The position numbers and the translations under genes are program-made. From an uncultured Bacteroidales bacterium (lineage in GTDB: Bacteria; Bacteroidota; Bacteroidia; Bacteroidales; FEN-979), in the NCBI GenBank assembly GCA_903828645.1, contig CAIKNA010000016.1, forward strand, positions 1 to 48,000: a stretch of DNA of 48,000 nucleotides, read 5' to 3'. The notes beneath the pieces are model-generated. The model saw only the letters and a list, made by a program, of their open reading frames with translations. It was not told the origin of the DNA and did no database searches. Of this stretch, positions 1 to 48,000 are shown one piece after another. Within the stretch, counting starts at the first letter, position 1. Every line of letters starts with the position of its first letter.

Positions 1-77
1 ATCACCTGGCTCAACCCTTGAAAGGCTGCAAGCAAAAGGATAATCAACGACAACTGCAAAAACTTTTTCATCTGCAT
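1..77 (-). CDS. Partial exported protein, N-terminus only
   Basis: Only about 25 codons are inside the window. The reverse strand reads MQMKKFLQLSLIILLLAAFQ followed by GLSQV, which is a clear signal peptide: two lysines, a Leu/Ile-rich core, and a likely cleavage site near LSQ. Translation could begin at 77 or, more typically for this phylum, at the MKK methionine at 71. It lies 4 to 10 bp after the stop codon of the upstream sugar symporter gene, so it is almost certainly the next gene of the same operon. An exported glycoside hydrolase such as a beta-glucosidase would fit the locus, but nothing of the mature protein can be seen, so the function is unknown. Confidence 0.7.
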   Translation of the reverse strand, partial: MQMKKFLQLSLIILLLAAFQGLSQV

Positions 78-81
78 AGAA

Positions 82-1434
82 TTAAATTTCCTGTTGAGCT
101 CTTCTCGCATCCAGCTCTTGTTTCATCAAGGTGGTGGTTTTAGTGTCGATCCTGTAAAAGAGCATAAACAATGCGCATGACATATATAAGATTCCCGGAA
201 TTACCGATACCAGTAATTTTATTCCGGTAATGGCAGTATTGTTCTGGATAAGATTTGGTACAAAACCGGAAGCGGCTAAAATCCAGCCTGCAATGGCCGC
301 GCCTATTCCCCAACCGGCTTTCTGTGCAAAGACTGCAGCTGAGAAATACAATCCCGTTGAACGGCGACCGGTTGTCCATTCGCCATAATCGGCCGAATCG
401 GCAATCATGGTCCAAAGCAGCGGAACGGCAGGTGCATATGCCATCTTAGCAATTATATTAAACACATAAATTGTTGTCAGATCATTTTTCCCGGTAATGT
501 AGATCAGGATAAAAAACAAACCGGAGATCAGTGAACTGCTTATAAATACGTTTTTATTTCCAAATCTTTTGGCCAGTGGTTTTGATAACGGCAGGGCAAT
601 AATCAGTGCAACCGTTCCAATTACGTTGAAAAGCTGAACATTATTTTCGCGGCCAAGGTAGTACTTGAAATAATAGGCAATGGCCGCATTTTGCATGGCA
701 AACATGATGAAAGAAATAATGCCTACCATGGCCAGGATGATCCATGCTTTGTTGCTGAACAGGTTTCTGACATCTTCCTTAAGCGAATTCACCTGCTGTT
801 TTGGCGGCTGAACGCGTTCTCTGGTAGTTTTAAATGTGATAAAGAAGAAGATCAGGCTTAATCCTGCAAACAAAAACACCGTATTTTGAAATCCTTTTGC
901 CTTGTCGCCATGGCCGAAAAATTCGGCTAAAGTCAGGGCCAGTCCCGTCACAACAAATTGCCCGGTAAAACCTGCAATAAACCGGTAAGTGTTCAATCCT
1001 GCCCTTTCGTAAGTATCGTCAGTCATTACAGCCCCGAGCGCCGAATAAGGCAGGTTAATGGCTGCATAAGCTGTCATTAAAAGTACATAGGTCGCTCCTG
1101 CATAAGCAATCTTTCCTGCTTCGCCAAAGTTTGGGGTTGAAAAAGTGAGAATAGCCAGGATAGAATAAGGAATGGCCCCGAATAAAATATAGGGACGAAA
1201 TTTACCCCAGCGTGTATTTGTTCTGTCAGAAACTATCCCGATTACGGGGTCGATGGCCATGTCCCAGAAACGGGCAACCAACATAATGGTTCCTGCAGCA
1301 GCAGCTGAAATCCCATACACGTCGGTATAAAAAAACAGGAGCCAGAATCCAACCATATCCCAAACAAAGTGAGAAGCGGTATCGCCTAAACTATAACCGA
1401 TCTTTTCCTTTAATGATAATTTTACTGCGGTCAT
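82..1434 (-). CDS. GPH-family (MelB-like) sugar:cation symporter, MFS
   Basis: This 450-residue protein is an inner-membrane transporter of the glycoside-pentoside-hexuronide:cation symporter family, which imports sugars or oligosaccharides together with Na+ or H+. The diagnostic GPH features are near the N-terminus: KIGYSLGDTASHFVWDMVGF in helix 1, then RFWDMAIDPVIGIVSDRTNT with RWGKFRPY, the conserved D-DP-G-SDRT-RWG-RP loop between helices 2 and 3. Twelve hydrophobic segments can be traced, and the length is normal for the family. A second, only distantly similar member is encoded at 9116-10546. Because the neighbours are beta-glucanases and a cytoplasmic phosphorylase, the substrate is probably glucose or a beta-gluco-oligosaccharide; this is inference. 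It is followed within a few bases by the next gene of the operon, and a 166-bp gap separates it from the upstream GH30 gene. Confidence 0.9.
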   Translation of the reverse strand: MTAVKLSLKEKIGYSLGDTASHFVWDMVGFWLLFFYTDVYGISAAAAGTIMLVARFWDMAIDPVIGIVSDRTNTRWGKFRPYILFGAIPYSILAILTFSTPNFGEAGKIAYAGATYVLLMTAYAAINLPYSALGAVMTDDTYERAGLNTYRFIAGFTGQFVVTGLALTLAEFFGHGDKAKGFQNTVFLFAGLSLIFFFITFKTTRERVQPPKQQVNSLKEDVRNLFSNKAWIILAMVGIISFIMFAMQNAAIAYYFKYYLGRENNVQLFNVIGTVALIIALPLSKPLAKRFGNKNVFISSSLISGLFFILIYITGKNDLTTIYVFNIIAKMAYAPAVPLLWTMIADSADYGEWTTGRRSTGLYFSAAVFAQKAGWGIGAAIAGWILAASGFVPNLIQNNTAITGIKLLVSVIPGILYMSCALFMLFYRIDTKTTTLMKQELDARRAQQEI

Positions 1435-1600
1435 TTCTTCGTAATAAATTAATTAGTCGCGGGACCAAATTGAGTTATCATTTGCCAATGGCAGGTCAAT
1501 TCGAATTTCAAGGTTCTTGTTTTTCATTAGTGGAAATGGGATATATCCATCCCGGGAATGAATAATCAGCTTATTGAAATGAAAAGATAACTGGCGCTTT

Positions 1601-3091
1601 TTAAGGCAAAACAACGATCGTTTGTATTGCCTGTGCGCTTATCTGCACTTCAACCGAACGATCAGCGATTGAAAGATTAATGTTTTTTGATTCAGGATTC
1701 ATGTTTAACATCACGACCGCAATGGATCCGTCAGGGTTCAGCGCTGCAGTTATCATTAAAGAAGGGTCGGGGTTTTCAAACCCGATCCGTACGGCGCCGG
1801 GCCGGATATATTTACTAAAATGTGCCAGGGTATAATACAAAGGAGTAAAGTAGACTTCATCCTTCTCCGGATCGACGATTACAGGCGCGACACACCAGTT
1901 TTTAACCCAATTGGGACCATCTTGCCTGTCTAAAACCATGTTCCAGTCTACCCAGCCATCTACCCAGTTATTCATACAACCGATAATATCCCGTGCATAG
2001 CGATAAACGGGAACATACTTAGGATGCAGCTTTTTCTGATCAGCAGGTGCCCAATCCCATCCCCAATCGGTTGCTTCTTCCGACCAGTACCATTTATCAT
2101 CCTTCCAATGAGGAACCTCCGCATCAATACATGCTTCGGTTTGGATAAGATGCCTGCCGGGAGCCATGTCATGTGTAAAGTTCAATGATTTGGGAAACCA
2201 ATCAAATGTACTTGCATACCAGTGGACTGCAAAGCCATCGAAATATTTTGATGACGAACTGTCTTTGTAGATCACTTTTACCCATTCTTCCAATTCTTCT
2301 CCGCGATTCTGGTCATAAGCCAGAACTTTTACACCATGTCCATCGGCTTCCAGTCTGGGACCGAGATGATTTTTGACGAAATCCACCATTTCCCCGGGCG
2401 AAAAGATCATACTTTCCCAGTTGTTGCCACACCCGAGCGGTTCATTCTCAACAGTCAATCCCCAGATATCAATCCCCTCTTTTTTATATTCGGTAAGATA
2501 CTTAGAGAAAAACAGGGACCAGGTGTCGTAGTATCCGGGCAGTAATTTACCACCCCGCCAATCGTTATTGTCTTTCATCCACGGAGGCGCGGTCCAGGGA
2601 GAAGCGATAATTTTAAATCCCTCTTTGGAATGAGTCATTGCATCCCTGATCATCGGAATGATATCGTCCCGGTCCTCGTCTATTGAAAAATGCTCTAATG
2701 CTATGTCTCCTTTTACAGGTGCATAGGAATAATTTCCCAATGAAAAGTCGCACGAATTGATATGCGTGCGCGTTAAGGAGTATCTGGCACCATTATCTCC
2801 GAAATAGGAATCCAATATCAAATCACGGTTTTTCCTGCTTAATCTATTTAACAAATAAGCGGATGCCTCCGTAAACGCCCCGCCAAACCCGGTGATGGTC
2901 TGAAATTTAGCATCAGGTAACAATTTAACAGATACGATTTCACTTCCGGAAGGAAATTCAGTGATTCTTTTGAGTTTATTGCCCTTTGCAGAAGTTTCAA
3001 ATACCTCTACCAACAACTTGTTTTGCTTCACATTGAAACTCATCATAAAAGGCATCAGAGAAATGGCCAGAAAAATCCTGAATCTCTTCAT
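1601..3091 (-). CDS. GH30 family glycoside hydrolase, exported
   Basis: A 496-residue retaining beta-glycosidase of clan GH-A. The start gives MKRFRIFLAISLMPFMMSFN, a signal peptide without a lipobox, so the enzyme is probably periplasmic or secreted. Visible GH30 motifs are GFGGAFTEASA (about residues 69-79), ASPWTAPPWMKDN, LTVENEP with the acid/base Glu217, and LIQTEACID with the nucleophile Glu319. The region VDGWVDWNMVLD followed by GPNW, with a C-terminal beta-sandwich, resembles subfamily 1 (glucosylceramidase-like) rather than the xylanase subfamilies. Marine Bacteroidota are known to use GH30_1 enzymes in laminarin loci to take beta-1,6-linked glucose branches off the beta-1,3 backbone. 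The neighbouring GH16, GH17 and phosphorylase genes make that the most likely job here. It lies 25 bp downstream of the GH16 gene. Confidence 0.9.
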   Translation of the reverse strand: MKRFRIFLAISLMPFMMSFNVKQNKLLVEVFETSAKGNKLKRITEFPSGSEIVSVKLLPDAKFQTITGFGGAFTEASAYLLNRLSRKNRDLILDSYFGDNGARYSLTRTHINSCDFSLGNYSYAPVKGDIALEHFSIDEDRDDIIPMIRDAMTHSKEGFKIIASPWTAPPWMKDNNDWRGGKLLPGYYDTWSLFFSKYLTEYKKEGIDIWGLTVENEPLGCGNNWESMIFSPGEMVDFVKNHLGPRLEADGHGVKVLAYDQNRGEELEEWVKVIYKDSSSSKYFDGFAVHWYASTFDWFPKSLNFTHDMAPGRHLIQTEACIDAEVPHWKDDKWYWSEEATDWGWDWAPADQKKLHPKYVPVYRYARDIIGCMNNWVDGWVDWNMVLDRQDGPNWVKNWCVAPVIVDPEKDEVYFTPLYYTLAHFSKYIRPGAVRIGFENPDPSLMITAALNPDGSIAVVMLNMNPESKNINLSIADRSVEVQISAQAIQTIVVLP

Positions 3092-3116
3092 TTTCGTTTT
3101 AATCTAGTATTACATA

Positions 3117-3953
3117 TTAATCTGCCTGCTTGTACACTTTAACATAATCGACGAGCATTTTTTGAGGGAAAGTAGTCTGGCTTGTGGGATAACCTACATA
3201 ATTCCCCCCCACGGCTACATTCAGAATAATATAGAAAGGATGATCAAAAACCCAGTTTCCGGTTACATTACCAGGAGTAATCTCCTCATATAGTGTGTTA
3301 TCAACGAAGAAATCAATGTAATCTTTCCCCCATTCAACAGCAAACAAATGGAAGTCAACATCAAACCTGGTATTCTCAAACGCAAAACTTTTTGTAATTC
3401 CTGCACCTCCTGAATATCCGGGACCATGCACTGTGCCATTTATAATGTTTGGTTTCTGACCACGAAGTTCCATGATATCAATTTCTCCGCATTGAGGCCA
3501 TGCAACACTATTAACATTGGAGCCAAGCAACCAGAATGCAGGCCACATGCCCGGTCCCCAGGGTGTCTTAATGCGCGCTTCAAAACGCCCGTAAGATTGT
3601 TCAAATAATCCTATTGTTTTAATACGGGCAGAGGTAATGTTCTCCCAATGATCCGTTACCCAATTGGCCTTTGCCGTGATCGCCAAATTACCGTTGCCGT
3701 CGGTGGATGCATTGGAAGTGTCTTTTGTGTAGGTTTCCAATTCCTCATTTCCCCAACCGCCGTTTCCGATATCAAATTTCCATTTCGTCGAATCGGGCGA
3801 CATTCCTGCTGAACCGTTGAATTCATCACTCCAGACCAGTTGCCAGTTTCTTTGTTCAATTTTTTGACCGCTCTCTTTTTTACATCCGAACAGGGTAATA
3901 AACAAAAGTGAACATATGGCCGCTGAAACAAATATTTTGCTGTTTTTTTCCAT
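3117..3953 (-). CDS. GH16 endo-beta-glucanase (laminarinase-like) lipoprotein
   Basis: A 278-residue enzyme with a type II signal: the hydrophobic stretch ends in LFITLFGC, giving lipidation at Cys24, so it is anchored in a membrane, probably on the cell surface. The rest is a single GH16 jelly-roll: LVWSDEFNG at the N-terminus, GRFEARIKTPWGPGMWPAFW, and the catalytic signature CGEIDIMELRG with the nucleophile Glu157, the assisting Asp159 and the acid/base Glu162. The form with a Met between the Ile and the second Glu (EIDIME) is the beta-bulge version typical of beta-1,3-glucanases (laminarinases). C-terminal motifs FHLFAVEW and LNVAVGGNY are also typical. It should cut the polymeric beta-1,3-glucan into oligosaccharides. 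It sits 38 bp after the binding-lipoprotein gene and 25 bp before GH30. Confidence 0.93.
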   Translation of the reverse strand: MEKNSKIFVSAAICSLLFITLFGCKKESGQKIEQRNWQLVWSDEFNGSAGMSPDSTKWKFDIGNGGWGNEELETYTKDTSNASTDGNGNLAITAKANWVTDHWENITSARIKTIGLFEQSYGRFEARIKTPWGPGMWPAFWLLGSNVNSVAWPQCGEIDIMELRGQKPNIINGTVHGPGYSGGAGITKSFAFENTRFDVDFHLFAVEWGKDYIDFFVDNTLYEEITPGNVTGNWVFDHPFYIILNVAVGGNYVGYPTSQTTFPQKMLVDYVKVYKQAD

Positions 3954-3991
3954 GACTTTTTTTTTATAAATGACCGTGATCGTTTTAGAAT

Positions 3992-5857
3992 CTATTTGTG
4001 GAAAAAGATATTGTCAATATAAACATCTCCATTACCCACAAATTTAAACTGGATAACATCTGCTAAATTCACAGGTGAAAAAGAAGACAAGGGAATGTCC
4101 ACGCCTGCCCATCCTGATGTGGGAACAGGCAAAACATATGATTTTTCAACCGGGCCGGTGCTGATCAGGAAAACGTTCAGTGAAAATGAACTGGCCGACC
4201 AGTAATCCAGATGCAAAAAACTCATGGCGGAAACATTCTGACTGCTGCCAAGCTGAATTCCCTGGTAATTCAAGCCCTTATATTTAAGGGTATTGTTCCC
4301 GGCGATGGGAACCTGCGAAAAAACCGTGGTTTGCCCCCAATTAGGATTTAAATTCGTTCCGGCTACATTGGTGTATGAATCGCTGAATACCGAGAGAACA
4401 TTTGCCGCGTTGAAAGTGGGAACAGGGGCCGCCGTTGTTGGTTCAGGCGACGTGCTTCCATCATTAAAGAAATATACATTGTCTATGTAAACATCCGGCA
4501 AATCGCCTGAAAGAACCAGTTGAGCCAGGTGAGATTTGCTTGATAATCCCGAAAAGCTCGACAAAGGGATGTTCAGGCTGATCCAGTTCTGGGTAGACAA
4601 GGGAGGACTTCCAATGGAAATTTCAGAATTGGAATCATCACCACCACCATACACTCCATCTGGCCCGAAATCAATTAATTTAACTTTAAATGTTTTATTA
4701 GCGGTAGTATCAGGTGTCCACAGATCAATATGGAAAGTAGCCATGGCACTGGCATCGACCGGTTGCGATGAAAACTCTATCCCCACAAAGTTAAGTTTCT
4801 TGTAACGGATTACATCATCCCCATTTATCTGAATATTCTGATTTTCTGCTGTTGAGAATTGCCAGTGAGTATTCCAGCTATCCACTTTGACATTGGTATA
4901 GGCGTTGCTGAATAATGAGATTACCTTGTTACCGGCAATCGTAGGAACCGGTGCCGGCTGGGTAGGGGCAATTTTCAGGCCTGTTACGCTGATTGTCAAC
5001 GAGCCTTTTGCACCGGTACCAGCCACTTTAGCGGTAATTACAGCCGAACCGGTATCCGCCACCCTGACCAATCCTAAGTCGTTTACCGTAGCTACAGAAG
5101 GATTGGAAGATGTAAATGTGAAATACGAAGCAGACAGATTGGATTTTTGATCGACACCTGTAGGGAGGTTGAAGGTATCATAAAAATCTGATATTTGAAA
5201 TTCTTCACCGGTTTCAACATTGTCAACGATTGAATCATGGCCGTTGAAAATACCAAAATTTGCATGCGCTATTGTTCCCAGTTTTTCAAATTTAAGTTCA
5301 TCAATCCAGAATGTATAACCTCTTCCATTCTGAGGTGCTGCCGCGTAATAAAACATACCGTTTTCCTGTGTGAGCAAAGACGGATCGGGTATGGGGATGT
5401 AATATTCCACCCAATTCGAGTTAACCTGTAAATTGGCGAGAGATACCTGGTATTTTGATGTTCCCATGTCGTTACCGAAGCCTACAAGTACAATTGTTGC
5501 CGGCTGAGATGCTTTTGCCCAAAAAGTAAGCACGTTATATCCTGACAGGTCACGGGCCGGGTTTGCTCCAAAAACGCCACCTGCATATGAACCATTCGGG
5601 TCTCCTGCATCTGGAACTTCAAACTTCATGGAACACGTTCCTGAATATTTCACACTGTAATCCACATTAAAAGCCGTTACTTTTGAGGTTCCATAGGCTG
5701 CATAATACAAGCCGGTACTGAATCCATCGATGAAAACATCGGCAGTCGTCGGGTAGGTTGCCAATTTTAATCCATCAAGTTTTTTTTCACAGCTCACTGC
5801 CATTAACAGAATTGTTACCAGGGCAGCGATTGAACAAATTGATTTTAACTTTTTCAT
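3992..5857 (-). CDS. Surface glycan-binding-type lipoprotein with BIG2 and carbohydrate-binding-like domains
   Basis: This reads as a 621-residue lipoprotein. I start it at the ATG at 5857 (MKKLKSICSI), because the longer frame needs a TTG codon at 5866. The lipobox is LLMAVSC, with Cys23 lipidated. Domain order is a jelly-roll-like module at about 35-195 ending in FWIDELKF, a bacterial Ig-like group 2 (BIG2) domain at about 230-295 with TFTSSNPSVATVNDLGLV, and two related jelly-roll modules at about 315-470 and 480-621 that end in DVYIDNVYFFN and DVYIDNIFFHK. No catalytic motif is seen. The architecture and its position next to GH16 resemble the surface glycan-binding proteins (SGBP/SusE-like) of polysaccharide loci. 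The ligand is probably beta-glucan by context only. The upstream gene's stop lies 18 bp away, so the two are co-transcribed. Confidence 0.75.
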   Translation of the reverse strand: MKKLKSICSIAALVTILLMAVSCEKKLDGLKLATYPTTADVFIDGFSTGLYYAAYGTSKVTAFNVDYSVKYSGTCSMKFEVPDAGDPNGSYAGGVFGANPARDLSGYNVLTFWAKASQPATIVLVGFGNDMGTSKYQVSLANLQVNSNWVEYYIPIPDPSLLTQENGMFYYAAAPQNGRGYTFWIDELKFEKLGTIAHANFGIFNGHDSIVDNVETGEEFQISDFYDTFNLPTGVDQKSNLSASYFTFTSSNPSVATVNDLGLVRVADTGSAVITAKVAGTGAKGSLTISVTGLKIAPTQPAPVPTIAGNKVISLFSNAYTNVKVDSWNTHWQFSTAENQNIQINGDDVIRYKKLNFVGIEFSSQPVDASAMATFHIDLWTPDTTANKTFKVKLIDFGPDGVYGGGDDSNSEISIGSPPLSTQNWISLNIPLSSFSGLSSKSHLAQLVLSGDLPDVYIDNVYFFNDGSTSPEPTTAAPVPTFNAANVLSVFSDSYTNVAGTNLNPNWGQTTVFSQVPIAGNNTLKYKGLNYQGIQLGSSQNVSAMSFLHLDYWSASSFSLNVFLISTGPVEKSYVLPVPTSGWAGVDIPLSSFSPVNLADVIQFKFVGNGDVYIDNIFFHK

Positions 5858-5875
5858 CTTTATCAATTTTTTTGA

Positions 5876-8800
5876 TTATTTGCCAAAATTAAAGTGAAGG
5901 TAAAATCTGATTTCCCATTCATCGCCATTTCCATATCCGACTGCAGTAGGGTCAGCCACCCAGGTACCTGAACTGGTCAATATCGTTGTAGGGCAATATC
6001 GCGGAGAATATTGGTCAAGAGCCCGCCATGTACCCCTTATTCCCACTCGGGTTTCAGGCAGAATAAACCATTTGCGCTGTGCTACAGCGTATGATAAATC
6101 CGCCATTAGCTGGAGCGGGTAGGTTAAGTTGAAATCGCGATGATAATCGTAGGGTCCCCAGTCATTCACTTTAACAGCTGAAATTAGCTTAAGGTTTTTG
6201 TAAACAAGTCTTATATCTGCACCTAAACGACTGATTAATCTTCCGTCACTTCCATTTGCCTGGCCCGTACCGCCATAAAGATTTACAATGAATCCAAAGT
6301 CGTGAGTGACTTTTGACACAATCCGTGAACTGACCTCCCATAAATCATGTGCGGGAGGTGCACCGGGGAATGCAAAAATTGTACGTCCGTTTGCCATTAT
6401 ACCTATTGCAGCATCCTGGGTGGTAGGCAGATGACGATATACAAAATCACCACTGATTGCAAACGGCGCATCTTCCATCTCATCATTATCCCACGCCCAC
6501 ATCCAGGTGCCGGGGGTAGGATCGTATGCAATTAAAAGCTCGCCAGCCGTCGTTTCCCTGTTTTGCCTGACAGCAAAGGGGTCATCAAGTATGTTTCTTG
6601 GCCTTCCGGGAGCCGGAACATCTTTTGATATTGGTCCGACAATGGGTTTTTGCCATAAGAAATTCGGAGCTATCTGAAATTTACCTATAGTATAGGCGAG
6701 GCCCATTAAAAAGTTATATTGGTTTCCGCTTCCGCAATCTTTGAGATGCCATCCGGTAAAAGTTTTCGTATAATCTGCTCCACCCATGGCAACCAGTCCC
6801 ATCACCGCTCCCTGCGTATAAAAGTTAACCGGTCCGGACGAAAAGGATATTTTGGCTTTTCCCCCCCAGTTGTCCATCGATGTTATTTTGTCCTGGTATA
6901 CGATGTAATCTCCGGGAATGCCGTCAACTAACTGAAAAGTCGAGCCGTTTCTCGGCTGACCTGACCATAAACCACCCAGATCGAGAACAACTTTTCCAAT
7001 AGTTGTTTTTACGTCAAGGGAAGCTCTGCGGTTTTGCGGAGTGGGGATGGCAAAGGAACTTTGCGCTGCGGTATTTTGGGCTAAATCTTCATGATACATT
7101 CCGGTCAATGTAACGATTCCCAGTTTTCGGCTGTATTTGACCAACACTGCCGGATTAGCGCCCCACCAAAGCTCAGGACCAAAAGCAACTTTTAAACCCT
7201 CCAATGCTTTTTTACCCTCGAATTCAAAACCCAGGGGTGCGTCGCCATTATAAATATCAATGTTTGTTCCATAATTTGCTTCCGGATATAATCCGAAAAA
7301 GTCACCTTCATATCCCCAGTGATAATGTCCTGTACGATAAAAACTTGTAAGATTAAACCACTTGTTGGTCCAGGTAAAATCAAAATTATATACTTGTACC
7401 CGGTTAATTGAGGGTATCGCATAGGGGCCCTGATTAGTTTCTACCGTCTGAGTGCGGCCATGATTTTCATAAAAGATTTCATCAATTGGATTTTCAGCTA
7501 CATGTCCGAGAATATTGATTGAAACATTTGCTTTTATATTTTCGGTAGGTTTCGCTTCAACGCCAATAAAAAAGGACTCCATATGGTCGAATCCCAGAAA
7601 ACTCGGATAAGTCGGAGTCAATGCCTTAGAATCTTTTTGCGGCGGGGTTGTGATCTTGTCGCCGCCAGTGCTAAAGGTGGTTATTTCTGCCCTTATGCCA
7701 CTAATGCGAATCTTTTGTGTTGTTTCACCATTCAAAGAAGCTTTATCCCCCCTGGCCTTTAAAACATCATTTATTACCTGGATATTTAAAAAATACTTAT
7801 TTATCGAATCGGCTGTCACATTTTTTGCATAGGGATTCAGTTTATGAGCTTGTTGCAATGCATAATAAGCAGCACGAGGATATAACTGATAATGTCCCCT
7901 TTCATCTGTCTGGCCTTTTGCACAAACACCGAACCACTCCTCATTCATATTATTCTCTCCTGCCTTATAATCGTTAAGGTAACCGCCATTAGCCCAGGAA
8001 GCATGAGTATCATGAATGTCCAGGTTTTCAGTTTGTTTATATTTCCACCAGCCATCGCTGAACATAAAAGTAAATCCGCCGATACAATTTCCCGCTTTCC
8101 CTAAACCCGCTGCATTTTCATAAATTTCTTTCCAGTTGTTTGTCATATAATATGCCTGCGATTGCTGATCTTCTTCATTGCTAAGGGCATTAAAAGCATC
8201 GGCACCAAACTCGGTAAACATGATTGGTTTTTTCAATACTTCTTTTGTTTTTTGAAATGCGTCAGTAAAAGAGACACCGCGATACATATTACAACCAAGA
8301 ATATCGATATTTTTACATTCTGCGGCAATAATATCAAGGAAAAGTAAATCTCCATTACATATTGCTACCGGATGAGAATTATCGATGGTTTTCATAGCCA
8401 AAGTTGCTTCGTCAAAGAGCTTATACATTGCCTTGGCATCAATTGTGGATTTTCTTTGTTCTACAGGAATATTTTCCGTTTCGGCTCCCCGCCAGAACAA
8501 TCCGTAATTGTTTTCATTGCCTAGTAAATATACAATCAAACCGGGCGTGTTTTTATAATCTTCTGTCATTTTAGTCACTTCTTTCAGAAGCAAGTCGCGT
8601 ACACCAGGGTCAGAATAATCAGTATTCGGAGCCCATTTGCCCTTTAATGTCAAGCCGTATCTCCCGAAAGAATGATTTATCATTGTGTAAATGCCATATT
8701 TCTCATAGATGTACTTAATCCACTTTGGCTGAATGCCGGTATATACGCGAATGGCATTTACCCCCATGTTTTTTAACAGGGGCATTTCCATATCCAGTGC

Positions 8801-9019
8801 AGTTTTAATAAAATCATCCGATTGCTTCCACAAACTATAGGTATAATTGGTACCAATTGGAAAGTAATCCCAATTCATGCCATTAATCATAACATTGTTA
8901 CCATTGACTAATAGTTTAACTCCTTCATTGTTATTAACAACCGATACTTTGTCTGCCTGCGCCAAAATAACAGTTGTTATAAATAAGAAAAGAGCAAATG
9001 TCAAATAAACTTTTTTCAT
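5876..9019 (-). CDS. Fusion of a clan GH-A glycosidase domain and an outer-membrane beta-barrel
   Basis: This 1047-residue protein starts with a signal peptide (MKKVYLTFALFLFITTVILA, cleavage near AQA). Residues about 33-395 look like a TIM barrel of clan GH-A, closest by eye to GH2 catalytic domains: LLVNGNNVMINGMNWDYFP, NMGVNAIRVYTG, YLLGNENNYG with the acid/base candidate Glu169, and KPIMFTEFGADAF with the nucleophile candidate Glu270. After a linker at about 395-470, the remaining 570 residues show alternating polar and aromatic strands with Gly/Asn-rich turns. They end in EWEIRFYLHFNFGK, as expected of an outer-membrane beta-barrel. There is no TonB plug or CarboxypepD domain, so it is not a SusC. 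N-terminal domains of such barrels usually face the periplasm, which suggests trimming of oligosaccharides as they enter; surface exposure cannot be excluded. The exact family of either half is uncertain. Confidence 0.72.
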   Translation of the reverse strand: MKKVYLTFALFLFITTVILAQADKVSVVNNNEGVKLLVNGNNVMINGMNWDYFPIGTNYTYSLWKQSDDFIKTALDMEMPLLKNMGVNAIRVYTGIQPKWIKYIYEKYGIYTMINHSFGRYGLTLKGKWAPNTDYSDPGVRDLLLKEVTKMTEDYKNTPGLIVYLLGNENNYGLFWRGAETENIPVEQRKSTIDAKAMYKLFDEATLAMKTIDNSHPVAICNGDLLFLDIIAAECKNIDILGCNMYRGVSFTDAFQKTKEVLKKPIMFTEFGADAFNALSNEEDQQSQAYYMTNNWKEIYENAAGLGKAGNCIGGFTFMFSDGWWKYKQTENLDIHDTHASWANGGYLNDYKAGENNMNEEWFGVCAKGQTDERGHYQLYPRAAYYALQQAHKLNPYAKNVTADSINKYFLNIQVINDVLKARGDKASLNGETTQKIRISGIRAEITTFSTGGDKITTPPQKDSKALTPTYPSFLGFDHMESFFIGVEAKPTENIKANVSINILGHVAENPIDEIFYENHGRTQTVETNQGPYAIPSINRVQVYNFDFTWTNKWFNLTSFYRTGHYHWGYEGDFFGLYPEANYGTNIDIYNGDAPLGFEFEGKKALEGLKVAFGPELWWGANPAVLVKYSRKLGIVTLTGMYHEDLAQNTAAQSSFAIPTPQNRRASLDVKTTIGKVVLDLGGLWSGQPRNGSTFQLVDGIPGDYIVYQDKITSMDNWGGKAKISFSSGPVNFYTQGAVMGLVAMGGADYTKTFTGWHLKDCGSGNQYNFLMGLAYTIGKFQIAPNFLWQKPIVGPISKDVPAPGRPRNILDDPFAVRQNRETTAGELLIAYDPTPGTWMWAWDNDEMEDAPFAISGDFVYRHLPTTQDAAIGIMANGRTIFAFPGAPPAHDLWEVSSRIVSKVTHDFGFIVNLYGGTGQANGSDGRLISRLGADIRLVYKNLKLISAVKVNDWGPYDYHRDFNLTYPLQLMADLSYAVAQRKWFILPETRVGIRGTWRALDQYSPRYCPTTILTSSGTWVADPTAVGYGNGDEWEIRFYLHFNFGK

Positions 9020-9115
9020 GTCATTATTGTTTAAGGGTTAATAGATACCGTATATCATCTTAAAGAGTTCCATTTACTTGTTACATGCAGGATTTTCAGG
9101 AGATTGTTCCCTCGA

Positions 9116-10546
9116 CTATAATTCACCTCTTCGATCAACTAACATTTTCCGGATTTCATTTGCTTTTTTTTCGGTGATATCATAATTCCACATGATCAAA
9201 ATTGCTAAAAGGCCTGTTATTGATGGAATAAGAATATCCGCAATTCTAAGTTTAGTAATGGTTTCAACCGTTTGGACCTTTATATTCTGATCAAATCCAA
9301 CCAGGTTTAATACTACGCCGCTGGTAAGTAGAGCAATTGCAGTTCCCAATTTAACCATCCACCAATAGACAGCACCAAATGTCCCTTCTTTTCTTGGCAT
9401 TCCGTTATTTAATTCATCCAAATCGCATACATCAGCCGTCATTGACATCATTAATGTAAACAGCCCGCCTATTCCGAAGGAAATTAAAGGAAGTGGTAAA
9501 AACATCAGCCACGGATTACCAGGATGAAATGCCCACCATTTTAGTGAATATCCAACTATGGATATTACCGTAGAAATTATAAAAGCATTTTTTTTACCTG
9601 TTTTTGTTGAAATGAAGGTAATGACAGGAATTACCATAAATGCTGTTGCAACAGCACTCAATGTGCCAAACCAAGCGGGCCATTGCCCCGCCGCATTGGT
9701 GTCGCCTGAGAACAAATAAAAAATTATGATAAAAAATGCAAACTGGGCTATAATCTGGAATCCGTTAAATATCAAAAATGTTGCTCCACACAATCTTAAG
9801 AAAGATCTGTTTGTTATTATCTGCTTCATGCTTTTAAAAAGAGCTTTCATATTATTAACAAACTCTTTAGCAGAAAGTTTGGCTCTGTTTGTTAAATGTG
9901 TCTGATCAATTTCTTTGCAAAACAGTGCCGGCATAATTCCCAATATCAGGCAAATGGCTCCAACCCAAAGGGAAAGGTTGCGAGCCCCCTCCGGGGCACT
10001 TGGATAGACATTTTGATTATAAATGATAAACCAGAACCAGGGAGCAATCATCCATGCAAATTGTCCCATAAATTGAGAAATTGCCATCAACCGTGTTCTT
10101 TCGTTATAGTCGGGAGTCATTTCATATCCCAATCCAATGAGTGGTGCGGCGAAAATAGTATAGCCAACGTAGAAAAAGAACGACATTATCAGAAAGTAGA
10201 AAAAATTATAGGTTTGACCATTTTCGGGATATAACTGCCACATTACCATAAATACTATTCCTGTAATAATAGCACCAATAAAGATATAGGGCTTCCGTCG
10301 TCCCCATCTGGAGACAGTGTTATCCGAAATAAATCCCATTACCGGGTCCATTACCGCATCAATCAGCCGTGGGATAGCAGCCAGTAATCCGGCCAAAACA
10401 GGATTCATTTTTAATGACAATACTAAAACAATCATAAAAACCCCCAGTGCGGCGGGAAATAATTGATTGGTTAAATGGCCTGAGCCGAAAGCAATTTTTT
10501 GCCTGAACGGTACAACATCTTTCGGCAATGTTTTGTAATGTTCCAT
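9116..10546 (-). CDS. GPH-family sugar:cation symporter (second copy), MFS
   Basis: A 476-residue inner-membrane transporter of the glycoside-pentoside-hexuronide family. Near residues 58-92 it has the signature AIPRLIDAVMDPVMGFISDN followed by RWGRRKPY. About twelve hydrophobic segments follow. It differs from the symporter at 82-1434 through most of its length, with a longer cytoplasmic loop in the middle (about residues 210-250), so the two are not a recent duplication and may take different substrates, for example branched versus linear oligosaccharides. It sits between the GH17-like genes (84 bp) and the glycosidase-barrel gene (96 bp). The gene order outer-membrane barrel, inner-membrane symporter, cytoplasmic hydrolases follows the presumed path of the sugar into the cell. 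Confidence 0.9.
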   Translation of the reverse strand: MEHYKTLPKDVVPFRQKIAFGSGHLTNQLFPAALGVFMIVLVLSLKMNPVLAGLLAAIPRLIDAVMDPVMGFISDNTVSRWGRRKPYIFIGAIITGIVFMVMWQLYPENGQTYNFFYFLIMSFFFYVGYTIFAAPLIGLGYEMTPDYNERTRLMAISQFMGQFAWMIAPWFWFIIYNQNVYPSAPEGARNLSLWVGAICLILGIMPALFCKEIDQTHLTNRAKLSAKEFVNNMKALFKSMKQIITNRSFLRLCGATFLIFNGFQIIAQFAFFIIIFYLFSGDTNAAGQWPAWFGTLSAVATAFMVIPVITFISTKTGKKNAFIISTVISIVGYSLKWWAFHPGNPWLMFLPLPLISFGIGGLFTLMMSMTADVCDLDELNNGMPRKEGTFGAVYWWMVKLGTAIALLTSGVVLNLVGFDQNIKVQTVETITKLRIADILIPSITGLLAILIMWNYDITEKKANEIRKMLVDRRGEL

Positions 10547-10630
10547 AGACTGGTTTTGTAAAGGTTAGTATTCTAATGAATCAGGCAGTCATCTCATTTG
10601 GTTTTTATGAATAGTATTCAATAATGGGAA

Positions 10631-11569
10631 TCAGATTATCCCGGGATAACAGTGGCTCATTACTGTTTTAGGTTTACGATCGACTGTAAAGAGGCCCCAG
10701 TGTTTTTCGGGTTCAAGGGCTTCGGGCGAACCTTTCCATGGTTCATCGAATGCTTCGAAGAAAAATGTCATAACACCTTCTTTTTCGCTCCATTCAACAA
10801 GGTCGTTATAATAGATTGCCTGAAATTCCTGGCTGACATTTTCGGGATTAATACCCCTTCCATTTGAATTGGTCGCCCAGCCTGCCTCGGTAATTATAAC
10901 GGGCTTCCCGGGATACCTGTCGGCAATGCCCTGATAGTTCTGTTTAGTGCATTCCATGGCCTCGTGAATGTGTTTGTACTCCCAAACCGGGTACGAGTGA
11001 ATGGAAATAAAATCAACTTCTTCTGCCAGGTACTTTAGTTTGTCGTGCCAGGGGAGATAATTCTCGCAAAAGGTAACCGGCTGTCTGGCTTCTTTTTTTA
11101 TCATCCTCACATAACTGATTACTTTGTCTACCGGTACAAAATGATCGGTCCAGTCTACAGTTGCTTCATTTCCGGCTGACAGGGAAAAAATAATATCCGG
11201 ATAACGGTTGGCAAGCCGAATCAGTTTTTCAACCTGGACAAGGTTGTCCCTCGTGTTTTTTTCAAGTTCCTCCTCGCTGAAAATTGTGCCCCAGGGACAA
11301 CCAAAATTGTTTAACTCCGCACCAATATAAGCCCCAAGCATCACTTTGAATTTCAGATTCTCTTTATCGATTACCTTTAAAACCATTTCGGCATGTAACC
11401 CGCTATCATACAAACGCAGGTAGGACCATTGATGTTGAAGGATCAGAAGGTCTTCCTTTATTTCCTCATAGGCAGGGAATATTCCGGATCCAGGACTTTG
11501 CCCTACCCTGTATCCCGAATAGCAGATTGCTTTTCCGGGTGCCATACCCAATGTTTGAAACAGATTCAT
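10631..11569 (-). CDS. GH17-like beta-1,3-glucanase/transglycosylase, cytoplasmic
   Basis: A 312-residue clan GH-A enzyme resembling family GH17. Motifs seen are QWSYLRLYDSG at the end of an early strand, SLSAGNEATVDW with the acid/base candidate Glu135, ISIHSYPVWEY, and VIITEAGWATNS with the nucleophile candidate Glu228. The protein begins MNLFQTLGMAPGKAICYSGY, with no signal peptide or membrane anchor, so it should stay in the cytoplasm. That is unusual for GH17, whose plant, fungal and many bacterial members are exported. With the neighbouring phosphorylase and symporters this points to intracellular hydrolysis or transglycosylation of imported beta-1,3-gluco-oligosaccharides. It is only 16 bp downstream of a second GH17-like gene from which it is clearly diverged. 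Confidence 0.82.
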   Translation of the reverse strand: MNLFQTLGMAPGKAICYSGYRVGQSPGSGIFPAYEEIKEDLLILQHQWSYLRLYDSGLHAEMVLKVIDKENLKFKVMLGAYIGAELNNFGCPWGTIFSEEELEKNTRDNLVQVEKLIRLANRYPDIIFSLSAGNEATVDWTDHFVPVDKVISYVRMIKKEARQPVTFCENYLPWHDKLKYLAEEVDFISIHSYPVWEYKHIHEAMECTKQNYQGIADRYPGKPVIITEAGWATNSNGRGINPENVSQEFQAIYYNDLVEWSEKEGVMTFFFEAFDEPWKGSPEALEPEKHWGLFTVDRKPKTVMSHCYPGII

Positions 11570-11585
11570 CCGGTATCCGATATTT

Positions 11586-12470
11586 TTAGTATTTCAATTT
11601 TCCGTCTTTATCCCAAAGTCCCCAGAATGCTCCAACATCGCCTTCACCACCCATTTTCCATGTTTCGTCGAAAGAGGAAAAATAGAACATCTCAATATCA
11701 GATTCTTTACTCCATATCTGGGCGTTGATAAAGTAGCGGATTGCATTGTTGAAGGATGGTTCGGAATCTTCAAAAGAGGTTCCCCGGTTTGGCCAGCCGG
11801 TTTCGGTTATGATCACTTTTTTGCTGTTTCCCGCATTCAATGCGCGATGATACATGTCTTTCATGTAGAGCAGCGAATAGTCGGTGTGACAGCCTTCCCA
11901 GAAGGGATAGCAGTTTGCGAAAATGATATCGCAAGCCTCTGTTATCGCAGGCCGGTTGCAGAATTCATAATATGCATCAACATAACCAACAGGAATTCCG
12001 GGTAATTCATCCTTAACGTGCCGGATATATTTTAACAATTCCTCCTCCGTCAAATCTTCACGATACAGAACTTCATTACCCACAGCAACCAAATCGGCAT
12101 AACCATCTTTGGCAACCTTGATAACATTGGCTATCTCTGCTTCATTTATTACCTCATTTTCTCCCAGCCAGGCTCCGACCATTGTTTTTAAACCAAATTC
12201 TTTTGCAATGCGTGGAATCATTTCATTTCCATCGGTACACGAAAAAGTCCTGATCCATTTGGCATAGGGCCTGATGATTTCGATTTTGTTGCGGATTTGC
12301 TCCTCGGTAATGAGAGAACCTGGCTCCTGGCCTTCAAGATAGGGGCTGAAGCATATACCATGCATGCCTTTTTTAAGCACCGTGGTAAAGATGGATCGCA
12401 GATCTGCTGTTGATTTATTCGTGAAGTCCTGGCCGGCCAACGAGAGTATGTACTCACTTCTAAATGACAT
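11586..12470 (-). CDS. GH17-like beta-1,3-glucanase/transglycosylase, cytoplasmic (second copy)
   Basis: A 294-residue GH17-like protein. Key motifs are GICFSPYLEGQEPG near residue 38, WIRTFSCTDGNE, LVAVGNEVLYRED with the acid/base candidate Glu133, IIFANCYPFWEG, and VIITETGWPNRG with the nucleophile candidate Glu223; the last is the classical GH17 signature. No signal peptide is present (MSFRSEYILSLAGQDF), so it is predicted to be cytoplasmic like its neighbour. The length is that of a bare TIM barrel with no accessory domain. It lies 39 bp after the phosphorylase gene and 16 bp before the other GH17-like gene, so the three are probably translated from one message. Division of labour between the two GH17 proteins, such as chain length or branch preference, cannot be read from sequence. 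Confidence 0.86.
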   Translation of the reverse strand: MSFRSEYILSLAGQDFTNKSTADLRSIFTTVLKKGMHGICFSPYLEGQEPGSLITEEQIRNKIEIIRPYAKWIRTFSCTDGNEMIPRIAKEFGLKTMVGAWLGENEVINEAEIANVIKVAKDGYADLVAVGNEVLYREDLTEEELLKYIRHVKDELPGIPVGYVDAYYEFCNRPAITEACDIIFANCYPFWEGCHTDYSLLYMKDMYHRALNAGNSKKVIITETGWPNRGTSFEDSEPSFNNAIRYFINAQIWSKESDIEMFYFSSFDETWKMGGEGDVGAFWGLWDKDGKLKY

Positions 12471-12509
12471 ATTGATTTTCTCTCTAATTTAAAATGCAGT
12501 GAAAAATAT

Positions 12510-15500
12510 TTAGTTGACTAAATTCCTGAATGAAACTTCAATCTGAATCAGTTCACCTGTACGCTGAAATATTTTGGAACTCATCTCTTTTCCCAGGGTA
12601 TGACCTGTTATCAATATCTGGTTTCCACCAACGGATGTGATTGCCAATTTATCTTCGAGCGAAGTGCTGTAAACAATCGGAACCTGACAGAAAGTAAATC
12701 CCAGTTGTCCCTGTTTAAGGATTATTTGCTGCCGCTCTCCCCGGAGGTTAAAATATTCGAAAATACTTTCCTGATTCAATAACTCATTGGGATCGAGCAG
12801 GGAGAACTGGAATACAATTTCTCCATCCTGTATATGAATACCTAATTCTCTCATGCGTGAAAGGAAGTCTTCTTTCACCTGTCCGGTCATCCCGGGCTGT
12901 TGCGCACCTGCATTTGCGGGTGTGTGTGAATAGGGGTCCGTTGGAAAAGCCCCGTATAAATCAGGAGATTTATTCAACCCAATTCCAGCTTTGATTTCGA
13001 AATAGTGATCTTTAATTTTTCCAACTACAACCGGGTCGGCCTGTTCATAAACGCCTTTAAAATAGCATTCCTGGGCTGCAAGCAATAGTTTTGAAACCAT
13101 ATGCCAGTAAATGCTTCCCAATCCCTCATACCCATAAAATGTACCCGACCTGCCGGTAAACGACTGATGATCGAAAAGCGTTTCGAAAATTGCTAAAATC
13201 TTATCTTTTTCTTCGTCGAGAAGAAGGGCATATTTGGCAGGATCAAGATGGTTTAGGGCTTCTTCCAAAACGGCTGCATTGCGAAATGTTCCATTAAAGT
13301 GGAAATTACCCAGATCATCTTTACTTAATATGGATGAATCGGAGTCGGCAATTAGTTTGCTCAAAAGTTTTGATTCCTTAACCTTACTGCCGGGTATGTT
13401 GTTTTTCTGGCTGAAGAGAGGCAATTGCCTGTCGGGATAAAGCAAGTAACTATATTGGTCGCGACGAAATAAACTACTACATTTCAGCGAGATAAGAACA
13501 CCGAGGCTTTCCTCAACCGACAAGTACCCTGAACTCAGAACAGCTACCTGCCCTTCGAGCATTTCGTACAAATGACGGATTGAAACACTTTGTTCGGAGA
13601 ATGAAATCAGGTTATAGGCATGATACAGCCCATCCTCCCGTTTATTGACTCTTATGGACTGATCCATATATCCCAGTGCGAGTCGGGTGAATTCAGATAA
13701 ACTTTTTACCTGGACCGCTATCTTGCGGCCTGAGAAAGATTTTTCGTATATGGTGTTTCTGTAATCGCTTCCGGCTTCGCCAAGACTATCTGCAAAATGA
13801 CGCCTGGCGGAATTCGAAAATCCCGTTTCGACCAAGGCTGCGTTATCAGCAAAAAGAGTAAATATTCTGTCGAACAGGGTTTTTACTTCTTCTGAAATAC
13901 TGATTTCCAGATCAGTGGATTCGTTAAACCGTTCGGACCATAATTTCAGGAACCGCCTCAAGTAACAGAGTGTAACCATTGAAGCTCCGTTACCAACCAG
14001 GGCATTGTTTGCATCGTTCCATTCAGGGCGTTGGGTGTTGAGCCAGATGCCTGCTTCGGGTATAAAATTGCTTAGCTTGGCAAGCAAGGTCACCAGAATT
14101 TTTTCGGTAAGATTAACCCTGTATATTTCATTATCCCTGCCTTTCAACAAAACACCGTCAGCACCTGTTTTACGGACCAGGTCCTTAATTTTATCATTTA
14201 AATCAAAATCAAAGACAATGGTATCTTTCGGATTTTTTACAATCCCGGCGTATGGTTTTATGTGGTAAGGGATATTTGCATAAACAAACATTTCCTTTTT
14301 CAACAAGGCATCCAGGGTGCCCGGATGAAATTCACCGGATAATTCCAGGAATTTCTGCAGGTAAATAATCTGGTGGTCGCCCCAGTAGCCAATATAGGCC
14401 CATGGATCGTGAGGATCGGGGCATTCCCAGTCGATGCCTTCCCGGGTAACCCGGTATGGATTGTAACCATCGGCTGTTGTAGCATTTAAAAATTTGCAGA
14501 TCATTCCTTTCAAAAATTCAGGATAGGAAAGGCTGAGGGCTTCCCAGTTCTGAAAAATATCGCGCCAGTTTCCCTGGTAATTTAATTTTACGGAACCATC
14601 CGGATTTTTGGTTTCAATCGAAAACTGGTTCCATGGGCGGCTCGGATCGCCATGCCTGCGGCTGAAAGTGAGAGGCAGATATTCGCAGCAAATCCTGATC
14701 AGGTCAAAATCTGAAATGCCCTCGGCAAGCCTGACCAACTCAATATAGCTGATTTTTTCGGGAAGCTGGTCGAGCCAGTTCTTATGTTTTGCTGATATAT
14801 CTTTATTTATTTGCCCTGCAAACAAGATAAAGTCTGTTTTGTCAAGTGTGTAATTGTTGTTGAAAATTCCGCCCCTCATTACATTGAACAGGGTGTTGGA
14901 GAAATGGCGGGCATAACTTAATTCATCATTGCTCATCTGCAATCCGTCAGCGCTGCAAACAATTTTCTTCAGGTTCAATGTTCCCTTTTCAATATCAGCG
15001 TTAACCAGCTGTTTTATGTTATTCCTGGTTTTTAATGCATTGCCGATGTTGGCAACATCGCCACTTTCCTGGTTAATTTCAGCCACAATCATCCAATCCC
15101 TGCTGGCATCTTTTTCAAGTTTAAGGCTTGTACTCACATAATAAGCCCCTCGTGTTGCCCTTATATCGGTCTCTGTTTCAACAGCCTGTCCTTTTTTGAA
15201 GTTCTCAACCTGGCGGTTGGAAATAAGAACCTTTGCATCCTGATTTAATCCGACTGACCAAACGGTTGTTGCTTTAAGCGATTCGCTTGGCTCGGCGCGG
15301 TCAACCGGAATAGAACTTAGCATATACAGGCCAAGTTTGGCATCTTCAATCAATTCACATTTCTTATAGGCATCGAGCAAAGAACTGAATGCGTTCTGGA
15401 AATCGAAATCAACACCATTGGGTAAAATGTTCTTAATCCCGTCGAGAATGTCAACCGTAACCAAGCCACTGTTGTGATTGCTGATAACCGACTTCTTTAC

Positions 15501-16013
15501 GAACCCAAATTTTTCGCTGTTGTACCAGCCGTATCGAAATCCCACACCCAGGTCAACATTAATCTCTTCGAAAATGATTTTATTGCCGTAAATGCTTTTA
15601 TAGAGATTTCTTTCGATTGTATAAATTTTCTCCGACCCGGTTGAAAAAGGTTCCCATAAATAGGTTTTCTCATCCCTGCCTACCAGCAGGTATGTTTTAC
15701 TTCCGGTAATGCCCCTGCTATCATGAATTTTATCAACAGTATAATAAGGAAACAAAGCGTTATTACGGTCTTTCCTTCCTGCTGAAAGCGAGCCGTTGCT
15801 CGAAATGAACATCCAGTGATCGGAATCACTCACAATGGTCATAAAGAAATCAGGCATCTGGTTGCAGTTGCTGATTTTGTAAAATGTTTCGTTTTCAATT
15901 TCCTCAAACCGCCCCTCAACCTTTGCACTGTGGCACTTAATCTGAGCGTTTCCTAAATAGATTGATTTTTCATTCATACCATTGTGTGTAGTAAAATCAT
16001 AAATTTCATGCAT
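12510..16013 (-). CDS. Beta-1,3-oligoglucan phosphorylase-like enzyme (GH149/GH161, GH94-related)
   Basis: A 1167-residue cytoplasmic protein with no signal peptide. Its size and fold signals match the large inverting phosphorylases GH149 and GH161, which split beta-1,3-gluco-oligosaccharides with phosphate to give alpha-glucose-1-phosphate. There is an N-terminal beta-sandwich with GSLSAGRKDRNNALFPYYTV (about 74-93). The (alpha/alpha)6-barrel portion contains RRHGDPSRPWN (about 452-462), GNWRDIFQNWEAL (about 481-493), DPWAYIGYWGDHQ (about 537-549) and RPEWNDANNALVGNG (about 662-676). In the last, Asp667 is the best candidate for the general acid by analogy with the WND motif of GH94. GH149 versus GH161 cannot be decided by eye. 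An internal Met13 (15977) is an alternative start. It is the first gene of the cytoplasmic part of the locus, 265 bp downstream of the T9SS gene with a hairpin between them. Confidence 0.8.
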   Translation of the reverse strand: MHEIYDFTTHNGMNEKSIYLGNAQIKCHSAKVEGRFEEIENETFYKISNCNQMPDFFMTIVSDSDHWMFISSNGSLSAGRKDRNNALFPYYTVDKIHDSRGITGSKTYLLVGRDEKTYLWEPFSTGSEKIYTIERNLYKSIYGNKIIFEEINVDLGVGFRYGWYNSEKFGFVKKSVISNHNSGLVTVDILDGIKNILPNGVDFDFQNAFSSLLDAYKKCELIEDAKLGLYMLSSIPVDRAEPSESLKATTVWSVGLNQDAKVLISNRQVENFKKGQAVETETDIRATRGAYYVSTSLKLEKDASRDWMIVAEINQESGDVANIGNALKTRNNIKQLVNADIEKGTLNLKKIVCSADGLQMSNDELSYARHFSNTLFNVMRGGIFNNNYTLDKTDFILFAGQINKDISAKHKNWLDQLPEKISYIELVRLAEGISDFDLIRICCEYLPLTFSRRHGDPSRPWNQFSIETKNPDGSVKLNYQGNWRDIFQNWEALSLSYPEFLKGMICKFLNATTADGYNPYRVTREGIDWECPDPHDPWAYIGYWGDHQIIYLQKFLELSGEFHPGTLDALLKKEMFVYANIPYHIKPYAGIVKNPKDTIVFDFDLNDKIKDLVRKTGADGVLLKGRDNEIYRVNLTEKILVTLLAKLSNFIPEAGIWLNTQRPEWNDANNALVGNGASMVTLCYLRRFLKLWSERFNESTDLEISISEEVKTLFDRIFTLFADNAALVETGFSNSARRHFADSLGEAGSDYRNTIYEKSFSGRKIAVQVKSLSEFTRLALGYMDQSIRVNKREDGLYHAYNLISFSEQSVSIRHLYEMLEGQVAVLSSGYLSVEESLGVLISLKCSSLFRRDQYSYLLYPDRQLPLFSQKNNIPGSKVKESKLLSKLIADSDSSILSKDDLGNFHFNGTFRNAAVLEEALNHLDPAKYALLLDEEKDKILAIFETLFDHQSFTGRSGTFYGYEGLGSIYWHMVSKLLLAAQECYFKGVYEQADPVVVGKIKDHYFEIKAGIGLNKSPDLYGAFPTDPYSHTPANAGAQQPGMTGQVKEDFLSRMRELGIHIQDGEIVFQFSLLDPNELLNQESIFEYFNLRGERQQIILKQGQLGFTFCQVPIVYSTSLEDKLAITSVGGNQILITGHTLGKEMSSKIFQRTGELIQIEVSFRNLVN

Positions 16014-16202
16014 TTACGATTAACTTTTGAGCCCGGCAGTACTACAGCCCCAAATCATAGAAGTAAACAGCATCTTCAAGCAACCAAATTCGAGAAGGAA
16101 CAATTATGAATTAGAATTTTCACCTCATCTTATCGGGCAAAAAGTTCAGAAAATAAAACCCACAGATTGGAACCCGCGGATACGGGAAAAGAATCAACAA
16201 AA

Positions 16203-16244
16203 TCTATTCATCCCCTCCCTAATCTGACAGAAGGGATGAATAGA
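16203..16244 (-). terminator. Hairpin between the T9SS binding-protein gene and the phosphorylase gene
   Basis: A perfect 12-bp inverted repeat (16203-16214 with 16233-16244, TCTATTCATCCC and its complement) around an 18-nt loop lies 35 bp after the stop codon of the upstream gene. On the minus strand the hairpin is followed by GATTTTGTTGATTCTTTT, which is T-rich but interrupted. It could be a leaky terminator or an mRNA 3'-end stabiliser that lets the secreted protein be made in excess of the downstream enzymes. Confidence 0.65.
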
Positions 16245-16278
16245 CTGAGGGACCTGCTATTAATAGCCGGGATGATAC

Positions 16279-17613
16279 TTACTTCTTCATAAACATGGAA
16301 GTAAATGTTTTGCCATTTGTGTCTGTTATCTTTATATTGTACACACCTGTTGCAAGGTCGCTTACATTGACACTCTGTGCTACATTCCCATATTCTTTTA
16401 CCCGGGCACCTAAAACATTGTAAACAGCAACTTTGCTTAAGGTTGTATTTGATCTGATGTACAGGTTGTTTTCGGCAGGGTTGGGATATACTGACACATT
16501 GTTATTAAGTGCATTCAGGTTGTTTACATCGGTATAAACCCCAAAATACATATCGTCCCAGTAGTATGTTTTCTCGCCGGCAATTGCCCCTGTTGTTCCG
16601 AAATTGAAAAAGATGGATGCCTTGTTGTATGATTTGGCAAGGTTCAACGGGGCGGTTCCCGGGGCCTGGTTGCTAAAGTCAAAAACCAATATTTGCCAGG
16701 CTGAGGCTAATGTGGTGTTTGCTTCGGTTTCAACACTGATGGTTGGATCGTTTGAAGCTTCAACTTTAAGCCGGACAGGAGTTCCGGAAGTTGGTGACCA
16801 AACTCTCACACTCATTTTAGTTGATCCTGCTGCAAATGGAACCGGATTGGCAAAACCAGCCGTACCACCAACGGTGGTTCCCGCCCAGGTTTCGGCAGTT
16901 GCGGTTTTGATGGTTTTAGCCACATGATTAGTCGGGTTGGCAGGATCAATGGTAATTTCTGACACAGTGCCCCCAAAATCGGTCAACCCGTAATTCAGGG
17001 TTGCATTTTCGAATGTAACCGGCAGATTAACGGCTGGGGGGGGGGGGCCCACGTAAAATTCCATATCATCCCAATAGTATGTTTTCTCGCCGGCAATGGC
17101 CCCTGTTGTTCCGAAATTGAAAAAGATGGATGCTTTATTGTAGGAATTGGCAAAGTTAATCGGAGCAGTTCCGGCAGCCTGGTTGCTGAAGTTGAAAATC
17201 AAAGTGTCCCATGCTGAAGCAACAGTCGTGACGGCTTCAGTTTCGACACTGATGGTCGGATCGTTTGCAGCTTCAACTTTAAGCCGGATAGGAGTTCCGG
17301 AAGTTGGTGACCAAACCCGTACTCTCATGAGAGTTGACCCGGGGGCAAAAGGAACCGGGGTGGCAAAACCAACCGTACCCCCGACGGTGGTTCCCGCCCA
17401 GGTTTCGGCTGTTGCAGTTTTAATTGTTTTAGCTACATGATTAGCTGAGTTTGTTGGATCAACAATGATTTCAGAAGCAGTGCCACCGAAATCCGTCAAA
17501 GCATAATAGTTCGGTGTAGTGTTTTCAAAAGTTACGGGCAAATTCAATGCTTGTCCAAAGCAAAACGCCGAAATAAACATGCTCAGAGATGCAAATAGTA
17601 ATTGTTTTTTCAT
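16279..17613 (-). CDS. T9SS-secreted protein with two tandem carbohydrate-binding-like modules
   Basis: I start this protein at the ATG at 17613 (MKKQLLFASLSMFISAFCFG), which gives a clean signal peptide and 444 residues; the longer open frame adds 31 residues of no signal-like character. Two modules of about 167 residues follow (about 23-188 and 194-360), each running from LPVTFENTT/ATLN to TYYWDDM. They are mostly identical to each other and are joined by a Gly-Pro4 linker. The C-terminal part has VYPNPAENNLYIRSNTT and ends TFTSMFMKK, a type A T9SS sorting domain, so the protein is exported and attached to the surface or released. The modules look like jelly-roll carbohydrate-binding domains, and no catalytic residues are evident. 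As the promoter-proximal gene of the glucan locus it may be a beta-glucan-binding surface protein; the ligand is inference. Confidence 0.8.
   Translation of the reverse strand: MKKQLLFASLSMFISAFCFGQALNLPVTFENTTPNYYALTDFGGTASEIIVDPTNSANHVAKTIKTATAETWAGTTVGGTVGFATPVPFAPGSTLMRVRVWSPTSGTPIRLKVEAANDPTISVETEAVTTVASAWDTLIFNFSNQAAGTAPINFANSYNKASIFFNFGTTGAIAGEKTYYWDDMEFYVGPPPPAVNLPVTFENATLNYGLTDFGGTVSEITIDPANPTNHVAKTIKTATAETWAGTTVGGTAGFANPVPFAAGSTKMSVRVWSPTSGTPVRLKVEASNDPTISVETEANTTLASAWQILVFDFSNQAPGTAPLNLAKSYNKASIFFNFGTTGAIAGEKTYYWDDMYFGVYTDVNNLNALNNNVSVYPNPAENNLYIRSNTTLSKVAVYNVLGARVKEYGNVAQSVNVSDLATGVYNIKITDTNGKTFTSMFMKK
16533..17547 (-). repeat. Internal 513-bp tandem duplication
   Basis: The two binding modules are encoded by a direct duplication with a period of 513 bp (for example the block beginning AGTATGTTTTCTCGCCGGCA occurs at 16563 and 17076). 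Long stretches differ only at scattered, mostly synonymous positions, which indicates a recent duplication or ongoing homogenisation. Boundaries are approximate. Confidence 0.88.
17036..17047 (-). repeat. Homopolymer of 12 G (C12 on the coding strand)
   Basis: A run of 12 identical bases lies exactly in the linker between the two duplicated modules and encodes the end of a Gly codon and four Pro codons. The present length keeps the frame open through the second module and the sorting domain. Gain or loss of one base would cut off both. Such tracts are classic slippage sites, and also a common place for assembly or sequencing error. Confidence 0.9.
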
Positions 17614-17658
17614 AATTTTTGGTTTGTTTAAGAAGATTAATGGTATGATTTGACAAAG

Positions 17659-17666
17659 CAAACATA
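17659..17666 (-). promoter_or_regulatory. Candidate Bacteroidota -7 promoter element
   Basis: On the minus strand this reads TATGTTTG, a full match to the Bacteroidota consensus TAnnTTTG. It lies 45 bp before the ATG of the T9SS binding-protein gene. No good -33 TTTG partner is present (the matching place has TTTTT), which is typical of promoters that need an activator. Confidence 0.5.
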
Positions 17667-17696
17667 GCTTACTATTCCATCGATTAAAAATATACA

Positions 17697-17715
17697 GTTG
17701 CATCAAATATGCAAC
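17697..17715. promoter_or_regulatory. Candidate operator: 19-bp dyad
   Basis: The sequence GTTGCAT-CAAAT-ATGCAAC is a perfect 7-bp inverted repeat with a 5-bp spacer. Its near edge is 30 bp upstream of the candidate -7 element, where a class II activator would touch RNA polymerase. A dyad of this size suits a dimeric LuxR/GerE-type helix-turn-helix such as the one in the adjacent regulator. Confidence 0.5.
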
Positions 17716-17730
17716 AACTCCTTGCAGACT

Positions 17731-17751
17731 ATTACATCAATATTACATCAA
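17731..17751. repeat. Tandem direct repeat with 11-bp period
   Basis: ATTACATCAA occurs twice (17731-17740 and 17742-17751), separated by one base, so the copies lie one helical turn apart on the same DNA face. It is 64-92 bp upstream of the candidate -7 element and may be a second protein-binding site. Confidence 0.5.
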
Positions 17752-17973
17752 GGATGTCGTATGTTGCTGATTATTATGAGTAAATGTCTTTAGTCAGGAG
17801 TCAGTACCTTCTGTTGAATGCATGGATTTCATCTTTTGTTCCATGGGAAAAGGGGAAGCGGGATAAAATTCAGGATATGTCCGAAATTGAATATTCGATC
17901 GCAGGTAATAAAATCCAGGTGGAATGATGGCAGGGGAGGCCATATCCAGGCAAACATCCGGTAGAATGCTTTT

Positions 17974-20868
17974 TTAAAGGTTTATCATGAATTCTGCCAG
18001 GTTAGCCTCACGGTCCAGCCTGAGTTTTTTTCGTATCCGGTAACGGCTGATTTCAACACCACGGGCACTTATATTCATGAGATTTGCGATTTCCTTACTG
18101 GAGATATTCATCCTGAGGTAGGCGCAAAGGCTGAGCTCCCGGGGAGTAAGGTCGGGATAATGTGTTTTCAGTTTTTTGAAAAGTTCTTCGTGTACCTGTT
18201 CCACATGCATATTGAATACCTGCCATTGTTTTTCATTGTCAATTTCTTTTCCAATCCGTTTAATGGTGGCATTAAGATCATTTTTTAATTGTTCATCAGG
18301 GAGTGCATTCTTTATCTTGTTAAGTTCGTTTTTCAATTTGTGCAGGATTTCATTCTTTTGAATAATCAGCATGGAAGAGTTGGCAAGTTCTTTTTCCTTA
18401 TGAATCATTTCAAGGTTCAGCTTTTCATTTCTGAGACTGACAACTTCCTTCTCTGTTACGAGAGCTTCCTCTTTCAATTTCTGCTCCCGTTGCCGGTAAA
18501 GCTCTTTCTGTTTCTCTTTCTCCTTAATGAGTGATTTCTCCATGCTTTCCCGGAGGAACCTGTACCCAATGTAAAGCAGGAAAAGGAAAATTAATAAATA
18601 AGCGATCCATGCATAAACAGTCCTGTACCAGGGAGAGAGAATTACAAACTTATAGTTGAGAATGGGTGTTGTTTTTCCCTGAGCAGTCAGGCCTTTTATT
18701 TGAAACGTATATTCTCCGACCGGCAGGTTGGTATATTCTTTAGAATTCCTTGGCGAAAAGGCTGACCAATCTTCATTATACCCATCCAGCCGGAACTGAA
18801 AGGAGACTGCCTGTCCGGCAAATTGGTTTGCTGCAAAAGTCAGGGTTATGGTGTTATGGTTATACCTGAACCTGGGCACCACCTCCTGGTGAAGACAGGA
18901 GCTGTTATACCGGTATGTCCCCTCTGATGTATCACCTGATTGTAATTTACTGATATACAATACAGGTAAAAAACTGAACTGCTTCTGTTGCCCGGAAACA
19001 TAATGTGCAAAGCCACCTTCAAGTCCAATAAGGGTACTGCCGGGGGCAAGTGCATTAATATGTCCAAAGGCAGGAATGATCATCCCCGAAAGCCCGGCAA
19101 ACGGAGCGGTAATATTTGTATAGGTGCCATCTTCCTGGAAACGCAAAACCCCTGGTTGCTGGTCATTATAATACCATATATTATTGCTGCTGTCCTGGGC
19201 CAAATACTCAATATGCTTTATTCCTGGAAAAAACTGGTTAAACTGCATATCAGGTTCAAACATGTCGGCAGTTTCATTATATCTGAATATACCATTACGC
19301 GTTCCAACGGCTATTCCCGATTTCAGCTTGAAAAGTGTGTTGCCATGATCTGAAGGCAATCCTTTTTTGCTGTCATAAAACCTGATCTCGCTTACCCGCC
19401 GGAAGTCAGCATCCGGCTTTACCCGAAACAGCCCCTTATACCCATGGCTGATCCAGACAAACCCTTTGGAACCCTGTTCAAGGTAATGCGATGACTGGTC
19501 ATAGCCGGCCAGGTTATTCCTGAAGGTCCATAGCGGGCCTTTCCTTTCCAATACAGTTAAACCGGCGTACGTGCCAACCAGGAGAAGGTTTTTTTCCCCG
19601 TCAAGCCTGATAATATTCCATCCACCTGGAACAGACAACACTTTAACGGCTGTTTTATTCAGAACCTGGAAAACGCCCGCATTGTGTCCGCACAGGAGCG
19701 TATTGTCGATAATTGTCAGGCACCAAACCTGCCCCTCGGTACCTTCAATCAAATGGAAATCCTCCTTTTTCTTAAGCGGGTTGATAAAATCTTTCCATTG
19801 AATATAAAAAAGGCCCTGGTTGGTTCCCAGGTAGAGGTTTCCACCAAATAAGGCGGAGGCATATCCGGAACCTATATTAAAATAGTTTTGAAAAAAAGTG
19901 ATGGGTGAATTAAGATGCACGACCGAGATACCGTTGTCCAGCCCCAGCCATATATTGCCTTCCTGGTCATTCCTGATGCTCAGCACCGTATTGTTTGAAA
20001 GTCCGCGTTCTTTATTTAATTCAAATACAACCTGTCCGGTGGAATCCGAAATGATCAGCCCGTTCTGAATGGTTCCAAACGCAAAATATTTTTTATCGAT
20101 GAGTGCGCCTGAAAAAATCTGGTACTTTTTTAGCATTTCATTGACCGGATTGTTCCACGCAGTAAATTTGCTTCCATCATACCTGAACATTCCGTTTTTT
20201 GCCGTACCAACGATTACCTGGTCATCGCTTAATGGCAGTATCGTCCATATGGGGATCCCTGCAAACATAGAACCACCGGGAATGTTCCGCACTTTACCAT
20301 CCCGATATTGCATTAACCCCTGGATCTCATCGCACACCCATAAAATTCCATTTACATAGTAGGAAAAGTGAAACTTTGATCGTGGATAAACGATGTCAAT
20401 TTTTCCCTGGTTGTAAATAAATATAGCTTTAAACGACTGGAAAACAACACCAAAACCGGTTTTATGAATCCGCCAGATTTCGTCAAAGTCAGAGATTCGA
20501 TTCTTGAGCAATGGCAACAGGGAATGGTATGCAAGTGTCCCATTCGTGTTTTCCTCATAATACCCAAAATTGTTAAATGCCCCGACATACATACGCTTGT
20601 CATCGGCACAAAGTGACCGCACCACCAATTCAAGATCTTTGTAAACTGTCCAGTGGGCGCCGTCATATTCAACCAAACCGTTATTATTTCCAAAGTACAT
20701 CATGCCATTGGAGGATTGTTCAACAGCCCAATTCTGGGTACCCCCTTTGTATTCTGAACGGCTGAAATTATAAATTCCCGGCAGGCCAAACCGTTGCGCA
20801 TGCAAGGAACCTGCCAATGAAATCCAGATCAAAATTCCGAACAGTCTAAATACCTGATGCCTGATCAT
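17974..20868 (-). CDS. One-component membrane regulator: Reg_prop propeller, Y_Y_Y, TM, LuxR-type HTH
   Basis: A 964-residue sensor-regulator. A signal peptide (about 1-25) is followed by a large periplasmic beta-propeller region with two-component-regulator-propeller repeats such as NDQEGNIWLGLDNGISVVHL. Then comes a triple-tyrosine (Y_Y_Y) Ig-like domain at about 685-745 (FRLDGYNEDWSAFSPRNSKE), one transmembrane helix at about 750-772, and a long charged coiled coil at about 775-870. The C-terminal GerE/LuxR helix-turn-helix at about 903-964 reads LTPRELSLCAYLRMN followed by SSKEIANLMNISARGVEISR. There is no histidine kinase or receiver domain, so sugar binding outside must be passed straight through the membrane to DNA binding. 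Its gene lies immediately upstream of the glucan locus in the same direction, making that locus the probable target. Confidence 0.87.
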   Translation of the reverse strand: MIRHQVFRLFGILIWISLAGSLHAQRFGLPGIYNFSRSEYKGGTQNWAVEQSSNGMMYFGNNNGLVEYDGAHWTVYKDLELVVRSLCADDKRMYVGAFNNFGYYEENTNGTLAYHSLLPLLKNRISDFDEIWRIHKTGFGVVFQSFKAIFIYNQGKIDIVYPRSKFHFSYYVNGILWVCDEIQGLMQYRDGKVRNIPGGSMFAGIPIWTILPLSDDQVIVGTAKNGMFRYDGSKFTAWNNPVNEMLKKYQIFSGALIDKKYFAFGTIQNGLIISDSTGQVVFELNKERGLSNNTVLSIRNDQEGNIWLGLDNGISVVHLNSPITFFQNYFNIGSGYASALFGGNLYLGTNQGLFYIQWKDFINPLKKKEDFHLIEGTEGQVWCLTIIDNTLLCGHNAGVFQVLNKTAVKVLSVPGGWNIIRLDGEKNLLLVGTYAGLTVLERKGPLWTFRNNLAGYDQSSHYLEQGSKGFVWISHGYKGLFRVKPDADFRRVSEIRFYDSKKGLPSDHGNTLFKLKSGIAVGTRNGIFRYNETADMFEPDMQFNQFFPGIKHIEYLAQDSSNNIWYYNDQQPGVLRFQEDGTYTNITAPFAGLSGMIIPAFGHINALAPGSTLIGLEGGFAHYVSGQQKQFSFLPVLYISKLQSGDTSEGTYRYNSSCLHQEVVPRFRYNHNTITLTFAANQFAGQAVSFQFRLDGYNEDWSAFSPRNSKEYTNLPVGEYTFQIKGLTAQGKTTPILNYKFVILSPWYRTVYAWIAYLLIFLFLLYIGYRFLRESMEKSLIKEKEKQKELYRQREQKLKEEALVTEKEVVSLRNEKLNLEMIHKEKELANSSMLIIQKNEILHKLKNELNKIKNALPDEQLKNDLNATIKRIGKEIDNEKQWQVFNMHVEQVHEELFKKLKTHYPDLTPRELSLCAYLRMNISSKEIANLMNISARGVEISRYRIRKKLRLDREANLAEFMINL

Positions 20869-21015
20869 ATCTTAAAGTTAAAGCAGTTGTGCGGCATTCC
20901 AGATATACATAGTTGCTCGCCAACTTTTTTAAATTCCACATATCGCTGCTTTGAATTCAGAATTTCATGGTTGAAACAATTGTTTTGTGTTATATGATAC
21001 ATCCTTAGAGTGTAA
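20869..21015. other. Intergenic region upstream of the regulator gene
   Basis: This AT-rich stretch precedes the regulator start codon. On the minus strand TTTAACTTTAAG lies just before the ATG and is only a partial match to TAnnTTTG, so no promoter is called. Nothing else is recognised. Confidence 0.4.
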
Positions 21016-21483
21016 AAATACACAAAAACCCTTTTTGTTTTCACCCTGACGAATATAAATTACAGGCTGCTTCCCAACCATTGCAACGAGTATGTTTTTT
21101 CTTCGGCATTCCCCTTGCGCAGGCAACTGCCTGCAACTTTAGCCTCAGCGTTTTTAGTAATGGTTGCATTGGCGTTGCCCCTGATGGTACGGGAGCTCTT
21201 AACCGGGAACCCTTATGCAGTATATGTCATGACCATTGGTGCGTTTTTCATTACGGCATTTGCAGTTTTTTCCGGGATCATGACCGGTGGCAGCAAGCTT
21301 TTCGAGGTGGTATTCACAATTATGGTTTACTGCAGCATAAATTCAACGCCTTTGGTTGATTTTACAGGATCGGTGCCAGGTTCCAGGGAACTTGGAATAA
21401 CCGGTTTCGAGGCAGCGGCTTCATTGATCATGGTTTTCCTTGCATTCCTTGGAAGAAAGAGAGAGATAAGCCATTTTTCCTGA
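21016..21483 (+). pseudogene. C-terminal remnant of an ABC-2-type permease-like membrane protein
   Basis: The frame is open from 21016 to the stop at 21483, with only a TTG (21115) or a late ATG (21160) as possible starts. The peptide has three hydrophobic segments: LASAFLVMVALALPLMV, VYVMTIGAFFITAFAVFSG and AAASLIMVFLAFLG. The stretch GGSKLFEVVFTIMVYCSIN followed by PLVDFTG resembles the C-terminal end of large bacterial ABC-2-type exporter permeases, where a KLFE...hWYhxxhN...LDFtG pattern precedes the last helix. No N-terminal part of such a protein and no ATPase gene lie nearby, so I read it as the decayed end of a lost gene. The family assignment is from memory of the motif and is tentative; an intact small membrane protein is the alternative. 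Confidence 0.45.
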
Positions 21484-21695
21484 AACCGGGAAAACCGATC
21501 TGATCAGAATTTTAGGTATGAAGCGTTAAACTCTCCTGTCATAAAACATGGTTACGGTTACAGGATAACGGTTATCAAACCGCGCAACGGCCTTCATTCG
21601 GCCCGTTCATCAAGAAATGAAAGGGGGACACCGATAATTATTTTACAATCCTCCCTGATGATATATTTTTGAACTATCAATGGAAATTGAAAGCT

Positions 21696-22913
21696 ATGAA
21701 ACATATTCTCTTCAGCATTTTTGCAGCCTTCGCGCTGCTGATACCTGGCATTGGTTCCGGTCAGGAAATCCTTCAGTGGCGTGGCTTCAATCGCGACGGT
21801 GTTTACAATGAAACCGGGTTGCTGAAAACATGGCCAGCCACGGGCCCGGAGCTGTTATGGGCATTCGACAGCCTGGGGAACGGTTACGGCAGCCCGGTGA
21901 TCACAAAAACAAACATCTTCATCAATGGGGAAACAGATACGGTCAGTTATCTTTTTGCGCTTGACCTTTCCGGGAAATTCCTGTGGAAAGTGAAATACGG
22001 CAAGGAATGGGTCCTGAATTACCCTGGTTCACGAAGCACCCCAACGGTGGTGGATGACCTTGTGTATGTCACTTCCGGATGGGGCCAGGTTGCCTGTCTT
22101 GAGACCCGGTCGGGAAAAGAACGGTGGTCGGTTAATATGATGACCGACTTTCACGGAACAGCCCCAAGGTTTGGCTTTGCCGAATCGGTGCTGATCAGCG
22201 GGAATACCCTCTACTGTTCGCCCGGCAGCCCTGATACCAATGTTGTCGCACTCGATCGTTTTACGGGGAGGATCAGGTGGATCAGCAAAGGGGCAGGAGA
22301 GATTACCTCTTACTGTTCACCCATGCTCATCAGTTTGCCTCAACGCAATATCCTCGTTACCTTTTCGAAAACAAACATGCTGGGCATCGATGCAAAGGAT
22401 GGCAAACTGCTTTGGTCCTATAAACAGGAAGGAGAGGGGGTCGACTGCCAGGTCAACACTCCCATCTATGAAAACGGGTTCATCTATTCTGTTGCCGGAA
22501 ACGGTAATGGCGCCTTCAGGCTGCAACTTTCTGATGAGGGAACGAAGATCACGGAAATCTGGAAAAACGGGAGGTGTGACAACCTGATGGGGGGATTTAT
22601 TAAAGTGAACGATTACATCTATACTTCGGGATATGAAATACGCCAGTATTACACTGTAGAAAGCACCGGCGGAAAGATCGTGGATTCGGTAAAATTCGAC
22701 CGGGGGACGATCTGCTTTGCTGACGGCATGCTGTATCTCTACAATGAAAAGGGGCAGGTCGGGTTGTTCAAGCCCAACGGGCCTGAAATGGACCAGGTAA
22801 GTTCCTTCAAACTAACCAGGGGAACCAAGGCACATTTTTCGCATCCTGTGATCTGCAACGGGATCATGTACATCAGGCATGGGAAATCGCTTCTTGCGTA
22901 TAAAATAAAATAG
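21696..22913 (+). CDS. Exported PQQ-like beta-propeller protein
   Basis: I start at the ATG at 21696 (MKHILFSIFAAFALLIPGIG), which gives a proper signal peptide and 405 residues; the longer frame begins with TTG. The mature protein is built of propeller blades of the PQQ_2 type: WRGFNRDGVYNETGLLKTWP, LLWAFDSLGNGYGSPVI, LFALDLSGKFLWKVKYG, VACLETRSGKERWSV, VVALDRFTGRIRWIS and MLGIDAKDGKLLWSY. The start resembles the WRGxxRDGxxxExGLLxxWP motif common in quinoprotein-like proteins of Planctomycetes and Bacteroidota. Catalytic residues of true PQQ alcohol dehydrogenases are not evident, so the role may be structural or binding. It is followed after 46 bp by a LolA-like gene, probably in one operon. 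Confidence 0.87.
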   Translation: MKHILFSIFAAFALLIPGIGSGQEILQWRGFNRDGVYNETGLLKTWPATGPELLWAFDSLGNGYGSPVITKTNIFINGETDTVSYLFALDLSGKFLWKVKYGKEWVLNYPGSRSTPTVVDDLVYVTSGWGQVACLETRSGKERWSVNMMTDFHGTAPRFGFAESVLISGNTLYCSPGSPDTNVVALDRFTGRIRWISKGAGEITSYCSPMLISLPQRNILVTFSKTNMLGIDAKDGKLLWSYKQEGEGVDCQVNTPIYENGFIYSVAGNGNGAFRLQLSDEGTKITEIWKNGRCDNLMGGFIKVNDYIYTSGYEIRQYYTVESTGGKIVDSVKFDRGTICFADGMLYLYNEKGQVGLFKPNGPEMDQVSSFKLTRGTKAHFSHPVICNGIMYIRHGKSLLAYKIK

Positions 22914-22959
22914 TCAAATAGCGAAATGGTGAAGACCCAGTTTCGAAAACAGTCAAAGT

Positions 22960-23679
22960 ATGAGAAAGAAAACATCCCTGGCAGTTGCGGTTCTGATGAT
23001 CTGCAGCATGGCCGGTGCGCAGGAGGTTAACCTTGCTGACATCCTTTCAAATCATTACAAAGCCACAGGGCTCGGGAACCTCAGAAAGGTAAACACGATC
23101 ACAATGACCGGGACCATTATTCAGCAGGACGCGATGCCAGTGAAAATTATCAAAATGCGGCCTGATAAGTATTTAATGGAGTTCGATGTTCAGGACATCA
23201 CCGGTTTCCAGGGTTATGACGGGCATACAGCCTGGAGTACTGCTCCGTGGTCGGGGAACCCCAAACCACAGGTAATGCCCGATGACCGGGCCGGAGAGCT
23301 GAGGAGCAGGGGGGATTTTGATGGATTGCTGTATAACTGGAAGGAAAAGGGGCATTCTGTAGAATTTGTTGGCATCGATACCGTTGAAAAAACGCCGGCC
23401 TTTAAACTTAAGATTACAAAAAAAGAGGGGGGTATTGAATTTTATTACCTGGATGCAACAAAATTCACCATTCTGAAAAGAAAGTACTCCCGCATGATGA
23501 GAGGACAGGAAGTTGCCGTGGAGAATTATTTTCACGAATACCGAATGGTTCAGGGGGTTTTGTTCGCTTTTACCCAGGTGACCTATTTTGGCGGTCAACT
23601 ATACAATACACTGCAGTTTGACACAATACAACTGAATAACCCGGTTGATACCAATTCATTCCGGATGCCTGTTAGATAA
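22960..23679 (+). CDS. LolA-like periplasmic protein
   Basis: A 239-residue protein with a signal peptide (MRKKTSLAVAVLMICSMAGA, cleavage before QEV). The mature part starts with LADILSNHYKATGLGNLRKV and continues through TITMTGTIIQQDAMPVKIIK, KMRPDKYLMEFDVQ, GYDGHTAWSTAPW and AFKLKITKKEGG. This is the pattern of the LolA/LolB fold superfamily proteins often annotated as outer-membrane lipoprotein-sorting proteins in Bacteroidota. These fold as an open beta-barrel that can hold a lipid chain. True LolA function is not shown, because many such proteins of unknown role exist outside the Lol operon. It is 46 bp downstream of the propeller-protein gene, and the pair probably works together on the envelope. 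Confidence 0.75.
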   Translation: MRKKTSLAVAVLMICSMAGAQEVNLADILSNHYKATGLGNLRKVNTITMTGTIIQQDAMPVKIIKMRPDKYLMEFDVQDITGFQGYDGHTAWSTAPWSGNPKPQVMPDDRAGELRSRGDFDGLLYNWKEKGHSVEFVGIDTVEKTPAFKLKITKKEGGIEFYYLDATKFTILKRKYSRMMRGQEVAVENYFHEYRMVQGVLFAFTQVTYFGGQLYNTLQFDTIQLNNPVDTNSFRMPVR

Positions 23680-24197
23680 TTGCTGAAATTGACCTGAAAA
23701 AACAATCTTTTAACAGATGACGGACAGTTCCGCCGGCTTATCCGTCATTGCCGCCCCTGCTGTCCGCGGAAAGTGCAGTTTGGAAAAAGAGGCACTCCGG
23801 AGAAGCCGGAGCACCTGACCCTCAATTGTGAAAAATGAAACAGTGAAATTATTGACTTCCCATTTTATATGTTGTATTATTGCAGCGTTATTATCCTGTG
23901 TTGTTATGGTTTAATTGTAACATAACAGCCTGGCAGATAAAATGGTTGAAATATCCGGAAAATCGGTTTGCGGTTCTCACGGCATGTTGTAAATGAGTGA
24001 CCTTCAGAAACCGGGGTTGACTTATACAATTCCCGTTCCCTGTCGCTTTCTGCATTGTGTGAGGGGCAATAGTCCGGTGTAATTAATAACCGGTCATGCT
24101 GCATCGTTGCGGCAAATGGTATTAATAACCTTGTAGTTTGAATTTTAGCTTAACCCAGATAAGTCTGATTTCCATTCAACTGCAAACACCAAACTTT
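23680..24197. other. Non-coding region before the 3596-residue protein gene
   Basis: About 520 bp without a credible gene. It contains an 8-bp-stem hairpin at 23717-23748 (ATGACGGA with TCCGTCAT) and a 6-bp-stem hairpin at 23795-23811 (CTCCGG with CCGGAG). Either could serve transcript ends after the LolA-like gene, although neither has a T tract. Close to the giant gene the 10-mer ATTAATAACC occurs twice (24082-24091 and 24121-24130). No exact TAnnTTTG element was found. Confidence 0.5.
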
Positions 24198-27100
24198 ATG
24201 AAAAAGCTATCCGTTATGGTTGCCTTTCCCAAACCGGGAACTGGCAGGATCACTCATGCACAAACCGGAGCACGATTTTTGCAAATGATCGTATTTTCGA
24301 CACTTACGCTTATGTTTCTTGCAGGAATTCCTGTAAGCACTTTTGCCCAGGGCTGGTATAACGCAAGCTGGCATTACCGGAAAAGCCATGTGATCACCGG
24401 TGCCACCGGTGCCGGGACCAATTACCAGGTAAGGATCCTGGTGCACTCGGGGACCGGAACCGATTCCGGCACGGATGTTTATCTCGGGTCCAATGTCAGG
24501 AGTGATTTCCAGGATGTCAGGTTTACGGCAGCCGACGGCACGACTGAGCTCGACTACTGGCTGGAAACTACAAACGCGGTCGGCATGACCTTCAAAGCGT
24601 TCTGGGTGGAAGTCGCTGCCGACCTGGGCAGCAACCAGGCAATCTACATCTATTACGGCAATTCCGTCGCATCCACTACCAGCAACGGCGACAATACGTT
24701 CATCCTTTTTGATGATTTCACGGGCACCAGCCTGAATACAGCAAAATGGACCAAAACAGCAGGAGGAGGTACGCCAACCTTCAACAATGGATACATGACC
24801 ATAACCGCCACTGGCACCAACCCTTCAAAGATCATTGCATCCGGGATAGGGGAACAAAGTTCCAGGGTCATTGCAGCACGATTTCAGGTGTCCAGCTTTC
24901 CACCTTTGTCCATTGAGCGGACAGGACTGGGTACCAGGACATCATCCAGCGACGGCTACGGATTCAACTATGTTTTTTCCCAACCGTTCTCGACTCCTCC
25001 TCTCATCTATACCCGATTCCTGAATGATAAGGATTCATGGGGCGGCTTTGGTAATTATGGATGGAATACAGGCATCTTCTATATTATGGAAGCTATGGAT
25101 GCCGGGAATAATAAAATATGGGGAAGGCTGAACTTTGGGAACTGGGATACCCAGGTATTCTCACCGGTACGTACCAGTGGTAAATATTCCCTGAACATTG
25201 GTTCAATGACGACAACGACCATCTGGGACTGGGCGCTCATCCGGAAATTTGTCTCCCCTGAACCGGCTCAAAGCGCCTGGGGAGCAGAACAGGTGTACTA
25301 TGCCTGGAATAAAACCGGAAGCGCCGACTGGACGATCGCAGCCAACTGGACACCGGCAAGGACAAGCCCTGCAGCGGGTGACGTTCTTGCATTTAATGGC
25401 GGCGGAACCGTGACCGTGACCAATGTTCCTCAACAGACCATTGGAGGACTGACTCTTTACAATAATTCAACAGTCAACCTGCAGGCTAATTCAAACACTA
25501 TTAAACAACTGACGGTTTCGGATTTTTTGTCCACAACATCCGGTGATGTGCTCAATCTTGGTGAGACAATTAAATTGGGAGGCACATTTCCGGCGAATAC
25601 CAGCAATGGAACGATTCAGACCGGCGTATGGACAACATCGAGCCCAGTTCCGCTGCCCCCCGGGAAAACCTGGATCGGTACGGTGGAGTATAAAAGCTCG
25701 GGGGGCGCCCAGGCGATTGTGAAAGGAACCTACAACAATCTTACTGTTTCCGGTGATAACTCAAAAACGCTTTCCGACACTGTCAGTTTAACGGGGAACC
25801 TCAACATACAAAGCAGCACCGTGTTCAATAACGGATTTCCGATCACAGGCAGTGCGGGTAAAACCTTTACGCTGGCAAACGGGGTGACCCTGGTGCTGAC
25901 CGGCAGCAGTGCATTCCCGGCAGGATTCGGCACAACGACCCTGGGCAATACCGGCACGGTGAAATACGGTGGTACCGACCAGGCTGTTGAAGTCAAAACG
26001 TACGGAAACCTGGTTTGTTCCGGCAGCGGTACAAAAACAGCTGCAGGAGCACTTACAGTGGTCGACAGTACTACGTTAAGCGGCATTATATTCAAGTCAG
26101 GAGCAAGTACCGGTTACAGTTCTTCATTGGGCGTTCTTTCCCTGGGATCAAATTCAACCATTGCGTTGGGTACAGGGTCCCACACCCTCACTTTTGCCGC
26201 CAGCAGCGGAGCCTCCTGGTCGGGCAACCTTACGGTCACAGGCTGGCAGGGTGGCTGGAACGGCACCCCGGGCACTGCGGGCAAAATAGTTTTCGGAACA
26301 GGTGTCAACGGCTTGACATCCCTGCAAATGGAGCACATTTGGTTCTACGACGGGGCCGGTTACTGGCCGGTCACCATGCTGCCCACAGGCGAGGTTGTTC
26401 CCAAGGTGGTGATTGCGAAAGTCAACACGGTCAGTATTTCACCCGTTACCCCGGCCACAGCCACGGGCCATGGTGAAGTAACGATTGACAGGGGATACCT
26501 GGTTACGGCAAAAGGATTCGTGTGGTACACTTCACCCAATCCCACCATTTCCACGCATACCGGCATGACAAACAACGGCTCCGGTCTGGGCAGTTTTTCA
26601 GGTGAACTGACCGGGTTGACAATCGGGCAGACCTGGTATGCAAGGGCTTATGCCACCAACAGCCTGGGTACGGCATACGGCCAGGAAATAAGTTTTGTAA
26701 CAGGCGCGATGTCACCTGCCTTATCCACCAGCGGAATAACAATTGTTAACATCACAACTGCCACAGGTGGAGGAACGGTAACCACGGACGGGGGAGCCCC
26801 GGTAACAGGCAGGGGCGTGTGCTGGAACACTGCTCATTACCCCACCATTGCCAACAGCCACACCTCCGATGGCACCGGCACCGGTAATTTTACCAGCAGC
26901 CTGACAGGGCTTGCAGCAGGGCAAACCTATTATGCGAGGGCTTATGCCACCAACAGCGCGGGAACGGCTTATGGAAATGAGGTGAGCTTTTTAAGCTTTG
27001 TGTGTGGTACTTCATCATTTACGGTCAACCATACTGAAGACAGTGTGGCGGCGGTAACCAAAACGGTAACCTATGGCACGGCTAAAAATATTCCGGGGGA

Positions 27101-30100
27101 GACAAACAAATGCTGGATCACCCGGAATCTCGGCGCAAGCCAGCAGGCTACAGCGGTGAGCGACGCTACCGAAGCCTCCGCAGGCTGGTACTGGCAGTTT
27201 AACCAAATGCGGGGATACAAGCATGATGGCGGTAACAGATATCCGGCTACGAACTGGATAGGCAACATCTTCGAGGCATCAAACTGGATCGCTGCCCAGG
27301 ATCCGTGTTCGATTTTACTTGGCACCGGCTGGCGTATCCCGACCAGTACCGAATGGACAAATGTGAATACAGGGGGATCCTGGACAAACTGGAACGGCCC
27401 CTGGAACGCTGCGTTAAAAATGCATGCTGCCGGGTACCTGAACAAAGAGAATGGTTACTTTGTATACAGCCGCGGCTCAGAAGGCCACTACTGGAGCAGT
27501 ACGCAGCTGGATATTTCTCACAGCTATTACCTGTACTTCACAAGTGTGTACTGCGGTCTTTCCTCCGACTACAAGACGCCTGGCTACCCGGTACGATGCC
27601 TCCGTGCCGGGTTGCCGGTGGTTTCAACCTCGGCTGTCAGTTCAATTACAACGACCACGGCACTATCCGGCGGCAATGTCACCGACGACGGGGGTACTTC
27701 AGTAACGCAACGGGGCGTGTGCTGGAGCATATCGCCGTCGCCAACCGTTTCGGACAGCCATACTACAGACGGCTCCGGAACCGGAACCTTTCCCGGCACC
27801 ATTACCGGGCTTACTTCAGGGCAAGGCTATTTTGCAAGGGCCTACGCGACCAACAGCGAGGGAACAACCTATGGCAACGAGGTGAAATTTACCACCTCGC
27901 TGAATACATGCGGCGGCGCTTCAACGATCACTGTAACGCACATTGCAGGCAATGTGGCGCCGGTGACCAAAACAGTTATCTACGGCACCGTGACGAATAT
28001 CCCCGGGGAAACATCCAAATGCTGGATCACCAAAAACCTGGGAGCCACCAACCAGGCAGGTGCGGTGAACAATACGCTGGAAACTGCGTCAGGCTGGTAC
28101 TGGCAGTTCAACCGCGCGCAGGGGTACAAGCATGACGGAACAACACGCACGCCAAATTCAACATGGATCACCAGCATCAGTGAAAACTCAGACTGGATCA
28201 CTGCCAACGACCCTTGCGCCCTTGAGTTCGGGAACGGCTGGCGGATTCCAACCAGTACCGAATGGACAAATGTTGATGCCACCTCCGGGGGAAACTGGAC
28301 TGACTGGAATGGCCCGTGGAATTCCGGGTTAAAAATGCATGCAGCAGGTTATCTCAATTCTTCCAGTGGATCCTTACAGCAGCGTGGCACCCAGGGTGGA
28401 TACTGGAGCAGTTCAGACTACAATAATTCAAGTGGTCTGAACCTGGCATTCGTCGCCGCCAGCTGCTCAATGGGATCATATGGCAAAACCTTCGGCCGAT
28501 CGATACGGTGTATCCGGGAAGCCTTTCCCGTTGGGACATCCTCAAATTTCAAGGCCGACACGGTTTGCGGAGGAACACCCCTCACAGTACATTTTACCGA
28601 TCTCTCCGTCACTTCACAGTCACCCCTTACCTGGAAATGGTATTTTGGCGATGGCGACAGCTCTTCAGTACAGAACCCCGTGCATACCTATCACCATACC
28701 GGAACAGATATGATCGCATACACGGTGATCCTGGCGATCAAAGATGCCGGTAACGTGACAAGTGTGAAAACGAAGCAGAGCTACATCAAAGTTACCCCCC
28801 CGAATTATATCGACGGAGGGAATGTGAGCGGGGTATGGACCAAAGCAGCCAGCCCCTATTTTATCGGGGGCGAAATCGTTGTTCCTTCCGGCCAGACACT
28901 GACCCTTCAACCAGGGACAATCCTGAAATTCAGGACGAATTCAACAGACCTGAGCGCAATGACCGAACCACCCACGCGGGCAAACACCGACTTCGGATTC
29001 ATGACGGTATATGGCACGCTCATCGCGCAGGGAACGGCAACCGATTCCATCGTGTTTACCCGGATGGGCAGCGCAGGCTCATGGGGGCTGATCCATATGA
29101 CAAAAAACGCCACTATCACAAACCCCATCAGGTACTGCAAAGTGGAATATGCATCCTTTATGGATGGTTCCGACAATCAACTGACTCAAAATGGCTGGAA
29201 TTACCAGTCCACCCCCTTCACCGGGAACAATGTGCTGACCACCTCTCCCGACCAGGCCCAGTTTATCAAAGACTTTGAGGTGGATGATTATTCTGTTGCC
29301 ACCCTGCTCCTGGGGTTTAGCGACGGATGCCGGGTTTGGCTGAATGGAACCATGATCCTTGATTACCACCTGGAGACCCATGGGGTGAGCCACTGGAACC
29401 ACTCTGACAATATCAGCGGCATGCTTCAGAAGGGCAGGAACCGCCTTGCAGTGGAAGTCTATAACGGGGTCTATGCCGGCAGCGGCACAGGCGGCTTCGA
29501 CTGCCAGCTTATCGTGGACGGTACCGAGATCATCAAAAGAGGGGACCTGAACCCCGGCCAGCCGCAGGCCATGTGGTATTACTATGGACAGGGAGGACAG
29601 CTGCTTACACCCCCGCAGGACCAGAACGGCCTCGAATGGTTTGAAAAGAGTTATGCCATCAACTATACTGCCATGGCAGGACTAAGCCTGGATGCAAACG
29701 GGGTGACTGTCAGCAACAGCCGGTTCCGCAATAACCTGGTCGCCATCCTGTGCGATTCATCCAATGCCGTTGTCAAAAACAACAACATCTCATACAACGG
29801 TTCGGGAATCATCTGCAATCACCTGGCCCCTGCGATCCAATACAATACCATCTCCTCCAACGCAACAGGGATCGGTTATTATGAGAAGTCGAAACCGCAG
29901 ATCGATCACAACGTCATTGCTTCAAACTCGAATGACGGCATTGTTGCACTGTCCAAAGCCAAAATAAAGGCATTCAGCAATACGATCGTGCACAATGGTT
30001 ATGGAATTTATGCTCAAAATGCAGATACGGTGACGCTCGACAACAGCATCCTCTGGTATAACACCTCGGGCAATGTCCACGCAGCCACGCCGGCACCCGT

Positions 30101-33100
30101 AATTACCTGGTCGTGTGTAGAGGGAGGGTATGGCATTCCCGGTGACTCAAACATTACCAGGAACCCGAAGTTTAAAGGAACACCCGGGCTCCTGTACGAT
30201 CTTACCTGGTCGAATTTCCCGAAGAATAACGATACATCAAAAATGTCACCCTGCATCAACACCGGCAACCCCAACCTGAATGGCATTGGTCCCGGTTGGG
30301 TGACCGATACCGCAGACCGCGACCCCGACATGTCGAGGCCGGATAGGGGTGCGTGTTATTACCACCAGGTACCCCGCGTTACCGATTATAACATTGATTA
30401 TCCTCATCCCCCGGACCAAGGTTACAAAATCTACCATTTTGGTTCCGTATATGTCGCCGAACAATCAGACTGGCATCAATTTGTGGTCAGGAATGATGCT
30501 GACCGGCTGAATAACTGTCATGTCTATTTTACAGGGGAGAACAGAAATGATTTTCACCTGTATGATCCTGCTGACAGCCTAAAACTCCTCCAGCCTTATG
30601 GGTCGGATACGGTGAAAGTTTATTTTCAACCATTGCAGACCGGGCCGCGTAAATGTTATTTGACCGTGGGCGTTCCATCTGAATACACAGATTCCCTGAA
30701 AATCGATGGTTCAGGGTCGGGAACCGGGAATGTGGAGGGAACTGTTAAAACCATTTCAGGTATGGGTGTGGCCAATGTTACGGTTACTGCTAAAAGAACA
30801 AGCTCCACGCCACCCGTAATTTTTTCAACCACCACCGATATTACCGGATCGTATTCGTTAAACAATGTAGGATCCGGGACGTTTACGATAACTCCAAGCA
30901 CGAGCCCGGTTCATCATAAATTTAACCCGGACTCTCTTGTTGGGTTGTCGGTTCAAGGCACGAGCACTGTCAACAACATTGATTTTCATGATGTTTCTTT
31001 CTTCCCTGTAAGCGGTGATATTAAATACAAGAACACTGTTAACTGTCCTTCCATAGGTGTCCAAATGTTAATGGATGGCGCACCGCTGTACCCGGTTGTG
31101 ATAACAAACAATGAAGGGCATTTCAACATTGGTGCTGTTGAAATTGGCAGCCATACCATTAAACCCGACACGGCCGGCGGGCGGAGCTTTGATCCGCCCT
31201 TCATCACGGCTAATATAGATTCAACTGTCGGCGGTGTGAATTTCCAGGATAAATTCAAGCATAAGCTGAGCGGGCATGTTACAGGAGGATGCGGCACTCC
31301 CCTTGCTAATTCGGTGGCTTTGGTGGTTAGTTGCGGGAACACTTGTAAAAATGATACAACAATTTATACAAATTCCGCAGGCTTTTACAGCATCGATCTT
31401 CCTCCAAATCCATACACCATTAAACCCGCGGATTTCTTTTATCACAACAACATTCCGGTTCATTTTGAGTCGAAACAGGCGGATCTCACATACAGGGACA
31501 CCATCGAGGATTTTATTTACCACAGTGCTCCTGTGATCGGGATCACAGGATTTGACTCTGTTACCAGTTCGCACGGGTGGATCATCCTGCACCAGTTCCT
31601 GACATATGGCCTTGGCATAGAGGTTTACGAACCTTACTTCGGTCCATCCAACAATATCATCAAGTGCCCGGTCACTACCGGCAGCCTTATTATCCTCGAC
31701 GACCTGAGTGATGCGGGTAAGGATAGCATACCCGTTTCCGACACCACGACCCATTATTCCTTTCGTGCCGGGTTGCCCAATATTACTGGAGGCGGCCCGT
31801 ACCCCTACCAGAAAAGACTGGAAATTCAATATAAAAAGGGTGGGTTAAACGCTGTATCCACCATATGGGCATACATTGTCGGGCAGCGCCCAAGGGCGAC
31901 CGCCTTTACGACTACTACCCCTGAAATCCCGCTGCTCATACTCCGCGATCCTCCCGGTGATCAAAGTTACAGCTACTTTGATCAGACAAAACAGGTTTCT
32001 CAGGCCATTGGATTTGGAATGAAACATGAGAGCGGCGGCGGTGGGTATTTAAAAGTATCTCTTGGCGCTGATTTTTCTTATTCAACCGGTTTCATATTTA
32101 ATTCAGGAACCAATATAGATGTAACGTTAGACTTTACGGCGGGAGTCGACGTACTCATGTCACAGAACTCGGTCACTGAAAACCAGCTGACCTATACAAC
32201 GAATGAAAGGATCTCAACCTCTACCGATGAGAATGTGGTAGGGGAAAAAGGCGACCTCTATATGGGCGGAGCCATGAACCTGCTTTATGGGGTCACAGAC
32301 ATCTTGTCTATCGCAAATGAGGTGGTTACGATCAAACAGGACATCATTATCGTTCCTAAAGGATTTGCCACTACCTATATCTATTCCGGAAATTACATCG
32401 AAAACACGGTCATTCCTTCACTTAATCTTATTGGTGATACCGCTTCAGCACACCGGTGGGAGTCATTCCTCGCATTGAATCAAAGACTGAAAGACAATGC
32501 TGTATTTGTAAAAAACATTTCATTTGACGCCGTCAATTCATTTGAGACTTCCCAGACAATAGAAAAAACAAGCACCTATACCGAGGAATTTGACTTGCTT
32601 ATTGATAAGAAAATTGCAGTGGACGCCGGTCTTACTATTAATGGTATTGGGGCAGTGGGTGGATTTTATATCTCCTCCTCGTATACCACCGGGCAGTCTG
32701 TTGTCAATTCAACAGTCAATTCAACAACAATTGGTTATTACCTGGGAGATAATGATACACAGGCCGGGGGACAGTCGGATTCATTTACGGTGGATGTAAA
32801 AAGCGACCCTGTTTATGGTACCCCCGTATTTGTAACTAAAAGCGGGCAATCCTCCTGCCCCTGGGAGAAACATACAGTTCCCCGCCAGGGATGCAAGCTC
32901 AATCCGAAAACATTTGCAGCCAATGCGGTGCCTCCCACCCAACCCGCCCTTTTCTCACTCTCTTTGATAAATACCAGCCAGACCGGGGAGAGTTGGGATT
33001 ATTCATTGGGCGTGGTGAATTCAACCAATCCACATAGCGCTGCCGTCATGGTTGGATCCCATGATTTGTCAGATCCGATTAATTACACCGTGCAGCCGGG

Positions 33101-34988
33101 CACTTCAACAGGAGTAACTATTGCCATTTCAAAGCCTGCAGGAGAAAACTACGATCTGACAGGTTTAAAAGTGATGCTGACCTCTCCCTGTCAGTCGGAT
33201 TCGGGTTTTTCCGATACGGCAACGTTTGACGTGCATTTCATCCCTCCCTGTTCGCCGGTCTCCATTTTTTCGCCCGGCAATAACTGGGTTGTCAACCAGG
33301 CAGGCAGTCATATGCTCCAGGTTAAGGTTACAGGTTACAACCTGGCGAATACGCAATTGCAATCCGTCGGAATGGAATATTCGGTGAATGGAACCGATTG
33401 GACCCAGGTGTTTTCAACTCCGAAGGCCTCAATAACGGCTTCTTACATTGTGTATGACTGGAATGTGGGCGGTTTCAGTGACGGTGATTACAAGATTCGT
33501 GCTGTGGCAATATGTACAGGGGACACCAATTACTCGGAAATACGCACCGGTCACATTGACATGCATCCGCCGCAGGTTGTTGGCACTCCGCAGCCGTCGG
33601 ACGGCATACTCAGCATCGGCGACGAAATTTCATTTACGTTTAATGAAGCGCTCGATCCGGCATCCATTACGGTCTACAACTGTAAACTCCTGAACGCCGA
33701 AACCGGGATGCAGGTGGGATCAGGTGTACAATATAACCATGGCACCAACAAGATCATTTTTACCCTGAACCCCGGGTTAAGTTATTTTGTCGAAAACCAG
33801 TACCTGAAATCCCAGATCGTCGGGGTGAAGGATCAATACGGCAACCCGCTTGCCGAAACTGCAAACTGGATATTTTATGTTGATCAGGGGCCGTTGCACT
33901 GGGGCGAAAACAGTTTCCAGTATGTTGTCATGAAAGACAGTGTATTCCATTTCCATTCAAACCTGACCAATTCTTCTCCAAACCAGGTCTATTATTCAGT
34001 GACGGCGACCGGTTCGATCAATTCGAGCCCGGCCGACGGGTATTTAAGCGCAGCGGGAGGTAATCAAAATGTTCAATTCATCACCCCGAACAAGCACCGC
34101 GGAATCCCGCATTACGACACCATCAATGCCAGTACGCTGGGTTTTCCGCCGGAAAAAATCTATGTATTGTTCTACACCCCAGGGTTTGACACCCTGTATG
34201 TGGCGGACTCGGTCAGGAATGTTTCAGCGGCGGCAGGAACAACTTCGTTTGTGGTCGGTTCCAACATCGCATGGTCGGTTAACGAGAGCGCAGGCTGGCT
34301 CAGTGCAGTCCCGCTGATTGGCTATGACAATGACACGATCACCGTTACCTACGATGCAAACACTTCGGATGCGGCAAGAACGGCTGAGATTACCATTTCG
34401 GGAGAGGGGGTGCCGCTTTCGAAGATTCTCCGGGTAGTCCAGGCAGGAGTTCCGCTCACCCTCGTGGTAGCGGATCATACGGTGCCATCCGGCGCTGTTG
34501 AATGTTACAAAGCCATGCAAAACATCACCGTTCAGAATTTTATTGTTGAAAGCGGGGGTACCGTCAACCTGATCGCAGGAAATAAAATTAACATGGTACC
34601 CGATGTTCATGCGTTAAACGGTTCCCATTTCCATGGCCGGATTTCTGCGACCGACCTGTGCGGCAGCATGTCGCCAGCGATGACAGCCACACAGGCTGAA
34701 CTGTTGTCGACGGTTGGGGAGGCAACCGTGTTTTCCGGCCGGGATAGATTCTTCAGGGTGTATCCCAACCCCACAACCGGGGAATTTACACTGGAATTAC
34801 TCAAGTTTGAGGAATCTTCAAACATTTCGGTAAACATTTACGGAATGCAGGGTGATAAAATCCACAGCGCTGAATTACCGGCGGGGAACCGTTATACCTT
34901 TAACCTTGCAAACAGGAAACCCGGCATCTACCTGATCCAGGTAATTGAAAATGATAAAACCGGGGTGATGAGGGTGGTGAAGCAATGA
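24198..34988 (+). CDS. Giant multi-domain T9SS-secreted protein (3596 aa)
   Basis: I start at the ATG at 24198 (MKKLSVMVAFPKPGTG), so the export signal ends near PVSTFAQ at about residue 51. Domain order, with approximate residues: DUF2341 (53-168), LamG-like sandwich (170-365), beta-rich repeats (369-735), two FN3-like modules (738-935), FISUMP (935-1137), FN3-like (1139-1233), FISUMP (1236-1440), PKD with WKWYFGDGDSSS (1448-1534), and a right-handed beta-helix (1538-1973) carrying an inserted jelly roll. These are followed by an ASH-like domain (2082-2175), three CarboxypepD_reg-like domains (2176-2445), an unassigned region (2449-2905), an Ig-like and a Big_5-like domain (3015-3230), BACON (3335-3418), a pre-sorting module and the T9SS sorting domain (YPNPTTGEFTLELL, 3515-3596). 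No catalytic site is visible; a surface adhesin or matrix protein is likely. Confidence 0.85.
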   Translation: MKKLSVMVAFPKPGTGRITHAQTGARFLQMIVFSTLTLMFLAGIPVSTFAQGWYNASWHYRKSHVITGATGAGTNYQVRILVHSGTGTDSGTDVYLGSNVRSDFQDVRFTAADGTTELDYWLETTNAVGMTFKAFWVEVAADLGSNQAIYIYYGNSVASTTSNGDNTFILFDDFTGTSLNTAKWTKTAGGGTPTFNNGYMTITATGTNPSKIIASGIGEQSSRVIAARFQVSSFPPLSIERTGLGTRTSSSDGYGFNYVFSQPFSTPPLIYTRFLNDKDSWGGFGNYGWNTGIFYIMEAMDAGNNKIWGRLNFGNWDTQVFSPVRTSGKYSLNIGSMTTTTIWDWALIRKFVSPEPAQSAWGAEQVYYAWNKTGSADWTIAANWTPARTSPAAGDVLAFNGGGTVTVTNVPQQTIGGLTLYNNSTVNLQANSNTIKQLTVSDFLSTTSGDVLNLGETIKLGGTFPANTSNGTIQTGVWTTSSPVPLPPGKTWIGTVEYKSSGGAQAIVKGTYNNLTVSGDNSKTLSDTVSLTGNLNIQSSTVFNNGFPITGSAGKTFTLANGVTLVLTGSSAFPAGFGTTTLGNTGTVKYGGTDQAVEVKTYGNLVCSGSGTKTAAGALTVVDSTTLSGIIFKSGASTGYSSSLGVLSLGSNSTIALGTGSHTLTFAASSGASWSGNLTVTGWQGGWNGTPGTAGKIVFGTGVNGLTSLQMEHIWFYDGAGYWPVTMLPTGEVVPKVVIAKVNTVSISPVTPATATGHGEVTIDRGYLVTAKGFVWYTSPNPTISTHTGMTNNGSGLGSFSGELTGLTIGQTWYARAYATNSLGTAYGQEISFVTGAMSPALSTSGITIVNITTATGGGTVTTDGGAPVTGRGVCWNTAHYPTIANSHTSDGTGTGNFTSSLTGLAAGQTYYARAYATNSAGTAYGNEVSFLSFVCGTSSFTVNHTEDSVAAVTKTVTYGTAKNIPGETNKCWITRNLGASQQATAVSDATEASAGWYWQFNQMRGYKHDGGNRYPATNWIGNIFEASNWIAAQDPCSILLGTGWRIPTSTEWTNVNTGGSWTNWNGPWNAALKMHAAGYLNKENGYFVYSRGSEGHYWSSTQLDISHSYYLYFTSVYCGLSSDYKTPGYPVRCLRAGLPVVSTSAVSSITTTTALSGGNVTDDGGTSVTQRGVCWSISPSPTVSDSHTTDGSGTGTFPGTITGLTSGQGYFARAYATNSEGTTYGNEVKFTTSLNTCGGASTITVTHIAGNVAPVTKTVIYGTVTNIPGETSKCWITKNLGATNQAGAVNNTLETASGWYWQFNRAQGYKHDGTTRTPNSTWITSISENSDWITANDPCALEFGNGWRIPTSTEWTNVDATSGGNWTDWNGPWNSGLKMHAAGYLNSSSGSLQQRGTQGGYWSSSDYNNSSGLNLAFVAASCSMGSYGKTFGRSIRCIREAFPVGTSSNFKADTVCGGTPLTVHFTDLSVTSQSPLTWKWYFGDGDSSSVQNPVHTYHHTGTDMIAYTVILAIKDAGNVTSVKTKQSYIKVTPPNYIDGGNVSGVWTKAASPYFIGGEIVVPSGQTLTLQPGTILKFRTNSTDLSAMTEPPTRANTDFGFMTVYGTLIAQGTATDSIVFTRMGSAGSWGLIHMTKNATITNPIRYCKVEYASFMDGSDNQLTQNGWNYQSTPFTGNNVLTTSPDQAQFIKDFEVDDYSVATLLLGFSDGCRVWLNGTMILDYHLETHGVSHWNHSDNISGMLQKGRNRLAVEVYNGVYAGSGTGGFDCQLIVDGTEIIKRGDLNPGQPQAMWYYYGQGGQLLTPPQDQNGLEWFEKSYAINYTAMAGLSLDANGVTVSNSRFRNNLVAILCDSSNAVVKNNNISYNGSGIICNHLAPAIQYNTISSNATGIGYYEKSKPQIDHNVIASNSNDGIVALSKAKIKAFSNTIVHNGYGIYAQNADTVTLDNSILWYNTSGNVHAATPAPVITWSCVEGGYGIPGDSNITRNPKFKGTPGLLYDLTWSNFPKNNDTSKMSPCINTGNPNLNGIGPGWVTDTADRDPDMSRPDRGACYYHQVPRVTDYNIDYPHPPDQGYKIYHFGSVYVAEQSDWHQFVVRNDADRLNNCHVYFTGENRNDFHLYDPADSLKLLQPYGSDTVKVYFQPLQTGPRKCYLTVGVPSEYTDSLKIDGSGSGTGNVEGTVKTISGMGVANVTVTAKRTSSTPPVIFSTTTDITGSYSLNNVGSGTFTITPSTSPVHHKFNPDSLVGLSVQGTSTVNNIDFHDVSFFPVSGDIKYKNTVNCPSIGVQMLMDGAPLYPVVITNNEGHFNIGAVEIGSHTIKPDTAGGRSFDPPFITANIDSTVGGVNFQDKFKHKLSGHVTGGCGTPLANSVALVVSCGNTCKNDTTIYTNSAGFYSIDLPPNPYTIKPADFFYHNNIPVHFESKQADLTYRDTIEDFIYHSAPVIGITGFDSVTSSHGWIILHQFLTYGLGIEVYEPYFGPSNNIIKCPVTTGSLIILDDLSDAGKDSIPVSDTTTHYSFRAGLPNITGGGPYPYQKRLEIQYKKGGLNAVSTIWAYIVGQRPRATAFTTTTPEIPLLILRDPPGDQSYSYFDQTKQVSQAIGFGMKHESGGGGYLKVSLGADFSYSTGFIFNSGTNIDVTLDFTAGVDVLMSQNSVTENQLTYTTNERISTSTDENVVGEKGDLYMGGAMNLLYGVTDILSIANEVVTIKQDIIIVPKGFATTYIYSGNYIENTVIPSLNLIGDTASAHRWESFLALNQRLKDNAVFVKNISFDAVNSFETSQTIEKTSTYTEEFDLLIDKKIAVDAGLTINGIGAVGGFYISSSYTTGQSVVNSTVNSTTIGYYLGDNDTQAGGQSDSFTVDVKSDPVYGTPVFVTKSGQSSCPWEKHTVPRQGCKLNPKTFAANAVPPTQPALFSLSLINTSQTGESWDYSLGVVNSTNPHSAAVMVGSHDLSDPINYTVQPGTSTGVTIAISKPAGENYDLTGLKVMLTSPCQSDSGFSDTATFDVHFIPPCSPVSIFSPGNNWVVNQAGSHMLQVKVTGYNLANTQLQSVGMEYSVNGTDWTQVFSTPKASITASYIVYDWNVGGFSDGDYKIRAVAICTGDTNYSEIRTGHIDMHPPQVVGTPQPSDGILSIGDEISFTFNEALDPASITVYNCKLLNAETGMQVGSGVQYNHGTNKIIFTLNPGLSYFVENQYLKSQIVGVKDQYGNPLAETANWIFYVDQGPLHWGENSFQYVVMKDSVFHFHSNLTNSSPNQVYYSVTATGSINSSPADGYLSAAGGNQNVQFITPNKHRGIPHYDTINASTLGFPPEKIYVLFYTPGFDTLYVADSVRNVSAAAGTTSFVVGSNIAWSVNESAGWLSAVPLIGYDNDTITVTYDANTSDAARTAEITISGEGVPLSKILRVVQAGVPLTLVVADHTVPSGAVECYKAMQNITVQNFIVESGGTVNLIAGNKINMVPDVHALNGSHFHGRISATDLCGSMSPAMTATQAELLSTVGEATVFSGRDRFFRVYPNPTTGEFTLELLKFEESSNISVNIYGMQGDKIHSAELPAGNRYTFNLANRKPGIYLIQVIENDKTGVMRVVKQ
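26720..28515 (+). repeat. Tandem duplication of an FN3-like plus FISUMP unit inside the giant gene
   Basis: Residues about 841-1137 and 1139-1440 are two copies of the same pair of domains. Shared landmarks are RGVCW, YFARAYATNS or YYARAYATNS, NIPGET-KCWIT-NLGA, GWRIPTSTEWTNV, LKMHAAGYLN and YWSS. Identity is high in protein and clear in DNA, but lower than in the binding-module duplication at 16533-17547. Boundaries are approximate. Confidence 0.8.
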
Positions 34989-35007
34989 TAAACCCCGATT
35001 GAACAGG

Positions 35008-35063
35008 AAAAAGCAACCTGGTTTGGAAGTAACAACTTCATCATTCAAACCAGGTTGCTTTTT
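35008..35063. terminator. Strong bidirectional intrinsic terminator
   Basis: A perfect 18-bp inverted repeat (AAAAAGCAACCTGGTTTG at 35008-35025 and its complement at 35046-35063) closes a 20-nt loop. A T tract ends the plus-strand stem and an A tract begins it, so it can stop transcription in both directions. It lies 20 bp after the stop of the giant gene. Confidence 0.92.
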
Positions 35064-35287
35064 GTTTTTAGCCGCTCAGGTTGCTGCGTCTGTATTTTGC
35101 GGAACCGCTGCTGATCCTGCCCGCGACGATCCATCCTGCCAGGTATCGGATTGGTCTGCGGGAAAACCATTTGTCTCCGTCGAATGGAATTATTTCAAGG
35201 TGCCTGATTTTTTTCAAATTCTGCACTTTTGCAACATCTGTGGCACAATCTGGAACAATGGTGTCAATCAGGTTCCATTGGGTGAAT

Positions 35288-35295
35288 TACTTTTG
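35288..35295 (+). promoter_or_regulatory. Candidate -7 element for the paralogue pair
   Basis: TACTTTTG matches the TAnnTTTG consensus and lies 74 bp upstream of the ATG at 35370, after the terminator. No clear -33 element is seen at the proper distance. Confidence 0.35.
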
Positions 35296-35369
35296 GCACC
35301 TGAATCAACGCGTCTTTGTAATGAATAAGTTATCTATTTCTTATTATGGTTATCTGTAAATTGAAAAAC

Positions 35370-38300
35370 ATGAAAAAGAACTCCTTTGTATTGTGTTGGC
35401 TGCTTCTGATGGCAGCGGGGCTCCTTGGGTCTGCAGTCCGTTCCGGTGCACAAACCACCTTGTTCACCGAGGATTTTGAATCAGCGTCCGTCGGTCAGAC
35501 TCCCCCGGCGGGATGGGGAATTGACAATGTGGCCGGAGGCAATTACACCTATTTCAAATCAGCGGGGACCAACCCCATCTGTTCTCCTGCTTCAGGAACA
35601 AAAATGGTTGAGTTTCAATCTTACCTCGCAATAACAGGAACTGAAAACCGGTTGAAGATGACCGCCCCGGTTTCCACCATTGGATATACCAATATTATGG
35701 TGAACTTCAAATGGTTTTCTGAGTCGTTCTATACCGATCTGCCGGACTATGTGAATGTGCAGTATTCCACCGACGGCATTACGTGGAACACTGCGGGAGC
35801 GGTGACAGGGGGAGGAACGGCAGCTGAGTGGACCACTCAGACGGTTCCGCTCCCGGCAGCCGTTAACGGGCAGGCGACCCTGTATGTCGCGTTTGACTTC
35901 CATTCAAACCATTGGTTAAACTGTCATCTTGACCTGGTACACATTGTGGCAAATGGTCCCCTGCCGCCTGCAACTGTTACGGTGGGGTCGGGTACGGTCG
36001 GCTGTGCATATCCCTATACCACCTTATGGATGGGGGGCAGGACCCAATTGCTTTATTATGCTTCGGATATGCTTGCTGCAGGTGCAACTCCCGGGATGAT
36101 CAATTCGATCGGATTTAATGTTACGTCTGCCAGCCTCCAGACCATGCAGAATTTCAATATCCGGATGATGAACACCTCCCTGACTGCCTTCACGGGCTGG
36201 GTCAGTGGTTTGCAAAGTTGTTACAGTGGCTCTTATGCTGTACCTGGCACAGGATGGCAAATGATCACGCTGCAAACTCCTTTTTACTGGGATGGTTCTA
36301 ATGTGATCCTGGAAATTTGTTACGGTAATAATGGAAGTTACACCAGCAACACCGTTGTCAGCGGTACTACCGCCACTGCAGGCCAGGTGCAACCCTACTG
36401 TCAGGACAACACCATAGGATGCAGCTATTCAGGGGCACCTGTTACAGGCAATATATGGCTTCCGAATCTGCGGTTTGTGGAAAATCCTTATTCGGGAAGC
36501 CTGGCCGGTAAGGTGAACAATTGTTTTTATACCAGCCCATTGCCGGGGGTCGTTGTGACCTGCGGAAGCCAGGCCACTACTACCAATTCTACTGGCAATT
36601 ATATCTTTAATAGTCTCCCGATCGGAAATTATACGGTAAATTATTCGCTTGGCACCTACACCCCAAATTCAATTCCTGTGACGATCACGAACGGGGCACC
36701 GACACAATCCAATACCTGTCTGAACCCAATTCCGGGCCACCTTTCGGGAGTCGTCACAAGTGCACTCACCGGAAACCCAATCATCGGGGCTCTGGTTTCC
36801 ATGAACGGCATGGTAACATACACCACCGGCCCTTCCGGGAGTTACTCCCTGGATGTCTATCCCTACGGTACCTTCGCGGCCAATGTGGCCAAAGCAGGTT
36901 TTGAGGATTCGGGGTCAGGTCTCCTGGTCTTTACCCCGGGAAATACCATTGTACAGAATTTCACCATGTTCGAAACTTTAAACCCGCCCGACAACCCCCA
37001 GGCTGTCCTTAACGCGGGACAGACTGCCGTAAACATTACATGGGGCCTTCCCAAAGGGAACTACGAACTGCTTTATGATGACGGTGTGGAGGAAGCTCTT
37101 TCCCAATGGCCCGTGGGAGGAAACTATAATGCGGTCAAGTTCACACCGGCCGCGTATCCCTGCATGTTGAAGGGAGGCTGTTTCAATATTGGGATACAGA
37201 GCGACTACGTTTCCGGGAGTAACCCGATGGTTGCCCTTCAATTCCTGGTTTTTGATGCCTCCGGACCGGGAGGAACTCCCGGATACCAGATCGGAGGGCC
37301 TTTGAATGTTACACCATACAACTTTGGCTGGACCAATTTTTCGTTTTCCACACCCGTAACTGTTTCGTCAGGTAGTTTTTACATCGTTCAGGTTCAAGGG
37401 GGGAATGCCCCCAACGCCGCCGGTATCGCCCTGGATAATACCGCCAACCAGTTTCGCAGTTATATGAAAACCATGCCGTCGGGATCGTGGACACAGGCAA
37501 CAGGTAATTTCATGATCAGGGCCCTCGTTAACGGACCTGGCGGACCCTTACCACTGATGTCGGTAAAACCCGGAACCGGATTGCCTGGGGAAACAATTGA
37601 CAACCCGGAGAACTCCGGAATACTTACCGGTGGATACCAGGTATGGCGATTCCTGCAGGGTCAGGAAGGAACCCCGGCAAACTGGGTATCCATCGGCACT
37701 CCCGCAACCCTGTCACAGGCAGACGATGCATGGCCTTCCCTTCCCTGTAATCCTTACCGGTGGGCCGTAACAGCTCAGTACACAGCCGGCTGGTCTCAGG
37801 CCTCTTTCACAAACGGTATTGGCAAATGCTGGACAGCTTCAGTCACGGTTAATGTGAACCTTTCCTGTGGAGGAGAATCAACCTCCGGCACATACCTCAG
37901 ACTTCAAAATAGCATGTACCCGGATACCGTTTACACGGTCATCATGGGTCCGTCTGGTAATTATACCTTTCCGGCTGTATTCAAAGGAACATACACCTTA
38001 ACGGTCAATAAATTCGGATATAATCCCTCGGTGCAATCTCCGGTAAGTATCATGAGCAATATCATCAATAATGTGCAACTGCAGCAAAACATGATACCTC
38101 CAACCAACCTGGCCATAGACAGCCATACCTTGCTGGCGACCTGGAATCCTCCCGATTTTGCGCACTATTTGCTCGATGAGGATTGGTCCAGCGGAGTGTT
38201 TTTTATGAATGGATGGACGCTTTCCGGAGGAAATAACTGGTCGATCTCCCAGCTATCAGGTAATGGAGCTCCTTCAGCGATCTTCCAGTCAATTCCCGCG

Positions 38301-40319
38301 GTTACCGGTTATGATCAGTATTTGACGAGCGCAAACATGGCCGGGGTTCATTCTCCCGTTCTTAAAATTAAATATGATATCTTCCTGGCAAACATTTCGG
38401 CTCCGGGCACCAATTTCATGAAGGTCGAAATCTGGGATGGAACAACCTGGGTGGTCCTGAAATCCTATTCCAGCAATGCCAGCATTCCCTGGAGCTCCGA
38501 CAGCATTGATATTTCGGGCTATACCCACAATACATTCAAAATCCGGTTTCATGCCTCGGGCGCCAGTAGTTCCACCATCAGCAACTGGAAATTAGACAAC
38601 ATTAAAATTATCGCAAACGATCCAACCCTCGCTTCCTGCATGGGAGGATATAACGTTTACCTCAACGGAGCACTTCAGTCGTTTACAACGGCCAATTCCT
38701 ATCAGATCCCAGCGGGGTATGCACTCTATGGCCAGACTGTCAATACCTGTGTCAGTGCCAGTTACGGGGTAGGGAATTCAACCCAGGTTTGTACTCCGGT
38801 CATCATGAAATATTTATGTTATCCTACAAACCTGTCGGTCATGGATGCAGGATCCACTGCAAACTTAACCTGGACAAAACCGGTCTGTTCCGCCAGTTCA
38901 GCGAACTGTTTTGTTTATGAAGATGGCAGCATGGAATCGGGGTGGCTGATGTATCCCAATAACTTGCTTTGGTACGGGAATAAAATGAATGTGGGTTCTA
39001 CGCAGTCGGGTCAGCTGACCTCTGTCAAGATGCGCTGGTGGAACAACCCTTCCGCATCCGCCCTGCCGTTCCAGGTGGATGTGTTTAACCTGTCGGGAGT
39101 ACTGTTGGGTTCATCACCCACTTTTGTAGTTCCGGTACCAGCTCCTTCCGGATACATGGAGGTTGATTTTTCCACGCCGGTCAACTATTCCGGCCCGTTT
39201 TACTGCATGGTGAAATGGAACAATCTGCCGGAAATCAGTCATTACCTGGGTTATGACACGGATGGTCCCAATGCAAATGCCGGACTGGACTATGTTTATA
39301 ACGGAACGAATTTTGTGCCCGTAACGTCTTATTGGGGGCAGGGTTCCCCCGGAGTGTTTTGCCTCCTGGCATGCGGTACAACCTCCATGGACGGGCCGAT
39401 GACGGTGATTGGACCGGAAGGGATTCCTGCAGAGGGAACTGCCAGGGCGGCAACCGGTTTGATTCCCAGGATTCCCGCGGGCTCGATTCCTCCACCATTT
39501 ATTTCCGGCTCCGGTTCGCAGGGTGCTTCCGACAGCCCGCTTTCTGATCCTAACCTGATCGGGTATAATATTTACATGGCTCCCGATTCGGCCGGCCCTT
39601 ATTCGCTCGTGAAATACGTGGAGGGTGCGGATGCTTTATCAACAGATATACCCGGCCTGTCTCCGGGCGTCCACTGGTTCCGGGTTACCGGCTACTTCGA
39701 TCTTGGTCCCATCGGTTTTCCGGGGAGTTTTGATGAATCCATGCCAACGGAACCTCAAGCTGCCTGGATCGGTCTGATCCCATACAATCGAAGCGTTTCC
39801 GACCTGATGGTCAACAATGGTCAGACCTTTTGCTATGATGCCCTGAATATCCTGACCATCGCCGGTGCCGGCAAGTATTTCACGGTGGCCGATGGAGGCA
39901 GCGCATCGATGGTGGCCGGAAGCAAAATCAGTTACCTGTATGGAACCAAAGTTCTTCCGGGAGGGTATATGCATGGCTCGATCACCACTACAAACCAGTT
40001 CTGCTCTCCCGGGAAGTCACCGGCAGGAAATGCTCTGGCCGGCGAGGAACAGTTGGCAGGAGGTACAGTGGAATCATCCCTGTTCAAAGCCTGGCCCAAT
40101 CCGACATCAGGAGATGTCACGGTTGAACTGAATAAATGCTGTGCCGCCGCGGATGCAGGTATAGAGGTGTATGGTTCTATTGGAGAGAAGATTCAGAGCC
40201 GGTCGATGGCAGGTGCTGACAGGATGACTATTTCACTGAAAGATCAACCCGCCGGGATCTATTTTATCCGGGTCCGTTCGGGAATGAAATCATCCACGGC
40301 CAAGATCATCCGGCAATAG
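35370..40319 (+). CDS. Large T9SS-secreted adhesin-like protein (1649 aa), paralogue A
   Basis: The start at 35370 gives a signal peptide ending near SGAQ (residue 28). Approximate layout: a cleaved-adhesin/choice-of-anchor-J-like domain (29-195, TEDFESASVGQTPPAGWGID), a beta-sandwich beginning PPATVTVGSGTVGC (200-375), two CarboxypepD_reg-like domains (380-535), and FN3 strands carrying an inserted jelly roll that begins YELLYDDGVEEAL (545-735). A third CarboxypepD_reg-like domain (825-905), a second adhesin-J-like domain (925-1090, EDWSSGVFFMNGW), another jelly roll (1180-1340, EDGSMESGW), FN3, the pre-sorting module and a T9SS sorting domain (WPNPTSGDVTVELN to the end) follow. No protease or hydrolase active site is seen. 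The architecture resembles gingipain-type adhesin regions and other Bacteroidota surface adhesins. A close paralogue follows after 93 bp. Confidence 0.85.
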   Translation: MKKNSFVLCWLLLMAAGLLGSAVRSGAQTTLFTEDFESASVGQTPPAGWGIDNVAGGNYTYFKSAGTNPICSPASGTKMVEFQSYLAITGTENRLKMTAPVSTIGYTNIMVNFKWFSESFYTDLPDYVNVQYSTDGITWNTAGAVTGGGTAAEWTTQTVPLPAAVNGQATLYVAFDFHSNHWLNCHLDLVHIVANGPLPPATVTVGSGTVGCAYPYTTLWMGGRTQLLYYASDMLAAGATPGMINSIGFNVTSASLQTMQNFNIRMMNTSLTAFTGWVSGLQSCYSGSYAVPGTGWQMITLQTPFYWDGSNVILEICYGNNGSYTSNTVVSGTTATAGQVQPYCQDNTIGCSYSGAPVTGNIWLPNLRFVENPYSGSLAGKVNNCFYTSPLPGVVVTCGSQATTTNSTGNYIFNSLPIGNYTVNYSLGTYTPNSIPVTITNGAPTQSNTCLNPIPGHLSGVVTSALTGNPIIGALVSMNGMVTYTTGPSGSYSLDVYPYGTFAANVAKAGFEDSGSGLLVFTPGNTIVQNFTMFETLNPPDNPQAVLNAGQTAVNITWGLPKGNYELLYDDGVEEALSQWPVGGNYNAVKFTPAAYPCMLKGGCFNIGIQSDYVSGSNPMVALQFLVFDASGPGGTPGYQIGGPLNVTPYNFGWTNFSFSTPVTVSSGSFYIVQVQGGNAPNAAGIALDNTANQFRSYMKTMPSGSWTQATGNFMIRALVNGPGGPLPLMSVKPGTGLPGETIDNPENSGILTGGYQVWRFLQGQEGTPANWVSIGTPATLSQADDAWPSLPCNPYRWAVTAQYTAGWSQASFTNGIGKCWTASVTVNVNLSCGGESTSGTYLRLQNSMYPDTVYTVIMGPSGNYTFPAVFKGTYTLTVNKFGYNPSVQSPVSIMSNIINNVQLQQNMIPPTNLAIDSHTLLATWNPPDFAHYLLDEDWSSGVFFMNGWTLSGGNNWSISQLSGNGAPSAIFQSIPAVTGYDQYLTSANMAGVHSPVLKIKYDIFLANISAPGTNFMKVEIWDGTTWVVLKSYSSNASIPWSSDSIDISGYTHNTFKIRFHASGASSSTISNWKLDNIKIIANDPTLASCMGGYNVYLNGALQSFTTANSYQIPAGYALYGQTVNTCVSASYGVGNSTQVCTPVIMKYLCYPTNLSVMDAGSTANLTWTKPVCSASSANCFVYEDGSMESGWLMYPNNLLWYGNKMNVGSTQSGQLTSVKMRWWNNPSASALPFQVDVFNLSGVLLGSSPTFVVPVPAPSGYMEVDFSTPVNYSGPFYCMVKWNNLPEISHYLGYDTDGPNANAGLDYVYNGTNFVPVTSYWGQGSPGVFCLLACGTTSMDGPMTVIGPEGIPAEGTARAATGLIPRIPAGSIPPPFISGSGSQGASDSPLSDPNLIGYNIYMAPDSAGPYSLVKYVEGADALSTDIPGLSPGVHWFRVTGYFDLGPIGFPGSFDESMPTEPQAAWIGLIPYNRSVSDLMVNNGQTFCYDALNILTIAGAGKYFTVADGGSASMVAGSKISYLYGTKVLPGGYMHGSITTTNQFCSPGKSPAGNALAGEEQLAGGTVESSLFKAWPNPTSGDVTVELNKCCAAADAGIEVYGSIGEKIQSRSMAGADRMTISLKDQPAGIYFIRVRSGMKSSTAKIIRQ

Positions 40320-40383
40320 TCTGTTAAAGCTTGATATAGAATTCAACCATCAATGTGTAAATCATTTGCAATTACTGAAAATC

Positions 40384-40395
40384 CGGAAATTTCCG
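40384..40395. repeat. 12-bp perfect palindrome before paralogue B
   Basis: CGGAAATTTCCG lies 17 bp before the start codon of paralogue B. It could be a small operator or a translation-affecting hairpin, but chance occurrence is possible at this length. Confidence 0.3.
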
Positions 40396-40412
40396 ATTCA
40401 AAAAAACACGTC

Positions 40413-43400
40413 ATGAAAAAAAATAATAGTGTCATTCCCATAATCATTTTGGTACTGTGTTCCTGCTTATGTTTGACGATTAGATCCGCAGCCCAGACCA
40501 CCCTGTTCACCGAAGATTTTGAATCAGCGTCCATCGGACAGATCCCCCCGGCAGGGTGGGGAATTGATCTGGTCAATGGGAGCAACTACCTGTATTTTAA
40601 ATCGACCGGGGTAAACCCTGCCTGTGTTCCTCCTTCCGGGAGCAGGATGGTGGAATTTAATTCATTCGATGCACCCAGCGGTACAGATAACCGTTTGAAG
40701 ATGATCACCCCCATTTCGACCGTTGGGTACAATACGATCATGGTTGATTTTAAATGGTATGTTGATCCGGGATTGGCAATGTTTAACGACCAGGTAAATG
40801 TGCAGTTTTCCACCAATGGGACGACCTGGACCACTGCCGGGACGGTGATGCGCGTGGGATTGACACCGGCGTGGTCCACCCAAACGGTATCTCTTCCTGA
40901 AGCTGCAAGCGGGCAGGCGACACTCTATGTGGCATTCGACTTCGTTTCGGTTTACGGGAATAGTTGTCATCTCGATCTTGTCCATATCCTTGCCGGAGGA
41001 CCGCTTCCTCCTGCCACTGTTACGGTTGGCACGGGATCAATGGCCTGCACTTATCCCTATTCCACTCTCTGGATGGGGGGCAGGACCCAGTTGCTTTATA
41101 GTGCCGCGGATATGCTCGCGGCAGGGGCAACTCCCGGGATGATCAGCTCGATCGGCTTCAATGTTACGACAGCCAGCAGCCAGACCATGCAGAATTTCAA
41201 CATCCGGATGATGAACTCTTCCCTGAATGCATTCACGGGCTGGGTCACCGGTCTGCAAAACTGCTACAGTGGCTCTTATGCCGTACCCGGAACGGGATGG
41301 CAGATGATTACGCTGCAGACCCCGTTTTATTGGGATGGTTCCAATGTGATCCTTGAAATCTGTTACGGAAACAATGGAAGTTATACGGGCAACACCACGG
41401 TCAGCGGCGTCACGGCCACGGTCGGCCAGGTGCAGACCTACTGGCAGGATAATACAGTGGGATGCAGTTTTACCGGGGCGGCACTTGGCGGCTATGCGAA
41501 TCTTCCCAATTTGCGGTTTGTTGAACAACCTTACTCCGGGGCCCTGATGGGGACGATTACCAATTGCTTTAACAACCATAAAATGAGTGGGGTTACGGTG
41601 ACCTGCGGAAGCCATACCACAACCACGAATAATGTCGGAGGATATATTTTTTATAATCTCCCTGTAGGATATTCCAGTATAACCTGTTCTGTCAGCGGCT
41701 ATAACAACTCTCTTTTCGCTGAGACCATTGCCAACGGACAGTCCGTGAACCATGATCTTTGCATGAACGCGATTCCGGGGTATCTCACGGGATTTGTGAT
41801 GAGTGCAACCACAGGAAACCCCATCATAGGGGCCACGGTATCTATAAATGGTCAAACAACAAAAACCACTGGCCCCGGGGGGAATTATTCCATCACCATC
41901 TATGAGTTTGGTTCTTTCAGTGCAACGATATCCAAAACCGGATTTGACGATTTTGTAACGATTCCGATATCCCTGACCTCTGCAAATACAAATGTCCAGG
42001 TTTTCGGGATGGCCGAAACTGCAAATAGTCCATATCAACCCACCGCCACCCTGAATGCCGGGCAATCTGCTGCAAACATCACATGGGGCTCACCGCAGGG
42101 CTATTACGAATTGCTGTATGATGATGGGATCAGGGAGGCGTTATGGCAATGGCCCCTGGGAGGGAATTACAATGCGGTGAAGTATACTCCTGCATCCTAT
42201 CCCTGTATGATTACCGGCGGCAATATAAATATCGGAGAGCAATCCGATTATCCTGCCGGGAGCTACCCGTTGTCGCCCATGCAAATCCTCATTTTTGATG
42301 CATCCGGACCAGGGGGAACGCCAGGCATCCAGATTGGCGGTCCTTTTGATTTTACGCCTTACACTTTTGGCTGGAATAATTTTAACTTTTATCCCTACAT
42401 AGCAATCTCTTCCGGGAGTTTCTACCTCGTGCAGAAGCAGGGGGGGAATGCTCCCAATGCTGCCGGTGTTGCCCTTGATAATACCACTAACCAGCTTGGC
42501 AGTTATATGAAAACAATGCCATCCGGAACATGGACCCAGGCTGCCGGCAACTTCATGATGAGGGCCATCGTCTATGGCCCGGGGGGACCTGTGCCCCTGA
42601 TGGCATCGCATCCCGGCACCGGAAACCCGGGTGAAGGATCCGATGCCCCGGAGAATACGGAAGGAGTGACCGGATACCAGGTTTGGAGGTTGATTCTTGG
42701 ACAGGAATATGATCCTGCAACCTGGGTATCCTTAGGTACTACGCCATCACTTTCACAGGTTGACAACAGCTGGCCTGCCCTGCCGTGCAATCCCTATCGC
42801 TGGGCCGTGAAAGCACAGTATACCGGCAACAGGTGGTCCGATGCATCCTTCTCAAACGGGATCGGCAAATGCTGGGCTGTCTCCGTGACTATGAACGTCA
42901 GTCTCTCCTGCGGGAGTTCAACCCTGGCCGGGACTTACGTCAAGTTACAGAACACTGCCTATCCGGATTCGATATACCAGGCCGTTCTCGGCCCTTCAGG
43001 CACTGTTACCTTTCCGGCGGTCTTCAAAGGCACCTACGCGATACAGGTTGAAAAATACGGATTTATTGCCTTTGTGCAATCATCGGTGAGTATTACAAGC
43101 AATGTATCCACCAACGTGGTATTACAGCAAAATCTGATTCCGCCTTCAAATCTTGTGGTGGACAACCACACCCTGAATGCGACCTGGAATCCTCCTGATA
43201 ATTCAACCTGTATTTTCAACGAGGACTGGTCTTCCGGAGTGTTTTGGACCAACGGCTGGACAACTTCAGGCGGAAACCACTGGACGATCACACCGTTTTT
43301 AGGCGATCCCGCACCGGCAGCGACATTCAAATCGTTTCCGGCCATAACCGGCTACGATGAGTATTTAACGAGTACGAGTATTGCCGCGGTTCATTCACCC

Positions 43401-45368
43401 ATGCTTAAAATCAGGTATGATATATTCCTGAACAGCAATTCAGCGCCGGGTACCAATTTTATGAAGATCGAAATCTGGAATGGAACAACATGGGTGGTTC
43501 TGAAGTCCTATTCCAATACTTCCAGTATTCCCTGGACTACCGACAGTGTGGATATTTCAGGTTATACACACAACACCTTTAATATCCGGTTCCATGCGTC
43601 AGGTGGCAACATTACCAGCATCAACAACTGGAAAATAGACAACATCAAAGTTATCGCGAACGATCCCGCCCTCAGTTCCTGCATGTCGGGATATAATTTC
43701 TACCTGAACGGTACACTCCAGGCGGTCACGATGGCTCCTTCGTTTCCGATCCCGTCAGACTATGCCGCCTATGGCCAATCCGTCACGGCCTGTGTCAACG
43801 CTGCTTACGGAAGTGGAAACTCAATCGAGGTATGCCAGCCTTTTGTTGCAAAATTTCTGTGTTCCCCGATCAATCTCGGGGTTGCCGATGATGGGTCAAC
43901 AGCATCGTTGACCTGGACCAAACCATCCTGTGCACCCGGCAGCCAGAATTGCTTTATTTACGATGACGGGTCGATGGAAAATGGATGGTCGTTCAATCCA
44001 GGGTATACGCTCTGGTTGGGAAATATAATGAATTCAGGTTCTTCCCAGTCGGGTCAGCTGACCTCCTTTGAAATGCGGTGGTGGGACTATACAGCAGCGA
44101 CAGCACAGCCGTTCAAGGTCGACATCTTCAACATGGCAGGGGCTTTGCTAGGTTCCTCTCAGACCTTTGTGGTTCCGGTGCCGGCTCCTTCCGGATACAT
44201 GGAAGTAGTCCTTTCAACGCCAATTTCATTTACCGGGCCGTTCTATTGCATGCTGAAATGGAACAATTTTACAGGTTCAACCCACTGGCTTGGATACGAT
44301 CAGAGCGGGCCCAATGTCAATGCAGGCCTCGCCTATGCATATGATGGAACAACATTTATCCCCTGGACTACCTATGCCGGTGGAGCGCCCGGGGTCTTTT
44401 GTCTCAGGGCCTGCGGAACCAGTTTGACGGACGGTTCGGTCATAGGAATGGGCCCGAAGGCACCTCCGGCGGGCAATTTGGTACCGATTGATCATGGAAT
44501 GGCTATCTCGGCGCCTCCGGGTTCTATTACACCCGAGCCGCACCCGCCGGTCAATGGAAACAGTTCAAAGGGAGGTTCAGATAGCCCGCTGTCGGACCCG
44601 CTGCTGATAGGGTATAATGTTTACATGGCACCTGATTCCATCGGGCCATACAGCAAGGTGCAATACATAGAAGGGGCCGATCTCCTGACGGACGCCGTTG
44701 CCGGCCTCTCACCAGGCATTCACTGGTTCCGGGTCACTGCGTTTTATGATCTCGGGCCGATCGGACTTCCCGGAACCTATGATGAATCGGCCCCCACGGA
44801 ACCGAAAGCGGCCTACATCGGGGTGGTTCCATTCAACCTCTATGTTTCCGACCTGGTGGTCAACAGCGGTCAAAGCTATTGCTATGATGCCATGAACACC
44901 ATGACCATCGCCGGTTCGGGCAAATATTTTACAGTGTCGAATGGAGGCAGCGCATCGATGGTAGCCGGACTGAAAATTAGCTACTTGTATGGAACCAAAG
45001 TTCTTCCGGGAGGGTATATGCATGGCTCGATCACAACGACGAACCAGTTTTGTTCACCGGGAAAGTCGCCTGCAGGAAACACCCTGACCGGTGAAGAACA
45101 GTTGGCGGAGGGTACGGTAGAGTCAACCCTGTTCAAAGTATGGCCCAACCCAACCCACGGAGATGTGACGATTGAGATCAGCAAAACCTGTCAATCTTGC
45201 AATTCCAGCTTTGAAATCTACGGGCCGCTGGGAGAAAGGATTCTTACCCGGTCGATGAATGGGGAGAAGAAGACCGAAATATCGCTTCAAGGTCATGCCA
45301 GCGGAATCTATTTCATCCGGCTCAGTAAGGGCAAGGAATCTGCCACGGCTAAGATCATCCTGCAGTAA
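40413..45368 (+). CDS. Large T9SS-secreted adhesin-like protein (1651 aa), paralogue B
   Basis: The ATG at 40413 (MKKNNSVIPIIILVLCS) gives a signal peptide ending near RSAAQ; the frame upstream of it is untypical. The protein matches paralogue A domain by domain and is two residues longer. The best-conserved stretches are TTLFTEDFESAS, the sandwich with LWMGGRTQLLY and SCYSGSYAVPGTGWQMITLQ (NCYSGSY here), the insert YELLYDDGIREALWQWPLGG, and the C-terminal SYLYGTKVLPGGYMHGSITT with NQFCSPGKSPAGN. The linkers and part of the adhesin-J domain are more diverged. It ends in a T9SS sorting domain (VWPNPTHGDVTIEIS). Co-transcription with paralogue A is likely, because the 93-bp gap has no terminator. 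The function is probably adhesion or surface-layer building; no catalytic residues are visible. Confidence 0.85.
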   Translation: MKKNNSVIPIIILVLCSCLCLTIRSAAQTTLFTEDFESASIGQIPPAGWGIDLVNGSNYLYFKSTGVNPACVPPSGSRMVEFNSFDAPSGTDNRLKMITPISTVGYNTIMVDFKWYVDPGLAMFNDQVNVQFSTNGTTWTTAGTVMRVGLTPAWSTQTVSLPEAASGQATLYVAFDFVSVYGNSCHLDLVHILAGGPLPPATVTVGTGSMACTYPYSTLWMGGRTQLLYSAADMLAAGATPGMISSIGFNVTTASSQTMQNFNIRMMNSSLNAFTGWVTGLQNCYSGSYAVPGTGWQMITLQTPFYWDGSNVILEICYGNNGSYTGNTTVSGVTATVGQVQTYWQDNTVGCSFTGAALGGYANLPNLRFVEQPYSGALMGTITNCFNNHKMSGVTVTCGSHTTTTNNVGGYIFYNLPVGYSSITCSVSGYNNSLFAETIANGQSVNHDLCMNAIPGYLTGFVMSATTGNPIIGATVSINGQTTKTTGPGGNYSITIYEFGSFSATISKTGFDDFVTIPISLTSANTNVQVFGMAETANSPYQPTATLNAGQSAANITWGSPQGYYELLYDDGIREALWQWPLGGNYNAVKYTPASYPCMITGGNINIGEQSDYPAGSYPLSPMQILIFDASGPGGTPGIQIGGPFDFTPYTFGWNNFNFYPYIAISSGSFYLVQKQGGNAPNAAGVALDNTTNQLGSYMKTMPSGTWTQAAGNFMMRAIVYGPGGPVPLMASHPGTGNPGEGSDAPENTEGVTGYQVWRLILGQEYDPATWVSLGTTPSLSQVDNSWPALPCNPYRWAVKAQYTGNRWSDASFSNGIGKCWAVSVTMNVSLSCGSSTLAGTYVKLQNTAYPDSIYQAVLGPSGTVTFPAVFKGTYAIQVEKYGFIAFVQSSVSITSNVSTNVVLQQNLIPPSNLVVDNHTLNATWNPPDNSTCIFNEDWSSGVFWTNGWTTSGGNHWTITPFLGDPAPAATFKSFPAITGYDEYLTSTSIAAVHSPMLKIRYDIFLNSNSAPGTNFMKIEIWNGTTWVVLKSYSNTSSIPWTTDSVDISGYTHNTFNIRFHASGGNITSINNWKIDNIKVIANDPALSSCMSGYNFYLNGTLQAVTMAPSFPIPSDYAAYGQSVTACVNAAYGSGNSIEVCQPFVAKFLCSPINLGVADDGSTASLTWTKPSCAPGSQNCFIYDDGSMENGWSFNPGYTLWLGNIMNSGSSQSGQLTSFEMRWWDYTAATAQPFKVDIFNMAGALLGSSQTFVVPVPAPSGYMEVVLSTPISFTGPFYCMLKWNNFTGSTHWLGYDQSGPNVNAGLAYAYDGTTFIPWTTYAGGAPGVFCLRACGTSLTDGSVIGMGPKAPPAGNLVPIDHGMAISAPPGSITPEPHPPVNGNSSKGGSDSPLSDPLLIGYNVYMAPDSIGPYSKVQYIEGADLLTDAVAGLSPGIHWFRVTAFYDLGPIGLPGTYDESAPTEPKAAYIGVVPFNLYVSDLVVNSGQSYCYDAMNTMTIAGSGKYFTVSNGGSASMVAGLKISYLYGTKVLPGGYMHGSITTTNQFCSPGKSPAGNTLTGEEQLAEGTVESTLFKVWPNPTHGDVTIEISKTCQSCNSSFEIYGPLGERILTRSMNGEKKTEISLQGHASGIYFIRLSKGKESATAKIILQ

Positions 45369-45389
45369 GCATTGCAGGAAGCCCTGAAC

Positions 45390-45441
45390 GAGGCTGATCA
45401 GCCTGGCAGAACCTGAAGGTCTGTACCGGTTGATCAGCCTC
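45390..45441 (+). terminator. Probable terminator after paralogue B
   Basis: An 11-bp perfect inverted repeat (GAGGCTGATCA at 45390-45400 and its complement at 45431-45441) with a 30-nt loop starts 21 bp after the stop codon and is followed by CGTTTTAG. The T run is short, so efficiency is uncertain. Confidence 0.6.
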
Positions 45442-45550
45442 CGTTTTAGCGAATAGGCTATAAGAGGTTCAATTGAAATTCAACGAAACAACATCGGCAT
45501 CCATCCCTTGAAGTGCTTTTGTCAGCAACTTCTCATCTGTCGGCAACCCT

Positions 45551-46108
45551 TCAAATTTTCGGTTTGCATTTCATGTACGCTTTTGTTTCTGAAACAATCT
45601 CCCAGCACCCGGAAATATTGACTTTCTCCTTTGCCAATGCCCTTGGCTGGTGTCCGTCTTCAAGAATTAATATGCCATCGGGCTTGGTAATCCTGCAAAG
45701 TTCCTTCAGGAAAGCGTTAGTATCCTTAACCATATGGAACATGTCCAGGGCATAAACCAAATCTGCCGATCGATGTGGAATGTTGACCGTTGTTCCATCA
45801 GTAAGTACTGGATGAACGTTTTTCAGGTTATACTTACCTGCAACATTGGCGGCCGCCTCAATTGCAAGTTGGTGAATGTCCACGGCATAAACAGTTCCTT
45901 TATCACCAACCAGTTCAGATGCTTGTTTGAGATATCTGCCAGTGCCACAGCCCCAATCGACAACAGTTTGTCCCTTTTGGATGCCGAAAGCATCAAGTCT
46001 CCGACCGGGCGGTTTCACTACATCTGTAACATTGAACATGAAAGCCATAATTTTAAACGCCCAGTTCGGCATTCTGTCCATTTCGTTGCCACACATCACT
46101 TTTTTCAT
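45551..46108 (-). CDS. Class I SAM-dependent methyltransferase
   Basis: A 185-residue cytoplasmic enzyme of the Methyltransf_11/UbiE-like group. Motif I is TVVDWGCGTGRYLKQASELV (about residues 48-67), which binds S-adenosylmethionine. Motif II is GTVYAVDIHQLAIE, with the acidic Asp that holds the ribose. Motif post-II is RSADLVYALDMFHMVKD, and motif III is ELCRITKPDGILILEDGH. The N-terminal RMPNWAFKIMAFMFNVTDVV resembles a hydrophobic lid often seen in small methyltransferases acting on lipids, quinones or metalloids. The substrate cannot be deduced, and the neighbours give no clue. A TAnnTTTG match lies upstream. Confidence 0.88.
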   Translation of the reverse strand: MKKVMCGNEMDRMPNWAFKIMAFMFNVTDVVKPPGRRLDAFGIQKGQTVVDWGCGTGRYLKQASELVGDKGTVYAVDIHQLAIEAAANVAGKYNLKNVHPVLTDGTTVNIPHRSADLVYALDMFHMVKDTNAFLKELCRITKPDGILILEDGHQPRALAKEKVNISGCWEIVSETKAYMKCKPKI

Positions 46109-46130
46109 TTTCTGTAAGAGGTTTGGTTAT

Positions 46131-46138
46131 CAAAGTTA
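46131..46138 (-). promoter_or_regulatory. Candidate -7 element for the methyltransferase gene
   Basis: On the minus strand this reads TAACTTTG, matching TAnnTTTG, 22 bp before the ATG at 46108. A clear -33 element is not seen. Confidence 0.45.
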
Positions 46139-46171
46139 ATCATTACTATAAAACTGGTCAGAACAAAAGAA

Positions 46172-46194
46172 AAGCCACCCTGTTGGAGCGGCTT
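46172..46194 (-). terminator. Intrinsic terminator of the small repeat-protein gene
   Basis: On the minus strand AAGCCGC pairs with GTGGCTT (7 bp including one G-T pair) around a 9-nt loop, followed directly by TTCTTTTGTTC. It lies 29 bp after the stop codon of the repeat protein and separates it from the methyltransferase gene. Confidence 0.75.
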
Positions 46195-46223
46195 CAATTC
46201 GTTGGACGAGTTAAGGTTTGAGT

Positions 46224-46592
46224 TTAAATCCCATCTGAAAAATCAGCAACAGAGGGCGTTATAGGAGCAAGAACACCGACATTCGTAGTTTCATCATCTG
46301 TAGTAAAATCTGCTTCAGATGGAGTGACTGGTGCCAGTGTGATGATATCAATAGTCGTTTCTCCGATTGCGTCCGAAAAATCTGCCTCAACCGGAGAAAC
46401 TGGTGAAAGGATGAAAGCAATTGCAATTGCATCATTAACGTCTTCAAATGTTGCTTCGGCAGGGGTAGCGGGTGCCAGTAAAGTCTGGAACGAATTTGAT
46501 TCAACATTTACTGCGACTCCGTCATTACTTGCGAAAAGAACATTCATGGAGAGGGTAAGAACAGCTGCTAAGATTGTGGTTGATGCTTTCAT
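46224..46592 (-). CDS. Small exported protein with four Pro/Asp-rich repeats
   Basis: I start at the ATG at 46592 (MKASTTILAAVLTLSMNVLF), giving 122 residues and a signal peptide ending near LFAS. The mature part is four imperfect copies of one motif spaced about 20-30 residues apart: LLAPATPAEATFED, ILSPVSPVEADFSD, TLAPVTPSEADFTT and VLAPITPSVADFSD. The consensus is L-[AS]-P-x-[TS]-P-x-E-A-[DT]-F-[ST]-[DE]. The protein is very acidic, with almost no basic residues after the signal, and ends shortly after the last repeat. It has its own candidate promoter and terminator, so it is a true single gene. I do not recognise a characterised family. A periplasmic or secreted binding, calcium-interacting or scaffold peptide is conceivable, but that is speculation. 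Confidence 0.82.
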   Translation of the reverse strand: MKASTTILAAVLTLSMNVLFASNDGVAVNVESNSFQTLLAPATPAEATFEDVNDAIAIAFILSPVSPVEADFSDAIGETTIDIITLAPVTPSEADFTTDDETTNVGVLAPITPSVADFSDGI

Positions 46593-46619
46593 TTTTTGTT
46601 TTGTTTTTGTTTGATGAAG

Positions 46620-46627
46620 CAAAGATA
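46620..46627 (-). promoter_or_regulatory. Candidate -7 element for the repeat-protein gene
   Basis: On the minus strand this reads TATCTTTG, matching TAnnTTTG, 27 bp before the ATG at 46592. The 5' leader after it is A-rich (AAACAAAAACAAAACAAAAA), typical for well-translated Bacteroidota genes. Confidence 0.5.
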
Positions 46628-46852
46628 TACCTGAGGGAAGGGCCTGAACAGGGATGTTCGGTTGACGGGGGAGTATTCCCGATGAATTGTGGATGGAAAT
46701 CGGTGAACCTGAGAAGGGGATTTGACAGGTCGAAGCCAGGTGAGGGCAGAATCAGATTGAGGTTATCGTTTGTGTGAAATCGTATATTATTGTAATACAA
46801 ATAGTTCATTGTATAGTCCGAAATAGTCAACATTCGTGCTCCTTGTTGGAAA

Positions 46853-46870
46853 CAACTTGTTAACAAGTTG
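46853..46870. repeat. 18-bp perfect palindrome
   Basis: CAACTTGTTAACAAGTTG is a perfect palindrome with no spacer, in non-coding DNA between divergent genes. It may be a protein-binding site. Confidence 0.55.
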
Positions 46871-46994
46871 AAGTGGTTATCCAAAATCGGCAGAGGTTGG
46901 TCATGAAGTCCGGTTTCGCCACCATTTGAATAAAAACACCACTTTTTTTTTAATAGTAATCAGGAAAGTTGCAACCTGTCCATCTCCCCGTATA

Positions 46995-47016
46995 AGTAAT
47001 TATCCGGATAATTACT
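46995..47016. repeat. 22-bp perfect palindrome
   Basis: The sequence from 46995 to 47016 (half-site AGTAATTATCC and its exact complement) is a perfect palindrome without spacer. It lies 78 bp upstream of the candidate -7 element of the decarboxylase gene. This length is unlikely by chance in 550 bp and suggests an operator. Confidence 0.65.
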
Positions 47017-47093
47017 GGTGTTTAATAAACTTCCTCAGTCGTGTCGCAGGATAACCCACTCTGATGGGTGCTGTGATTTATCGGACTTTGTAC

Positions 47094-47101
47094 TATATTT
47101 G
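47094..47101 (+). promoter_or_regulatory. Candidate -7 element for the phosphatidylserine decarboxylase gene
   Basis: TATATTTG matches TAnnTTTG and lies 44 bp before the decarboxylase ATG, or 6 bp before the short leader frame at 47108. No obvious -33 element is seen. Confidence 0.5.
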
Positions 47102-47107
47102 CTATTC

Positions 47108-47149
47108 ATGGCAGACAAAGCAAACATGAAAAAAAATAATAACAGATGA
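47108..47149 (+). other. Possible 13-codon leader frame overlapping the decarboxylase start
   Basis: ATG at 47108 opens a frame reading MADKANMKKNNNR. Its TGA stop (47147-47149) overlaps the ATG of the decarboxylase gene as ATGA, an arrangement used for translational coupling. It may equally be chance in an A-rich leader, or too close to the transcription start to be used. Confidence 0.3.
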
Positions 47150-48000
47150 ACATTTCAAAAACTCAAAAGAGGTGGGGCCTCATTTTGTTATTGCTTGCTG
47201 TCATTGCCATACTGGCTTTATATCCGGTGCCGCCACAAGCTCCCATCCAATATTACGACAGGCAAAGTGGCTTGTTAAAAACGGAAAAAGTGGCTGGCGA
47301 AAAGTGGTTGGTGTGGCTGTATAATAATCCGGTTGGCGAAGCAACATTGTGGGCGCTGGCAAAAAGAAAGGTAGTTTCGTCTGTTTATGGCAATAGAATG
47401 GATCGTCCATCATCGACCAAAAAAATACAACCCTTTGTTGAAGAATTTGATATCGACCTGAGTACCGCCCAAAAACAGGAGTTCAACTCTTTCAACGATT
47501 TCTTTACCCGGAAACTAAAGAATAATGCCAGGCCGTTGGATACCAGTTCAACCGTTGCAGTGTCGCCTGCCGATGGAAAAATACTGGCATATGCCAATAT
47601 CAGCAACAGCGATTTTATCATCAAAGGAACCCGCTTCGATATTTCTTCGTTTTTGAATAATGCCCGCCTTGCTCAAAATTACCTTGACGGCACCCTGGTG
47701 ATCATCCGGCTTGCCCCTTTCGATTACCACCGTTTCCATTTTCCAATAAGCGGAAGAGTATCACCCATCACCCGGATTGATGGTGATTATTATTCAGTTA
47801 ACCCCCTTGCTTTGCGCAAAATGACTGAAATATTCTGCCTGAACAAAAGGGAATTTTCCATCATATCAAACCCCTTGTTTGGAGATGTTGTGATGACTGA
47901 GGTAGGTGCAACCATGGCAGGAAGTATCGTACAGACATATGGTGGGAATTTTGTAAAAAAAGGGGAAGAGAAAGGGTATTTCAAATTTGGGGGTTCCACG
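47146..48000 (+). CDS. psd: Phosphatidylserine decarboxylase proenzyme, 5' part
   Basis: The frame is open from the ATG at 47146 to the window end, giving 285 residues. The enzyme removes CO2 from phosphatidylserine to make phosphatidylethanolamine at the inner membrane. Visible signatures are an N-terminal hydrophobic anchor (WGLILLLLAVIAILALYPVP), FNSFNDFFTRKLKNNARPLD, VAVSPADGKIL, LAPFDYHRFHFPISG with the catalytic His region, PLFGDVVMTEVGATMAGSIV, and FKFGGST at the very end. In the last, Gly-Ser is the self-cleavage site whose Ser becomes the pyruvoyl group. This long N-terminal form (about 280 residues before the cleavage site) is the type that resembles larger bacterial and eukaryotic PSDs. 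Only the short alpha chain is missing, beyond the window. Confidence 0.95.
   Translation, partial: MNISKTQKRWGLILLLLAVIAILALYPVPPQAPIQYYDRQSGLLKTEKVAGEKWLVWLYNNPVGEATLWALAKRKVVSSVYGNRMDRPSSTKKIQPFVEEFDIDLSTAQKQEFNSFNDFFTRKLKNNARPLDTSSTVAVSPADGKILAYANISNSDFIIKGTRFDISSFLNNARLAQNYLDGTLVIIRLAPFDYHRFHFPISGRVSPITRIDGDYYSVNPLALRKMTEIFCLNKREFSIISNPLFGDVVMTEVGATMAGSIVQTYGGNFVKKGEEKGYFKFGGST

Follow-up and report, generated by a model that had tools for sequence, protein, structure and literature searches.

The locus studied here raises the question of how a beta-1,3-glucan might enter a Bacteroidota cell without a SusC/SusD importer next to the glucanase genes, and whether a glycoside hydrolase that is tied to its own outer-membrane barrel could account for this. 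The window (i.e., the whole stretch of DNA analysed, a 48-kb contig) carries no SusC/SusD when scanned with Pfam SusD_RagB and Plug, as a preliminary description of this DNA had stated. That description also proposed a 1047-residue protein in which a clan GH-A domain is followed by an outer-membrane barrel, and its coordinates, strand and length proved exact (Table 1): the reading frame runs for 1047 codons from an ATG with no internal stop, and almost no linker separates the two halves. The fusion is not an assembly chimera, since full-length relatives that are 58-88% identical exist in many genomes.

Table 1. Features of the fusion locus in the window.
Feature	Coordinates	Strand	Basis or description
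MFS_2 (GPH) inner-membrane sugar symporter	82..1434	-	Pfam/NCBIfam
GH30	1601..3091	-	Pfam 5.2e-80
GH16 beta-glucanase, lipobox LFGC	3117..3953	-	Pfam 2.5e-23; third gene of the conserved core
Lipoprotein, lipobox AVSC	3992..5866	-	Conserved N-terminal region, Big_2 (Pfam), two C-terminal repeats
Hydrolase-barrel fusion	5876..9019	-	1047 aa; signal peptide without lipobox; GH158-like domain plus predicted 24-strand outer-membrane barrel
Outer-membrane barrel, residues 437-1047, 24 predicted strands	5879..7711	-	AlphaFold, strand pattern, PDB matches
Clan GH-A catalytic domain, residues 24-434	7718..8950	-	Pfam Glyco_hydro_2_C 2.6e-9; GH158 profile; Foldseek
Glu270 codon, nucleophile candidate	8210..8212	-	Aligned with BuGH158 E220
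Glu169 codon, acid/base candidate	8513..8515	-	Aligned with BuGH158 E137
MFS_2 (GPH-like) inner-membrane sugar symporter	9116..10546	-	Pfam MFS_2 above cut-off; NCBIfam gph below cut-off
GH17-like	10631..11569	-	Pfam 5.5e-6, 26.7 bits, just below gathering score 28.2
GH17	11586..12470	-	Pfam 2.3e-14
GH149 beta-1,3-glucan phosphorylase	12510..16013	-	NCBIfam NF058639, 1701 bits, cut-off 1150
Y_Y_Y + LuxR-type regulator	17974..20868	-	Pfam

The two glutamates that had been singled out as catalytic candidates are indeed retained, and both are invariant in a 30-sequence alignment. When the domain was aligned with the endo-beta-1,3-glucanase BuGH158, N168, E169 and E270 paired with N136, E137 and E220, which are reported to be required for activity, so that the GH-A signature (N-E on strand 4, Glu on strand 7) is present. 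GH158 endo-laminarinases headed the Foldseek list as the closest solved enzymes, at a remote distance (14-16% identity, rmsd 16-19 A) and with alignments that extend past the GH domain. The profile match to the GH158 structure 6pal had a whole-sequence E-value of 4.5e-8, summed over three weak pieces of which the best reached 0.0046, and GH2 chains ranked behind it, at 2e-4. The enzyme half of the fusion probably cuts beta-glucans.

The AlphaFold model of residues 396-1047 (79 sequences; pLDDT 78.4, pTM 0.74) has 24 membrane-length strands, and the 50 matches listed, out of 338 in the PDB at E <= 0.001, are all outer-membrane barrels, with low TM-scores (TMq <= 0.37, TMt <= 0.40). The predicted strands are amphipathic, with a difference between the two faces that exceeds that of all 5000 shuffles, and the loop lengths alternate between medians of 27.5 (outer) and 2 (inner turns). 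The lumen face is more conserved than the lipid face (means of 0.804 vs 0.676) and richer in DEKR residues (28% vs 7%), and the outer loops are conserved above the strands (0.758 vs 0.739). In strand 1 the alternation is weak over the full length (0.12), and a bulge is needed (1.04 over residues 442-451). Amphipathic strands, loop pattern, signal peptide and fold match thus all point to an outer-membrane beta-barrel, of about 611 residues rather than the roughly 570 first given; neither the lack of a barrel nor a soluble accessory domain, the two outcomes that the preliminary description had named against its own proposal, was encountered. The proposal of a hydrolase joined to a barrel of its own is supported. 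Pfam gave no family for the barrel, only sub-threshold matches (e.g., DUF6882 in 6 of 30 relatives, best 0.0032), PHROGs gave only weak matches, and a PDB sequence-profile search gave none at E 10. Neither a Plug nor a CarbopepD_reg-type domain, the marks of a TonB-dependent transporter, turned up when 30 relatives were scanned at E <= 1.

For the full-length protein the model is of low confidence (pLDDT 71.6, pTM 0.53), and hence the mutual placement of the two halves lies outside its reach. Strand 1 begins a few residues past the GH domain and runs into a long outer loop, and some barrel-less relatives (e.g., L168, L170, L215 and L218) have a plain signal peptide without a lipobox, as expected of a periplasmic enzyme; both features suggest that the GH domain lies on the periplasmic side, where it would trim incoming fragments. 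The preliminary description had not said on which side the cutting takes place. Were strand 1 to lie outside the membrane, as its weak alternation would allow, the enzyme could be external. Autotransporters carry the catalytic domain at the N-terminus and the barrel, of 12 strands in the classical members, at the C-terminus, and the fusion shares this order, so that the barrel might serve to display the enzyme on the surface and be no nutrient pore. BuGH158, the nearest enzyme, is reported to have a signal peptide of type II, and cell surface glycosidases are named in the title of its paper; in addition, 9 of 17 single-domain relatives, with uncurated start codons, begin in a lipobox-like manner, which argues against a firm siding of the enzyme, as lipoproteins may face either side. 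We nevertheless consider surface display unlikely, since the barrel has 24 predicted strands instead of the 12 of a classical C-terminal translocator, there is no long linker that could span the lumen, a lumen that is conserved and charged, with outer loops conserved as well, suits a selective pore, and the constant lipoprotein neighbour would be unexpected for a mere exporter.

This neighbour is the lipoprotein gene next to the fusion, which the preliminary description of the fusion had passed over. A homologue lies at most two genes away from 97 of the 97 scorable fused genes and from none of 19 unfused ones (four fused rows and one unfused row had too short a flank to be scored), and the link between barrel and lipoprotein agreed in five of five independent tree pairs, a number for which the best attainable p is 0.0625. 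At the unfused L171, a protein that carries a type IX secretion tail matches the lipoprotein in part; it lies six genes off, on the opposite strand. Among 77 relatives' loci, with contig ends counted in, GH16 comes second after the fusion in 66, and three genomes from the window's own family lack barrel, lipoprotein and GH16 together in the DNA examined. The lipobox counts vary with the pattern chosen: under the strict pattern, 51 of 76 lipoproteins and 51 of 66 GH16 proteins have one, and under the permissive pattern 79 of 82 homologues of the lipoprotein do. The lipoprotein probably binds sugars, and we propose it as a surface glycan-binding partner of the barrel.

In the 59 named loci with at least 8 kb downstream, the lipoprotein and GH16 were found in all 59, GH17 in 45, GH149 in 42, MFS in 37 and GH30 in 29, and a blastp homologue of the regulator was present in 54 of 80 relatives' loci. 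This gene content suggests a beta-1,3-glucan (laminarin-type) utilisation set. The opposite direction of transport, i.e., processing and secretion of a self-made beta-glucan by an AlgE/BcsC-type exporter, would fit the presence of AlgE among the listed Foldseek matches. It is highly improbable, since the gene content appears catabolic (a phosphorylase, the GH16 lipoprotein, GH17, GH30 and sugar symporters), and no glycosyltransferase family was found among the 11 genes scanned between positions 82 and 20868.

We then consider whether the fusion explains the missing importer, as had been suggested. SusC/SusD were detected near only one of 101 fused genes (L029, where they accompany the fusion), or one of 68 when only loci with at least 5 kb on both sides are counted, which agrees with that suggestion. 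However, they were also found at only 3 of the 20 barrel-less loci, three that group together; none was seen within four genes at the other 17, several of them on short contigs, so that a plain swap of the barrel for SusC/SusD is unsupported. At the unfused L215, a 217-aa SusC-like piece lies six genes away, beyond the four-gene rule. For the 80 named loci the search covered all DNA examined (at least 5 kb on both sides in 49 of 80), and for the further loci it covered four genes (at least 5 kb on both sides in 18 of 21 fused). Detection was by phmmer with few queries, the 80-locus rows and the window were entered by hand into the joint table, and of the unmatched neighbours longer than 900 aa, 19 of 20 also went through a Pfam scan, the exception being a 1044-aa gene of L093. 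An apparent SusC fragment near L073 turned out to be a DUF4139/DUF4140 protein that has a Plug-like stretch, and was rejected.

The other contigs of the window's genome hold 3 SusD and 25 Plug matches. Together with L029, this would suit a barrel that mainly keeps enzyme and lipoprotein attached to the outer membrane, with uptake left to unlinked SusC/SusD or general porins. Such an anchor seems improbable: a lipid anchor, which some relatives seem to have, would suffice, conservation in the barrel is highest on the lumen face, and no GH17, GH30 or GH149 was seen among 10 genes picked from the three SusD loci. One of these loci contains amylases, another GH3 and a glucoamylase-like gene, and the third CBM96, with a weak GH16 about 6 kb off. 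The genome holds another GH16 (C310).

A search for homologues with the same two-domain layout, proposed at the outset, found the fusion in 28 of 296 sampled Bacteroidota genomes. Barrel-only profiles matched 29/296, 18/396 and 35/395 genomes in three overlapping draws, and no stand-alone barrel without a GH domain was found in them: the matches sit in open frames of at least 1028 codons, i.e., of fusion length, apart from fragments in G264, where the gene is split across contigs, and in G179 and G295, where the frames are broken. A separate look at the GH half covered the barrel-matched genomes except for 12 newly added ones, G797 and G822. Copies of the GH domain that lack the barrel do exist. 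The named-genome scan, which took the best 80 of 579 with six search peptides (three per half), favours full-length relatives; the carriers include several Flavobacterium type strains and Cloacibacterium rupense. L024, whose gene is cut by a contig end, and L098, with a stop in the frame used, were omitted from the barrel alignment and the tree, L225 was below the length criterion for the tree, and L222 (G179) was tallied as unfused, though it resembles a broken fusion. A search of a distant relative's family returned that relative alone (1 of 6). The label 'mutarotase-like' for an extra C-terminal domain of L168-L170 was an unsupported guess and was withdrawn.

The reading that we favour, at somewhat better than even odds, is that of a hydrolase-porin in a laminarin-type locus, with the barrel and the lipoproteins as the uptake module and the GH domain on the periplasmic side. 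We infer that the barrel, the lipoprotein and the GH16 lipoprotein form one outer-membrane module in the place held elsewhere by SusC/SusD/SusG, which may be a route for algal glucan uptake without the usual importer. The lipoprotein would capture the glucan at the surface, and the GH16 lipoprotein would cut it outside the cell. The fragments would then cross a selective 24-strand barrel that has no TonB plug; conserved and often charged residues line its lumen, and conservation is unusually high in its outer loops. Without a plug, a wide pore would have to be gated in another way. At the periplasmic mouth, the GH158-like domain would cut or cap the emerging fragments and so favour inward flux, presumably without TonB, and GH30, GH17, the MFS_2 symporters and the GH149 phosphorylase would complete the breakdown. 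More tentatively, and somewhat short of an even chance, this might be a third kind of outer-membrane glycan importer beside SusC/SusD and simple porins: a TonB-independent hydrolase-porin for beta-1,3-glucan with a constant lipoprotein lid, made one-way by hydrolysis at the inner mouth and found in about one tenth of the sampled Bacteroidota (28/296). Laminarin use by Bacteroidota is mostly deduced from SusC/SusD genes, and an estimate for diatom chrysolaminarin is 5-15 petagrams of carbon per year (PMC6298971). If the module imports beta-1,3-glucan, surveys of susCD pairs alone overlook a common route, and a new coupling of hydrolysis and transport at the outer membrane could be tested in cultured strains.

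In the literature searched, which covered neither subscription papers, preprints nor supplements, the present system was listed neither under fusions of a hydrolase with a barrel or porin nor under uptake that dispenses with SusC or TonB. Bacteroidetes GH149 clusters that lack susCD resemble the locus in combining GH149 with GH17/GH16 and GH3/GH30_1, but the sections available describe no fused barrel. An unclassified 'GH0' alongside GH149 and GH16_3 (PMC10108472) and a 'GH2' alongside GH16 and GH149 (PMC13188888) may be the fusion gene under other names. FbGH17b of Formosa is likewise reported as a hydrolase (GH17) fused to a transporter (MFS) in laminarin use, but it is a GH17 on a helical transporter of the inner membrane. 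The cytochrome-porin Cyc2 is described as an N-terminal functional domain, predicted to be periplasmic, on an outer-membrane barrel, but it has 16 strands and a heme and serves iron oxidation. BuGH158 stands first in the Foldseek list and has the aligned N/E/E residues, and differs in its reported Ig-like domain and in its low identity to the GH half of the fusion. Finally, the 1,3GUL of Bacteroides uniformis and the laminarin PUL variants of marine Flavobacteriia are reported to have a barrel, a glycan-binding lipoprotein, GH16, GH158-type enzymes and a regulator, all of which have counterparts here; unlike these SusC/SusD loci, the fusion locus has a lipoprotein with no SusD match in Pfam and no detected SusC/SusD, and carries its GH158-like enzyme inside the barrel protein itself.

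The fused gene occurs as a single copy in the window's genome, and its product starts with a signal peptide that has no lipobox. Pfam recognized Glyco_hydro_2_C at residues 71-284 (2.6e-9) and gave just one sub-threshold match in the C-terminal half. When the full-length model was used as the Foldseek query, GH158 endo-laminarinases headed the list, followed by GH157 and GH2 enzymes with outer-membrane barrels interspersed; the GH158 alignments superposed badly (rmsd 16-19 A) because they extend beyond the GH domain. A profile of this domain matched BuGH158, the endo-beta-1,3-glucanase of Bacteroides uniformis (structure 6pal), at 4.5e-8, which is the total of three weak pieces, and a second GH158 at 5.5e-5, with GH2 chains coming after from 2e-4. 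In the printed profile alignment the GNE and TEFG motifs of the fusion align with GNE and TEWG of BuGH158 and, once the 22-residue difference between the numbering of the chain and that of the paper is taken into account, N168, E169 and E270 correspond to N136, E137 and E220, the mutation of each one of which abolishes activity (PMC7157763). Glu169 and Glu270, named in the preliminary description as retained catalytic candidates of a clan GH-A domain, were indeed invariant among 30 aligned relatives, and were kept in all 4 barrel-less relatives aligned. Given the match to BuGH158 and these aligned, conserved residues, beta-1,3-glucan is the likely substrate, although the kinship to GH158 is remote.

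The same description took the C-terminal half for an outer-membrane barrel, and the modelling agrees. The full-length model was modest (pLDDT 71.6, pTM 0.53), and residues 396-1047, modelled on 79 sequences, gave a better one (pLDDT 78.4, pTM 0.74) with 24 membrane-length strands. All 50 PDB matches listed for it are outer-membrane barrels, including MOMP, FepA, BtuB, PfeA, OprC, OpdQ, AlgE and the Mtr complex, but their TM-scores are low, so that none among the matches listed is close. The hydrophobicity difference between strand faces averages 1.36 versus 0.72 +/- 0.11 after shuffling within strands (reached in 0 of 5000 shuffles), and median lengths are 27.5 residues for the 12 outer loops against 2 for the 11 inner turns (Mann-Whitney p 0.0002). 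Conservation is highest on the lumen face (mean 0.804, 28% DEKR) and lowest on the lipid face (0.676, 7% DEKR), and the outer loops (0.758) match the strands (0.739), loops 3, 4, 7 and 11 being the highest. With lumen face and outer loops both conserved, the pattern is, on the modelled barrel, that of a selective pore. No Plug domain was detected by Pfam in 30 relatives.

A barrel with an even strand number and short inner turns has both its ends in the periplasm. Strand 1 begins at residue 437, a few residues past the preceding helix (415-434, full-length model). This helix region is absent from L168, but it has counterparts in the barrel-less loci L171 and L172 and a partial one in L173, and therefore it probably belongs to the enzyme and not to a lumen plug. 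Taken together, the even strand number, the short inner turns and the proximity of strand 1 to the enzyme indicate that the GH domain should be located at the periplasmic mouth of the predicted barrel. Alternation in strand 1 is poor over its full length (0.12) and good over 442-451 (1.04), so that the strand needs a bulge. Lipobox-like starts were observed in 9 of 17 single-domain barrel-less relatives; plain signal peptides occur, e.g., in L215 and L218 (single-domain), and also in L168 and L170, which carry an extra domain.

Homologues with the same two-domain layout, for which a search had been proposed, were found. Of 296 evenly drawn Bacteroidota genomes, 33 matched at a threshold of 1e-20, 28 with the fusion (divided between contigs in G264), three with the GH domain alone (G164, G183, G302) and two with broken frames. 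The latter genes (G179:C314 and G295:C53) are interrupted by TAA stops, and are apparently decaying fusions. Among 60 closer relatives plus the window's genome, 19 of 61 matched at 1e-3, many weakly through the GH2-like core; the fusion is present in G003, G008, G016 (two contigs) and G035 besides the window, and the GH domain without barrel in G014, G025 and G029. The best 80 of 579 relatives in the named-genome scan are 62-88% identical and mostly from Bacteroidota; KSB1, Calditrichia and Thermoanaerobaculia each appear as the label of a single MAG. L225, a far more distant fusion at 35% identity, retains the two domains along with both catalytic Glu and hints at a wider family; it ends YFTYMF and sits on a 3.3-kb contig.

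Positions of the features discussed, in the window and at relatives' loci
Sequence	Feature	Positions	Strand	Remark
Window	GH16	3117-3953	(-)	with lipobox
Window	lipoprotein	3992-5866	(-)	
Window	fusion ORF	5876-9019	(-)	ATG to stop, 1047 residues
Window	GH149	12510-16013	(-)	
Window	CBM35-like protein	16279-17706		type IX secretion tail
Window	3616-residue protein	24138-40319		type IX secretion tail, DUF2341, PKD, BACON domains; positions given jointly with the 1657-residue protein that follows
L073	DUF4139/DUF4140 protein	5057-6847	(-)	Plug-like stretch at residues 287-372
L168	GH domain, then ~290-residue domain	10957-13029		
L169	GH domain, then ~290-residue domain	14547-16643		
L170	GH domain, then ~290-residue domain	5328-7400		
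L225	distant fusion	523-3345	(-)	

Among the 77 named loci in which a gene follows the fusion, that gene is the lipoprotein in 76 (at L069 the lipoprotein is the second gene), and GH16 comes next in 66. In the lipoprotein, whose homologues differ in length, the N-terminal region is conserved, and Big_2 and C-terminal repeats are also present. When 121 GH-domain genes were compared (101 fused, 20 unfused), it lay at most two genes away in 97/97 scorable fused loci versus 0/19 unfused ones, and all five phylogenetically independent pairs agreed (p 0.0625, the best attainable with five). At L168-L170, whose three genomes belong to the window's family and in one case to its genus, the barrel, lipoprotein and GH16 are jointly absent in the sequence covered, and the locus reads GH149-MFS-GH-MFS. 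Because these loci nest within the window's clade in the tree, their barrel-less state is most simply read as a loss; elsewhere the tree calls for a minimum of five switches of state, which, given its arbitrary root, may have run from fused to unfused or the other way. The domain found in the barrel's place had no Pfam or PDB match in L168. GH149 is present at 18 of 20 unfused loci. In the window it adjoins the CBM35-like protein, for which blastp found homologues again at some of the relatives' loci. The 3616-residue protein is followed by one of 1657 residues with a like-type secretion tail, and then by a 1671-residue ORF.

The fusion had also been put forward as explaining the absence of SusC/SusD. 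The absence itself stood: none was found on the window contig by SusD_RagB and Plug, and SusC/SusD were detected near 1 of 101 fused genes (L029, Pfam-confirmed), or in 1 of 68 fused loci with at least 5 kb on both sides, the window included. The barrel module and SusC/SusD rarely co-occur, but the counts do not establish a replacement rule, since SusC/SusD were detected near just 3 of 20 unfused genes (L171, L212, L213). There they immediately precede GH16 and the GH domain on the upstream side, and the trio clusters in the tree with weak support (83). In the window's genome, a survey of 10 chosen genes covered the three SusD loci, one with amylases, one with GH3 and a glucoamylase-like gene, and one with a CBM96 protein and a weak GH16 ~6 kb off; a further GH16 of this genome is on C310. 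The Plug-like stretch at L073 belongs to a protein of another kind (DUF4139/DUF4140).

We propose that the lipoprotein would capture the glucan and GH16 would cut it on the outside, and that the barrel would admit fragments to be processed by the GH158-like domain at the inner mouth, with GH30, GH17, MFS_2 symporters and GH149 acting afterwards. No hydrolase-barrel fusion was found in the literature (open PMC text; titles, abstracts and term counts), and GH149 clusters without susCD are already on record (PMC5827456). The B. uniformis beta-1,3-glucan locus, which comprises SusC, SusD, SGBP-B, GH16, GH158 and GH3 (PMC7157763), has parts that are counterparts to those of the window module, but the importer differs. 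Coupling of hydrolysis to transport in laminarin use has already been proposed for the inner-membrane MFS-GH17 fusion of Formosa (PMC6246565), and the same topological argument was used to put the cytochrome of Cyc2, which is joined N-terminally to a porin, on the periplasmic side (PMC8406198).
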